Assembly (NCBI GenBank): GCA_964019135.1
Contig: OZ025248.1
Location: forward strand, 32,419,670 to 32,483,669
DNA length: 64,000 nucleotides
Source of the DNA: Arenicola marina
Taxonomy: Eukaryota; Annelida; Polychaeta; Arenicolidae
Reading direction: 5' to 3'
A model generated the notes under the pieces. It was not told where the DNA came from, did not search any database, and was given only the letters and a program-made list of their open reading frames with translations. Positions 1 to 64,000 of this stretch are shown in pieces; the first letter of the stretch is position 1; every line of letters begins with the position of its first letter. The position numbers were made by a program, and so were the translations under genes.

Positions 1-518
1 GCAATTTGGCACATTTACATTAAATAGTCGAAAATGCATATATTTTGACATAACTAAACGGTCCTTATCACAAATGTGTTATTCCCTCAGTGGCTGCAGT
101 GGTAGATGGATATAGGGTACAATGGGTGCTTAAGGGGTCGCCGTGGATCCATGGGCTAAACCAGAGGTCGAAGCCCTCTAGGTTCATCAAGACAAAACCA
201 AGAGGAAACAATCTTCAGCCTGGGAGCAGGGCACATTGGGGTGGTTAGTCGCGTTGATGAGCTAGCTGTACGAGTGAGGCGCCTTAAAGCGCAGAAGTCG
301 CAATGGTGTCGCATAACGGAGGGATCTCGGTAATGCACGTGTTCCATAGTATAGCAACCACTGTGATATACCGGTATAGTATTTTTGTAGATAAATAAAT
401 ATCCAAAATGTTTCTCAATATCGCCTTAACATTAACATAACATAATGAAGAGTATATAAAAGGTTCGTTCCGGAATGACGTCACAAACCGGGAATTTCGT
501 GCACTGATATATTTTTAC
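1..518. other. Intronic sequence of the left-edge gene
   Basis: Lies downstream (minus strand) of the last visible exon. Short open frames exist, but none has splice sites and phase that continue the gene. No repeat or RNA gene recognised. Confidence 0.4.
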
Positions 519-801
519 CTTCCGTTCCTCCTCCAGTAGTCTTTCCTCCTCTTCCTTCCTTTTCTCTTCCTCCGCTCTCAGCTTAGCCTCCTCCTCCAGC
601 CGTTTCTTCTCCTCTTCCTGCTTCCGCTTCTCGTCCTCCTCCTTCTGCCACTGTGCTTCCAGATCCGCTGCGGCCGTCTTACCCTTCCCCCTCAGCTCGG
701 GGGGCGTCTTTTTCTTGGCCACCAAAGACCGCCCCTTCGCATCTCTCTCCCGATCCTTGCCGTCTTTAGAGTGCTGCAGCATATTCAGCAACTCGGCTCC
801 G
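519..801 (-). CDS. Charged coiled-coil protein, third visible exon (E/K/R helix)
   Basis: 283 nt; acceptor GACCGTAG, donor GTAAAA, phases 1 and 0. The second half is almost entirely Glu, Lys, Arg, Ala and Leu, predicting a long charged helix. The next exon is not found before base 1. Confidence 0.7.
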
Positions 802-2612
802 CTACGGTCAAAACGTTGCGCATCGAATACAGAGCATATACATGTATAACACACAGCGGAGACTGTGAGGAAATACATGAGGAAAAGCAATCGAGCTTCA
901 GATGGCGAAAGTTTTATTAGTTGTAACAACAGTTATTACTGCTGACTGTGGCATATATGGTATTTGTATTGTTTCATTGCGCCAACAGCACGGATAGAGA
1001 AAGTATATAGAAATATATCTATACATCCATTAGGAAAACAGTAAATTTCTATACACGGAATATTGAGTAATATAGAGGATCTAATCCTAAGGTTGTTTTT
1101 CCACAAGACTGCGAACAAAACTACACAAGTTACATTCTGTGTCAGTTTTTCCCTGATGGTTTATCTACCTTGGTTTATCTCAAATAACTCTTACTCACCC
1201 ATCTTTGGTCGGTTTCTTGTCTGGTGTCCTGCTACCTTCGCATGCCACCAGTTTCTTCCGGAGAGTTTTGTCCCTCTCCGGTGTGCTATATGGCTTCTTC
1301 TTGTAATCCTGCTCCTTATCTCTGGACACAGGACTCCCGGTGTAAGCGCCAGGTTTCTCTGGTCTGACCGTGGAACTCCTCGCTTTGTAATCCCTTCACA
1401 CGAGGAAGTAGGCATGGTTTGTTACACAATAAATACTTATATGCAGGCATAACTAGAGGTAATATATACGTATTAAGCAATCATAACTAGAGGTAATCTT
1501 ACGCACTCATAACTAGAGGTAATATATTTATTTATTAAATACATGTATATCTATCAAATTAGACTTGTGCATGTTACCTTATCTCTAAGTAGAAATTGTA
1601 TGTGTCACCTTTCACAACAATTGTTATCACTTAAAAGCATTAGCCTAACAATATAGCTTTGCTGGCCATGTCCTCAAAGGCATTTTATCTGCGATGAACA
1701 AACAGGTTAAGAGGCTCGGTTTGACAGATTCCTATAAATAGTGTACACAGAACAAATGACATGAGCAACATCCATCTGTGCAATAGACAATAACGGTAGA
1801 CTCTCACCGGCTTTCGACTTGGGTCTTAGAGGGTCGTGGTGAGCTTTCGCTGGATGTGGATTTTGCAGTTTTAACATCGGGTTCATCTTTTGCGTTGGAA
1901 GCGCCGGGCAACTGTTCATCACCCCTATCAGCATTGTCGTTAACAACAGTGTTGTCAACAACAGGAGAAGTTTGGTTTTCTCTCGATTCTCGTTCTTCTG
2001 CTACACGTGGCTCTACATTGTCGCTAACTACATTGCTGTCAGTCTCAGAAGTGGGAGGTAAAGGCTCCTCTTTCTTCTTCTCATTTCTTTGCCGGTTGTC
2101 TCGCCTGTCCCGATCTAACCTCCTGGTGGCCTGATATCCGCGACCTTTCGGGGGTCCACTCTTGGGACGCACACTGCCAGTACTCCTGCCATCTTCTGCG
2201 CTCTCCATCGCTTCATCAGTGTTGCTACTACTGACAATCTCGGTGTCATTACTGCTGGCAGCAGGGGACGCCATGCTTTCTTCTTGTATCTCCTCGTAAA
2301 GATTGGGACCTTCACTAATGCTTGGAGATGTATCTCTTACAGTATGTGGCCCCGTTTCTGAAAGATCATTACCGGTACTTGAAATTTCTGTTCCCTTCCC
2401 AGTAAAGTCAGTCTTATCTTTATCCTCACTTGTTTCTATCACGGCTGGAATTACAAATTTGTCATCTCTGACATGAACCCTAGTAGCTGGTATTGGAATT
2501 GCCTCTTGATCAGAAGCATTGCCCCTGTCTTCTGCTGCAGTCAGACGACTGTTGTCATTTCTCACATCCCCTGTGTCTGATACAGGAATACCCTCATCTG
2601 TAGACTCCATCA
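519..2612 (-). CDS. Unidentified charged coiled-coil protein, 5' three exons (partial, runs off left edge)
   Basis: Three minus-strand exons (2612-1808, 1378-1199, 801-519) join with matching phases (2, 2, 0) and GT-AG ends. They give a low-complexity polar protein. The N-terminal ~267 residues are Ser/Thr/Asp/Glu-rich and disordered-looking. A basic stretch follows around residues 270-330, with KEQDYKKKPYSTPERDK. Then comes a long single-helix or coiled-coil segment of alternating E/K/R beginning near EAQWQKEEDEKRKQEEEKK. The start is taken as the ATG at 2610, two bases after an acceptor, so an upstream non-coding exon is likely. Alternatively, the exon is internal and the true start lies further upstream. 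No catalytic domain is visible. Such E/K/R helices occur in MAP7-like, GIGYF-like and UPF2-like proteins, but I could not match it to any family. The 3' part lies outside the window. Confidence 0.7.
1199..1378 (-). CDS. Charged coiled-coil protein, second visible exon
   Basis: 180 nt. The acceptor ending GCGAG at 1379 restores the frame from the previous exon (CG+G = Arg). The donor is GTGAGT after 1199, phase 2. It encodes a Lys/Arg-rich segment including VRPEKPGAYTGSP. A second AG four bases upstream would not keep the frame. Confidence 0.65.
1445..1530. repeat. Three-copy tandem repeat in an intron
   Basis: The 16-mer CATAACTAGAGGTAAT occurs three times at about 38-bp spacing inside the intron between the first two visible exons of the minus-strand gene. 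Confidence 0.75.
1808..2612 (-). CDS. Charged coiled-coil protein, first visible exon
   Basis: Acceptor CTTTTCAG precedes TG-ATG; the open frame runs 267 codons to a GTGAGA donor, ending in phase 2. Acidic and Ser/Thr-rich composition, with a basic GRGYQATRRLDRDRRDNR patch two thirds of the way in. Confidence 0.7.
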
Positions 2613-3087
2613 CTGAAAAGTAATAATACGGCATATATATATATATAACAATGACTAAGCAATAACTACAACAAATGGTATCTATATATCTCAATAATTA
2701 AAATACATAATTTTATCATTTAAATTCCATACTTCAAAGGTCAAGACTACTTATACTTCAGTATTTCTTAAGTATATATAGAGAAAAAATAATAAATATG
2801 AAACCCCACACAAACAGGGAATATATACTGGGCAACATAATATGAAGTTGTGACATATACTTAATAGTATTGCAATTAGTGATAACCTGCCTTTTATATA
2901 GTTGTGACCATACATTTCACAAACAGGATGTGACTTTGGCCTCAAAAATAGATATGCATACATCTACAACCAAAGGGTGGGGAAGGATACAAGGCTGCCA
3001 ACTGCATTGAGAACTGAACTTACTTTTATCATATATTCTAAATAATTTATATTTAATGGCAATTTTTAATTAGCTTAATTTTTTTGG

Positions 3088-3638
3088 GTATAATTTGCAC
3101 CAGCGTATAAGTCACATCAGTGTACAAGTCGCACCAGTGTACAAGTCGCACCAGTGTACAAGTCGCACCTACTGATTTTGAGAAATATTTAGACTTGGGC
3201 CATATATAAGTTGCACTGGTGTATATGTCGCACCTTCATGTGTTGAAGCACTTTGCATGTGCATGACGCTGCTGTAAGTGCGTTTACAGCATCTCTGTTT
3301 ATAACACCATGTGTGACCATCATTGTTAACTATTGTTCATATAATTGTAGTTAAATCAGCATTCACATGGGTGTGCGACAGGGTAGCAAGTTGCTTCTTG
3401 TGATAATGATTGCTGTCGATGACGTAACAGCAGCTGTCTTAGACTAAGTTGGTCAGACACAAACTTGATACTGGGTAGGCGCGATGAGACAGATTCTACA
3501 ATTGGCGCTGGAGTAATTGCCTTTATTCACTACAGACACCAGCTTGTACTTGGTTCATATATAAGTCTCACCAATGTCCATGTCGCATCCCTCAGCCATG
3601 AGGAAAAAAGGTGTGACTTATAAACTGGAAAATATAGT
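3088..3638. mobile_element. MITE-like element with imperfect ~30-bp terminal inverted repeats
   Basis: The left end (GTATAATTTGCACC then AGCGTATAAGTCACA) is mirrored by the right end, whose reverse complement reads CTATATTTTCC then AGTTTATAAGTCACA. The interior near the left end holds three tandem copies of GTACAAGTCGCACCAGT and further TATA-AGTCGCACC relatives near both ends. No open frame. TA dinucleotides at both edges would fit a Tc1/mariner-type target duplication, but the exact ends are uncertain. Confidence 0.5.
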
Positions 3639-4244
3639 ACACATTCACCCCATGTTCATACCAATAATTTACAATTGCTTTGTAACTAAAGATTAGCTCA
3701 AACAGTATTTTTAGTTAGCTCATAAGCTATATTCTGCTGACCAAATGACATTTCTCAGCAAGTGGCTTGGTAATTTATCATGAGACACGAGATGGAGGCC
3801 TGAGAGAGAGATGATTTACTGGCTGGTTACATAAACTAAAACTAACCTCTTAACCTGACGAAGCAGCCATTTGAGCAGAGGTATGAATAAGTATAGGTAA
3901 CAGTAATCTCAGAATATCATCACACACATTACTTTGGAGCGATCTTCTACCACTTCAGAGGTTAATTCAGGTTACTGTGGTTTAACATACCCAGCCTGCT
4001 TTAGTTATTTAGGATATCATAAAATCTCAATACTTCATTTGACATTAGCTGTAGCTAATCGAACAGGTCTACATCAATAAGTTGATTTGCTATTCATATG
4101 GCACTGATTATGTAACCACTACTCCACCCCCATCTGTGCCCACCTAACACAATGGCTAATGAAAGCCATTTATTGTGATGGTAGAACTCCCTGCAACCTG
4201 GTTGCCTGAATCCACAGAATGTGTGTACGATTTATAAGTAATAT

Positions 4245-4385
4245 AAGACTATTCATGCTGCACTCTGCTCTATATAGATCAAGATAAATATTTTCTCATG
4301 TACCACAAATATAGCAGACTATTCATATGGCAATCTACTCCGTATAGATCTGAATAAAGTTAAATAATTCTTCATGTAGCATGCA
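4245..4385. repeat. Diverged tandem duplication (~72 bp, two copies)
   Basis: The block starting AGACTATTCAT and containing a TATAGATC core occurs at about 4246 and again at about 4317, both ending near a CATGTA motif. Divergence is visible, so the duplication is not recent. Confidence 0.6.
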
Positions 4386-4409
4386 ATTCTATTTATATCA
4401 TGAACGCTC

Positions 4410-4525
4410 GACTCCATAATATAATCGAAGACCCCGCCTACTGTACAATATATAATCTTGAGAACCCCACCCACCGTACAATATATATTATGTATTGCAG
4501 GGTCCTCGATTATATTATAGAGTCA
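4410..4525. mobile_element. Short palindromic element (foldback MITE candidate)
   Basis: The left arm GACTCCATAATATAATCGA is matched by the inverted right arm TCGATTATATTATAGAGTC. Between them, two near-copies of a CTGTACAATATATA-type motif lie in direct orientation. About 115 bp, no coding capacity. Confidence 0.6.
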
Positions 4526-6193
4526 TGTACTCTATTATATAGCATACACCTAGCCCTGGTAGCTCTATATATATTGAAATACATAATTCTTTTTGTTACA
4601 ATGACAATTACTGCAAGACTGTATATGTCATGTAACCATGTGCTGTATGATTTGTAGTTGCATGTATAGTCGGCACGGAAACTATTTGCCACCTCGTTTT
4701 CTAATTTGACACGAAATGTTTCATTGACAAGCCCAAAATCAGTTTATTTTTGTCAACTTGAAATACAGTACTCAGTCCTGTTGTCAAAAGAATTCATATG
4801 ATGCCAACATTATAAGTTTCACGCAAACGAAGCAGACAAGTTTTGCTATGGCCGTCGCTCTGTTTACCTTGTCATCTGTCCTGTCTGTGGGTGATAGTAT
4901 TGCTGGTATTTTGGGCAGGGGGGTTAGGTTGTGTCAATGTCAAGCCGTAACTTGAATTAAGCTTACATATGTTTATAGTTTTTCTCATATATACGCACAT
5001 TGAAGCTACAAACTCATTCCTTTTGCATTGCTTTTGCTTTGAGACGTTAACATTACTGTTAGTATAGAAACATTGAATGGGTATATAATGCTCTGTCCCC
5101 TGTTCTAGTGCCTGATATTAGACTCTAATATATTAGAATATTGTTTATGTCTTAAAAAAAGGATAAGCTCACAGTGCATACGTAAGTTTGGTATCATTAA
5201 AATTGCACAGGGTTGCTTTGTCAGGTCAGTGATTTTTAGAACCATCGCGCCAAATTCGCGGAAAATATGGGCCGAAATGTGAGTCTACGGCATTTATGTC
5301 TTTGACTTTAGACCTGTGCAAATGAAATGGCCACTAAGTTTTACGTTACAATAACAACCATGTATGTTACAGGCGTTACAGCCTTTGACGCTCAGTTGCG
5401 ATGGTGGAAACAATAATCCATCGACAAAGGTTCTTGCCAATACCTACCTGAATTGGCAACTTTCACTTGCAAATTGCATGACTTGCCATGCTGCGTCTGC
5501 GGACGGGAAGGTTGCCATTGTCATTTGATTTGGGGAAGTTTGTGGGCGTTTGTTTGGCAAGGTCTACGAAACAGAACTTTGCGACGGTTCCGGCAGCAGG
5601 ACAATGACTTAGGTTATGACTGTGAGGTGCAATCTACGATATGGTTCCTTTACTTTGCCGAAAATGACATTATATCATCATAAACGATCGTACTTTTTAA
5701 CCGTGGCCGATAAAACAAGTGGATCTTGGATGTTCCATGTCAGTTGTTTACTGACTGATAACCAAAAGAACGAAAAGAACCCGAATCATGGCAAGATCTC
5801 GCAAAAGGCGATGGGGTTACTCCCAGATGTTTTATCATCCAAGCTGTGCATAATACCACATACGTTAACTCCGACTGTAAGGGTTCGATGGGCCTTTGCC
5901 TTATTAATGATATAAGTATATATCTTTAATATAATCATTGGCTTAGCTCTAGTACATGTTAGATGTAGTTGGTGGCTCACTGGTAACCTATAACAACCTT
6001 CAACCTAGCTATCACCGCCCTCCTACCCCCCCTTCTATATGATATAAGTATATATCCTTAATACCACAGACTAACTACGGTTACCAGTGGCGGATGCAAC
6101 CTTGCGTGCATCCTTAATATCACGCTGGGTGGGTGAGGGGGGGGGGCGGGCTAATATTCAAATCTGGTGGGGTAGGGTGGGTCCGTGGTGCCT

Positions 6194-6384
6194 GAGAGAG
6201 CGGATATTTCTGATGAAAAGAATACCTTATAGAGCGGACATTTACTATGAAAAAATACCCTATAGAGAGGACATTTTTGATGAAAGAAATACCCTATAGA
6301 GAGGACATTTTTCATGCAAAAAAAACCCCTATAGAGCGGACATTTATGATGAAAATGATACCCCTATACAGACGAATATTTCAA
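6194..6384. repeat. ~34-bp minisatellite, about 5 degenerate copies
   Basis: Unit core is TATAGAGAGGACATTT followed by GATGAAA and an ATACCC tail. Units differ by point changes and small indels. The array sits inside a G-rich block that begins with CAGTGGCGGATG at about 6084, a sequence resembling the ends of hAT-like MITEs elsewhere in the window. Confidence 0.75.
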
Positions 6385-6465
6385 AACTTGCGACGTGGGA
6401 GTGGGGGGTGGGGGGCTCTGAAAATGTGCATTCAGAGAGCGGGTTGTCGCGAAAAAGACCCCTTC

Positions 6466-6580
6466 CGAGTGGATTTTGGCGGTAAAACGCCCCAACCAAG
6501 CGGATTTTGGCGGTAAAACGCTTCGGTTGAGCGGATTTTGGCGGTAAAACTCTCCGGCCAAGCGGATTTTGGCGGTGAAA
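6466..6580. repeat. ~34-bp minisatellite, about 4 copies
   Basis: Unit core is GCGGATTTTGGCGGTAAAAC, repeated four times with variable spacers, and followed by a run of about 14 G. It is distinct in sequence from the array just upstream. Confidence 0.8.
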
Positions 6581-7028
6581 AGCGGGGGGGGGGGGGGGGC
6601 TGCTTTACCGCGGAATCCTTAAAACCAGCAATGGTATTCCCTCCCCCCACCCCCGGATATCGCGTTTGATAACATCCTTAAACCTGAGGTTTTACCGTCC
6701 ATATACATACGTGCGACCCAAGTGAACCTTTATTCGCCTTTTTTCTCTCAATCGTTGGAGCAGAAACGTATAATTTCTCTCGAAAGACTGAAGTCTTATC
6801 AAAATTGCAGCTCTTGACTATCTATTCCAGTTGATATCGAAAGTGATCAAACACAATTTCAGCTCTTTACTAAGCTTATATGTTACAGTTGATATCGAAA
6901 GTGTTCAAATAAGTTACCTCCAAACATTGCCATGACTGTCAGTGACCATACAATTTCGATCTTTTTTTCTCGCTCTCCATATGCCCTACATGGCCTGGAT
7001 GGCACACCCCACCACTGTACTAATGTAG

Positions 7029-7075
7029 CTCCTCCACCCCCCCCCCCACCCCCCCCCCCCACCACCCCCGCCACC
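7029..7075. repeat. C-homopolymer-rich tract
   Basis: Two runs of about 11-12 C separated by A, then short CCACC units. Could form G-quadruplexes on the minus strand. No flanking inverted repeat was identified. Confidence 0.8.
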
Positions 7076-7439
7076 CGGGCATTCATCCTGTATACGATAA
7101 ACTGCGCCTAAGGTAAGCAAGACGTCTTTACGTCTTTGCTTAAAGGGAACCGCCAGCCTAGCCTCTAACGCTGCTTTACCGATTCATATAATACCCAATT
7201 ATCTATCCTCCAGATTACAGAATTTTTCGTTCTATCTATAGCTCACAATAAAATTTAGAAGTGACCGCCGGGCTCGATTCTGCCGCCTACCCAGGCGGCA
7301 GCCCTTTTTGGAGGTGTGTCCGCGATTGACCAATCAGGAGGCGATACTCTAATTTATTCAAACAGGAAATTGCGCCTATTGTGTGAGCAAAACAAGAGCG
7401 CGTGATCATCGCTATTATAAAGAGCTGCGATTCTAATCC

Positions 7440-7815
7440 AAATCATGGCATTGTTGCGGAGTCAATCGTCGCAAGACGTATATCAATTTGTTTGGATGGT
7501 ACATTTCCATAAAACACTAAGATCATGTTCCACTGCGCGCCTTGGAACTGCCGCTGTTTACCTGTAAATAGCGGCCCTGATCTCTCTCTCCCCGAGTGAT
7601 AACATAAGGCGGTACCACATGAATAGTCACAATACGCGTCACTGCTACCGGCAAAATGGCGCTCTGCTCGACATTGCTGGGGGCGGGCTGCCTTAATTAA
7701 TTTTTTTCTCCTTACCAGTCGGCCGAAACGAAGCGTTAACACTCGCCAATTTAACTTTAAGATGTAATCTTTCGGTGCAGATCGCGATTAAATTAGGTTG
7801 GACACCCGCTTTAAT
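7440..7815 (-). repeat. Dispersed repeat, inverted partner at 57228-57480
   Basis: Reading the minus strand gives the same ordered blocks as plus-strand 57228 onward: AAGCGGGTGTCCAACCT, then a GCACCGAAAG block, GTTAACGCTTCG, GGCAGCCCGCCCCCA-like, the GTCGAGCAG block, GCGCCATTTTGCCGG and GTGACG. There is a shared core of about 250 bp with clear divergence. No long open frame, so probably a non-autonomous transposon or an old segmental copy. Confidence 0.75.
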
Positions 7816-8276
7816 AAAAGCCAGAATGTTTGGTGGACTGGCTTTGGTTTCTTTAATCATTTATTACCTTAATTGTGGTGGAAGGCTGTTTAGGCTTTCT
7901 TGCCCACAATATGTTGCACTACGGAGGTAAAGATAATGCTTCAAAGAATATGTACTCTTCTTGGTGCACATGGTGTGAACGGCTGTGAAGGAGAGCAAAT
8001 CTGTCGTGTGATTCCGCTATATTTCGGTATTGTCACTTAAAGCAAATTTTGAAGTTCAAGGTCGTCTTTGCTGATCGCGGGAAACGCAAAACGTAAACAC
8101 GAAGTCAGGAACAACAGAACAGTTGTGTAAGCGTAATTTACTGGAGTTTGCCGCATTTGTTTGGCAGGTGGCGAACACCGGGAGTTACTGAACCCAGCTA
8201 TTTTACAACGCTACCACTTGCTACAGTCCAGATCACAATTTCGACACAAGTGACAATGGCTACGGCCGCTGCCCCC

Positions 8277-8341
8277 CAACTCCAGACCATAGCCATAGGC
8301 ATAGGCATAGATATACATGGCATAGGCATAGCCATGGCATA
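8277..8341. repeat. Hexanucleotide-type repeat (ATAGGC / ATAGCC)
   Basis: Imperfect tandem CATAGGCATAGG units broken by ATATACATGG. Confidence 0.8.
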
Positions 8342-8449
8342 GGACCATACCACTCCACCCACTCCTCTGCCGGTGTACGTGCACACTGGCCGCTCTTCAA
8401 TCTGGCCGTCGATTAATGTGGCCCGCCGGCGGGGGTGGTGACCTGGTGC

Positions 8450-8549
8450 CACAGGCGCCTTAAATCAGCGGGGGAGGGGATTACCCTTATAAACTCTTGT
8501 CTATATTATGGGTACCCCCCCCCCCCCCCTGCTGATTTACAGCGCCTGT
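8450..8549. mobile_element. 100-bp hAT-like MITE of the CACAGGC family
   Basis: The left end CACAGGCGCCTTAAATCAGC is mirrored at the right end (reverse complement CACAGGCGCTGTAAATCAGC, 2 mismatches in 20). The flanks form an 8-bp near-duplication, CCTGGTGC on the left and CCTGGTCC on the right. An 8-bp target duplication fits the hAT superfamily. The interior holds G- and C-runs and no open frame. The same terminal sequence bounds the larger element at 47620-48477. Confidence 0.8.
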
Positions 8550-9000
8550 GCCTGGTCCGGTGTACATCCAGGCCGGAAGCAGACCATGCCACCATCCGAA
8601 AACTGATGGTAGTCTTTGTCTCATCAGTGTCTGGCTGCTGGATTATTGTTAGCACATTGTTGCACATTGTTGTACACAGTAGTTCCATAGATGTAACCGA
8701 GTCTGCTCCGATATGGGTGCAGTCGCGTAGCCACAGCAGCTTGCTTGCAGGACTAAGTGTACAGGGACTACCGCTACCAGTTGTTAAATGAATAAAGAAA
8801 TTAATATATTAACATGATCAAGTGCTGAAATGGGCTTTTGGATCAGGTTTCGTATACTTTTGCATCTTATGTCTCATCAAGTGCTGAGATCTGCATTTAG
8901 CCCCCCACCTCTCTTTTCTACCCCCTCCCACTGTCTATTTTCAGATGGCGGCTGGCATGGTCTGTGGCCAGTCTGCCTGGTAGTCCCTGGTCCAGGGTTA

Positions 9001-9166
9001 GCCTGAAAACAAGACATTACTGTCATAGGACAGTGGGCAATCAGATGACATATAGCCTAAAAACAAGACATTACTTTCTTAGGCAATGGCAGTTGGCAAT
9101 GGGACGACACGAAACATGTGATCCCATTGCCAACTGTCCTACAACAGTAACGTCTTGTTTTCAGGC
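9001..9166. mobile_element. 166-bp MITE with ~50-bp inverted repeats, TA-flanked
   Basis: The left arm begins GCCTGAAAACAAGACATTAC. The reverse complement of the right arm begins GCCTGAAAACAAGACGTTAC, with homology continuing through GGACAGT-GGCAAT for about 50 bp. A TA dinucleotide flanks each end, as expected for a Tc1/mariner-type insertion. An internal third partial copy of the arm (AGCCTAAAAACAAGACATTA) suggests a nested or duplicated arm. Confidence 0.8.
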
Positions 9167-9910
9167 TAGTCTAGGGTTAACAAGATGCAAATGAAATTGC
9201 AGGCAGGCACCTTGTTTAATATAGGGGTATCCACTTACCCCTACCCCATTAATTTACACCTAGTCCGATCTCTGACCGCAGTCTGATCTAACTGCGGTCA
9301 GTGTCACAGTCAGTAGGGGTGAGGAGGTGGTGTATCTCAGCACCAACTGGAGATTAAAGACAGAGGGTTGGAGGCTGAGGTTGAGGTATTAATTCAATTT
9401 CATTGTATTTATAGTTAATTCAATGGAAATGACAACAGCTGATATATGATTTTATAAGTTTTGTCTACTTGTTCAATGCTACATGCAGTGGGCTACAGCA
9501 ATCTTCAATATGCAAGGTCATATACCTGTACACATGTTAGCATTATGATGTTGTTTTGCAAAAAAAGTATTATGCGAAAATTGGATCTGCATAAATGTGA
9601 AAAATTAAAAGACAGTATCTGTCGAAAGAGATGGATTAAATATCCGTAAACCTATATTTGAATGATTCTGTTATCTTTGCTGCTTCTGTTTAAAATATAG
9701 ATGATCACAGTGGTTGTAAAATTAGGTTTGATTAGATAATTAGCTCAACTTATCTTGGCCGACAGCCAGCCACTTTATTTTACCACCCTACCTAACTCCC
9801 TTTAACAGGTTTTTTTTCAAGCTTGCTGCTCCACCCCACAAACAATTGACAACCAAGCCCCTACTCCCAAAACAACCACCCCATCACCCACCCACCTTCC
9901 AACCCAGTTA

Positions 9911-10015
9911 TTAGCAAGAGATCCGCCCATCCGCCTGGCATATTTTCAATTTGATGGGCAGTCAGGTGCTGTTTACCTGCCCCAAAAGGGCCATTTGGTT
10001 AGGAGGTTTAGAAGA
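9911..10015. repeat. Dispersed/tandem repeat copy A
   Basis: Blocks TTAGCAAGAGA, TTTGATGGGC, CAGTCAGGTGCT, TTTACC, AAAAGGGCC and GGTTTAGAA recur in the same order and strand at 10351-10480. Uncharacterised repeat family. Confidence 0.7.
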
Positions 10016-10350
10016 CTTGGCTGGCCAAAGAAAATTCTGGCTAATACCCTGCTTCCAACATCCACCACCCTCCGCCATGGGGCCAGATTGAAGCATGGGG
10101 AGTGTACATGTGAATCCCCTACCCCAACCTCCACATTATATTGTCTTTGACCCAACCCCCCTTTCCTGCATGCCACCCATGGCTGGACTACCTCTCCCTC
10201 TTCCTCTCCACTTTAACAGCTTCCCATAAACTAGGTTCTTCAGTTCATAGTCTACACAACATTATCTATAGTCACTGCTTATAGATGATTTTTTTAAATA
10301 TATAACATTTGATAAAAAAAAACATATATAATAAATATCAAAACAGGATT

Positions 10351-10480
10351 TTAGCAAGAGACCTGCCTGCTCGCCGGATAAGTGTGTAGTTCCATTTTTT
10401 AGCTTGCAGATGTTCAGTTTGGTGGGCACTCAGGTGCTATTTACCCACCCAAAAAGGGCCTTTTGGTCAGGAAGTTTAGA
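10351..10480. repeat. Dispersed/tandem repeat copy B
   Basis: Second copy of the 9911-10015 repeat, with about 25 extra bases in the middle. Confidence 0.7.
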
Positions 10481-11370
10481 ACAAAATCCTAGCGTTCACA
10501 ATTTTATATGAATACTTTTTTTACCAGCATCAAAATGATATCTAGGAAGTCATTTTCATAATTGACTGCTTTCAGATGAAACCAAAAAGATGGAAGTCAA
10601 CATCTTCCTATATTATTGGCCTCAATAAATATAGGTACCATCTCAATCAAAGACATGGGCATACAGTGGTCCCTGTGTTATACAGTCCCTCCTGTTGCTA
10701 GCTGCTATGACTGTTCATATATACACTTATTCAGCATTTTATCCATTAATATCTAACAATATGACCCTTTAAATAGGTTACTTTGATGCTTCAATAGCTT
10801 ATTGTTTCAGAAAAAAAATTGTACTCATTTTTAAACTTGCTGTGCAACTATCCCCCGTTTGTGGCTCTGTGACTCACCTACATGCTGGAGCAACCCTGAG
10901 GCATGCCTCTCTGGGTACACTCATTACCTGAGAGTGTCACATGTTGGAGAGACATGTTTGAGGGCTATGGTCAGCTGGTCTGAGAGTGACACATGCATAC
11001 AGTGTTACCATGCCTCAGCTAAACCTTTTGGTAATGACAGAAAGGCAGCTTGATGCGATCAAGTGGATCACTGATCAGTTCCTGCATCAAGCCACATAAG
11101 AGCCTCCAATGACAAATAGGGCTGGCAGGTCCTGAGCTTGTCACACTTGCACATAGCATACCAAACTAATGAGAGTGATGGATGATGTATCTGTGTTGCC
11201 ACCCCTTTAATTGTCTATTGTTTATGAGCTATTGGCAATTTTTTTTGAAGCAGTTGATGATGCAATATTTATAGAATAGTGTTATTCCAAGATGTGAATT
11301 TTATATACAGTAGTTTAAAATGTATTCTTATATACTTTTTCTGCATACTTCAGATGAGAATTAAAGGAAA
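10481..11370. other. Upstream region of MCM10
   Basis: AT-rich and without CpG clustering. No core promoter motif can be assigned. An acceptor-like pyrimidine tract ending in CTTCAG at 11353 suggests that the ATG exon is preceded by an unlocated non-coding exon. Confidence 0.4.
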
Positions 11371-11377
11371 ATGGATG
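11371..11377 (+). CDS. MCM10: MCM10 coding exon 1 (7 coding nt)
   Basis: ATGGATG followed by the donor GTGAGT. It joins exon 2 in phase 1 to give MDDDCDFD, which suits the acidic start of MCM10 (human begins MDEEEDN). The exon may start at 11354 after an acceptor-like CTTCAG. Chosen because no other in-frame ATG with a donor precedes exon 2. Confidence 0.65.
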
Positions 11378-14300
11378 GTGAGTAGAGAATCCTAAAGCTT
11401 TTTTTCCAATCTAACTTGCATCCAATATGTACAGAATTACAATAGGCATTTAGTATATTACTTACTTATTATAATATTTACTCAGAGTACATATGTACCT
11501 TACGAGGTAAACTGTATTGGTACCGATAATCCACTTAATTTCACCTTATGTAATAAGTTATGTTCATTTCTCCACATCTTTTCCTGGATTAAAATCCTTC
11601 TGAACAAGGAACTTGTTATCCTGGTGTAAATAAATGTCTACAAATATAATTATAATATATTATTATTTTGGTGTATTGTAGATGATTGTGACTTCGACAC
11701 TTTATCTGCTATGCTGGATGCTGATGGAGATGACATGACTGAAAAACCTACCAGGGCAAAAAGCAAAGAGGAAGATACTCCTCAAGATTCCTCAGGTATG
11801 TTGGATTCGTCTCCAAGAATGACTTGGTAATGTGAACTGCTTTTAAGCTATTACTTGTTGTGCGGATTTAAATGTGGCTCTTTTGCGATGTGATGTGAGC
11901 GTGGTGGCGAGGGTACGGCCGGGGGTGAATGAGGGTTGTACCTGTGGTTATTGGTATGGGTTATTGAGCGCCATCAAGTCGAAAAAAGTCTTACGTCGGT
12001 TCTAAATTAAAATAGGGTATGGACTAGCTTCACATTGCAGCCGTGGTACACTTGGGTATAGCGCCACCATGTCTAGGGCCAGGTACCTGCCTGCTTTGTG
12101 CGATTGGAACGACGTACTGGTCGTATGACATCTCTCAAAATGTCGCCCACTAGTTTGTCCAATATCCCTGATTACCGGGACTTTTATTCATCGATCCTTT
12201 TCAGATGATGATATTGACGAAGATGAACTGGATAAACTGGCCGCGCTGGTGGAGAACGAGGATCTCGAAGAGGGAACTGCTACTTTACCAGCTCGAAATC
12301 CCCTCAAAGAGGCCAAAGGAGTCTCAGCTATTTCATCCAAGGTCAAGGAGAACTCCGCTACTCCAATCAAGGGCAGTGGAATGTTGAGCTCGCCAGCTAA
12401 GCTCAAGGTCTCAGCTACTCCAAACAAGGACAAGGAGGCGCCTTCGGCGGCGAAACCAGAAGAAGGAAGCAGTGCACGGATCTCCGCATCGCCTTCACCT
12501 CGGAAAAGTGAAGAGCAAAGCACTCCTCGCGAATCTGTCTGCCACTGGCCTCAAGGAAAGGCGCAAGTTAGCCTGTCACCAGAGGAACAGCAAACTAAGC
12601 TAGGTCAGACTGGCAATTGGTTGTTTTCATTGAGTAACTGAATCTGAAGTTAACTTGACATGTGCTCTGGAAAACGCGGTCTATGACGTCACGCAGGATG
12701 ATGGTATGAACGTAATATGCTGAATTGATAATTAAACTTCGCCTTGTTTCAGACGAACTTCAGTTGATGAAGGAAAGAATACGACTGTTAGAAGCTCAAC
12801 TCAGTCAGCAGCCAGGTGTACCAGCCCTTCCGGCGGAGTCCTTTAACACACCCATTAAAACGGAGCCAGTGGAGAAAATCCATTCACACAAGAGCACGTC
12901 ACACCATGCCTCACCGCGCGTAGGCCCTAATAACCAAAGTCTTTCAAGTTCATCGAAGACCTCCAGCCAAGCAGAGAGGGGCGCCCAAAAGAATGGCGGG
13001 AGTCGTTCCAAAGTTTCCTTGCTGGAAGAGGATATCTTTGGTAGCCCTCTAGACGATCTCACGGACGCTCCCTCCAGTAGTTCGCAATCTAAGTCGTTAC
13101 GGGCGACGGAGCCTAAAGAGCCTGAGAAGGACAAAGCAAAACCAAAAGAGACGCAGAAGGTCAAATCGTTTTATGGCGGGAAACGCGCCGAAGTCCGAGC
13201 AGACGACAGCGGCAGTGACTGGGATGACATGGACGGTGAGTGAACGACAATGCGTCATTTATCAACTGATTATGTATTTGGTCTGGATATAATGAATCTC
13301 GCTATTGTAGCGGCTTTGTTTTATTTACGTGATTATTGAGTTGTAGAACAGTAAGTTTGAACCCCTTACTCGGGGATATAAGATTACAGTTCTACCCCCC
13401 TTGACTTATTACTATGAGACTCGCATAAGGAAATATGTTTCCAAACCTAATCTCCACCCTCAACGATTAATCCGACTGCAAATTTGTGTATCTGACAAGC
13501 ATATTACTTGTCTTATTATGTTATGCATTGACATTCTGACAAATTTGTTGCGATATTACATTTTAACCACATGACCAGTATGGGCCCATATCAACAGACT
13601 TCAAGCGGGTGCAACCAATGGCCAATTACAACTCGTAATACCGTACATGTCAACCCTGATCTTAGGTTGTCTGGTTATGTGACTGGGATTATTCAGCGAC
13701 TTAAGATAAGTTATGAATAGCACGCCTTCCCGAGTTTTTGCTTACCGCTATAGTTCGACGGTAATTAGCTCTCATGTATTGTATTTTTACCATTGACCCG
13801 TCCATATGTGATGTTTACCAGGCGAGAAACCCGACAATTTGAGCAAGGAAGGACGACAGATAAAGAAACTGATCAACGACGGACCTCGTTCGAGAGTCGC
13901 GCATGATGCTAACTTCGACAAAAGCGATTTGGAAGTCTATAGGAAAACACACACCCAGAAATCTTGTAATTTTATTTTTGCTTCGCCATCTTTTTTATAC
14001 AATTTATTCTGTAACCAATCGTTCGCAATATACTCAGATTTTCTCACGATTTTATAAAACTTGCGTTACCTAATTTGGATTATGCATTTTGGCAGATAAT
14101 GGTTAAGTTGGAATTTACTGAGCAGTTATCCATGTCTGTCGTTGACTATTGGAGATTACTATTCCCAGACAAGAGTGTCACTGTTTCAGGGAAGGATAAA
14201 CCCGCAGCACAAGCCTCGCAGTCTGGTACACACGTCGCAAAGACGAAGCCGGAAAACGAACCCAAGGTTTCCAAGGAATATTTTTCTGGAATTCGCATTG

Positions 14301-17300
14301 TGTAAGTTGCTTTATTACATATAATGTGAAGGAAATCATAGGTCTCAAATTAGTACCTTCGTGGTATTCGCATCCGGTGAGTTTCATGTAGCGTCAGGCT
14401 GTCCAGTGGTCCTACTTTTTGGTTTAAGCTTACTTTACGCTTGCATTATGACAAAAGTCAATAGTCCGAGGCATTTTGTTTTTGCGTCATGATGCATCTT
14501 TAAAATCAACGCTGGCCTCTGTCAAGTTCTAATACCGAAAATACATGTACAACTAAGCATCATATAATACATGTTCTGGAACAGTATCTCAATATTATAA
14601 CTTTTTGTCATTCGTTTATCCGGTATGAGTATGAATAATGCTGCTACATATGCTGTTTGAGTCTTACTTAGATTTTTATACTTTTGTTCTACTGTTTTCT
14701 AAGCGTGTGCTCGACAGCCTGATGTAACGTACAGATCAAAGGTCCATGCCATATCATGAAACATATACTCCTCAGTACTGAGTTAACAGTCAGACATTGT
14801 CTCAATAAATTTGTTTTCACAATATTTCGAAATTCATAATTTATGTGAAAAAGGCTGTATGAGCAGCTTTAATGTTACTTATTGCATTGGAGTTTGTTAG
14901 TGGATGCATTTGAATGTAGCAAATTTGGCAATAAGGATGATTGCGTATTTCTCAAGCAAAGGCTCCGCTGCTCAGTGTGCGGCGTGAGCGAGCTTTCTAT
15001 GGCCTTGTGTTGTGTATATCACACATGTCCTCGTAATAATATCGTACTGCGGACTGGGTTAGTAAGGACAGGCTGAGTAATGTTATTGATTGATAAGGAC
15101 AGGAAACACTAGATTATTTATAAGCCCAAGTAGCCGAAGTGTGTTTTTTTTTATAATTTTTTTTTTTTTTTTTATTATTTCTATTATTTCTAATATATTA
15201 ATAGCCGAAGTGATGATTGCCGTCCATTGACTCACCTCGAATTAAAACGGTGAATTCCTTCCGAATAATTATCCTCGAAATTGTTTTGGGAGCTGCCCTG
15301 ATGTAGTGCGGGTTAACCCAATGACCGCACAGGTATTAGGTTCGAATCCGAGGCTGTGCACCTAATTTGGGGTGTGTCATGTTTCATCTACTCATCGTTG
15401 ATCGTTGCAGGAGGTTGCTTCTGTATTAAAATTATTACGCATATTTTCCTGGTGCCAGCAATCCGCTGGTATCGGGCAGCAGGATGCGGACGCTGATGGA
15501 GGGACGCAGGATGATCCGGGTCTCTAGGCTGCACGCCAAGGCCAAGTCGGTGGACGTGGAGGGTGACTGGGTCACCATTGCAGTGGTCGTCAACAAGGGG
15601 CAACCGAAGATGTCATCCAAGGTATCCCAGTCGATTCAGTATCCCAGTCGATACTGATATCCGGTAACGCTTTGTTCGTCGCTGTTGTCACTGTTCCTGC
15701 GATATGTGCGTCGCGTAGCAACCAGAGGACACCGGAAATTACCAGCTAGTAAAACGCCCTATTTTTTACAAGCTTATTAACCGATTACTCGTCATTACGG
15801 GCAGCGACAGTAACTATCAGGCCGAGATTATTTGCGTGCAGTAATTTACGTGTTGCAAGATGCTGGACAATGTTTTCTAAATTTTTGTCCGATATATATA
15901 TTTATGATAAACACGACATTACTCTTTGATGTCTTGAACAATCTTTTGCTGAAACGATCCCTCGTTGTTACTCGTATATTTAACTAGCATTTCCCTATAA
16001 AGTTAATATCTCTCATATCCCGTTTGTAATTGCTATTGTTACACGAGTATTTCGTTGGGCAGAGACCAGTTGGGCTCTGCCACTTGGAACGGCCATCTGA
16101 GTGCACGGGTTCGTGCCCCTCTGTGCAAATATCTGTGGTGGTCCCGAATAAAAACCGCTATTACTTCTGCGACATAAGGGAAGAATTACCGCACTGGGGG
16201 ACGTGGCTCCGCTCTACCGTGGCACGAATTTCGAGACAATGTTTTCAGGAGCTCAGGTGTACATAAACACCAGAATTCCCTATGAATCCCGGGTATCTCA
16301 TTCGGTAGTGCGGAGCCGTAGGGTTGTGTAGCTCAGTCGGTAGTGCGGAGGACTTCCGGTCGTAGGGTTGAGTAGCTCAGTCAGTAGCGTAGAGGACATC
16401 TGATCGCATGGTGACGTGTTTAAGATTTTTTTCGTTTACTGATGGCCGCAAGCCTTATGTAGATGCGTTGAAAAATGTGATCTTCCTCATGGTAATCAAT
16501 CTTGAAGTAAAATCCTCTGTCCCTATGACTTATTTCGAGACCAATCGAAATATATAGTTCAGGCCGTCCCGCCGGTTCGCTAATTTACACTTTGTTGAAG
16601 TAGTAACTTTAAACCATCCTTCTGAAACCAGGCAATGAATTGTTGGCTATCGTGGTTACGTAGGGAAACAACTACAGCGTGTGGAAGCTGAATGATCTGG
16701 AGGACTGCGAGAGGACCGTGTCTCTGTTCCTTTTCGGAGAGGTTCACAAACAGCACTGGAAGATGCTGACGGGGACTGTCATCGGCCTCCTTAACCCTTC
16801 CATCATGAAGAACTTGGATACAGACGCCAAGGTGAGATGTCGTCTCGCTCTTCTCTCCATTGCCTGGGCGGGGTTTCCATGCCGACGGTCGATGACAATA
16901 ATTCCACCCATTATGTAACCCGGCATGCGCGTACAACGATAACTGCACGCCAACCCCAGGCCTCCATGGCATTGTCAGTGTCAGTTATTGTCTGTATTAC
17001 CGCTCACTGTTATAATCGACTGTACCCAAGAACTCTTGGTTTGCATGACACATAACATGATGCACGTCGTCCGTACATATATATATTGCTCATTCGGTAC
17101 AGGTACAAACAATCATTGAGAGATGTTAACATTTGCATTCACTGTTGCGCTGAAATAAAATTTCAGTTTTTTCAATACAATTTCATAATCACCAGATAGA
17201 GATAATACATCATTTCAACATCACCAAACAGTAACACAAGAAAACAAAATCACAAAACAGGAAAAAAAACAACCACAAAGACTAATTTCATATCTGGCAA

Positions 17301-20300
17301 AAGTGTCCTTTTAATGGGCTACCACTATCAGTTGCCTATGATCTTATGCTGGCCTCTCCACTGACGTTAGTTTCAGAAAAATGGCTCGGATGACCTCTCC
17401 ATAACAGTGGACAACCCATTAAAACTGATGAAGCTGGGCCGCAGCAAAGACTACGGGATTTGTAAGGCAACCACGAAGGCTGGGAAAAACTGCAACAACT
17501 TCATCAACCAGTATGTTAGCAATTGTATTCTTCTGTTCTGTCAGTTTTATATTTAGTTTACTCCACATAAACTGTGTTTATATCATAAAGCATTTGGTGT
17601 GTTATTACACACACACTCAGTTTTATTTATATTATAGATAGATAGATAGGTAACTTCAGGCACCAGGCCCCTCGTACAAATACAGAACACAAAACTAACA
17701 TGCAACCGACTAGGACAAACTTAGTTAATTAGAGAAAATTAGGCTAAACCTTTTTTTCATACATAGTGAATGCTTTTTGTCTAAACCTTGCTAAGGAGAT
17801 AAAACGTGTTTTTTCCGTGGAAGTCACACAAAAAACTCCTAATATCATATACCGTTAAATATCTTGTAGGAAAATAATTATTGCGGATATTGTCATACAA
17901 TGGGCATTTTATTAAAATATGGAACTCTGCCGCATGAACCTCTCCCGTAATTACCTAAAGGGATATACAATACATGTCAATACTTTTGTTTTACTTACTT
18001 AGAGATAAAGGAGAATACTGTACGTATCATGTACAGAATGCCTACAAAAAAGTCAGCGCCAAACGTGCCGAACTTCAAGCCGGGTAGGTCATTTGTTTTA
18101 TTCTCTTCATGGCCGAGGGCTACGATCTATGGAATTTTTACGTATCGGTGTCCGCTTTGATCCAGTAGTCCTAGTGCCGCCATGTTATTTTTACCCATTA
18201 AGTTTTTTTTAGGACGCAATTCTCGTATTACTGCGCCTGACCCCCAGTTTGCTTCATGTTGCGGTTGTGGACAGCTCACCAGACGTTACGTTACACTCGG
18301 TTTGTGTTCTCTTTTGTAGCCACACAGGTGTTGTACCGAGGAGCTTCGAGAGGAAGTTATTTAACAAAGGCAATACGGTCATGTACCAGGGACAGACCTA
18401 CACATCAATCGCGTAAGTGAAGTAACAGCCACCTGTTTGCGCAGTGTCCATGTCCAGGAGACGGGCATATTACCGGGAAGACGTAAGTGAATTGACAGCC
18501 ACCTCTGTTTGCGCAGTGTCCATGTCCAGGAGACGGGCATATTACCGGGATGACGTAAGTTAAGTAACAGCAACCTCTGTTTCCCCAATAGTCCCATGTC
18601 CAGGAGACGGGCATATTACCGGGATGACGTAAGTTAAGTAACAGCCACCTCTGTTTGCGCAGTGTCCATGTCCAGGAGACGGGCATATTACCGGGATGAC
18701 GTAAGTTTAAGTAACAGCCACCTCTGTTTGCGCAGTGTCCATGTCCAGGAGACGGGCATATTACCGGGATGACGTAAGTTAAGTAACAGCCACCTCTGTT
18801 TGCGCAGTGTCCATGTCCAGGAGACGGGCATAATACCGGGATGACGTAAGTTAAGTAACAGCCACCTCTGTTTGCGCAGTGTCCATGTCCAGGAGACGGG
18901 CATATTACCGGGATGACGTAAGTTAAGTAACAGCCACCTCTGTTTGCGCAGTGTCCATGTCCAGGAGACGGGCATATTACCGGGATGACGTAAGTTTAAG
19001 TAACAGCCACCTCTGTTTGCGCAGTGTCCATGTCCAGGAGACGGGCATATTACCGGGATGACGTAAGTTAAGTAACAGCCACCTCTGTTTGCGCAGTGTC
19101 CATGTCCAGGAGACGGGCATAATACCGGGATGACGTAAGTTAAGTAACAGCCACCTCTGTTTGCGCAGTGTCCATGTCCAGGAGACGGGCATATTACCGG
19201 GATGACGTAAGTTAAGTAACAGCCACCTCTGTTTGCGCAGTGTCCATGTCCAGGAGACGGGCATATTACCGGGATGACGTAAGTTTAAGTAACAGCCACC
19301 TCTGTTTGCGCAGTGTCCATGTCCAGGAGACGGGCATATTACCGGGATGACGTAAGTTAAGTAACAGCCACCTCTGTTTGCGCAGTGTCCATGTCCAGGA
19401 GACGGGCATAATACCGGGATGACGTAAGTTAAGTAACAGCCACCTCTGTTTGCGCAGTGTCCATGTCCAGGAGACGGGCATATTACCGGGATGACGTAAG
19501 TTAAGTAACAGCCACCTCTGTTTGCGCAGTGTCCATGTCCAGGAGACGGGCATATTACCGGGATGACGTAAGTTTAAGTAACAGCCACCTCTGTTTGCGC
19601 AGTGTCCATGTCCAGGAGACGGGCATATTACCGGGATGACGTAAGTTAAGTAACAGCCACCTCTGTTTGCGCAGTGTCCATGTCCAGGAGACGGGCATAA
19701 TACCGGGATGACGTAAGTTAAGTAACAGCCACCTCTGTTTGCGCAGTGTCCATGTCCAGGAGACGGGCATATTACCAGGATGACGTAAGTTAAGTAACAG
19801 CCACCTCTGTTTGCGCAGTATCCATGTCCAGGAGACGGGCATATTACCGGGATGACGTAAGTTAAGTAACAGCCACCTCTGTTTGCGCAGTGTCCATGTC
19901 CAGGAGACGGGCATATTACCGAGATGACGTAAGTTAAGTAACAGCCACCTCTGTTTGCGCAGTGTCCATGTCCAGGAGACGGGCATATTACCGGGATGAC
20001 GTAAGTTAAGTAATAGCCACCTCTGTTTCCCCAATAGTCCATGTCCAGGAGACGGGCATATTACCGGGATGACGTAAGTTAAGTAACAGCCACCTCTGTT
20101 TCCCCAATAGTCCATGTCCAGGAGACGGGCATATTACCGGGATGACGTAAGTTAAGTAACAGCCACTCTGTTTGCGCAGTATCCATGTCCAGGAGACGGG
20201 CATATTACCGGGATGACGTAAGTTAAGTAACAGCCACCTCTGTTTGCGCAGTGTCCATGTCCAGGAGACGGGCATATTACCGAGATGACGTAAGTTAAGT

Positions 20301-23300
20301 AACAGCCACCTCTGTTTGCGCAGTGTCCATGTCCAGGAGACGGGCATATTACCGGGATGACGTAAGTTAAGTAACAGCCACCTCTGTTTCCCCAATAGTC
20401 CATGTCCAGGAGACGGGCATAATACCGGGATGACGTAAGTTAAGTAACAGCCACCTCTGTTTGCGCAGTGTCCATGTCCAGGAGACGGGCATATTACCGG
20501 GATGACGTAAGTTAAGTAACAGCCACTCTGTTTGCGCAGTATCCATGTCCAGAAGACGGGCATATTACCGGGATGACGTAAGTTAAGTAACAGCCACCTC
20601 TGTTTCCCCAATAGTCCATGTTCAGGAGACGGGCATATTACCGGGATGACGTAAGTTAAGTAATAGCCACCTCTGTTTCCCCAATAGTCCATGTCCAGGA
20701 GACGGGCATATTACCGGGATGACGTAAGTTAAGTAACAGCCACCTCTGTTTGCGCAGTGTCCATGTCCAGGAGACGGGCATATTACCGGGATGACGTAAG
20801 TTAAGTAACAGCCACTCTGTTTGCGCAGTATCCATGTCCAGGAGACGGGCATATTACCGGGATGACGTAAGTTAAGTAACAGCCACCTCTGTTTGCGCAG
20901 TGTCCATGTCCAGGAGACGGGCATATTACCGAGATGACGTAAGTTAAGTAACAGCCACCTCTGTTTGCGCAGTGTCCATGTCCAGGAGACGGGCATATTA
21001 CCGGGATGACGTAAGTTAACTAACAGCCACCTCTGTTTCCCCAATAGTCCATGTCCAGGAGACGGGCATAATACCGGGATGACGTAAGTTAAGTAACAGC
21101 CACCTCTGTTTGCGCAGTGTCCATGTCCAGGAGACGGGCATATTACCGAGATGACGTAAGTTAAGTAACAGCCACCTCTGTTTGCGCAGTGTCCATGTCC
21201 AGGAGACGGGCATATTACCGGGATGACGTAAGTTAAGTAACAGCCACCTCTGTTTGCGCAGTGTCCATGTCCAGGAGACGGGCATATTACCGGGATGACG
21301 TAAGTTAAGTAACAGCCATCTCTGTTTGCGCAGTATCCATGTCCAGAAGACGGGCATATTACCGGGATGACGTAAGTTAAGTAACAGCCACCTCTGTTTG
21401 CGCAGTGTCCATGTCCAGGAGACGGGCATATTACCGGGATGACGTAAGTTAAGTAACAGCCACCTCTGTTTGCGCAGTGTCCATGTCCAGGAGACGGGCA
21501 TATTACCGGGATGACGTAAGTTAAGTAACAGCCACCTCTGTTTCCCCAATAGTCCATGTCCAGGAGACGGGCATATTACCGGGATGACGTAAGTTAAGTA
21601 ACAGCCACCTCTGTTTGCGCAGTGTCCATGTCCAGGAGACGGGCATATTACCGGGATGACGTAAGTTAAGTAACAGCCACCTCTGTTTGCGCAGTGTCCA
21701 TGTCCAGGAGACGGGCATAATACCGGGATGACGTAAGTTAAGTAACAGCCACCTCTGTTTGCGCAGTGTCCATGTCCAGGAGACGGGCATATTACCGGGA
21801 TGACGTAAGTTAAGTAACAGCCACCTCTGTTTGCGCAGTGTCCATGTCCAGGAGACGGGCATATTACCGGGATGACGTAAGTTTAAGTAACAGCCACCTC
21901 TGTTTGCGCAGTGTCCATGTCCAGGAGACGGGCATATTACCGGGATGACGTAAGTTAAGTAACAGCCACCTCTGTTTGCGCAGTGTCCATGTCCAGGAGA
22001 CGGGCATATTACCGGGATGACGTAAGTTAAGTAACAGCCACCTCTGTTTGCGCAGTGTCCATATCCAGGAGACGGGCATATTACCGAGATGACGTAAGTT
22101 AAGTAACAGCCACCTCTGTTTGCGCAGTGTCCATGTCCAGGAGACGGGCATATTACCGGGATGACGTAAGTTAAGTAACAGCCACCTCTGTTTGCGCAGT
22201 GTCCATGTCCAGGAGACGGGCATAATACCGGGATGACGTAAGTTAAGTAACAGCCACCTCTGTTTGCGCAGTGTCCATGTCCAGGAGACGGGCATATTAC
22301 CGGGATGACGTAAGTTAAGTAACAGCCACCTCTGTTTGCGCAGTGTCCATGTCCAGGAGACGGGCATATTACCGGGATGACGTAAGTTTAAGTAACAGCC
22401 ACCTCTGTTTGCGCAGTGTCCATGTCCAGGAGACGGACATATTACCGGGATGACGTAAGTTAAGTAACAGCCACCTCTGTTTGCGCAGTGTCCATGTCCA
22501 GGAGACGGGCATAATACCGGGATGACGTAAGTTAAGTAACAGCCACCTCTGTTTGCGCAGTGTCCATGTCCAGGAGACGGGCATATTACCGGGATGACGT
22601 AAGTTAAGTAACAGCCACCTCTGTTTGCGCGGTGTCCATGTCCAGGAGACGGGCATATTACCGGGATGACGTAAGTTTAAGTAACAGCCACCTCTGTTTG
22701 CGCAGTGTCCATGTCCAGGAGACGGGCATATTACCGGGATGACGTAAGTTAAGTAACAGCCACCTCTGTTTGCGCAGTGTCCATGTCCAGGAGACGGGCA
22801 TAATACCGGGATGACGTAAGTTAAGTAACAGCCACCTCTGTTTGCGCAGTGTCCATGTCCAGGAGACGGGCATATTACCGGGATGACGTAAGTTAAGTAA
22901 CAGCCACCTCTGTTTGCGCAGTATCCATGTCCAGGAGACGGGCATATTACCGGGATGACGTAAGTTAAGTAACAGCCACCTCTGTTTGCGCAGTGTCCAT
23001 GTCCAGGAGACGGGCATATTACCGAGATGACGTAAGTTAAGTAACAGCCACCTCTGTTTGCGCAGTGTCCATGTCCAGGAGACGGGCATATTACCGGGAT
23101 GACGTAAGTTAAGTAATAGCCACCTCTGTTTCCCCAATAGTCCATGTCCAGGAGACGGGCATATTACCGGGATGACGTAAGTTAAGTAACAGCCACCTCT
23201 GTTTCCCCAATAGTCCATGTCCAGGAGACGGGCATATTACCGGGATGACGTAAGTTAAGTAACAGCCACTCTATTTGCGCAGTATCCATGTCCAGGAGAC

Positions 23301-26300
23301 GGGCATATTACCGGGATGACGTAAGTTAAGTAACAGCCACCTCTGTTTGCGCAGTGTCCATGTCCAGGAGACGGGCATATTACCGAGATGACGTAAGTTA
23401 AGTAACAGCCACCTCTGTTTGCGCAGTGTCCATGTCCAGGAGACGGGCATATTACCGGGATGACGTAAGTTAAGTAACAGCCACCTCTGTTTCCCCAATA
23501 GTCCATGTCCAGGAGACGGGCATAATACCGGGATGACGTAAGTTAAGTAACAGCCACCTCTGTTTGCGCAGTGTCCATGTCCAGGAGACGGGCATATTAC
23601 CGGGATGACGTAAGTTAAGTAACAGCCACTCTGTTTGCGCAGTATCCATGTCCAGAAGACGGGCATATTACCGGGATGACGTAAGTTAAGTAACGGCCAC
23701 CTCTGTTTCCCCAATAGTCCATGTTCAGGAGACGGGCATATTACCGGGATGACGTAAGTTAAGTAATAGCCACCTCTGTTTCCCCAATAGTCCATGTCCA
23801 GGAGACGGGCATATTACCGGGATGACGTAAGTTAAGTAACAGCCACCTCTGTTTGCGCAGTGTCCATGTCCAGGAGACGGGCATATTACCGGGATGACGT
23901 AAGTTAAGTAACAGCCACTCTGTTTGCGCAGTATCCATGTCCAGGAGACGGGCATATTACCGGGATGACGTAAGTTAAGTAACAGCCACCTCTGTTTGCG
24001 CAGTGTCCATGTCCAGGAGACGGGCATATTACCGAGATGACGTAAGTTAAGTAACAGCCACCTCTGTTTGCGCAGTGTCCATGTCCAGGAGACGGGCATA
24101 TTACCGGGATGACGTAAGTTAAGTAACAGCCACCTCTGTTTCCCCAATAGTCCATGTCCAGGAGACGGGCATAATACCGGGATGACGTAAGTTAAGTAAC
24201 AGCCACCTCTGTTTGCGCAGTGTCCATGTCCAGGAGACGGGCATATTACCGAGATGACGTAAGTTAAGTAACAGCCACCTCTGTTTGCGCAGTCCATGTC
24301 CAGGAGACGGGCATATTACCGGGATGACGTAAGTTAAGTAACAGCCACCTCTGTTTGCGCAGTGTCCATGTCCAGGAGACGGGCATATTACCGGGATGAC
24401 GTAAGTTAAGTAACAGCCACCTCTGTTTGCGCAGTATCCATGTCCAGAAGACGGGCATATTACCGGGATGACGTAAGTTAAGTAACAGCCACCTCTGTTT
24501 GCGCAGTGTCCATGTCCAGGAGACGGGCATATTACCGGGATGACGTAAGTTAAGTAACAGCCACCTCTGTTTGCGCAGTGTCCATGTCCAGGAGACGGGC
24601 ATATTACCGGGATGACGTAAGTTAAGTAACAGCCACCTCTGTTTCCCCAATAGTCCATGTCCAGGAGACGGGCATATTACCGGGATGACGTAAGTTAAGT
24701 AACAGTCACCTCTGTTTGCGCAGTGTCCATGTCCAGGAGACGGGCATATTACCGGGATGACGTAAGTTAAGTAACAGCCACCTCTGTTTGCGCAGTGTCC
24801 ATGTCCAGGAGACGGGCATATTACCGAGATGACGTAAGTTAAGTAACAGCCACCTCTGTTTGCGCAGTGTCCATGTCCAGGAGACGGGCATATTACCGAG
24901 ATGACGTAAGTTAAGTAACAGCCACCTCTGTTTCCCCAATAGTCCATGTCCAAGAGACGGGCATATTACCGGGATGACGTAAGTTAAGTAACAGCCACCT
25001 CTGTTTCCCCAATAGTCCATGTCCAGGAGACGGGCATATTACCGGGATGACGTAAGTTAAGTAACAGCCACCTCTGTTTGCGCAGTGTCCATGTCCAGGA
25101 GACGGGCATATTACCGGGATGACGTAAGTTAAGTAACAGCCACTTCTGTTTGCGCAGTGTCCATGTCCAAGAGACGGGCATATTACCGGGATGACGTAAG
25201 TTAAGTAACAGCCACCTCTGTTTGCGCAGTGTCCATGTCCAGGAGACGGGCATATTACCGGGATGACGTAAGTTAAGTAACAGCCACGTCTGTTTGCGCA
25301 GTGTCCATGTCCAGGAGACGGGCATATTACCGGGATGACGTAAGTGAAGTAACAGCCACTCTGTTTGCGCAGTGGCCATGTCCAGGAGACGGGCATATTA
25401 CCGGGATGACGTAAGTGAAGTAACAGCCACCTCTGTTTGCGCAGTGTCCATGTCCAGGAGACGGGCATATTACCGGGATGACGTAAGTTAAGTAACAGCC
25501 ACCTCTGTTTGGGCAGTGTCCATGTCCAGAAGACGGGCATATCACCGGGATGACGTAAGTTAAGTAACAGCCACCTCTGTTTGCGCAGTGTCCATGTCCA
25601 GGAGACGGGCATATTACCGAGATGACGTAAGTTAAGTAACAGCCACCTCTGTTTGCGCAGTGTCCATGTCCAGGAGACGGGCATATTACCGGGATGACGT
25701 AAGTTAAGTAACAGCCACCTCTGTTTCCCCAATAGTCCATGTCCAGGAGACGGGCATAATACCGGGATGACGTAAGTTAAGTAACAGCCACCTCTGTTTG
25801 CGCAGTGTCCATGTCCAGGAGACGGGCATATTACCGAGATGACGTAAGTTAAGTAACAGCCACCTCTGTTTGCGCAGTCCATGTCCAGGAGACGGGCATA
25901 TTACCGGGATGACGTAAGTTAAGTAACAGCCACCTCTGTTTGCGCAGTGTCCATGTCCAGGAGACGGGCATATTACCGGGATGACGTAAGTTAAGTAACA
26001 GCCACCTCTGTTTGCGCAGTATCCATGTCCAGAAGACGGGCATATTACCGGGATGACGTAAGTTAAGTAACAGCCACCTCTGTTTGCGCAGTGTCCATGT
26101 CCAGGAGACGGGCATATTACCGGGATGACGTAAGTTAAGTAACAGCCACCTCTGTTTGCGCAGTGTCCATGTCCAGGAGACGGGCATATTACCGGGATGA
26201 CGTAAGTTAAGTAACAGCCACCTCTGTTTCCCCAATAGTCCATGTCCAGGAGACGGGCATATTACCGGGATGACGTAAGTTAAGTAACAGTCACCTCTGT

Positions 26301-29300
26301 TTGCGCAGTGTCCATGTCCAGGAGACGGGCATATTACCGGGATGACGTAAGTTAAGTAACAGCCACCTCTGTTTGCGCAGTGTCCATGTCCAGGAGACGG
26401 GCATATTACCGAGATGACGTAAGTTAAGTAACAGCCACCTCTGTTTGCGCAGTGTCCATGTCCAGGAGACGGGCATATTACCGAGATGACGTAAGTTAAG
26501 TAACAGCCACCTCTGTTTCCCCAATAGTCCATGTCCAAGAGACGGGCATATTACCGGGATGACGTAAGTTAAGTAACAGCCACCTCTGTTTCCCCAATAG
26601 TCCATGTCCAGGAGACGGGCATATTACCGGGATGACGTAAGTTAAGTAACAGCCACCTCTGTTTGCGCAGTGTCCATGTCCAGGAGACGGGCATATTACC
26701 GGGATGACGTAAGTTAAGTAACAGCCACTTCTGTTTGCGCAGTGTCCATGTCCAAGAGACGGGCATATTACCGGGATGACGTAAGTTAAGTAACAGCCAC
26801 CTCTGTTTGCGCAGTGTCCATGTCCAGGAGACGGGCATATTACCGGGATGACGTAAGTTAAGTAACAGCCACGTCTGTTTGCGCAGTGTCCATGTCCAGG
26901 AGACGGGCATATTACCGGGATGACGTAAGTGAAGTAACAGCCACTCTGTTTGCGCAGTGGCCATGTCCAGGAGACGGGCATATTACCGGGATGACGTAAG
27001 TGAAGTAACAGCCACCTCTGTTTGCGCAGTGTCCATGTCCAGGAGACGGGCATATTACCGGGATGACGTAAGTTAAGTAACAGCCACCTCTGTTTGGGCA
27101 GTGTCCATGTCCAGAAGACGGGCATATCACCGGGATGACGTAAGTGAAGTAACAGCCACCTCTGTTTGCGCAGTGTCCATGTCCAGGAGACGGGCATATT
27201 ACCGGGATGACGTAAGTTAAGTAACAGCCACCTCTGTTTGCGCAGTGTCCATGTCCAGGAGACGGGCATATTACCGGGATGACGTAAGTTAAGTAACAGC
27301 CACCTCTGTTTCCCCAATAGTCCATGTCCAGGAGACGGGCATATTACCGGGATGACGTAAGTTAAGTAACAGCCACCTCTGTTTGCGCAGTGTCCATGTC
27401 CAGGAGACGGGCATATAACCGGGAAGACTTTCGATAAACGTAACCTGGAGAAGCATTTACAGCACACATTTGTAAGAAGAAAAAAATCGAGACGAATTAT
27501 CATAAACAAATGGGGAAAAAAAGCATTATACATTAAGAAGCAAAACAAAATAATGAACGAAGTTTTAGGTAACATTTGCGGGGATGGTTGTTTAATCCAG
27601 AGATGAAAAAGCCGTAACATCTGTTTGATGGCAAGGAGACACTGACATGTATGTGCATGACTCACAGTACATGTATAACACATGTATATCCCAGTACTCC
27701 AGAGACACTCCCCGTGATAATGATAATTGTTACCTCTTCGACCCGAGGTTTTATCACGACATATCAAAACATAAGAGTATTGTTCTTGCCCCGCCCCGCC
27801 TCCCTCCCCACCCACTGGCTCCTCCTCCTCCGCCTTGTCTTTTTTCATTCACCCGATACCAAACGTGGTTTATTCTCGACAAGCATGACTAGCTGGTTGA
27901 TAGGGACGGGTAGGGTCACGCAGAAAGAGAGCTGTATGCTTGTTTTGTGATGCTGCGATAAAATCGTTGTAGTTAAGTGTCAAGACAAACCTGACATGCA
28001 GGAATACGAGTACGAGTAAGAGTAGTAGGATTTGCGCTTTAAGCGAGAAGTATTGTTTTGTCTTTTCGTTTACTTTTAAATTTGCATACGTTCAAATACT
28101 GTAGCAAAATATTTACCGTTGCTACATAATTATTTTGCTCAACCGAAAAGTGTTTTCATTTGTGACGCAGGAAGCGAATATAGATAGATGTTCCACCTAC
28201 AGCTGACGTGTTTCTTACACGGCGATATACTTATCAATTGTTGTTTTGTTCTGGCTTACCAATGGGGTTACGATGTTCTTCCACGAATAAAAGCCGTAAA
28301 ACCTTTGTAAGGTTTATGTAAATTGTATATTTCTCCAAGGCCGCCGCTATATTCTGCGCAACTGAACGCCCCGTCTTTGCCACTTTCATGTTAGCTTCAT
28401 CTCGAACTAGGCGTTATGTTATTTGTAACTTTTAAATCAGTGTCCCCCCCCCCCCTCTTTGACGTTTGCAGGCAGAATGCAAAGCCGAAGAGTACGGTGT
28501 CCCTGAAGGGTCTGCAGACTCACACCCTACATCAGCCAGGCCTGAAGAACAAGATCACAACACTCGCCTTGCATGACCTCATTCCCGACGACAAGGAGAA
28601 GCTGGAGAAGCTAAAGCGGGACAAACACGAAGCCTTGTAAGCCATTAACCATTGCGTCACTCACTTGGAGGTTAAATCGTTGTTTTAGGTCGCCTAATCT
28701 TCGGAATTTCGTCCACTCATCCTTCATCGTCATGGGGGCTCTAGTGCCAGCGACCATCAGGTCTTAACTAGAATCCCAACCATGTGACTGAATCTGGTGT
28801 TCCTTCTTTTCTTTATGCCACTTGTTATGTCTTATGTATTCACTTGGTTAAATAAGCGATTATTGGCTTTACTTGACTTTGGAGGGAAGGGGGGGGGGGT
28901 TCCTTGGTCTAGTGTAGCCCTTGTGTGTACAAAAAGCGGCGTAAAACATCAATTCATTTTATGTCCAGATTTGAGACGCCGACCTTGATCTATAGGTGAC
29001 AACGTGTGAATGACTGTCAAGGTCGTGTCGGTTTTTCGTGTATTGTATGATTTTCGTGTGTTTCAGTCACGGTCTGCTGACGGTTCCTACAGTCGGGTCC
29101 CTGAACTTCGTGAAACACCTGAAACATAAAGAGTTCGATCCTGAAAGTAAGAAACCTTTTTTTTTTTCATAATTGATTGGACTAAATATATTTAAATGGA
29201 TGACATTTTCATCGAATTGTCTCCAAATTTAACCATTAGATTTATTTTCACCTGATTAAAAATCCGGCAATTCACGTTATTTTTTGTGCTGGTCATTGCG

Positions 29301-32300
29301 TCAGTATTGTAAAATATGTACTTGTTGTATAAATGTATTGACTAACAATGGAACCTGCTATTAGGACCAGATACGGCACAGAGCAGAAGTGTAGCGGTCA
29401 TATCCGTGTGGTCAGGATTACGGGACTCTTTAACTAATGCTAGTTCGTTCTTCTTCTCTTGCAATTCGTTATTGAACTTTGACATATCAAACATATTACA
29501 GTACCAGGTGGTATACATATTGCCCATATATATAATTTATATCGTTGTCCGCTCCGATAAAAACACGTCTTCAAATCATTATATTGCACCTGACAAAGAA
29601 CTCAAAGTTTGGCTAATTTAACCTATTTTCTAAATATGGAATGCACAACAATATTTGATATAAGGTTGTTACTGTAACCATCAAATCTAAAACTATAGGT
29701 TTTCACGATATATTTACCCTAAACGACTGCGATATATATAACGATATCTGTTTTACCCTACAGAGTGAGATAAAATGGGTTCTATAGATTGTATGTATTT
29801 GCATGACAAGCAATAAATAGTGGTGTTGGATTAGTCTCACTGAGTAATTCGTTCGCTTTGATCGCAGAAGATCCCGGGGATGAGAAAGAGGCCCCCAAGG
29901 TGCAGTCGGTGTCCATCAGTCAGTTCATGAAGCAGGCCAGGCAGGAGATGGCGGCCAAGAGACAGCAGCACCAGGCTGGGCGGGGGGAGCCTGGGGTCTG
30001 CCCGTCCCCCTCGGCCACGGCGACACCCTCCCCGGGGCCCTCTCCGGCGAGGGGCGGTCTGCCGAGGCTCGGCAGGGGATTCGGCCCCGGCATGGATATA
30101 GACTTGTCGGTTGCCGCGGCACCCTCAGCTCCGGCTGAACGCCGTAGTAAACAGAGCAAGGTGTGTTCTGGGAACTAATCAAGTTTTGTTATGGAAACTA
30201 ATAAAGCTTTGCTCTGTGAACTGACAGAGTAAATCATTTCAAATGAACAATGTAGGAAAATGAAAGTTCCGCCCAACCTACAACCATTATCCAAACTCCT
30301 GTTATTTGCTGTTATATATCTTGGCCACAATTTTGAAATACCACAAATTTCCATTTACGATTTCCTGTAGAAAAGAAACTTGGAAAGTGACGAAGCTAAT
30401 AACCTTTCCCGCATCATCTGCTGCTGCTGCTGTTTCTTCCCTCTCTGTACTGTGTGGACATGTCGTTTGGTCTAACAACTTGACGAGATTTGTTCTTTCT
30501 ACTCTGTAGCAAAAAGCCATTGCCAAAATCAGAGCTGGGGGCGGCATTAAGAAGGAGAGTCCTAATGCCGTGAAGAAGCCTCGCTCCCCGGAACACCAGG
30601 AGCGGGTACAGAAGCGAGTCGCCGCCGCCATGGAAGGTAACGACCGACGCTCTGCCGTCCGTACCACGGGGGCCGCCTCGATAGCTCAGTGGGTTAGAGT
30701 GGTTCGAGCCCTGCTGTGGCCATGTCTTTGTGGTCGCAGGATAATGATCTCATGACCTCCTTCGCAAAGAGTAGGGGTCACACCGGGAACATGGCGCCGC
30801 TCTGCCCTTCCTTCTCCCATTGGCGCGATTGGACCAAAAGTGGATAAAACGTCCTGAATATACAACCAATCTACCGTATTTCACTATGTTTTCGGACACT
30901 ATAAGTGTTCGGACACCCCTTCAAAGCCAGGAAAAACCCTCAAGCGTGCGTATATTGTCGGACAATATCAGGCCTAAAATAACACTCCAAGGCTCCTTCC
31001 TTATTGCTTAGCGCTGTTCGTCATGAGTGCACGTCAGTGCTTGTGATTGCGGAGACCAGGGAGACGGGAAAGTCACTCTATTAGGGGGTTATTCAAGCCG
31101 TCAGTGCTTGTGATTGCGGAGACCAGGGAGACGGGAAAGTCACTGTATTAGGGGGTCATTCAAGCCGTCAGTGCTTGTGATTGCGGAGACCAAGGAGACG
31201 GGGAAGTCACTGTATTAGGGGGTTATTCGAGCCGTCAGTGCTTGTGATTGCAGAGACCAGGGAGACGGGGAAATCACTGTATTAGGGGGTTATTCGAGCC
31301 GTCAGTGCTTGTGATTGCGGAGACCAGGGGGACGGGGAAGTCACTGTATTAGGGGGTTATTCGAGCCGTCAGTGCTTGTGATTGCAGAGACCAGGGAGAC
31401 GGGGAAATCACTGTATTAGGGGGTTATTCGAGCCGTCAGTGCTTGTGATTGCGGAGACCAGGGGGACGGGGAAATCACGGTATTAGGGGGTTATTCGAGC
31501 CGTCAGTGCTTGTGATTGCAGGGACCAAGGAGACGGGGCAGTCACTGTATTAGGGGGTTATTCGAGCCGTCAGTGCTTGTGATTGCGGAGACAAGGGAGA
31601 CGGGGAAATCACTGTATTAGGGGGTTATTCGAGCCGTCAGTGCTTGTGATTGCGGAGACAAGTGAGACGGGGAAGTCACTGTATTAGGGGGTTATTCGAG
31701 CCGTCAGTGCTTGTGATTGCAGAGACCAGGGAGACGGGGAAATCACTGTATTAGGGGGTTATTCGAGCCGTCAGTGCTTGTGATTGCAGAGACCAAGGAG
31801 ACGGGAAAGTCACTGTATCAGGGGGTTATTTGAGCCGTCAGTGCTTGTGATTGCAGAGACCAGGGAGACAGGGAAATCACTGTATTAGGGGGTTATTCGA
31901 GCCGTCAGTGCTTGTGATTGCAGAGACCAAGGAGACGGGGAAGTCACTGTATTAGGGGGTTATTCGAGCCGTCAGTGCTTGTGATTGAAGAGACCAGGGA
32001 GACGGGGAAATCACTGTATTAGGGGGTTATTCGAGCCGTCAGTGCTTGTGATTGCGGAGACAAGTGAGACGGGGAAATCACTGTATTAGGGGGTTATTCA
32101 AGCCGTCAGTGCTTGTGATTGCGGAGACAAGTGAGACGGGGAAGTCACTGTATTATGGGGTTATTCGAGCCGTCAGTGCTTGTGATTGCGGAGACAAGTG
32201 AGACGGGGAAGTCACTGTATTAGGGGGTTATTCGAGCCGTCAGTGCTTGTGATTGCAGAGACCAGGGAGACGGGGAAATCACTGTATTAGGGGGTTATTC

Positions 32301-35300
32301 GAGCCGTCAGTGCTTGTGATTGCAGAGACCAAGGAGACGGGGAAGTCACTGTATTAGGGGGTTATTCGAGCCGTCAGTGCTTGTGATTGCGGAGACAATG
32401 GAGACGGGGAAATCACTGTATTAGGGGGTTATTCAAGCCGTCAGTGCTTGTGATTGCAGAGACCAGGGAGACGGGGAAATCACTGTATTATGGGGTTATT
32501 CGAGCCGTCAGTGCTTGTGATTGCGGAGACAAGTGAGACGGGGAAGTCACTGTATTAGGGGGTTATTCGAGCCGTCAGTGCTTGTGATTGCAGAGACCAA
32601 GGAGACGGGGAAGTCACTGTATTAGGGGGTTATTCAAGCCGTCAGTGCTTGTGATTGCGGAGACAAGTGAGACGGGGAAGTCACTGTATTAGGGGGTTAT
32701 TCAAGCCGTCAGTGCTTGTGATTGCGGAGACAAGTGAGACGGGGAAATCACTGTATTAGGGGGTTATTCGAGCCGTCAGTGCTTGTGATTGCAGAGACCA
32801 AGGAGACGGGGAAGTCACTGTATTAGGGGGTTATTCAAGCCGTCAGTGCTTGTGATTGCGGAGACAAGTGAGACGGGGAAGTCACTGTATTAGGGGGTTA
32901 TTCAAGCCGTCAGTGCTTGTGATTGCGGAGACAAGTGAGACGGGGAAATCACTGTATTAGGGGGTTATTCGAGCCGTCAGTGCTTGTGATTGCAGAGACC
33001 AGAGAAACGGGGAAGTCACTGTATTAGGGGGTTATTCAAGCCGTCAGTGCTTGTGATTGCAGAGACCAGGGAGACGGGGAAATCACTGTATTAGGGGGTT
33101 ATTCGAGCCGTCAGTGCTTGTGATTGCAGAGACCAGAGAAACGGGGAAGTCACTGTATTAGGGGGTTATTCAAGCCGTCAGTGCTTGTGATTGCGGAGAC
33201 AATGGAGACGGGGAAATCACTGTATTATGGGGTTATTCGAGCCGTCAGTGCTTGTGATTGCGGAGACAAGGGAGACGGGGAAATCACTGTATTAGGGGGT
33301 TATTCAAGCCGTCAGTGCTTGTGATTGCGGAGACAAGGGAGACGGGGAAGTCACTGTATTAGGGGGTTATTCGAGCCGTCTTTCAGGTGTGAAAGAGCAA
33401 CGCCTTGGTTACTACGTAACGAGCTGCACATTGGTCGACATTGTGCTGGCCGGCAGATTAGTCAATCGGCGGATTAGTTGTTTATAAACCGCGAGAGTAA
33501 ACTAACCTTAAATCACGGATGAGTCAGCCAGCAGATGAGTTGTTTATAAACCGCGAAGCTAAACATACATTAAATCACGAATGAGTCTGGTTTTTCTTAC
33601 TGTAGTTTAGTTGTTAGAAGTTACCGTTTTACTTTAACAATGATTGCAATTCATAAATACTGCTTGCCTTAAGTCATATCTTTGTTAACACTATACTTAT
33701 CTTGTCCTTTATCTAAATACGCGAAGACTGTCACGACTTGTCGCGACTATATTCGAAACAGAATTATACTCTTAATCACCTTACTCGCTGTAAAGGTGTG
33801 AAACAGCCTTAATCGATTATTTTTTTTATGTATGTAAGCTTTCGGAACGTAGATGGGGATGTTTTTACTGTAAATATTCGGACAGTGGAGCCTACCGGTG
33901 ATTTTGTTACTGGATCATGGCTATAGTGTTCATTTTGTATAATGAGCGGTTTGATCAAAAGCCGTATTATTATTATTAGTGTTTGAGCCCACAGTAGTTT
34001 ATTGACGGTTAAGGCGGTCAAATTGTTGGTAATTTATTGATACAAACTATAATTGTTCTTCAAAATCCAGAAGGGGATGAGAATGACGAAGGGAACAGAT
34101 CTTCGGCAGATAAAAGTCAGCCGCCCAAGAAAAAATCGAGAATGATCGGCAACCTCGACATGGATTCACCGGAAGTACAGAAGTTACTGAAGGCTCGGTC
34201 CAAGCATGACGGGGCGTTGACCGAGGTAAAAACATTTTTTGTTTATGTGATTACATCATATTATAATTATTACTTGGTAATGTAACCATTTTTGCTTTCG
34301 GTACAACCTAAAATACACTTTGTTAGAGACTGGACGCCTGGCCTGTGTTGCTATAGAAATGTCTTATGGTTGGGAGTTAAAATACCGCTCTTGAAAAGTT
34401 TTTGTTTTGATTTGTTTCAATGAACTTTACAACATATTGCATCGTGTGAACAGGGCATTATGGAATACACTTGTTTCCTTGCCTTCAGATGGAGCAGGAG
34501 AAACAAGACTTGTACTTCGATACGCTAGAGAAGAAGGAACAGATGGAGGACAAGATGCGAAGTACGACGGAGGTCAAGTGTAAAGCAGTCACGTGCAGAC
34601 AGGTCAGTATCCCCAACGTCCTCACTAATTACAACGGTATGTTTATTGTACAAAAAAGCCTCCGGCCTAGAGTACATACAGACAGTATAAATATTCCCCT
34701 GAGCCCCTTTCCTTCCCCGAACCCAAAACTTTGCACTAAATTACTCTTAACTATAGAAATATGTCGCAAATTATTTGTGTTGGTAATTGCTTCTTTCAAG
34801 TCATTGCGGGGCGAGACAGGTGTCGCTGGAGATGTCCCTGTTATTGACATAATAATAGCTTACCACGAAGTGGCGACGACTGAAACAGTCATGGAATCGG
34901 TTTAACGCATTGTTTCATGTGTGCTTCCATGTCCAGCCAAGACACCTACACGATATTATTGCTGCGGAGGTTTTTGTGTTATTATACTTATTTCCATTCA
35001 CAGAGCCGTCGCGTTGTAAAATTTTATGGACTGAATTTAGGGCGACACCTGCACTGGCAGTTCTACGGTACTCCGGCGGCCGGCCTGCCGGGGCTGCCTG
35101 TAACTACACGCCGCGTTATCACACAACGACGGTTCTACGGTACTCCGGCGGCCGTCCTGCCGGGGCTGCCTGTAACTACACGCCGCGTTATCACACAACG
35201 ACGGTTCTACGGTACTCCGGCGGCCGTCCTGCCGGGGCTGCCTGTAACTACACGCCGCGTTATCACACAACGACGGTTCTACGGTACTCCGGCGGCCGTC

Positions 35301-38300
35301 CTGCCGGGGCTGCCTGTAACTACACGCCGCGTTATCACACAACGACGGTTCTACGGTACTCCGGCGGCCGGCCTGCCGGGGCTGCCTGTAACTACACGCC
35401 GCGTTATCACACAACGACGGTTCTACGGTACTCCGGCGGCCGTCCTGCCGGGGCTGCCTGTAACTACACGCCGCGTTATCACACAACGACGGTTCTACGG
35501 TACTCCGGCGGCCGTCCTGCCGGGGCTGCCTGTAACTACACACCGCATTATCACACAACGACGGTTCTACGGTACTCCGGCGGCCGTCCTGCCGGGGCTG
35601 CCTGTAACTACACGCCGCGTTATCACACAACGACGGTTCTACGGTACTCCGGCGGCCGTCCTGCCGGGGCTGCCTGTAACTACACGCCGCATTATCACGC
35701 AACGGCGGTTCTACGTTACGTCGGGGCCTGTAACTATAGACCACATTATCACGCAATAGCGGTTCTACGATGGGGCCTTTTTTTGTTTTTCAGTGCAACT
35801 ACACTGCCCTGTCGGCCGCCCAGAGGTGCCGCGATGAGCGACACAAGCTGACCACCCACGATGCCGTCAAGCGCTTCTTCAAGTGCAAGGACTGCAGTCA
35901 TCGGACTGTCTCCCTGCACGTTATTCCCGTCATGGCCTGCAAGTAAGTCGCACCTGATGTTTATTTCGTGTTCTTTGACGCCACTTTAAGGCACATTAAG
36001 GCTACACTGGGCCGCCCGGGGCCATAAGAGGGGGTTGGGTGAAACCCACCCCAGATACAGGTGCCAAAGCGCGAACCCATGAAAACGGTGCATCTACATG
36101 TACACTGTATATGTACAGGTACACTGTATATGTACACTGTATATGTACATGTACACCTACAGTGTACATGTACACCCACAGTGTGTACCTGTACATATAC
36201 AGTATACATGTACACTGTAATGTACATGTACATATACAGTGTACATGTATACTGTATGTGTACATGTACATTGTATATGTACAGGTACACTGTATGTGTA
36301 CACTGTATATGTACATATACAGTTTACATGTACATATACAGTGTACATATACAGTGTATATGTGCAATGTAGATATTCATGTACATTACAAGTTAGGGGT
36401 CTGTCTCTAAAGTACGGACAATTAGTCAAAATATTCCTTGCAAGAAACATCCACGAATTTGAAGAAAAACTAATAGGAAGGTTCATTGTGAACAATTCAC
36501 TTAATATTCAAGTGAGGTTTAGTCGGTTGGGGTCTCTTCCTTGGAACACCTTCCTACGTCTTTATTCATCCTAGGATTTATGTTATTGATTTCATTATTT
36601 GTGGATGTTAAAATGAACGTTGCTTATCTGTTGTATGCTGCATTTGATTATCTTCTTCTGTGTCAGATTGTAATTATGCAATTTACTTATATTTCAGAAA
36701 TTGCGGGGGGTCCAGCTACGAAAGGACTTCCATGCTGAAGGTAAGCACATGGTTGACTCTGGTTATGGCCGGGGTGGTTTGTGCCATGGTTTCTGATTCT
36801 CACATCGAAAATGAAAAAAAAAACGCTAAAGCAAAAATAGAAATGAGACATAGACAGACAGGATGCAATTACCCGTTTTTCTGAGTAAATGTTTGCTCTT
36901 AAGACGGAAGCTGGGCTTACATTACATTTAGGCTTGCAGAAGCCGGATGTGAAAGGGCTGGAGGAGGGTGGTTGGGGGGGGGGATTAACTTTCGTTAGTT
37001 AAAACTAGCGGTAGCCCTGCAAGGTGATTTGGACGATGATTAACGGGTAATTACTGTTAATGCTGAGAGCATCATATTCTACTTTGTATAAGAGTACACC
37101 CTCGAGATAGCCGAGCGAAGGGCAGGTATCTCCAATCAACGTGTAGGGTTGGTCGGTGTATGGGTTGGCCTCAGTCCGTCTCTATTATAGTATTTATGGT
37201 GCTAGCTTAATCAGAGAGCGCGCCCGCGAGAGAGAGAGAGAGGGAGTGGATGAGAAACAGGGACAAAGAGAGCGAGAGACAGGGACAAAGACGGTGAGAG
37301 ACAGGGACAAAGACGGTGAGAGACCGGGCCAAAGACGGTGAGAGACAGGGCCAAAGACGGTGTGAGACAGGGACAAAGATGGTGAGAGACAGGGACAAAG
37401 ACGGTGAGAGGCAGGGACAAAGACAGTGAGAGACAGGGACAAAGATGGTGAGAGACAGGGACAAAGACGGTGAGAGACAGGGACAAAGACGGTGTGAGAC
37501 AGGGACAAAGATGGTGAGAGACAGGGACAAAGATGGTGAGAGACAGGGACAAAGACGGTGAGAGGCGGGGACAAAGACGGTGGGAGGCAGGGACAAAGAC
37601 GGTGCGAGACAGGGACAAAGAGGGTGAGAGACAGGGACAAAGAGAGCGAGAGACAGGGACAAAGACGGTGAGAGACAGGGACAAAGACGGTGAGAGGCAG
37701 GGACAAAGACGGTGCGAGACAGGGACAAAGAGGGTGAGAGACAGGGACAAAGACGGTGAGAGACAGGGACAAAGACGGTGAGAGACAGGGCCAAAGACGG
37801 TGTGAGACAGGGACAAAGATGGTGAGAGACAGGGACAAAGACGGTGAGAGGCAGGGACAAAGACGGTGCGAGACAGGGCCAAAGACGGTGTGAGACAGGG
37901 ACAAAGATGGTGAGAGACAGGGACAAAGACGGTGAGAGACAGGGCCAAAGACGGTGCGAGACAGGGCCAAAGACGGTGTGAGACAGGGACAAAGATGGTG
38001 AGAGACAGGGACAAAGACGGTGAGAGGCAGGGACAAAGACGGTGTGAGACAGGGACAAAGGTAACGGCTCTGTCGGCAGAAGGAGAGCGCGGTGGGGCGG
38101 GGGGAGGGGGGATAAACAAAGGGACAAAGGTTCTGGGAAAACCTCCAACAGAGCGAATCTGCCCGCCAGGACTAAGGCTCAGAGGGTGCCTTGCAAGTCC
38201 AGACACTGACAACCAGTGTATGCTAGGATTTATCCATCCTTGCTGCTGTCAGGTGGCTGTTGGCGTGTAATTGAAAGTGTTCGTACCACAATTTAGTCTT

Positions 38301-41300
38301 ACTCATAGTTAACTTGGTTTAGGGAAGATTAACAAATAACAATTTGTTTATGTAGGAGTTTACATTTTTATTCCACGGTATCACTATAAACGCGTTCGTC
38401 AAAGTAGAAAAAGTGAGATCCGGCGGGTTTATTTCTGGGCGCATTGCATCTGAGCGTTATTTGAAAATTCCCCAATGATGTCACAAGATTGACAGGTGAG
38501 CTTTGATGCACTGCGTAGACATCTGTGGTCGAGGGCGTGTATTGTTCTTATGGTTGAGTGCGTTTCGTTAAGTTCAAGCCAACGTTACAGCTCGATAATA
38601 TAAGCGTGGAAACACAGAAGATTAATATGAGCTAAATTTGTTTTGGCGTGGCACGAACACTTGAAACGGCGTGCGTGTAGGCTGAAACGGCGTGCGTGTA
38701 GGTTGAAACGGCGTGCGTGTAGGCTGAAACGGCGTGCGTGTAGGCTGAAACGGCGTGCGTGTAGGTTGAAACGGCGTGCCTGTAGGTTGAAACGGCGTGC
38801 CTGTAGGCTGAAACGGCGTGCGTGTAGGCTGAAACGGCGTGCCTGTAGGCTGAAACGGCGTGCCTGTAGGCTGAAACGGCGTGCGTGTAAGCTGAAACGG
38901 CGTGCGTGTAGGCTGAAACGGCGTGCGTGTAGGCTGAAACGGCGTGCGTGTAGGCTGAAACGGCGTGCGTGTAGGCTGAAACGGCGTGCCTGTAGGCTGA
39001 AACGGCGTGCCTGTAGGCTGAAACGGCGTGCGTGTAGGCTGAAACGGCGTGCGTGTAGGCTGAAACGGCGTGCCTGTAGGCTGAAACGGCGTGCGTGTAG
39101 GTTGAAACGGCGTGCCTGTAGGCTGAAACGGCGTGCCTGTAGGCTGAAACGGCGTGCCTGTAGGCTGAAACGGCGTGCATGTAGGCTGAAACGGCGTGCC
39201 TGTAGGCTGAAACGGCGTGCCTGTAGGCTGAAACGGCGTGCCTGTAGGCTGAAACGGCGTGCGTGTAGGCTGAAACGGCGTGCGTGTAGGCTGAAACGGC
39301 GTGCGTGTAGGTTGAAACGGCGTGCCTGTAGGCTGAAACGGCGTGCCTGTAGGCTGAAACGGCGTGCCTGTAGGCTGAAACGGCGTGCATGTAGGCTGAA
39401 ACGGCGTGCCTGTAGGCTGAAACGGCGTGCCTGTAGGCTGAAACGGCGTGCGTGTAGGTTGAAACGGCGTGCCTGTAGGCTGAAACGGCGTGCCTGTAGG
39501 CTGAAACGGCGTGCCTGTAGGCTGAAACGGCGTGCGTGTAGGCTGAAACGGCGTGCGTGTAGGCTGAAACGGCGTGCCTGTAGGCTGATACGGCGTGCCT
39601 GTAGGCTGAAACGGCGTGCGTGTAGGCTGAAACGGCGTGCGTGTAGGTTGAAACGGCGTGCCTGTAGGCTGAAACGGCGTGCCTGTAGGCTGAAACGGCG
39701 TGCCTGTAGGCTGAAACGGCGTGCGTGTAGGCTGAAACGGCGTGCGTGTAGGTTGAAACGGCGTGCGTGTAGGCTGAAACGGCGTGCCTGTAGGCTGAAA
39801 CGGCGTGCCTGTAGGCTGAAACGGCGTGCCTGTAGGCTGAAACGGCGTGCCTGTAGGCTGAAACGGCGTGCGTGTAGGCTGAAACGGCCTTTTCTGTTCC
39901 ACATACCTTTTGACCGCTGCGGCGCCTCATACATTTTTCTCAAGCATGGATAGGGTTGAAAAACAGGGGCTTGGTGTATCCATATTGGTGTGTCACCTTA
40001 ACAGGTGCGGAAATGGGTAAAACATCACTCGGAAGTTTATGCAAGGGAATCTTCGTCTTTTCATCAAGGCCGTGTGCACTCATGCGAATTCTAGATATCA
40101 AAAATTCAACTGATTTTTTGATATCTAGAATTGATTTCTTGATATCCAGAATTGATTTCTTGATATCCAGAATTGATTTCTTGATATCCAGAATGGATTT
40201 CTTGATATCCAGAATTGATTTCTTGATATCCAGAACAGATTTCTTGATATCCAGGATTGATCTCTGATATCAAGAATTGATTTCTTGATATCCAGAATGG
40301 ATTTCTTGATATCAAGAATTGAATTGTTGATATCAAGTCTGATATTCTTTTCTTATGTGTAAGCGGGTCTAAGCTTTAAAAAAACGAGGACACTTCTAAC
40401 AGGAGGATCCCGGCCGGTCACGTGTTTGTCGAACATCCGTGTCTTTGTCGTATGAACCGGAAGCGGAACCAGTAGAGTGGAGCGCCTGTTCGCAGTCTAG
40501 CCGGAATGACAATCTGACGACCAGTAATGCGGTGGCAAATTTTGTTCCATGGCGCCCACGGCATCTACTTGGTCATTAGGATGGCTGACAGTCGGTTGGT
40601 TGCAATCTGTCTCCCCCTTGCGGGTTGCAATCTGCCTCTCCCTTGCGGGTTGCAATCTGCCTCTCCCTTGCGGGCTGCAGGACTGTCTGGCAGCACGTTA
40701 GTTGACCCTACAAACCGCGCCCTGGGGCGGGAAACAACGGATTAGACAATAAACGTTGGTAGCATTGGTAACAGGATATTACGCCGGGGACATCCGGGTA
40801 ATTGGGGTGGTGTGTGTGTGTGGGGTGGGGGGGAGGGGTCTTTCAAACGTTGTGTTTAATGTGGGGGTGTAGTTGCCAGTTGGCTGGGCTGCATGGGGTT
40901 GGGGTGCGGGGGCGGGGTTAGCAATTATATTTGGCAGGTGCATTGTCAATGAGCATTAAAATAAGTCACTAGGCCTAGATGACGCAGGTTGGAAAGGAAA
41001 ATGCGGCCGATGTTTTAAGAGTGAAGTTCTGTGTGCTACTCTGCTTAAAACTAGCGTGTGGGTGTGTTATATCTTTAACACCCCGCTGTGATAAACAGAT
41101 CGCATACAGCTGTGTACTCTCATTGTGGAGCGCTTGGTAAGGCATCTACTTAGACCTGGGCACTTTAGCTTGGTACTCCGGTCATGATTAAGAAATGGTT
41201 TTATCTCGGGATAAATTGTGTGATAATTAAGGCTCCTCCGCTGACTGTTGTATTTGGTTACTGTTGACCACAGAACGGGCAGAACCAGTAATAACCGTCT

Positions 41301-43170
41301 TGGCGACCAATGCGCAATAGCATAACCACGACTTCCAACTAGCAGATAACAAACCAAGCTGCGACAGTCTCGGCCGGCCTGTGACATCGCTTTCTTACAC
41401 GTGCCGGTAGGGGGCAGCACCCACCGTTGTCACGTGATACGGCATAGCGAGACGGCAACGAGGCTTTCTCTTCTTTTGCGGATGCATTTCTTTGGGGCAG
41501 GACCCGCTATACCCAGCGTGCTCTTCCGGGCGTGCTGATTGGGTTACGCCCTACAGTGCCAATGAAATGTTAACACCGGTCATGTGTGGGACACGTAGGG
41601 GCAACGGAACCAGCCTGGTCCGTCAGTTTTTTAATCAGCCGCCATTTTCTCCTGAATGTCCCGTGTTGTTTTAAACGGAAGATGATTAGAATGCCGCGTG
41701 AATGCGCGCGCTACCGACTCGGGTGAAGGAAGTGTCGGGAGGTAGTCCCAAGCGTAATGTGCGCATTCGGTTTACCTCGGGGATATGCCCCGGGCTGGCA
41801 AAGAAATGCGCGCCGTCGTTCATAACGAGAAGCTTTCATTAGTTTAGTTTATTTCAAAGCAACAATGAGCCCGAGGCCCTCGTGTTGAAAAGATGCAATA
41901 CACATAATGGCATGTGGCGGGTTCATACAATAGTACACTGGAACGTCATTCAGGTTCTCTCATCTTGCTGGCCAGATAAACATATTCAGACAATCTGTTC
42001 TGTAATTTCGTGCTCTGTGACATAACTAGTGCTAAACATTTATCTTTATTTGGTAGTCTCCAATAATACGGTGGGATTAAGCTCTCTCTGAGATTATCAT
42101 GCAAGCGACATACAAGAACAAAGTGGACTTCGTCATCTAACAACCCGCACTCGCTACACAACCTCTCTTCCACGGGCAGTGGCTTTGGCTTGTGCCATCT
42201 CCCAGTTTCAATGCGGAGGCGGTGGCTAAAGGTTCGGAGCTTAATTAAGGAATACATAAATCTGTTCTTTTCCACATTAGCAAAGTATGAAGGAAGCATG
42301 GGCAAAACACTATATTGTAAATATTGCGTACCACGAGAGGTTTCCGATAGCTCGGCTTGTACCGTTTGAAAATAACAATCCTTCGCCCGCTGCTTAAAGA
42401 GGTACATGAACGCCTGGATATCTCCAACGGACTGCCAGAGCCAGACATCCCCCATCCCCAGCGACATTAGCGAATCACGTACCAGCAACGCCCAGTTACG
42501 TCGTCCTAACTCTAAATCTTCCAACAGCACCTTATACAATCGCTTAACATACCGTGAATCATTCAAATGTATAACCTTTACTCATTACTTCATTGTGTGC
42601 TCACCTTGGGGATATGCCCCGGGCTGGCAAAGAAATGCCCGCCGTCGTTCATAACGAGAAGCTTTCATTACTTCATTGTGTGCTCACCTTGGGGATATGC
42701 CCCGGGGTGGCAAAGAAATGCCCGCCGTCGTTCATAACGAGAAGCTTTGATTACTTCATTGTGTGCTCACCTTGGGGATATGCCCCGGGGTGGCAAAGAA
42801 ATGCCCGCCGTCGTTCATAACGAGAAGCTTTGATTACTTCATTGTGTGCACACGACTTTCTCGTGCCGAGCGGCATGTGGATAGCAGGCCCGATGTAACC
42901 ATGTCTGTGGTCGCAGGATAAAGATCCCATTTCCTTCTTCGCAAAGAGTAAAGGGGTCACCCCGGGGACATGGCTCCGCGCTACCCTTCCTTCTCCCATT
43001 GACGCGATATTACGAGAATTGGTTAAATCGTCCTGAATATACAGCCAACCAATTGACGGCTAAATGGGTTTTTCCTTTATATCTTGCAGGAGAAGGCGGG
43101 TCCCAAGCTGGCGAGCGAACAGCTGCTACTGCGCGGGGAAGAAATCAAGAACCTCAACAGTCTGAACTAA
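11371..43170 (+). CDS. MCM10: Minichromosome maintenance protein 10 (replication initiation factor), complete gene of 20 coding exons
   Basis: MCM10 binds the CMG helicase, single-stranded DNA and DNA polymerase alpha/primase at firing origins in the nucleus. The 20 exons listed below join with consistent phases into 1034 codons plus stop; human MCM10 has 875 residues. Visible parts: an acidic N terminus (MDDDCDFDTLSAMLDADGDD); a short heptad coiled coil near residues 174-195 (DELQLMKERIRLLEAQLSQQ), matching the self-association coil; a long Ser-rich linker; the OB fold at about 435-545 with the conserved VWKLNDLEDCERTVSLFLFG; a CCCH zinc motif (C559, C569, C581, H584); a linker with QNAKPKSTVSLKG; and the C-terminal domain with LLKARSKHDGAL, DTLEKKEQMEDKMR, zinc ligands C942, C945, C956, H961 and C975, C978, C993, C996, and the ending GPKLASEQLLLRGEE. 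The extra length lies mainly in the N-terminal half. Several introns are filled with minisatellites. Confidence 0.97.
11682..11795 (+). CDS. MCM10: MCM10 coding exon 2
   Basis: 114 nt; acceptor TATTGTAG, donor GTATGT; phases 1 to 1. Encodes acidic CDFDTLSAMLDADGDDM. Confidence 0.9.
12205..12603 (+). CDS. MCM10: MCM10 coding exon 3
   Basis: 399 nt; acceptor TTTTCAG, donor GTCAGA (weak). Begins with an acidic DDDIDEDELDKLAALVENED stretch, then a Ser/Pro/Lys-rich disordered linker with several S/T-P sites that could be CDK targets (inference). Confidence 0.88.
12753..13235 (+). CDS. MCM10: MCM10 coding exon 4 (coiled coil)
   Basis: 483 nt; acceptor TTGTTTCAG, donor GTGAGT. Starts with the coiled coil corresponding to human ELQEELRNLQEQMKALQEQL, then a Ser-rich linker ending DDSGSDWDDMDG. 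Confidence 0.93.
13236..13821. other. MCM10 intron 4
   Basis: No repeat, RNA gene or open coding segment recognised. Confidence 0.5.
13822..13965 (+). CDS. MCM10: MCM10 coding exon 5
   Basis: 144 nt; acceptor TTTACCAG, donor GTAATT (weak, but phase-correct with exon 6). Encodes EKPDNLSKEGRQIKKLINDG and following basic residues. Confidence 0.8.
14190..14301 (+). CDS. MCM10: MCM10 coding exon 6
   Basis: 112 nt; acceptor TGTTTCAG, donor GTAAGT. Encodes a linker ending KEYFSGIRIV, the lead-in to the OB fold (human VEAFSGLRL). Confidence 0.9.
14302..15458. other. MCM10 intron 6
   Basis: Unique-looking sequence. A T-rich tract at 15143-15175 contains about 19 consecutive T. Confidence 0.5.
15459..15621 (+). 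CDS. MCM10: MCM10 coding exon 7 (start of OB region)
   Basis: 163 nt; acceptor GTGCCAG, donor GTATCC. NPLVSGSRMRTLMEGRRMIR aligns with human RLRRPRVSSTEMNKKMTGRK, and DWVTIAVVVNK with human DWVTFGVILKK. Confidence 0.95.
16041..16270 (+). mobile_element. tRNA-related SINE-like segment in MCM10 intron 7
   Basis: A pol III B-box-like GGTTCGTGCCC at about 16108 is followed by a body containing GTGGTGGTCCCGAATAAAAA and GGGGGACGTGGCTCCGC. The latter resembles the GGGGACATGGCTCCGC in the SINE at 42880. The A box is not clear. Confidence 0.45.
16316..16415 (+). repeat. Tandem copies of a tRNA 5'-half-like sequence
   Basis: TAGCTCAGTCGGTAGTGCGG (an A-box-like tRNA start) recurs in two good and one partial copies at about 45-bp spacing, with GGACTTCCGGTCGTAGGGTT between. 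No complete tRNA can be folded, so this looks like a duplicated SINE head. Confidence 0.6.
16664..16831 (+). CDS. MCM10: MCM10 coding exon 8 (OB fold core)
   Basis: 168 nt, phase 0 at both ends; acceptor TTACGTAG, donor GTGAGA. Contains YSVWKLNDL and VSLFLFGEVHKQHWK, nearly identical to the family signature. Confidence 0.97.
17377..17510 (+). CDS. MCM10: MCM10 coding exon 9 (OB end, first zinc ligands)
   Basis: 134 nt; acceptor TTTCAG, donor GTATGT. Encodes DNPLKLMKLGRSKDYGICKA and the second zinc cysteine in GKNCNN. Confidence 0.96.
17638..17957 (-). mobile_element. 5'-truncated LINE 3' fragment in MCM10 intron 9
   Basis: The minus strand encodes EVHAAEFHILIKCPLYDNIR, the zinc-knuckle tail typical of LINE reverse-transcriptase proteins, here without its upstream domain. 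It then runs into a 3' UTR ending GGGGCCTGGTGCCTGAAGTT and a short ATAG-type microsatellite tail. The same 3' tail recurs at 56293-56350. Inserted antisense to MCM10. Confidence 0.8.
18003..18083 (+). CDS. MCM10: MCM10 coding exon 10 (zinc finger end)
   Basis: 81 nt; acceptor ACTTAG, donor GTAGGT. Encodes DKGEYCTYHVQNAYKKVSAK, matching human DCEYCQYHVQAQYKKLSAK, with the last Cys and His of the CCCH site. Confidence 0.96.
18320..18412 (+). CDS. MCM10: MCM10 coding exon 11 (donor is the edge of the giant array)
   Basis: 93 nt; acceptor TTTTGTAG, donor GTAAGT. Ends YQGQTYTSIA, matching human YAASIA. The 72-bp array starts at the donor itself. Confidence 0.93.
18413..27425 (+). repeat. 9-kb minisatellite, ~72-bp unit, about 125 copies, filling MCM10 intron 11
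   Basis: Each unit holds GTCCATGTCCAGGAGACGGG, CATATTACCGGGATGAC, then GTAAGTTAAGTAACAGCC and ACCTCTGTTTGCGCAG. The last two are a consensus 5' splice site and a good 3' splice site, so every unit looks like a 38-nt exon between short introns. A second unit type replaces TTTGCGCAGTG with TTTCCCCAATAG. The array begins at the donor of exon 11 and ends 1 kb before exon 12. Apparent open frames of 80-450 codons on the minus strand are by-products. Exons 11 and 12 are in phase without it. Confidence 0.97.
28472..28636 (+). CDS. MCM10: MCM10 coding exon 12
   Basis: 165 nt; acceptor GTTTGCAG, donor GTAAGC. Begins QNAKPKSTVSLKGLQ. The phase (1 nt) matches exon 11 directly, so no exon from the intervening 10 kb is needed. 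Confidence 0.93.
29067..29146 (+). CDS. MCM10: MCM10 coding exon 13
   Basis: 80 nt; acceptor GTGTTTCAG, donor GTAAGA. Encodes HGLLTVPTVGSLNFVKHLKH. Confidence 0.9.
29868..30160 (+). CDS. MCM10: MCM10 coding exon 14
   Basis: 293 nt; acceptor ATCGCAG, donor GTGTGT. SVSISQFMKQARQEMAAKRQ parallels human SISASALLKQQKQRMLEMRR; then a Pro/Ser/Gly-rich, GC-rich linker. Confidence 0.92.
30510..30636 (+). CDS. MCM10: MCM10 coding exon 15
   Basis: 127 nt; acceptor CTCTGTAG, donor GTAACG. QKAIAKIRAGGGIKKESPNA parallels human AAITKLRAKGQVLTKTNPNS. Confidence 0.93.
30669..30870 (+). mobile_element. tRNA-derived SINE in MCM10 intron 15
   Basis: A box TAGCTCAGTGGGTTAGAG and B box GGTTCGAGCCC are only ~5 bases apart, so the anticodon region is deleted. 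The body reads TGTGGTCGCAGGATAATGAT, CTTCGCAAAGAGTA, GGGAACATGGCGCCGC, CCTTCCTTCTCCCATTGGCG and CGTCCTGAATATACAACCAA. The body matches the copy at 42880-43060. Confidence 0.85.
31033..33380 (+). repeat. 67-bp minisatellite, about 35 copies, MCM10 intron 15
   Basis: Unit contains GTCAGTGCTTGTGATTGC, then GGAGACCAGGGAGACGGGGA, then AGTCACTGTATTAGGGGGTT and ATTCGAGCC. The span divides by 67 into almost exactly 35 units, so indels are rare. Variants such as ACAAGTGAG versus ACCAGGGAG are interspersed, indicating repeated unit homogenisation. Confidence 0.97.
33470..33590 (+). repeat. ~75-bp duplication downstream of the 67-bp array
   Basis: AGTTGTTTATAAACCGCGA and AAATCACGGATGAGTC / AAATCACGAATGAGTC each occur twice in the same order. 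Confidence 0.8.
33795..33895 (+). repeat. Dispersed repeat, second copy at 57064-57208
   Basis: Shares AGGTGTGAAACA, a TTTTTTTTATGT block, TTTCGGA-GTAGATG-GG and TTTACTGTAAATATTCGGAC with 57064-57208 in the same orientation. Confidence 0.75.
34071..34225 (+). CDS. MCM10: MCM10 coding exon 16
   Basis: 155 nt; acceptor AAATCCAG, donor GTAAAA. Includes a PPKKKSR basic cluster (possible NLS) and EVQKLLKARSKHDGAL, matching human EFQKILKAKSKHTGIL. Confidence 0.95.
34489..34602 (+). CDS. MCM10: MCM10 coding exon 17 (C-terminal domain)
   Basis: 114 nt, phase 0; acceptor GCCTTCAG, donor GTCAGT. YFDTLEKKEQMEDKMR then VKCKAVTCRQ, matching human YFEPLVKKEQMEEKMR and VKCRVVTCKT. Confidence 0.96.
35059..35775 (+). 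repeat. 72-bp minisatellite, 9 near-identical plus 1-2 degenerate copies, MCM10 intron 17
   Basis: Unit holds TTCTACGGTACTCCGGCGGC, CGTCCTGCCGGGGCTGCC and TGTAACTACACGCCGCGTTA. It is GC-rich, unlike the flanking intron. Units are almost identical apart from CGG-to-CGT and CGCG-to-CGCA changes, so expansion is recent. The last copies decay towards the acceptor of exon 18. All three forward frames and the reverse are partly open, but no splice structure supports coding. Confidence 0.97.
35794..35942 (+). CDS. MCM10: MCM10 coding exon 18 (C-terminal zinc fingers)
   Basis: 149 nt; acceptor GTTTTTCAG, donor GTAAGT. Encodes zinc ligands in CNYTALSAAQRC and DAVKRFFKCKDC. Its first bases resemble the repeat unit just upstream. 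Confidence 0.97.
36093..36390. repeat. Self-complementary TGTACA / TGTATATGTACA repeat, MCM10 intron 18
   Basis: About 300 bp built from ACATGTACACTGTATATGTA-type words. Because TGTACA and TATA are palindromic, both strands read alike and the region can fold into many hairpins. Confidence 0.9.
36698..36740 (+). CDS. MCM10: MCM10 coding exon 19
   Basis: 43 nt; acceptor ATATTTCAG, donor GTAAGC. NCGGSSYERTSMLK supplies the last zinc cysteine. Confidence 0.95.
37228..38066 (+). repeat. 22-bp minisatellite, about 38 copies, MCM10 intron 19
   Basis: Unit is GTGAGAGACAGGGACAAAGA plus CG, with GAGGCAGG, TGTGAGAC and GGGCCAAAG variants. Strictly purine-rich on the plus strand. All three minus frames stay open for about 280-330 codons because the unit lacks stop codons, so they are not genes. 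Confidence 0.97.
38662..39891 (+). repeat. 21-bp minisatellite, about 58 copies, MCM10 intron 19
   Basis: Unit is AAACGGCGTGCGTGTAGGCT plus G, with GTGCCTGTAG and GTGCATGTAG variants. Since 21 is a multiple of three and the unit lacks stops in one plus and three minus frames, four overlapping open frames of 426-452 codons arise. These are artefacts of the repeat. Confidence 0.98.
40099..40340 (+). repeat. 24-bp GATATC-bearing minisatellite, about 9-10 copies, MCM10 intron 19
   Basis: Unit is GATATCCAGAATTGATTTCT plus TGAT-type ends. The near-palindrome GATATC-AGAATT gives hairpin potential. Confidence 0.93.
40608..40680 (+). repeat. 25-bp tandem repeat, 3 copies
   Basis: GTTGCAATCTGCCTCTCCCT followed by TGCGG, three times. 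Confidence 0.9.
41530..41841 (+). repeat. Dispersed repeat, second copy at 58285-58540
   Basis: Shares AACACCGGTCATG, GGAACCAG, TCAATCAGCC-like and CATTTTCTCC blocks, then CCCGGGTGAA-like, CGTAATGTGCG and TGGCAAAGAAATG-type blocks with the plus strand at 58285-58540. Its 3' end is the founder of the 83-bp tandem repeat after the LINE insertion. Confidence 0.75.
41842..42581 (-). mobile_element. 5'-truncated LINE inserted in a repeat, MCM10 intron 19
   Basis: The minus strand has an open frame of about 206 codons (42566-41946) with LIKLRTFSHRLRIETGRW and the cysteine knuckle LCSECGLLDDEVHFVLVCRL, the C-terminal signature of LINE reverse-transcriptase proteins. The catalytic part is absent, so it is a dead 3' fragment. 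The 3' UTR ends TTTGAAATAAACTAAAC without a clear poly(A). TCATTA on both sides (41836-41841 and 42582-42587) may be the target-site duplication; the insertion splits an array of 83-bp-type repeats. Antisense to MCM10. Confidence 0.85.
42588..42852 (+). repeat. 83-bp tandem repeat, 3.2 copies, MCM10 intron 19
   Basis: Unit begins CTTCATTGTGTGCTCACCTT, continues GGGGATATGCCCCGGG, TGGCAAAGAAATGCCCGCC and ends GAGAAGCTTTGATTA. Copies start at 42588, 42671, 42754 and 42837, exactly 83 bp apart. A related unit lies left of the LINE at about 41757-41841. Confidence 0.95.
42873..43060 (+). mobile_element. Head-truncated SINE next to the last MCM10 exon
   Basis: Same body as the SINE at 30669 (TGTGGTCGCAGGATAAAGAT, CTTCGCAAAGAGTAAAGGGG, CCTTCCTTCTCCCATTGACG, CGTCCTGAATATACAGCCAA), but the tRNA-like head is missing. 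Its 3' end lies about 30 bp before the acceptor of exon 20. Confidence 0.85.
43090..43170 (+). CDS. MCM10: MCM10 coding exon 20 with stop
   Basis: 81 nt; acceptor ATCTTGCAG. EKAGPKLASEQLLLRGEEIK then NLNSLN and TAA, matching the human terminus (EKTGPKIGGETLLPRGEEH ... FLNSLK). The intron before it is 6.3 kb. Confidence 0.96.
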   Translation, partial: EKAGPKLASEQLLLRGEEIKNLNSLN

Positions 43171-43475
43171 TTAATCAACCTCAGCAGCCGTCATATTTTG
43201 CTTCAGTTTATATGTGAAGTGAAAGGTGAAATGAACAAATGTGTAGACGACTTGAACTACATGAAGGGAAGCAGTTTACCATGTAGACACCACGTGACCT
43301 TTATCAGACGATAAACGATGGGTGGTTACCGTAATGGAAATTTGATATATTGGGAAATGTGTGTAAAAGTTGTAAAAAAATGTGTAAAAGAGTTATAAGA
43401 TATGATGACATATATTTGTACATTTTGATATTTTGGGTGTGAAGTAAATAAACAGTATTTACAGAAGGATGTTGT
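43171..43475 (+). terminator. MCM10: MCM10 3' UTR and polyadenylation signal
   Basis: AATAAA at 43447-43452, followed within ~25 bases by a GT-rich stretch (GATGTTGTGG). The transcript end near 43470 is an inference. Confidence 0.65.
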
Positions 43476-43555
43476 GGATTATTTGACGTGACACCATGTG
43501 ATGATACAATAAGGTATGATTTTATGCTCGCTATTACCCATCATTAATGATTCTC

Positions 43556-43695
43556 CGAGTATATATATAGTTCTACATATATATATAGTGTATATATATA
43601 GACCGGCTATATATATATATATATAGACCGGTTATATGTATATATATAGACCGGCTATATATATATATATTGACCGGCTATATATATATATATGT
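43556..43695. repeat. AT microsatellite with GACCGGCT spacers
   Basis: Runs of TA separated four times by GACCGG(C/T)TAT, giving a 30- to 36-bp compound unit just beyond the MCM10 polyadenylation site. Confidence 0.92.
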
Positions 43696-43815
43696 TTCGA
43701 GGGAACCATTTATATGTGTAAACGATGTTGGAAACCTTAGTGTTTTGTGTACTATTATTATTGTTATTATATTTTTTTAACTCTCCACAAAATGGGGGAA
43801 ATCAAGTACATACAT

Positions 43816-44027
43816 AGGGTAGAGTGGGGCAAAACGCCTACCTTAGGCAAGATGCGCCTTACTTATTTTTAGTATGATGCGAGCAAATCTAGATAACGTA
43901 AGAGACCTTCATCACGCATGGCTCTACGTTAATGATACATGGATTTCTTTGTAAATGTTAACCGTAAAGCGTGGAAAACGAAAAGGTAAAATTCCATTTG
44001 TTGGTGTTTTGCCCCTCACCGCCCTGT
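43816..44027. mobile_element. Possible MITE with GGGGCAAAACGCC ends
   Basis: Left end GAGTGGGGCAAAACGCC; reverse complement of the right end GGTGAGGGGCAAAACACC. A further direct copy, GGCAAAACGCCTACC, occurs at about 44180. No target duplication was identified. Confidence 0.4.
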
Positions 44028-44769
44028 TTTTAAAGTCCTGATATGTGCGAATAATATCTGTATGGGCAGCTTTGAGCATTTCTATTATCTTCTATTATGA
44101 TGAAGATTAATAAAGTAGACGAATTTTGGTTTGATATGTTAATCAAGAAATATATTTTTAATGAGATAATTGATAATACGGCAAAACGCCTACCAATGGG
44201 GTAATACGTGGAATTTAGACAAAAAGAAAAATTTTTGGATGATTCAAGTACTAATTCTTTTATGTATTTTGACCTCTTTAGTTCTGGCGGGAATGAGCTC
44301 AATAAGCAACTTTAACTTGTCTATCGTCAATGGAACCGACACACCCAACCCCGTTCAACCCCCCCCCCCCCACCCCCACGGCCCCACCTCCCTCTTCCTC
44401 ATTGGCACCGACTGGTTCAGATGTCACTTATCAATGTAGTAGATGTCTAGCCCGCTACGTAATTATGACATAGATACTCGACAAGCTTGGTTTGATGAAT
44501 TTGACGTCACCCTAAGATATCTTTGGCCAGTCCGACGTCATGTCTCTGTTTGACGCCGTCCGTACATAATTGGCTTTGTTATCTCCTGGCCGACGTAGCC
44601 ACCTCAGCCGTCCCCGAGACCTGATTGAACCGGAACAATTAGCTTGGTGTATCGTCAGGTCCTCTGGCGTCAAACGCCTCATCAGCCACCGTGTTTGTGG
44701 AGGTGATTGGCGGGTTAAGGTAAGGAGATCCAATAAGAGAGGCTGTTAACGGACACCGCTGCGCCACCT

Positions 44770-47490
44770 GCCGCCACCCCATGGACCTGCTTACACAACA
44801 TGTCAGACACTAGATCCGCGCTACCTCCCGCCACCCCATGGACCTGCTTACACAACATGTCAGACACTAGATCCGCGCTACCTCCCGCCACCCCATGGAC
44901 CTGCTTACACAACATGTCAGACACTAGATCCGCGCTACCTCCCGCCACCCCATGGACCTGCTTACACAACATGTCAGACACTAGATCCGCGCTACCTCCC
45001 GCCACCCCATGGACCTGCTTACACAACATGTCAGACACTAGATCCGCGCTACCTCCCGCCACCCCATGGACCTGCTTACACAACATGTCAGACACTAGAT
45101 CCGCGCTACCTCCCGCCACCCCATGGACCTGCTTACACAACATGTCAGACACTAGATCCGCGCTACCTCCCGCCACCCCATGGACCTGCTTACACAACAT
45201 GTCAGACACTAGATCCGCGCTACCTCCCGCCACCCCATGGACCTGCTTACACAACATGTCAGACACTAGATCCGCGCTACCTCCCGCCACCCCATGGACC
45301 TGCTTACACAACATGTCAGACACTAGATCCGCGCTACCTCCCGCCACCCCATGGACCTACTTACACAACATGTCGGACACTAGATCCGCGCTACCTCCTG
45401 CCACCCCATGTACCTGCTTACACAACATGTCAGACACTAGATCCGCGCTACCTCCCGCCACCCCATGGACCTGCTTACACAACATGTCAGACACTAGATC
45501 CGCGCTACCTCCCGCCACCCCATGCACCTGCTTACACAACATGTCAGACACTAGATCCGCGCTACCTCCCGCCACCCCATGCACCTGCTTACACAACATG
45601 TCAGACACTAGATCCGCGCTAACTCCCGCCACCCCATGGACCTGCTTACACAACATGTCAGACACTAGATCCGCGCTACCTCCCGCCACCCCATGGACCT
45701 GCTTACACAACATGTCGGACACTAGATCCGCGCTACCTCCTGCCACCCCATGTACCTGCTTACACAACATGTCAGACACTAGATCCGCGCTACCTCCCGC
45801 CACCCCATGGACCTGCTTACACAACATGTCAGACACTAGATCCGCGCTACCTCCCGCCACCCTATGCACCTGCTTACACAACATGTCAGACCGCGCTACC
45901 TCCCGCCACCCCATGGACCTGCTTACACAACATGTCAGACACTAGATTCGCGCTACCTCCCGCCACCCCATGGACCTGCTTACACAACATGTCAGACACT
46001 AGATTCGCGCTACCTCCCGCCACCCCATGGACCTGCTTACACAACATGTCAGACACTAGATCCGCGCTACCTCCCGCCACCCCATGGACCTGCTTACACA
46101 ACATGTCAGACACTAGACCCGCGCTACCTCCCGCCACCCCATGGACCTGCTTACACAACATGTCAGACACTAGACCCGCGCTACCTCCCGCCACCCCATG
46201 GACCTGCTTACACAACATGTCAGAAACTAGATCCGCGCTACCTCCCGCCACCCCATGGACCTGCTTTCACAACATGTCAGACACTAGATCCGCGCTACCT
46301 CCCGCCACCCCATGGACCTGCTTACACAACATGTCAGACACTAGACCCGCGCTACCTCCCGCCACCCCATGGACCTGCTTACACAACATGTCAGACACTA
46401 GACCCGCGCTACCTCCCGCCACCCCATGGACCTGCTTACACAACATGTCAGACACTAGATCCGCGCTACCTCCCGCCACCCCATGCACCTGCTTACACAA
46501 CATGTCAGACACTAGATCCGCGCTACCTCCCGCCACCCCATGGACCTGCTTACACAACATGTCAGACACTAGATCCGCGCTACCTCCCGCCACCTCATGG
46601 ACCTGCTTACACAACATGTCAGACACTAGATCCGCGCTACCTCCCGCCACCCCATGGACCTGCTTACACAACATGTCAGACACTAGATCCGCGCTACCTC
46701 CCGCCACCCCATGCACCTGCTTACACAACATGTCAGACAATAGATCCGCGCCACCTGCCGCCACCCCATGGACCTGCTTACACAACATGTCAGACACTAG
46801 ATCCGCGCTACCTCCCGCCACCCCATGCACCTGCTTACACAACATGTCAGACACTAGATCCGCGCTACCTCCCGCCACCCCATGCACCTGCTTACACAAC
46901 ATGTCAGACACTAGATCCGCGCTACCTCCCGCCACCCCATGGACCTGCTTACACAACATGTCAGACACTAGATCCGCGCTACCTCCCGCCACCCCATAGA
47001 CCTGCTTACACAACATGTCAGACACTAGATCCGCGCAACCTCCCGCCACCCCATGGACCTGCTTACACAACATGTCAGACACTAGATCCGCGCCACCTGC
47101 CGCCACCCCATGGACCTGCTTACACAACATGTCAGACACTAGATCCGCGCCACCTCCCGCCACCCCATGGACCTGCTTACACAACATGTCAGACACTAGA
47201 TCCGCGCTACCTCCCGCCACCCCATAGACCTGCTTACACAACATGTCAGACACTAGATCCGCGCTACCTCCCGCCACCCCATGGACCTGCTTACACAACA
47301 TGTCAGACACTAGATCCGCGCTACCTCCCGCCACCCCATAGACCTGCTTACACAACATGTCAGACACTAGATCCGCGCAACCTCCCGCCACCCCATGGAC
47401 CTGCTTACACAACATGTCAGACACTAGATCCGCCCAACCTCCCGCCACCCCATGGACCTGCTTACACAACATGTCAGACACAAGCTCCGC
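44770..47490 (+). repeat. 57-bp minisatellite, about 48 copies, intergenic
   Basis: Unit contains ATGTCAGACACTAGATCCGC, GCTACCTCCCGCCACCCC and ATGGACCTGCTTACACAAC. 57 is divisible by three, so frames stay open for up to 568 codons on the plus and 411 on the minus strand. The repetitive peptide (MSDTRSALPPATPWTCLHN) lacks any domain, a promoter or a splice context. The units at the left end are nearly identical and the middle is more mixed, suggesting polar recent growth. Confidence 0.97.
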
Positions 47491-47619
47491 GCTACCGCAC
47501 AATCGGTCGATATGTGGGGTATTTGCCCCTCGCCGTTATCACCGGTAATGACATGTTAGATGTTGAATAGTTATTTGAATACCACCAGTAATGATTCTGT
47601 TATTTGACTACATATATTG

Positions 47620-48477
47620 CACAGGCACAGTAAATCAGTGAAGGGGGGAGGCCGGGGGGGGGGGGGGGTGTAGGGGGCCCCACAACGCATACTAAACACC
47701 CAAGGTGTCCAACTCCCGCTGGAACTGAGCGACAGGCACCCGCTTCAAATCCCAATATCGCACCTTTACCGCGCTTGACGGGCCCCATAGATGCCTAAGT
47801 CCGATATCTAAGTAAATTATTTATTTCATCAGTAAGTAAACGAGACCTGTACTGCCGTGTAGTCGCGACAAATAAAGAATTATGCAACGACAACAACCAA
47901 CTCCGGAACAGATTGAGCAAAAATGGCTGACATCAGTCAGCGAGATGAATCTGATTGGTTGGCAGTCGAAAAATGTGTCACGTGACACAGGGGATGCAAC
48001 TTCAAAATTTGTTGAATCGGGACGAACATTAGCATAGCATCTCCCTATGATGTTATTAATCAAAATGACAGATTTTAGGAGTACCTCCCCACATGAGCGT
48101 CATGTGAAAGCTGACCAATCGTCATATCGTGCACTGTGCCTGAGATCTCGCAGGCGAATTCTCGCGATGTCAGCCATTTTTGCTCAATCTGTTCCGGAGT
48201 TGGTTGTTGTCGTTGCCTAATTCTTTATTTGTCGCGGCTAGACGGCAGTACAGATCTCATTTACTTTTTGATGAAATAAATAAATTACTTAGAAATCGGA
48301 CTTAGGCATTTACGGGGCCCGTCAAGCGCGATAAAGGTGCGATATTGGGGGTTGAAGCGGGTGCCTGTCGCTCACTTCCAGCGGGAGTTGGACACCTTGT
48401 GTGTTTAGTATGCGTTGTGGGGCCCCCTACCTCCCCCCCCCCCGGCCTCCCCCCTCCACTGATTTACTGTGCCTGTG
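47620..48477. mobile_element. 858-bp foldback hAT-like MITE with ~310-bp inverted arms
   Basis: The ends read CACAGGCACAGTAAATCAGT, inverted at the right end. The arms (about 47620-47935 and 48160-48477) are inverted copies with few differences and each carries a poly-G/C tract. The flanking ATATATTG at 47612-47619 and 48478-48485 is a perfect 8-bp target duplication, fitting the hAT superfamily. No transposase frame; the ~225-bp centre is unique. Near-perfect arms and an intact duplication point to a relatively young insertion. Confidence 0.92.
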
Positions 48478-48485
48478 ATATATTG

Positions 48486-49055
48486 CATTAAAGTATTCAG
48501 TGTGCTGTTTCGTAACAATATATGTATCAGTCTCCATTTTGTGAATTATGCGATTTACATTCTCCCGATAGAGGTCGTTTTTCACTCACACTGAACGATA
48601 TGTGAGTTATACTGAGCCAATGGCCTGCGTTAACATTAGAAGAGGGGGACTGGGGAGGAGGCCCCCATGCACTTATTGCGAAGAAAAATGACTCGAGCTT
48701 TGGGTCTACCCCGCTCATCAGTTGGTGGAACAACATTTTTTTATTTCCGAAATACAGCTGATGAAACATGTATGATCTATATATAATTCATTTCCGAGTT
48801 TAATTATTATATTTTAAAAGAAAATCTGATATATTTTGCAATGGTGTTCTCAGGAGGAGAGGTGGGGTAGCGAGCCCCCCCCCCCCCCGCCCCCCCAGCC
48901 ACCGCTAAACAACTGTGAAAATCAAGATCATTGCGAAAGATACAATGGAAATTATAACGAAAAAGTGACGGTTCACTTTTTCGTTACTACAATCCCACCC
49001 CCACCCCCCTCATATTCGATCCCCCCCCCATCTACACTTGCGGTGTACTGGGTGT
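48486..49055. other. Gap between the foldback element and the 41-bp array
   Basis: Contains C-runs at 48878-48896 and around 49021-49028 and nothing coding. A minus-strand AATAAA (plus-strand TTTATT at 48740-48745) could serve the GPCR transcript if its 3' UTR crosses the 41-bp array (inference). Confidence 0.4.
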
Positions 49056-49059
49056 AACA

Positions 49060-50500
49060 GCTGATCATCATGTCGTGGTCACGGTGTACTGGGTCTTACA
49101 GCTGGTCATTATGTCGTGGTCACGGTGTACTGTGTATTACAGCTGGTCATTATGTCGTGGTCACGGTGTACTGTGTGTTACAGCTGGTCATCATGTCGTG
49201 GTCACGGTGTACTGGGTGTTACAGCTGGTCAGTGTGTCATGGTCACGGTGTACTGTGTATTACAGCTGGTCATTGTGTCATGGTCACGGTGTACTGGGTT
49301 TTACAGCTGGTCATCATGTCGTGGTCACGGTGTACTGTGTATTACAGCTGGTCATTGTGTCGTGGTCACGGTGTACTGGGTCTTACAGCTGGTCATTATG
49401 TCGTGGTCACGGTGTACTGTGTATTACAGCTGGTCATTGTGTCGTGGTCACGGTGTACTGTGTATTACAGCTGGTCATTGTGTCATGGTCACGGTGTACT
49501 GTGTATTACAGCTGGTCATTGTGTCGTGGTCACGGTGTACTGGGTCTTACAGCTGGTCATTGTGTCGTGGTCACGGTGTACTGGGTCTTACAGCTGGTCA
49601 TCGTGTCATGGTCACGGTGTACTGTGTATTACAGCTGGTCATTGTGTCGTGGTCACGGTGTACTGGGTCTTACAGCTGGTCATTGTGTCATGGTCACGCT
49701 GTACTGGGTGTTACAGCTGGTCATTATGTCGTGGTCACGGCGTACTGGGTGTTACAGCTGGTCATTGTGTCGTGGTCACGGTGTACTGGGTGTTACAGCT
49801 GGTCATTGTGTCATGGTCACGCTGTACTGGGTCTTACAGCTGGTCATTATGTCGCGGTCACGGTGTACTAGGTGTTACAGCTGGTCATTATGTCGTGGTC
49901 ACGGTGTACTAGGTCTTACAGCTGGTCATTGTGTCATGGTCACGGTGTACTGGGTGTTACAGCTGGTCATTATGTCATGGTCACGGTGTACTGGGTGTTA
50001 CAGCTGGTCATTATGTCGTGGTCACGGTGTACTGGGTGTTACAGCTGGTCATTATGTCGTGGTCACGGTGTACTGGGTGTTACAGCTGGTCATCATGTCG
50101 TGGTCACGGTGTACTGGGTGTTACAGCTGGTCATTATGTCGTGGTCACGGTGTACTGGGTGTTACAGCTGGTCATTATGTCGTGGTCACGGTGTACTGGG
50201 TGTTACAGCTGGTCATTATGTCGTGGTCACGGTGTACTGGGTGTTACAACTGGTCATTATGTCGTGGTCACGGTGTACTGGGTGTCACAGCTGGTCATTA
50301 TGTCGTGGTCACGGTGTACTGGGTGTCACAGCTGGTCATTATGTCGTGGTCACGGTGTACTGGGTCTTACAGCTGGTCATCATGTTGTGGTCACGGTGTA
50401 CTGGGTCTTACAGCTGGTCATTATGTCGTGGTCACGGTGTACTGGGTCTTACAGCTGGTCATCATGTCGTGGTCACGGCGTACTGGTTCTTACAGCTAGT
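49060..50500 (+). repeat. 41-bp minisatellite, about 35 copies, abutting the GPCR stop codon
   Basis: Unit is ATGTCGTGGTCACGGTGTAC, TGGGTGTTACAGCTGGTCAT plus T, with TCATGG, TGTGTATTAC and TGGGTCTTAC variants. Read on the minus strand the unit encodes TSCNTQYTVTTT and then a stop, close to the GPCR C terminus TSCKNQYAVTTT. The three plus frames are open for up to 474 codons, as 41 is not a multiple of three and the unit lacks plus-strand stops. Confidence 0.97.
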
Positions 50501-52105
50501 CTTCGTGGGTCCCACGCTGCTGTGACCCAAGCTGGCGGCCTCCTTCTTCAAGTGTAACACGTGCAAGAGGCGCTCTCTGAAACGCCGACTGCAAAACACG
50601 TAGAGAAAGAAGTTGATGGAGTTGTTCATCTGCTCCATGACTTGGGACACCTCCCGGAAGACGACCATCCCGGGATCTGTCGACTCGAAGATGTTCTGCT
50701 TCAAGGCGAAGGACACCACGTGGGATATAGCATTTGGCGTTACCAAGACGACGAAGGCGGTCGAGGCGCCGATAAGTATCAGTGTGGTCCTGGGTTGTTT
50801 CTGGCGCTGCTGTTGCTGCTGCTGCTGCTGGGTCTTGGGGGGGAGATGGTCAGGGTTGGGGGACAGATGGGTACCGGGCCTGGATGGCCCCGCAAGGCCG
50901 CCACCAACCCCCGCTGTGTCTGCTACTGCTACTGCCCTCATCGACGGTGAAGTCGACTCTGTACCGCCATTGATCCCGTGAAGCGCCACGGGCCCCGGTG
51001 CGGATAGAGCCACCGCGCCACCACGGGGCGCCACCACCGGGAGAGCGACAGCGCCCTGACCGATACGGCTCGTCTTCCGCAGCCTGTGGATGATGAGGCA
51101 GTTGAAGAGGATGAGGATAGCGGCCGGGATGTAGGCGTAGAGGGAGATACCGAAGACAAGGAAGGCGCCAGCCATGCGCTCCATGCCGGGCGGCCTGGTG
51201 TTGGGGATACAGGCGCCGTCGATGACTTGGTCGGCCCAGGAGCACCAGTAGCTTATGTAGACCGCCAGGAGGCCGTACACCCCCGCCATGGCCATGTAGG
51301 CGTTGCGGGTCGAGTTAATGGCCTTGGCCTTGGTGTGGAGCCAGACAGCCACGAAGCGCTCCAGAGCGATGAGGACTAACATCCAGGAGGAGGTGGTCTT
51401 GGCGTAGCGATAGGACCAGAAGAAGAGGCGACAGCCGCCTGGGCTCAGCGCCCGGGCGTCCACCCCGAGCAGGGCGCGCACGAACGGCTTGTTGAAGGGG
51501 AACAGCAGGTTGACCCACGTGTCCGACACGGCCAGCGCCACCAGCAGCTTACTCACGGCCAGCGACCGGAACTGCTTCGTCACCATAATGCGCACCGTCA
51601 GCGCGTTGCCGACGATGCCGACGACGAACAAGAGAGGCACGGACACGAATCCCAAGTAGTCGATATACGCGCCGCTCGAACGTTGCCCCGCAACGGTTGC
51701 TAACGTAGATGACATCGGCGTTGTCGACACTTCCGGCCCGACCGCTAACGGTTGTCTACACGATCTCGATTGGTTAAACCGCTTGGCGGACGGTTCCGGT
51801 GTATGTGTCTGCGTATACGCACGCGCGGATGTGTCAGGGTCGCTCCCCGTCCCGACCTCTCGCTCCGGCGTGACCACCTCGCGACGCTCCGGTTCGATAT
51901 CGGAGTCGCTCGCTGGTGTAGAGTCTAGTTCTGGGCACATTGGGATAAGCGATTCCCGCGTCGGGCTCTCTGCGAAGGTTGTATATTCGAACATCTGAAG
52001 TCCCTCGGCTACAGTCGTCGGTGCGAACTGGTTACTTCCGGTCATAAGGTCGACAGCGGATAGGGTGAGGATGACGGCGAGGAGCAGCCGCGAGGTACTC
52101 ATCAT
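50462..52105 (-). CDS. Class A (rhodopsin-like) G-protein-coupled receptor, probably peptide-type, single exon
   Basis: 547 residues. A signal-peptide-like N terminus (RLLLAVILTLSAVDLMTG) is followed by a ~120-residue Ser/Thr-rich extracellular tail with N-glycosylation site NQS. Seven helices: TM1 about 148-172 with GN in GIVGNALTV; TM2 with LAVSD; Cys225 before TM3, pairing with Cys299 in loop 2; TM3 ending ALERF, a variant of DRY; TM4 about 268-290; TM5 with Pro in YIPAAILILF; a long loop 3 with eight Gln; TM6 with VTPNAISHVV; TM7 with NNSINFFLYVF, a divergent NPxxY as seen in FMRFamide-receptor-like peptide GPCRs; then basic helix 8. The ligand cannot be told. GC-rich and unlike its neighbours. 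Start: two adjacent Met, either possible. The last 12 codons lie in a repeat-like unit. Confidence 0.93.
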   Translation of the reverse strand: MMSTSRLLLAVILTLSAVDLMTGSNQFAPTTVAEGLQMFEYTTFAESPTRESLIPMCPELDSTPASDSDIEPERREVVTPEREVGTGSDPDTSARAYTQTHTPEPSAKRFNQSRSCRQPLAVGPEVSTTPMSSTLATVAGQRSSGAYIDYLGFVSVPLLFVVGIVGNALTVRIMVTKQFRSLAVSKLLVALAVSDTWVNLLFPFNKPFVRALLGVDARALSPGGCRLFFWSYRYAKTTSSWMLVLIALERFVAVWLHTKAKAINSTRNAYMAMAGVYGLLAVYISYWCSWADQVIDGACIPNTRPPGMERMAGAFLVFGISLYAYIPAAILILFNCLIIHRLRKTSRIGQGAVALPVVAPRGGAVALSAPGPVALHGINGGTESTSPSMRAVAVADTAGVGGGLAGPSRPGTHLSPNPDHLPPKTQQQQQQQQRQKQPRTTLILIGASTAFVVLVTPNAISHVVSFALKQNIFESTDPGMVVFREVSQVMEQMNNSINFFLYVFCSRRFRERLLHVLHLKKEAASLGHSSVGPTKTSCKNQYAVTTT

Positions 52106-52189
52106 GGCTGTGTCCTCTGTAAGGAGTGATAGATTAAAGGTAAACGTAAAAGGTCAGAATTAGTTAGAATAAATGTTTTTACCATATGG

Positions 52190-52680
52190 AGGGTTCATAC
52201 AGGCAAGGTTCCATCAAATTCAAGCCTTTTTAAGGCAAGCACTTGAAAAATTCAAGGACTTTTCAATGACAATTTTTACCTTCTCTGGTCTATTTTAAGC
52301 ATACACACTGCAAAACTTGGGACTACATTTTATGCATACAATCTTTGATATGCGGAAATAAGGACTGACAACAAGAAAGCAGTGTCCACGTTTATTTATT
52401 ATTATTTATTATTATTTATTACCAACCAGCAGCTTTTTTTTGGAGTTGATCACTTTAACTTTAATTATGGCTATTTTTCAATTCAGCCAGCTTTTGTTCG
52501 ATTTTTTCCTGGGGGTTTGCCAGTGCCCGGTTCAGTTTGAAATCAAGCACTTTTCGTTGTAACTGCCCTATTTTCAAGCAAATTCAAGTACATTGGATCG
52601 ACCTCAAGGCCCATTTCTGTTTTTATGACCTTTTCCAGGCATCATTCAAAATCCAAGCACTTTTCAAGCCTGTGCGCACT
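52190..52680. mobile_element. Possible transposon fossil rich in TTCAAG / CTTTTCAAG words
   Basis: The left part (CAAATTCAAGCC, AGCACTTGAAAAATTCAAGG) and the right part (ATCCAAGCACTTTTCAAGCC) are inverted relatives, and both edges have CAGGC. This composition is familiar from non-autonomous DNA transposons of aquatic animals. The target duplication is not evident. Confidence 0.45.
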
Positions 52681-55550
52681 CTGCGTATGGCTCGTCAGGT
52701 GGCGCTGTGGCTTATTTACACACATCTTTGGGACGCGGATCGAGTTACGCGGCGCCGGTTTGTGATAACGTACGCAACTCTATCAAAGCGGTTTTGCTAA
52801 GGTATCGTTGAGGATATTGGCAGAGAGTTTTACTTGGTGAAACACCAGTTTGATCTATAACGCAAGGACTATGTATATTTCTGGTAAAAATTATTTTAGA
52901 AACAGAAAACTCAAATGATTCGACGCAAGGGCCTCTTTATGCTAGCATGGCGTTTTGAATACCTGATGAGCGAACAGAAATATGAACTATCACCTACTCA
53001 ATTTGTAATTCGTTGTTTTTCTGGTAGTTTTTCTCACTTTCTCTTCTTAACCTCAACACCTTTCGTTGTATTAAGTATTACATTGTAGGTACGTTTTAAA
53101 AGCATATTTCTGACGACGAAGTTCTCAGTTTATTAATGAAACAAAAGATCCGGTTTCCAGGAGCGATGTCCACGGTGCGCTCCCTATCGAATGACGACCT
53201 TGATCTTTTCCCCCTGACCTATACTAAGAAAAATTGGCAATCGCTAACCTTGGCGGCCAGGAAGCCATGTGTAAGTGGCTGACCTTAGAGTACCGACGTG
53301 AGGAGAGAGATAAAACAGCACAACGGGAAGGACAGACCTTGGGATCTTTCATCTCTCTCCTCAAGTCGGTGGCAGCTGCTCTTCTGGGATTGTTATACAA
53401 TTGCTTGTATCATATATCTGAAATAGTGGCGCATTGGTGGCTCATTGGTGGCGCTCTTCCGCAGCCCAACTTCCGCGCGACATTGCTGCTAACATTTCTA
53501 AATTTTCTACAAAGTGGATCAATTATACAAGCCACAGGTTTGCCAACATAAACTTGAGGAACAGAACTATAGTCACTATAGGATTCGCAACTGTACAGAA
53601 ACGACACAACACTCGTTTTATAATTGACATCAAACAATTATTTAACCAATTGTCCATCCTCACTGAGCAGTTCTGCACCCGAGTTTATCAGTTATAGCAT
53701 TATTATAGACGACTTTGCAAATCAAAGCACTTCAGCTTATGGGCAATGCATTTGGGGTATTATTTTGGTCTTTGCACAATGCCAAGATAGCGTCATCGCA
53801 TCATAAGATCTTCTGAGTGTAATTCAACATTCTATATTATACGAAACTGGTAGACCGGTGGTTTAAAAGGGGGCAGCAAATCGGAGGAACTCCTGGTGAT
53901 CTCACGTCCCTTACATTGTGGCACAGACATAAACGGGCGCATATACGTTATTTCGGTGTTAAGCACAGTCTACTCTAGAATAGCAATCTAAGCGGTAACC
54001 CTGAGTAGCAGCCCTAGTGCAAATTAACGCATTATGCTAATATATAGAATACTGCCGCGTTAAATATTTAAACGTATCAGCAAAATTAAGGCGATGAAAT
54101 ACAGTTCGTCTGATACCTTTGATGACAAAAACTTATACAAATCAACTGTGTAATGAGTTCCAATGCACCAGCTTGAACTCCGTCATTAGAGGACATACTA
54201 CTGACGAACCCGAGTTTCATTATTAGCCAACACGCTCCTTAGTATCCGGGAGAGCCTCCCTAGATCGACACGCCCCTTGTCACGTGCGTCTGTGGCATGT
54301 TTTGTCCCGCGAGGTTTCGTGCCCCAATTTAGTTTCATGTTCACTAAAGCGGCCTTTAAGTACATTATTACAGTCGGCAGGCATTAATCCGACATCCGAT
54401 ATTCCGGAAAATCCATAATCCGACACAGTTTGACCTGTAACGGATTCTCCCAATAGAATCTGTAATCCGACGTTCCTTTCCCCAACTGTCCATTGCTCCC
54501 GTTGATTCGACCAATAGACCGTTCCACCTGCGACATCTATCGTCAAAAATATACACTGCGTGTTTCGGGTTAAAAAACCGATTCTCGCATGCGTTTACCA
54601 AGCATGCCAGGCCCATGGAGTTGGTTCAGGTGCCCGGCTTCAACGTTTCTTTTGTCAGGGGTTGGTTCCATGGCATTGTTATTCACAGAACACACAAGAT
54701 GTCTCAAGAAGCGCAAAACTTTGGGAATATACAAGGAAAAATCCGTCTTCAAAACACTCGAAAGCTAAAAATAGCGTTCTAAATTTAGCCCTGCGCCCGG
54801 GCATTCGCGAGATCCCTAAACAGCGAGTGACGTCACAGAGTTTCAAGTGCCTCCGCGGTAGGTTTAGGCTTAGTGCCATGAAAGAGGTGTGGCCAGACAG
54901 GTTATCACGGCCGGACAGTTTATTATGTTACACCGGCCACCAACTTCTGCTCCGGTGAACAAATTTGCTTCTCTTCGGATAGCCTACAGGCTTCCGGAAT
55001 TTAAATCAAGATATAATATACTTATTTGACATGGAGAAGAGGTTGGTAATGCAAAAATTACAGAATATATTGCTGTAACACGCGGTTATCGCTTTCAAGC
55101 TTTGATGCCTATACAGGTGTGGTGACTCCACTGTTGACAATATGTCATGTCATCCAAGGCGTAACAGTATGTCGCTATAGATGACATTATGAAAACCAGT
55201 GGTGGTGTGACATAACCCGACATTCTCCTGCTCGGCTCTCCGCCACTCGAGACGACGGCTGACCAGTTCATGTCAAACCTTTTCATAAAGAGGCACGGAT
55301 GGCGGTCAGCACCGCGTTAGATTTCGTCGAGTTTAATGCAAATGTGTCAGGCAAACAACTGAAGCACATGGCAGATTTGCATCCGTGAACATCAAATACA
55401 TGACGTTTGGCACAAGGCTCTTTGGTGTCTTTATTAATGTTTTTAGTTGAATAATAAGAATTGATGAATTCGCCTTTTGGCGTAAGTCATTTTCGTTACA
55501 TAATTAAAACAGTTGTTGTCACCACTATTGTGCCCAGGCCATGCTATTTG
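52681..55550. other. Gene-poor intergenic DNA
   Basis: Several open frames under 140 codons on both strands, none with recognisable domains or convincing codon use. No tandem array or clear transposon ends. Confidence 0.45.
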
Positions 55551-55557
55551 TAGCAAC

Positions 55558-55875
55558 ATGTCTAACGAAACAGAAAGCCTTCTTGGAAAAAAAAGCTGTG
55601 CACAGTCGGAACGCCAAGGAGGGAAAATATGTTTCGTATATGAAGAAAACAATTGGGCTAGGGTTCCAGTCACTTACATGCTGTCCCTTGCTTCACGTTC
55701 CCATCATATTAAAGAAGAGGGAATACCTTGTCCGATCTCCGCGATTGGCATCCAGGAATTCTTGGAGATTTGCGATCAGCTGTTGACAATGTTTGGGGAT
55801 CGTTATCCGAACAATTCCTGGTTCAACGCGAAGGCCCTTTGCCTGTTTACCGCGTTCTGTTATAGCAGTCTGTGA
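55558..55875 (+). CDS. Hypothetical small ORF, 105 codons
   Basis: The ATG at 55558 opens a frame beginning MSNETESLLGKKSCAQSERQ and ending CLFTAFCYSSL. Composition is protein-like, without low complexity, but there is no similarity I recognise, no promoter and no splice evidence. It may be chance or an exon of an unplaced gene. Confidence 0.2.
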   Translation: MSNETESLLGKKSCAQSERQGGKICFVYEENNWARVPVTYMLSLASRSHHIKEEGIPCPISAIGIQEFLEICDQLLTMFGDRYPNNSWFNAKALCLFTAFCYSSL

Positions 55876-56292
55876 ATTCCACGATACACGCGATATCGAT
55901 TAAGGCGTTTTTTTCGCTCCCAGCTTTGTCTGGAGATTCGAGATTGCTCTCCCTAATTCGTGCGGATTCGCGATTCAGAGGAGGTATCCCCCATTAAAAA
56001 ATCTGCCTTAAATAACACGACTTTATCTTAAAGATATTCGACTGCAGCCTGAAAAATGGCACTTCATCCTTTTTAGCCTAGGATAGCGCGACTCCAATGC
56101 GCGCTCTAATTCTGAACACAACCCCTTTGCACAACAAAATAAAAACACGAAGAAAAATGCAAAAACTAAAAGTAGATTACCGATATTAGCTTACCTTATA
56201 TACTTGTATTGGTATTCCCGGTCTCAGGTTGTGCTTGCCGCAATTTTGTTCGCATACGCCGTCTGCCGTGGCACAACTGGTATGCCTACCGC

Positions 56293-56350
56293 GTATAGAT
56301 AGATAGTTTATTGGTAACTTCAGGCACCAGGCCCCTTTTACAAATACCGC
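56293..56350 (-). mobile_element. LINE 3' tail fragment
   Basis: GGTAACTTCAGGCACCAGGC and CCCTT-TACAAATAC match the 3' end of the LINE fragment at 17638, preceded by the same ATAGATAG tail. Confidence 0.7.
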
Positions 56351-56684
56351 CTACCGCGTATCCTTGACTACAACTGGCGCACGCTCCTCCCGCCTCTCTG
56401 TCTTGAATGAAGGTTGTTAATACAACGAGCGCCACGTAAATTGCGATTAACATATATAGATATATTTATATATATGCGGTCGTAGGCCCGTGGGCTGGGG
56501 CAGCGGCAGCGGCTGGTGACGCACGCCGCATCGTGGATGCTACCCCGTAACGTACCCCTGGCAGCAGCCAGCTCGGAAGAGGGGAGGTGGGGGAGGGGGG
56601 GGGGGGGGCTGGGAGGGGTACAGGTGGCCCTGGGATGCCTGTCCGTCACGCGTAAGGTGGCGCCACGGTGATCCCGCGTGCTAC

Positions 56685-56745
56685 CTTAGCAACTACCCGA
56701 GAAGCCATGCGACGGACAGGTGGCCCTGTGTATCAGATGTGAAAT
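56685..56745 (+). repeat. Repeat copy shared with 57600-57655
   Basis: TTAGCAACTACCCGAGAAG, CATGCGACGGACAGGTGGCC and CTGTGTATC are repeated in the same order. Confidence 0.85.
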
Positions 56746-56757
56746 AGCAACAACTTG

Positions 56758-56959
56758 CAGGGGCGGATCCAGAAAATCTGGATAGGGGTGGCCGGTTTCA
56801 GGGTCGGATCCAGATATGCTGGATAAGGGGGGGGGGGGCCGGTTATGGTTTTCATATGTTAAATGGTATAAATTATATAAATTTCGGTCATAAAAGGGGG
56901 AGGGGGAGATCCGGGGCCTGGTCGCCCCCCCCCCCTCCACCCCGAATCCGCCCCGACTG
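56758..56959. mobile_element. hAT-like MITE with GGGGCGGATCC ends
   Basis: Left end CAGGGGCGGATCCAG; reverse complement of the right end CAGTCGGGGCGGATTC. The flanks CAACTTG and CACCTTG are a 7-bp near-duplication. Contains an internal duplicate of the left end (GGTCGGATCCAGATATGCTG), a G-run and a C-run. Confidence 0.6.
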
Positions 56960-57063
56960 CACCTTGGTCTCGAATTATTATGCTGGCCAGTGGACGGGTC
57001 AGCGGGTGGATGAGTTGTTTTGGTCGCCAAATATTATACTCTGGCTAGCGTTCCTGCCGTAGA

Positions 57064-57208
57064 GGTGTGAAACATCAACACTTAGTTTTAAGTGACTTAA
57101 TCAGCGTCAACTTGCAATGTAGTAAATATTAATACATTTTTTTTATGTTTGTAGGTTTCGGACAGTAGATGTGGGAGTTTGTTTTACTGTAAATATTCGG
57201 ACAGTTAA
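57064..57208 (+). repeat. Dispersed repeat, partner of 33795-33895
   Basis: Same ordered blocks as at 33795, ending in TTTACTGTAAATATTCGGAC, then a run of 15 A. Confidence 0.75.
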
Positions 57209-57227
57209 AAAAAAAAAAAAAGATTTG

Positions 57228-57480
57228 TCTGAAAATACTGAAGCGGGTGTCCAACCTTAACTAATCGCGACTTGCACCGAAAGTTTCCATCTTAAAATTA
57301 AATTGGTTGGAGTGTTAACGCTTCGCTTCGGTCGAATGGTAAGGAAGAAAAAATAAGGCAACCCGCCCCCATCAATGTCGAGCAGCGCGCCATTTTGCCG
57401 GAACAAGTGACGTATATTGTGACCCTTCATGTGGCGTCGCCTTGCGAGAGATCAGAGTGCGCAACACGCTGGTGCCTTGT
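57228..57480 (+). repeat. Dispersed repeat, inverted partner of 7440-7815
   Basis: Opens GAAAATACTGAAGCGGGTGT and continues through the blocks listed for the partner. Its opening motif recurs at 57577-57601. Confidence 0.75.
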
Positions 57481-57511
57481 AGCTAGTGCCTTGCTACAAC
57501 TGCGTGACGTC

Positions 57512-57711
57512 AACGTTTGAGTGTTGGGAGCGGGCTGGCTGCGCGGTTTGTGCGTGATAAATGGTTCTGGTTATCGTCTGAAAATACTGAAGCGGGTGTC
57601 CTTAGCAACTACCCGAGAAGTCATGCGACGGACAGGTGGCCCTGTGTATCGTTTGAGTGTTGGGAGCCGGCTGGCTGCGCGGTTTGTGCGTGATGAATGG
57701 TTCTCGTTGTT
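57512..57711 (+). repeat. Local duplication, ~58 bp, two copies
   Basis: GTTTGAGTGTTGGGAG then CGGCTGGCTGCGCGGTTTGT occurs at 57512 and 57652, separated by copies of the 57228 and 56685 repeats. The region is a mosaic of re-joined pieces. Confidence 0.85.
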
Positions 57712-57779
57712 TTACGTAAACATATATACCGCCCGCAGACATGCGATAATTAATGATAATTACTACGTCAATGGAAAAC

Positions 57780-57925
57780 CCCCCACCACACACCGGGGGG
57801 GGGGGCAATTATATGTCCGCTATATATGGATCACAAATATCCGCTTTCTCATGCATCAAGGCACCCGCGGACCCCCCCCCCCCCCCACCAGATTTGTATA
57901 TTAGCCGCCACCCCCCCCCCCCCCG
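57780..57925. repeat. Clustered G- and C-homopolymer tracts
   Basis: A G-run at about 57789 and C-runs at about 57872 and 57910, each about 10-14 bases, with short spacers. Strong hairpin and quadruplex potential. Confidence 0.85.
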
Positions 57926-58284
57926 CCGCGCCCGATAATTATACCGGATGTGCCTTAGCGTAATGGCGGAAGACCCGCCCTGGCCTCTCGGAGGGTCTTA
58001 TTATTACAGGTCCGGCGACGTGGCGCGCTATTCATCTTTCGTCAGACACAAGGACCTTGGCTTGGTGTCCTGGTTTCTGACATAACACCTTGCTGCCAGG
58101 GCAGATTCGTTTGTTCGCGTAGCTGCCATTCAAGTACCACTTTTCACTAATATTCCCCTTTTCGCACATAAACAAGGGCGCAGTTCCTATGGTAGTGGCC
58201 GCGTTTCTTTTGGCCAGGACAGGTAGGCCGCCCGGTATACCTCCTCCCGGCCTCCAGGTAGGGCTACGGAAAATGTCGAAAATG

Positions 58285-58540
58285 TTGAAATGTTCACACC
58301 GGTCATGCCCGGTTCATTTAGGAGCAATGGAACCAGTCACTTTTCAATCAGCCCTCATTTTCTCCCGCATGTTCCGTGCTATTTTGAAAAGGGAGCACAT
58401 CGGTATACCGAATGGATACGCACGCACCCGACCCGGGTGAAAGAACTGTCGGTATACCGATGCGTAATGTGCGTATTGGGTCCACCTTGGGAATATACTC
58501 GGGTTGCCAAAGAAATGTGCCCATTAATTATGGGCCATTA
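58285..58540 (+). repeat. Dispersed repeat, partner of 41530-41841
   Basis: Carries the ACACCGGTCATG, CATTTTCTCCC, CCCGGGTGAAAGAA, GCGTAATGTGCG and CCAAAGAAATG blocks. It also has a repeated TCGGTATACCGA palindrome absent from the partner. Confidence 0.75.
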
Positions 58541-58941
58541 ATCCGTTGCGGGGTTATTCATCGATGACGCAATGAGCGGTTATGAATAAATCAGGAGGGA
58601 AATCAACTCACATTACTAGGATGGGTCTGGAAGGGGTAAATGGCGACAAGTGACACAAGCATATTTGAAAAATCGACAGAGATAGTGGCAGTTTAGAAGA
58701 AAAAAAAGAGACTGAACCAACAAGCGACACGGAATGTCGTGAAAGATCGACATCCGACACTGAGAAATTGGAAAAGTCGACACTGGACACTGGACTCCCC
58801 TTCCAGACCCCTAAATAGGGCAATATGGAGGGGGGGGGCGGCCTCTGTGATGCGGCAGAGGTAGCTCACTCGAATGCTAACAATAGATTTTGTGGTCTAA
58901 TGATATGTGCTCCACTAACCCTTTTTCAGGTAAGGTCAGTC

Positions 58942-59133
58942 ATGTTGGGCATACAGCTGACCGTCTTGTCCTGTGACTGCCTCCATCCCAACCCCGGTGA
59001 CATCCTCGGCGCCTCCTCCGTTTACTGCCTGGTCAGGCGCCGTTTGAAGCCTACACGTCCTTTGGACGCCGTGTCATCGATGGCAGTCAAGGCGATGGGG
59101 CTTGTTAATAATCACCTAATGCAACACGGCCAG
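58942..59133 (+). other. Exon-like open segment, 64 codons, unidentified
   Basis: Follows an acceptor-like TTTTTCAG and ends CAG before GTGCGT. The frame holds QLTVLSCDCLHPNPGD, reminiscent of the LLxxGDVxxNPGP-type sequences near the start of some LINE proteins, but the final Pro is Asp here. No other support. Confidence 0.25.
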
Positions 59134-61930
59134 GTGCGTGCTGCGCTCACCGTGGACATGAGACGCGGGGGTGGGGGGGCGGCAATGACGGCATAGGTAT
59201 AGCTACCGGTGGTAACTCCTCTGCTGCTGTAAGACCCCAATGTAGTAGTACTTGTAGAATAATTTATTTATTTCAGAGCCTCGCCCTTGGTAAGAAACAC
59301 CATATAATACAGGCTCACTTAACTGGGTGTGAATCAACGGCAGAGTAACGTATGCCAAACAGGGGGTGGGGTGGGGGTGGGGGGGCAAATTAACGCACCC
59401 CGCTTTGAACTACAAGCAATAAATTCTGGGGTGTATTAATTTGTAAGCAGGGAGCATATTCTGTGGTCTCGATTGGGGGTTGGGTGTGCAAACGTACTGC
59501 CCATTTGTAAATCGAAAGTTGAAGGGTTAATGTTCCCATTCCCGCTTCCTAACAATATCTAATATTGTTGGGAAGCGGGAGGTGGGAGGGTCACGCGTTT
59601 ACTGTAGGCCTACAAACCCTCCCCCTCCCTTCCAATAGTTTACGCCAACAGTCACGCCTCCAGCAATCCACTGCAGTCCACACGTAAAACTGGGTCAAAT
59701 TTAGGATTATGTTTCCTACCCGAAATATGAGAACGAATATCATCATCTTGTGATAATGTGGCGTCAAAAGCACCACCTAGGCTCTGTGAAACCAATACTC
59801 GTCAGTAACAAATTGACCAGATGTCTTTGATGTACTAAATGTGTAGGCCATTACTATGTTCATGTATAAAGGATGATTTCGGTTAAATACGTGAACCGGA
59901 AGCATTATGAAAGGCTATGTGGTGTAACAGCATAACAGCTTACAGTTAACGCCGATGAGCGAAAGATTGGCGCTTTCCTAATCAAGAAAATTCATCTGCT
60001 AAATGAATAGTTTCTACTTTCGCCCTGATGTAAGCTGAAACAAGTGCTTTTATTGGTCCTGGGCCCGCATTCATAAACCCAACTTTAATTAGCAGTATTG
60101 TGAAGGGTTCTTTGATTAGAGAGTGGTTGCGTTACGGTGAGTATCGCCCTGACCTGTGTCCACTCCGCTAACACCGTAAACACCCGAGTAACACGCCGAT
60201 GTAACGAGTGTTCAATCTTCCGCTATTATCCCAGATATTGACCTTTAATAATGATCACTCCGCAGCGTGGCAACAAGCGAAAGCAGAGCCTCCCTGCGGG
60301 ACAGATTGCCGGAGTGTGTGGCCAACCTACAGGGTCTTCCATGTCACACATTGCGCATTTTTCTTTCCATCTTTATTCAAGACGACGGTGAGGATTAACC
60401 CACACATGTTGGGATTTTATATGTTTTAATATTAAGGAAGACGAAACCTTTGAAGAAATATATTTTTTAAGCTACCGCGGCCCGACTCAGTTTCCGGTAC
60501 GAGATTCACGGAACGATACCCGGCGGATAAATTAGTGTCGGTGGCGTGCGGCGTCACGTGGTTAGGGCCAGTCTGGCCCATGACACGGTCACATGGAGGG
60601 ACCCCTGCGCGGGTAGCCACGTGGGGGGAGGGGTTGGCGACGGCATGGAGTGGTGTGGGGGGCGACGGGGGGTGGGCAGCCGGCTACGGGGGGTGCGAAG
60701 GGCGACAAACCAGTGCGGGGGTGGCGTGAAGTGATGCCGGTGGTGGGTGCCGATGGCAACGAAGGTGGGGGCTGTGCTGGGGGAGGGGAGGGGGGGGGTA
60801 TATGTTCATGGGTATGTCAGTGATACTTCATGCTGATGACCGATATTTGCATGCGTGGGTGTGAGTAACTTTAATTGGCTTCAGTTTATTATTAACATAA
60901 TGGGAGCAACGAATCTCCTCACGATCTACCAATTTTCCCATTGTTATGTAACCGTTAACCGTTTCGCTCCATTTGCTTTTGTCGCTGGCCAAGATTGTTC
61001 GTTTTAAGCCGGCTTCCTTGTCGGTCCCTCATTATGATATTACGATTCGTGCGGAACGAACGACGAAACGATTCTTCACCATTTCGTACTTTTACACAGC
61101 GTCTATTCAAACAACGTATGCAGCTGATGATTTGACGTGAAGGTAACCACCAGATGGACAGACGCCAATCAATCCGAGAAGCTGACATCTGACTTTGGCT
61201 GAATACAGGTAAGTTTTGCATGAGGCTGGGAAAGAGAGCCTACAACGGTACGCCTGCATACATTTTTGTGTGTGCATGAGCTTCATTTAAATATTTATTA
61301 AGGATATCAATATCGAAATGCACATATAAATGACCACCTCAATACATGTGGGCATTGGCTCCTAGGTTAATTCATGGCATGCTAGAATTTCGCTTTAATA
61401 TCAAAACCCATACGTAGTAAGAGATTTTATTAGTGGTCTCTCAATGCGCTGTCCATGTCATGTAGAAGTAAAAGAGTGAAGAAAAGTCTTTTACTAGACT
61501 CACTATATGGCAAATATACCGAGATCTATCTGAAACAGAAATGGTAGTAAAACACTGTATCTTGTCACAGGTTGACGCCGTCAGGACTTCAATGCACCAT
61601 CCATGTGGTCAAAAATGAAAATGAAGCCAAGAAGTAAAGGCCAATCAGGGTTGTGAGATTATAAACTAATTATAATTTTTCTGATTGCGGAACGAAAACT
61701 ATATATGTAAAAAGAAACCTGAATTAACCCTTCTTATATTGTTCCTTTCCAAATTTGTCTTTCACATTTTTTCCCAGAAATGCGAAAGGGGGTCGATAGA
61801 AGAAAAACAGTGGTCGCCATGACAATGATGACAGGAGACTTAATATTTTATTTTACTTATAATAATTTGTGTACAAAATAGCTTAGTTCGGGCATTGTGA
61901 ATCTGGCTTTGATAATTGTGCACACACCCA
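59134..61930. other. Gene-poor intergenic DNA
   Basis: No convincing exon. A G-rich low-complexity stretch spans about 60590-60800 (GGGGGG and GTGGGG words), and GGGTGGGG-type runs lie near 59365. Confidence 0.45.
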
Positions 61931-61933
61931 TTG

Positions 61934-62341
61934 CTACACACTTCGTCGTACTCTACGCATAGCAACTCTGAAGTTGTTTGTGTCATTACTTCGTATCATA
62001 TTAACATGTTCAAATTGACCTGAGAATTGCAACACGAGAGTTCTAACCAGAGTGTCCTTGAACTTACATATTACATATGGTGCAAATTGGCTAGACGAAA
62101 AGTCAAATTGCCTTGCTTCCTTAAAACACCTGTCAAATTGTATAGGTACAACTGGGGTAATGAAGACCGGCCTAATATAAGGATACCAAAAGGACTCCCA
62201 ATCTGATACCGGTGTGATAGCTCCATCAAGTGGCCTTGTTCTCGGTAACAGCGCCGCCACCTTCAAGTGAATGCTCAACCCAATTACCGTGACGGCGTGA
62301 CCTATATCGAGAACGTCGTTAGGACCTGGGGCAATACACAA
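61934..62341 (-). CDS. Hypothetical ORF, 135 codons
   Basis: ATG-started frame with balanced composition (WESFWYPYIRPVFITPVVPI; ending RVAMRRVRRSV). No domain recognised, no flanking promoter or signal. It may be a fragment of a repeat-encoded protein or chance. Confidence 0.2.
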   Translation of the reverse strand: MCIAPGPNDVLDIGHAVTVIGLSIHLKVAALLPRTRPLDGAITPVSDWESFWYPYIRPVFITPVVPIQFDRCFKEARQFDFSSSQFAPYVICKFKDTLVRTLVLQFSGQFEHVNMIRSNDTNNFRVAMRRVRRSV

Positions 62342-62631
62342 AGTGACATCCTGGCATCTAGTGACATCGAGGCTTCATAAATGACTAAACACAATTGTAA
62401 CCATACCTACAGGGCCAATCATAGGTCCGGCGGCGGTCTCAAGCGAAGGTGGGAACCTTTACCTTATTCGTCTTCATATTAAAATCGTCATCGTGGGTGC
62501 AGAACCAATCTAGAAATAGATCGTTCCGTTGCCGACAACCACTGGGCGCAAGGGGTATTTCCGTTCCTCGGGAATGGGGTTTTCATTTCACCGTGAACTG
62601 GGATTGAGGCAAATAATTCTTCGTGAACTGG

Positions 62632-63023
62632 CAGAGGCGGATCTAGGAATTTGCCAAGGGGGGGGGGGGGGTTGCTCTCTGAAAAACTTGCGACAGGGGG
62701 TGGGGTGCTCGGAGAAGCCGAATTAACAGTGTATGAATGTTCAGGTTCCCAAGGAGGTGTTGCTCTCTTGAAAACTTGCGACCGGGCGGTGTGGGGGGGG
62801 GGGGGGGGCTGCTCTGAAGACTTGTGACCGGGGAGGGGGGGGGGGCTTGGGCTTGGAGAACCCGACTTTAACAGTGCATGTTCAGTTTACCAAGGGGGGG
62901 GGGGTTGATCTCTGAAGACTTGGGACTTTAACATGTATGTTAACATGTATGTTGCATGTTCTGTTCCCAAGTGGGGGTGGGGGGGTGTGCAACGCTCCTA
63001 ACTCCCCCCTAGATCCGCCACTG
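62632..63023. mobile_element. hAT-like MITE with GGCGGATCTAGG ends and internal ~120-bp repeats
   Basis: Left end CAGAGGCGGATCTAGG; reverse complement of the right end CAGTGGCGGATCTAGG. ACTGG lies directly outside both ends, which may be a 5-bp target duplication. The inside holds 3-4 diverged copies of a block with a G-run, TCTGAA, ACTTGCGACCGGG and GTTCCCAAG. Confidence 0.75.
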
Positions 63024-63124
63024 ACTGGGAATGGGGGTTTAGCCGACCGTCAGGATGAAGGATTTTCATCAATCGTGAATAGATAATTTTAATATTAAAT
63101 AACCGTGAATCGGGAAATCGGGAG

Positions 63125-63574
63125 CTAGCGGAGCAAATTCTGAGCTCACGTGACGCGGGTCATGCGAAACAGCTTTCAAAAGCCATCAAGAAGGCCAGTA
63201 ACGAGTCGACCAGCCAATCTCCCTCCATCATGGAGCGGATTCTTCAAGCTAAATTCACTCAAAACCAGGCGCTCAAAGAATTCCTCCTGGCGACTGAAAA
63301 TAGAATCCTGCCTGAAGCGTCATCGTTCGACAAGTTTGGGGGAACAGGTCTCAATCTGACACATCCGAGTGTTTTCACTCAGGCCGCCTGGACAGGTCAA
63401 AACAAGCTTGGTCTACTTCTGGAAGGTGTGCGATCGAACATTAAGACTAATTGCATGTTGATTTCCTGCTGTGTCTCACTGCACTGTCTAGTATACCCAG
63501 TTACAGTCCCTGACATGTGTGTGATGTCTCCAGGTAAGACGAATCCCAGCCAATATGAGCACAATTCAATTTAA
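63125..63574 (+). CDS. NADAR (YbiA-like, DUF1768) domain fragment
   Basis: The frame reads LAEQILSSRDAGHAKQLSKA, then MERILQAKFTQNQALKEFLL, ATENRILPEASSFDKF and GQNKLGLLLEGVRS. This is the C-terminal two thirds of a NADAR domain, a fold linked to N-glycosidic cleavage of riboflavin intermediates and ADP-ribose. The N-terminal part with the Glu-containing catalytic strand is not in the window and may lie in an upstream exon. The usual Trp in the F/Y-W-G motif is Gly (FDKFGGTG), so activity is doubtful. The acceptor before 63125 (GGGAG) is weak. Possible donors are at 63426 (GTGTGC) and 63535 (GTAAGA). It could be a pseudogene. Confidence 0.7.
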   Translation, partial: LAEQILSSRDAGHAKQLSKAIKKASNESTSQSPSIMERILQAKFTQNQALKEFLLATENRILPEASSFDKFGGTGLNLTHPSVFTQAAWTGQNKLGLLLEGVRSNIKTNCMLISCCVSLHCLVYPVTVPDMCVMSPGKTNPSQYEHNSI

Positions 63575-64000
63575 AGCTGCTCATGCAGCAAATTTTTACT
63601 TAAATTATGGTTTTCGAAATATTTTGGAAACACATTTAGAACACATTGTCTGACTGTATAAATGTAACCTTCATGAGAAATATATCTGTCATCGCATGGT
63701 GAAAGGCATAACACTGCCGCAATGTCAATATTTCGATGACATAGTACACAAGGAAGCCACACTTTTTCACGTGGGATGCACTAACTTTGCCAAAGAAAAG
63801 AGGCTTAGCAACATATCTGGGTTTTTATTGCATAAAATAGGTGTACTTCTATGCTAAGAATATAAATACATCATTTTCAATCAAAATAGTTTTGACATGT
63901 TTCAAGAAAACTATTGCTGGATGAGTAACTTTAATTTAAGTTACTTTACTGCGCACTATTTCGCAAAGCCGAAACTAAATGCGAGGTTATGGTATTGTTT
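63575..64000. other. Right-edge sequence downstream of the NADAR fragment
   Basis: AT-rich, no exon, repeat or RNA gene recognised. Confidence 0.45.

Follow-up and report, generated by a model that had tools for sequence, protein, structure and literature searches.

A minisatellite of 125 units that begins at a splice donor of MCM10 in Arenicola marina

One intron of the Arenicola marina MCM10 gene is occupied for most of its length by a minisatellite in which every unit carries the sequence of the gene's own splice donor, which raises the question of how such an array came to begin at the real donor and whether the gene is affected by it. The gene itself is identified by a partial protein, joined from the exons, that matches four MCM10 Pfam families, and the ten consecutive exons that flank the array on both sides form a single open frame when joined, with AG/GT at each edge. 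The positions given below are those of the window, the whole 64-kb stretch of DNA that was analysed, and refer to the + strand unless stated otherwise. The mitochondrial gene order, with genes recognised by eye, is nad3-nad2-cox1-cox2-atp8-cox3-nad6-cob-atp6-nad5, which we take to be the annelid order. It speaks against amphioxus, a host that the literature on boundary repeats would suggest. A Pfam search for GFP found no match, which means little because family searches also missed MCM10 although it lies in the window, and a fluorescent protein of lancelet origin likewise had no match, in a search run without a positive control.

Position and structure of the array

The MCM10 exon immediately 5′ of the array (18320..18412; 'exon 11' in the numbering of the preliminary description) reads ...HTGVVPRSFERKLFNKGNTVMYQGQTYTSIA, ends in phase 2 with the bases CGC, and is followed by the real 5′ splice site, GTAAGT at 18413..18418, which also lies within unit 1. 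The array (18412..27428) has as its left edge the last base of this exon and the first base of the donor, and the original observation that it starts exactly at the exon 11 donor (CGC/GTAAGT, donor at 18413) is thereby borne out. Beyond the array the intron continues for 1,043 nt (27429..28471), a remainder in which GTAAGT is absent, to the real acceptor TTTGCAG, and the next exon (28472..28636) joins in phase as A/QNAKPKSTVSLKGLQT.... The array accounts for 9,016 of the 10,059 nt of the intron. A zinc-finger-like stretch just 3′ of the array, GKTFDKRNLEKHLQHTF, might be taken for a missed exon. It was rejected as such, because the frame of the upstream exon, followed by hand, meets a stop within it and because the exons on either side are in phase when it is left out.

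Tandem Repeats Finder (TRF) gives a period of 72, 125.0 copies and 96% matches across 18412-27428, and cutting the sequence at CGTAAG also yields 125 units (84 of 72 bp, 29 of 73, eight of 71, three of 70 and one of 74; consensus 72), in agreement with the roughly 125 copies first proposed. The units comprise 32 distinct sequences; in outline, a unit runs from the donor through some 34 nt that close with AG to a further stretch of mostly 38 nt. Counted in phase with the donor, the array ends on a whole copy, its right end falling after the exon-like half of the unit. The locus is present once in the one assembly available, and a genome search with the array unit, in which only the best candidates were scored, returned 34 scored matches, all within this array.

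The units at the edges are less typical than those within. The first three lie at distances of 4, 3 and 6 from the commonest unit and the last two at 4 and 3, against a mean of 1.5 in the middle; GGGAAGA occurs in units 1 and 125 only, and the last unit (27356..27428) ends in GGGAAGAC. Edges of this kind, which escape homogenisation, are a mark of the exon-intron boundary repeats of amphioxus known as mirages, as are length differences between haplotypes and somatic instability. Within the array, unit runs recur with a step of four units, and a block of 22 units is present in two exact copies spanning 23969..27138 (units 78-99 at 23969-25553, units 100-121 at 25554-27138), the product of a large duplication of recent date or, possibly, of an error in assembly. 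It is very unlikely that the array, though real, has been inflated or collapsed in copy number during assembly: such an error could produce the exact 22-unit duplication, but the 32 distinct unit sequences provide an assembler with landmarks and the contigs are long (77 Mb for C1).

How closely the unit resembles the exon tail

The preliminary description read the unit as the end of exon 11, the donor and some 34 nt of intron with an acceptor. The donor and the AG-ending stretch of about 34 nt are indeed present, but the resemblance to the exon end is marginal. Dinucleotide shuffles equal the score of the consensus unit against the exon tail in 6.5% and 6.9% of cases, mononucleotide shuffles in 1.1-1.3%, and control windows in 99 of 8800; for an alignment anchored at the donor the figures are 3.7% for shuffles and 141 of 6491 for windows. 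Among 13 exon tails that of the flanking exon scores highest (20, the rest reaching at most 18), in a comparison that places the donors of four of the other 12 exons 1-2 nt off. The aligned motif, CATGT-CCAGG-GAC, stands at almost the same distance from the donor in the unit and in the exon tail.

Units 1 and 125 align better with the exon tail, with scores of 22 and 24 (mononucleotide P of 0.006 and 0.002, dinucleotide P of 0.025 and 0.011), and the score of the last unit is equalled by none of 1355 coding windows and by 13 of 10366 genome windows. Both of these alignments share one register, which is not that of the preliminary description, and they stop 15 nt before the donor. Aligning the unit to exon 11 within this genome thus gives P of 0.01-0.07 for the consensus and 0.002-0.025 for the edge units, the latter in a different register, and seeding of the array from the 3′ end of the exon in the register first proposed is not established, given the consensus values and the instability of the register. 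On sequence comparison the exon-tail likeness appears weak.

Origin of the array and of its neighbours

Several amphioxus genes (Adh3, the globins BflGb6 and BflGb9, and troponin C) are described as carrying mirages, tandem repeats at exon-intron boundaries with units of 10-160 bp, many with AG/GT signals, and similar repeats are described in PGBD5; in the available passages, these clusters undergo concerted evolution from which their boundaries are excluded, and splicing is reported to be undisturbed (PMC3087553, PMC3902484). The MCM10 array is alike in touching an exon-intron boundary at 18413, in carrying AG/GT signals in its units and in having edge units that escape homogenisation. It is unlike them in size, the BflGb6 haplotypes having 6 and 3 units in the passages available against 125 here, in that an exon-derived half of its unit is only putative, and in its host, an annelid rather than a lancelet, which is a matter of host and not of mechanism.

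We lean, with modest confidence, towards a minisatellite of the intron that resembles these boundary repeats in beginning at a splice donor, and that was founded by a duplication of the intron's start. In this reading some 72 nt from the 5′ end of the intron, the donor among them, would first have been duplicated in tandem; blocks of 4 to 22 units would then have undergone unequal exchange or slippage, which both expanded and homogenised the array. An array of whole copies in phase with the donor is better explained in this way; the reading leaves the exact beginning at the donor unaccounted for, and against it stands the observation that the exon likeness, weak and unstable in register as it is, is strongest in the edge units.

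A stricter parallel with the mirages, in which the unit joins a copy of the exon end, in whatever register, to the donor and some 34 nt of intron sequence, and the real exon tail is an edge copy that selection has held back, is possible but doubtful. It draws on the near-equal spacing of the CATGT-CCAGG-GAC alignment from the donor, on the best score among the 13 tails, on edge units that outscore the consensus in mutually consistent registers, and on the amphioxus precedents; coding sequence is also present in two further arrays of the window, which makes exon involvement in this one more likely from the outset. However, the consensus score is matched by 3.7-6.9% of dinucleotide shuffles and 1-2% of control windows, the better alignments of the edge units lie off the original register and end short of the donor, and a plain tandem copy of exon tail and intron does not predict whole copies in donor phase that end after the exon-like half.

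It is also conceivable, though quite unlikely, that an older intronic array was joined to the exon by a deletion, one unit's GTAAGT having become the donor. Such a capture is in keeping with a full donor in every unit and accounts for the exact edge with no need of exon homology, because only joins at a donor survive, but under it the right end should fall in random phase, and the whole phase observed would then be a coincidence of about 4% by rough estimate.

The two arrays just mentioned clearly overlap coding edges. A second array in MCM10 (35060..35793), whose 72-bp unit contains TGTAACTACAC, has degenerate last units that reach the acceptor of the exon at 35794, which starts TGCAACTACAC. 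On the - strand, the coding end of a rhodopsin-type GPCR gene, its final 12 codons with the stop, forms the first copy of an array of 41-bp units (49041..50501), with 37 of 41 bases matching between gene end and unit. An 83-bp repeat at 42582-42853 looks donor-like on the minus strand, and by eye no exon was found for it.

It might be supposed from such cases that in this annelid the edges of coding exons, whether donor, acceptor or stop codon, are a frequent birthplace of minisatellites, gene edges nucleating arrays and introns filling with their own splice sites. As a general rule this seems unlikely, and a chaperonin gene on contig C18 argues against nucleation at gene edges, since no array lies at an exon edge across its seven exon matches in one 9.8-kb piece, its introns holding two repeats, one with a 379-bp unit (2.6 copies) and one with a 22-bp unit (4.1 copies). 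Were the rule true, splicing would have to be robust to more than 100 equal donors in one intron. GTRAGT on either strand is found in six of 73 arrays (five of 60 outside the window), where mononucleotide shuffles lead one to expect 2.6 (1.9) and reach a maximum of 9 (6) in 500 shuffles, so that an enrichment of donor motifs in minisatellite units is suggestive at most. Minisatellites cover 40% of 250 kb sampled as 25 pieces of 10 kb, and the size of the MCM10 array is therefore ordinary in this genome; the array does extend over 9 kilobases, but the epithet 'giant' is relative where two of the 25 pieces are more than 90% a single array.

Other systems resemble the array in part. In work by Turri et al. 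in 1995, the human IFI6 (6-16) minisatellite reportedly supplies several splice donor sites. Two of its repeat units are described as being used as donors, giving rise to three mRNA species (PMC4526556); donor sites thus lie in units at an exon end in both cases; two IFI6 units serve as donors in mRNA, and the MCM10 decoys are potential donors. Among annelids, earthworm metallothionein genes likewise carry large minisatellites in their first intron, which the available passages of that report (PMC12783039) do not describe as beginning at a splice site. The Rogers model, in which introns are gained through duplication of AG/GT-containing sequence (as discussed in the available passages of PMC3087553), shares the copying of splice signals, but the MCM10 array fills an intron and no gained intron is shown.

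Decoy splice sites and their possible consequences for MCM10

It had been proposed that splicing must pass over some 125 consensus donors and as many plausible acceptors, and that a 38-nt pseudo-exon would shift the frame. GTAAGT is present in all 125 units, but the first is the real donor, leaving 124 decoys; an AG is kept at the acceptor place, 32-37 nt into the unit, in 124 units, and one has GG. The pseudo-exons measure 38 nt in 100 cases, 36 in 23, 37 in one and 39 in one, and 100 of the 125 bring an in-frame stop when spliced to the upstream exon, so that the frame argument largely holds, but the 23 36-mers keep the frame without a stop. The acceptor end CAATAG occurs in 22 units, 21 of which give rise to a frame-preserving 36-nt pseudo-exon and one to a 37-mer; two such type-B units at 20000..20145 have the acceptor end CCCCAATAG instead of GCGCAGTG.

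A regulatory throttle, in which inclusion of pseudo-exons adds stops and lowers MCM10 output with copy number tuning the effect, would be compatible with any origin and could draw on these stops and on the near-complete retention of GTAAGT and AG. We regard it as highly improbable: the frame-keeping 36-mers speak against it, as do invariant columns in the unit alignment, many of which fall outside the splice motifs, and the undisturbed splicing reported for amphioxus mirages. The array is most likely tolerated bulk and not a regulator.

The first donor, standing beside a proper exon, would pair with the real acceptor 10 kb downstream, and the decoys would be largely silent, the pseudo-exons measuring just 36-39 nt and the spacing from donor to acceptor within a unit just 32-37 nt, which is shorter than animal spliceosomes usually handle. 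Concealment by RNA structure was not seen: predicted folding gives a z-score of +1.98, indicating less structure than in shuffles, and the six donors in one folded stretch are unpaired at 0.51-0.65 against an average of 0.41, so that structure does not obviously hide the decoys in these models. No known RNA was found in the 64-kb window by Rfam at the gathering score.

Searches of one open-licence library that named annelids listed no title on boundary minisatellites in these worms, and the MCM10 array suggests that such repeats are not peculiar to lancelets. If its intron is spliced correctly, it offers a natural test of how the spliceosome picks one donor from a row of 125 identical copies, and of how small exons and introns can be; if the decoys are used, copy number would be a variable acting on a DNA-replication gene.

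The MCM10 gene and its array

The array in the MCM10 intron is a real and tidy boundary minisatellite, of a kind already known but unusually long. When the translated exons are joined, the resulting partial protein has matches to MCM10 structures (best E 4.3e-50) and to four MCM10 Pfam families, and its C-terminal part has a match to 2kwq, the solved zinc motif of MCM10. Ten consecutive exons (18003–36740) share one stop-free frame, each preceded by AG and followed by GT. The intron between the exons at 18320–18412 and 28472–28636 is 10,059 nt long, comprising 9,016 nt of array and 1,043 nt beyond it. TRF returns a single array at 18412–27428 with a period of 72, 125.0 copies, and 96 per cent matches, which when cut at CGTAAG gives 125 units of 32 distinct sequences, the most frequent present 42 times. 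The consensus unit consists of GTAAGT, 28 more bases to CAG, and 38 bases to GAC, after which the next GTAAGT begins.

Numbered from the real donor, the 22 units 78–99 are repeated in unchanged order as units 100–121, units 4–14 recur as units 8–18 (a four-unit step), and the end units are less typical than those in the middle. Because block repeats and atypical ends are the usual mark of such processes, we infer that the array grew by unequal exchange or slippage in blocks.

Origin of the repeat unit

The preliminary description had the unit seeded from the 3′ end of the preceding exon (its exon 11), with the exon tail aligned just before the donor, and the case for this proves weaker than claimed. 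The exon tail aligns locally to the 38-nt second part of the consensus unit with a score of 20, which is matched by 1.1 and 1.3 per cent of mononucleotide shuffles and by 6.5 and 6.9 per cent of dinucleotide shuffles (two runs of each). Among windows, the score is reached in 99 of 8800 controls, in 9 of 1355 from coding sequence, and in 106 of 10366 from the genome. When the alignment of the consensus unit is anchored at the donor, it is equalled by 3.7 per cent of shuffles and in 141 of 6491 windows. The units at the edges of the array do better: the first scores 22 (P 0.006 with mononucleotide and 0.025 with dinucleotide shuffles; equalled in 10/1355 coding and 33/10366 genome windows) and the last scores 24 (P 0.002 and 0.011; 0/1355 and 13/10366). 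Their best alignments are mutually consistent, lie in a register other than the one described, and end 15 nt before the donor. The tail of this exon also ranks top among 13 MCM10 exon tails (20 vs. at most 18), in a comparison where 4 of the 12 other donor positions were displaced by 1–2 nt.

We read these alignments as giving no reliable homology between unit and exon tail in the register first described, although the exon may have contributed in some other form. The array fits an origin by duplication of the intron's first 72 nt better than a duplication of exon tail and intron together, because its copies are whole in number and in phase with the donor and because GGGAAGA is common to the two end units and to no others among the 125.

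Decoy splice sites

The motif GTAAGT occurs in 125 of 125 units and is absent from the 1,043 intron nucleotides that follow, so unit 1 carries the real donor and the array contributes 124 decoys. An AG stands at the acceptor place in 124 units (GCGCAG in 100, CAATAG in 22, and GGGCAG in 2), the remaining one having GCGCGG. Donor and acceptor place lie 34 nt apart in most units (87), 37 nt apart in 22, 33 in 8, 35 in 7, and 32 in 1, while the pseudo-exons that lie between each AG and the next GTAAGT measure 38 nt in 100 cases (including the unit without AG), 36 nt in 23, and 37 and 39 nt in one each. Joined to the upstream exon, 99 of the 38-nt pseudo-exons and the single 39-nt one run into an in-frame stop, 100 of 125 in all, and the frame is preserved and stays open in the 23 that measure 36 nt; the earlier argument that a 38-nt pseudo-exon would shift the frame is thus true of most units, not all. 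Read-through from the exon at 18320–18412 into the intron meets an immediate stop (GCG TAA).

The decoy donors are probably silent, given that the pseudo-exons are only 36–39 nt long, that the sites within units are 32–37 nt apart, and that passages of two reports on the amphioxus boundary minisatellites known as mirages describe splicing as undisturbed (PMC3087553, PMC3902484). Repeats of this sort can serve as donors in human IFI6, according to a passage of another report (PMC4526556).

Other arrays, the genome, and the phylum

Another 72-bp array in MCM10 (35060–35793) ends at an acceptor, its degenerate last units reaching the exon start. That exon begins TGCAACTACAC and the unit has TGTAACTACAC, one mismatch apart, and no site with at most one mismatch occurs in 45,124 plus-strand positions outside arrays; over a longer stretch, the anchored alignment of array and exon start has a shuffle P of 0.009. 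Neither the pyrimidine tract nor the AG found before the exon is present in the units. On the minus strand, a 41-bp array (49041–50501) has as its first copy the final 12 codons plus stop codon of a GPCR gene of rhodopsin type, and this gene end matches the unit at 37 of 41 bases, equalled by 0 of 5000 mononucleotide shuffles. An 83-bp repeat of 3.3 copies (42582–42853, minus strand), with a donor-like AAGGTGAGC on that strand, adjoins a 211-aa open frame without a Pfam match. The array at 31032–33380, in a later intron of MCM10 (67-bp unit, 35 copies), is not located at an exon edge, and a 57-bp array of 48 copies (44761–47496), its unit a multiple of three, has long open stretches on both strands. 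The second gene examined, a chaperonin gene on contig C18, has no array at an exon edge.

Minisatellite arrays (units of at least 15 bp, at least 3 copies, TRF score at least 150) make up 40 per cent of the bases in 25 10-kb pieces of the genome taken at round coordinates, ranging from 0 (L031) to 9,997 (L013) bases per piece, and in L013 and L020 one array fills more than 90 per cent; a 9-kb array is therefore unremarkable in this genome. G+C is 50 per cent across the first 20 pieces, and enrichment of donor motifs among the units sampled is weak. One 30-bp consensus unit is common, on either strand, to the distant pieces L010 (4144–4308), L024 (4741–4846), and L027 (8991–9096), in contrast to the locus-specific arrays.

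The mitochondrial contig, by eye from its translations, carries nad3, nad2, cox1, cox2, atp8, cox3, nad6, cob, atp6, and nad5 on one strand, which we take to be the annelid order and to exclude lancelets, tunicates, and echinoderms. In COX1, AGA falls at conserved serine and AAA at conserved lysine sites. Within the reach of literature searches naming annelids, the boundary minisatellite appears to lie in a phylum new to its kind.
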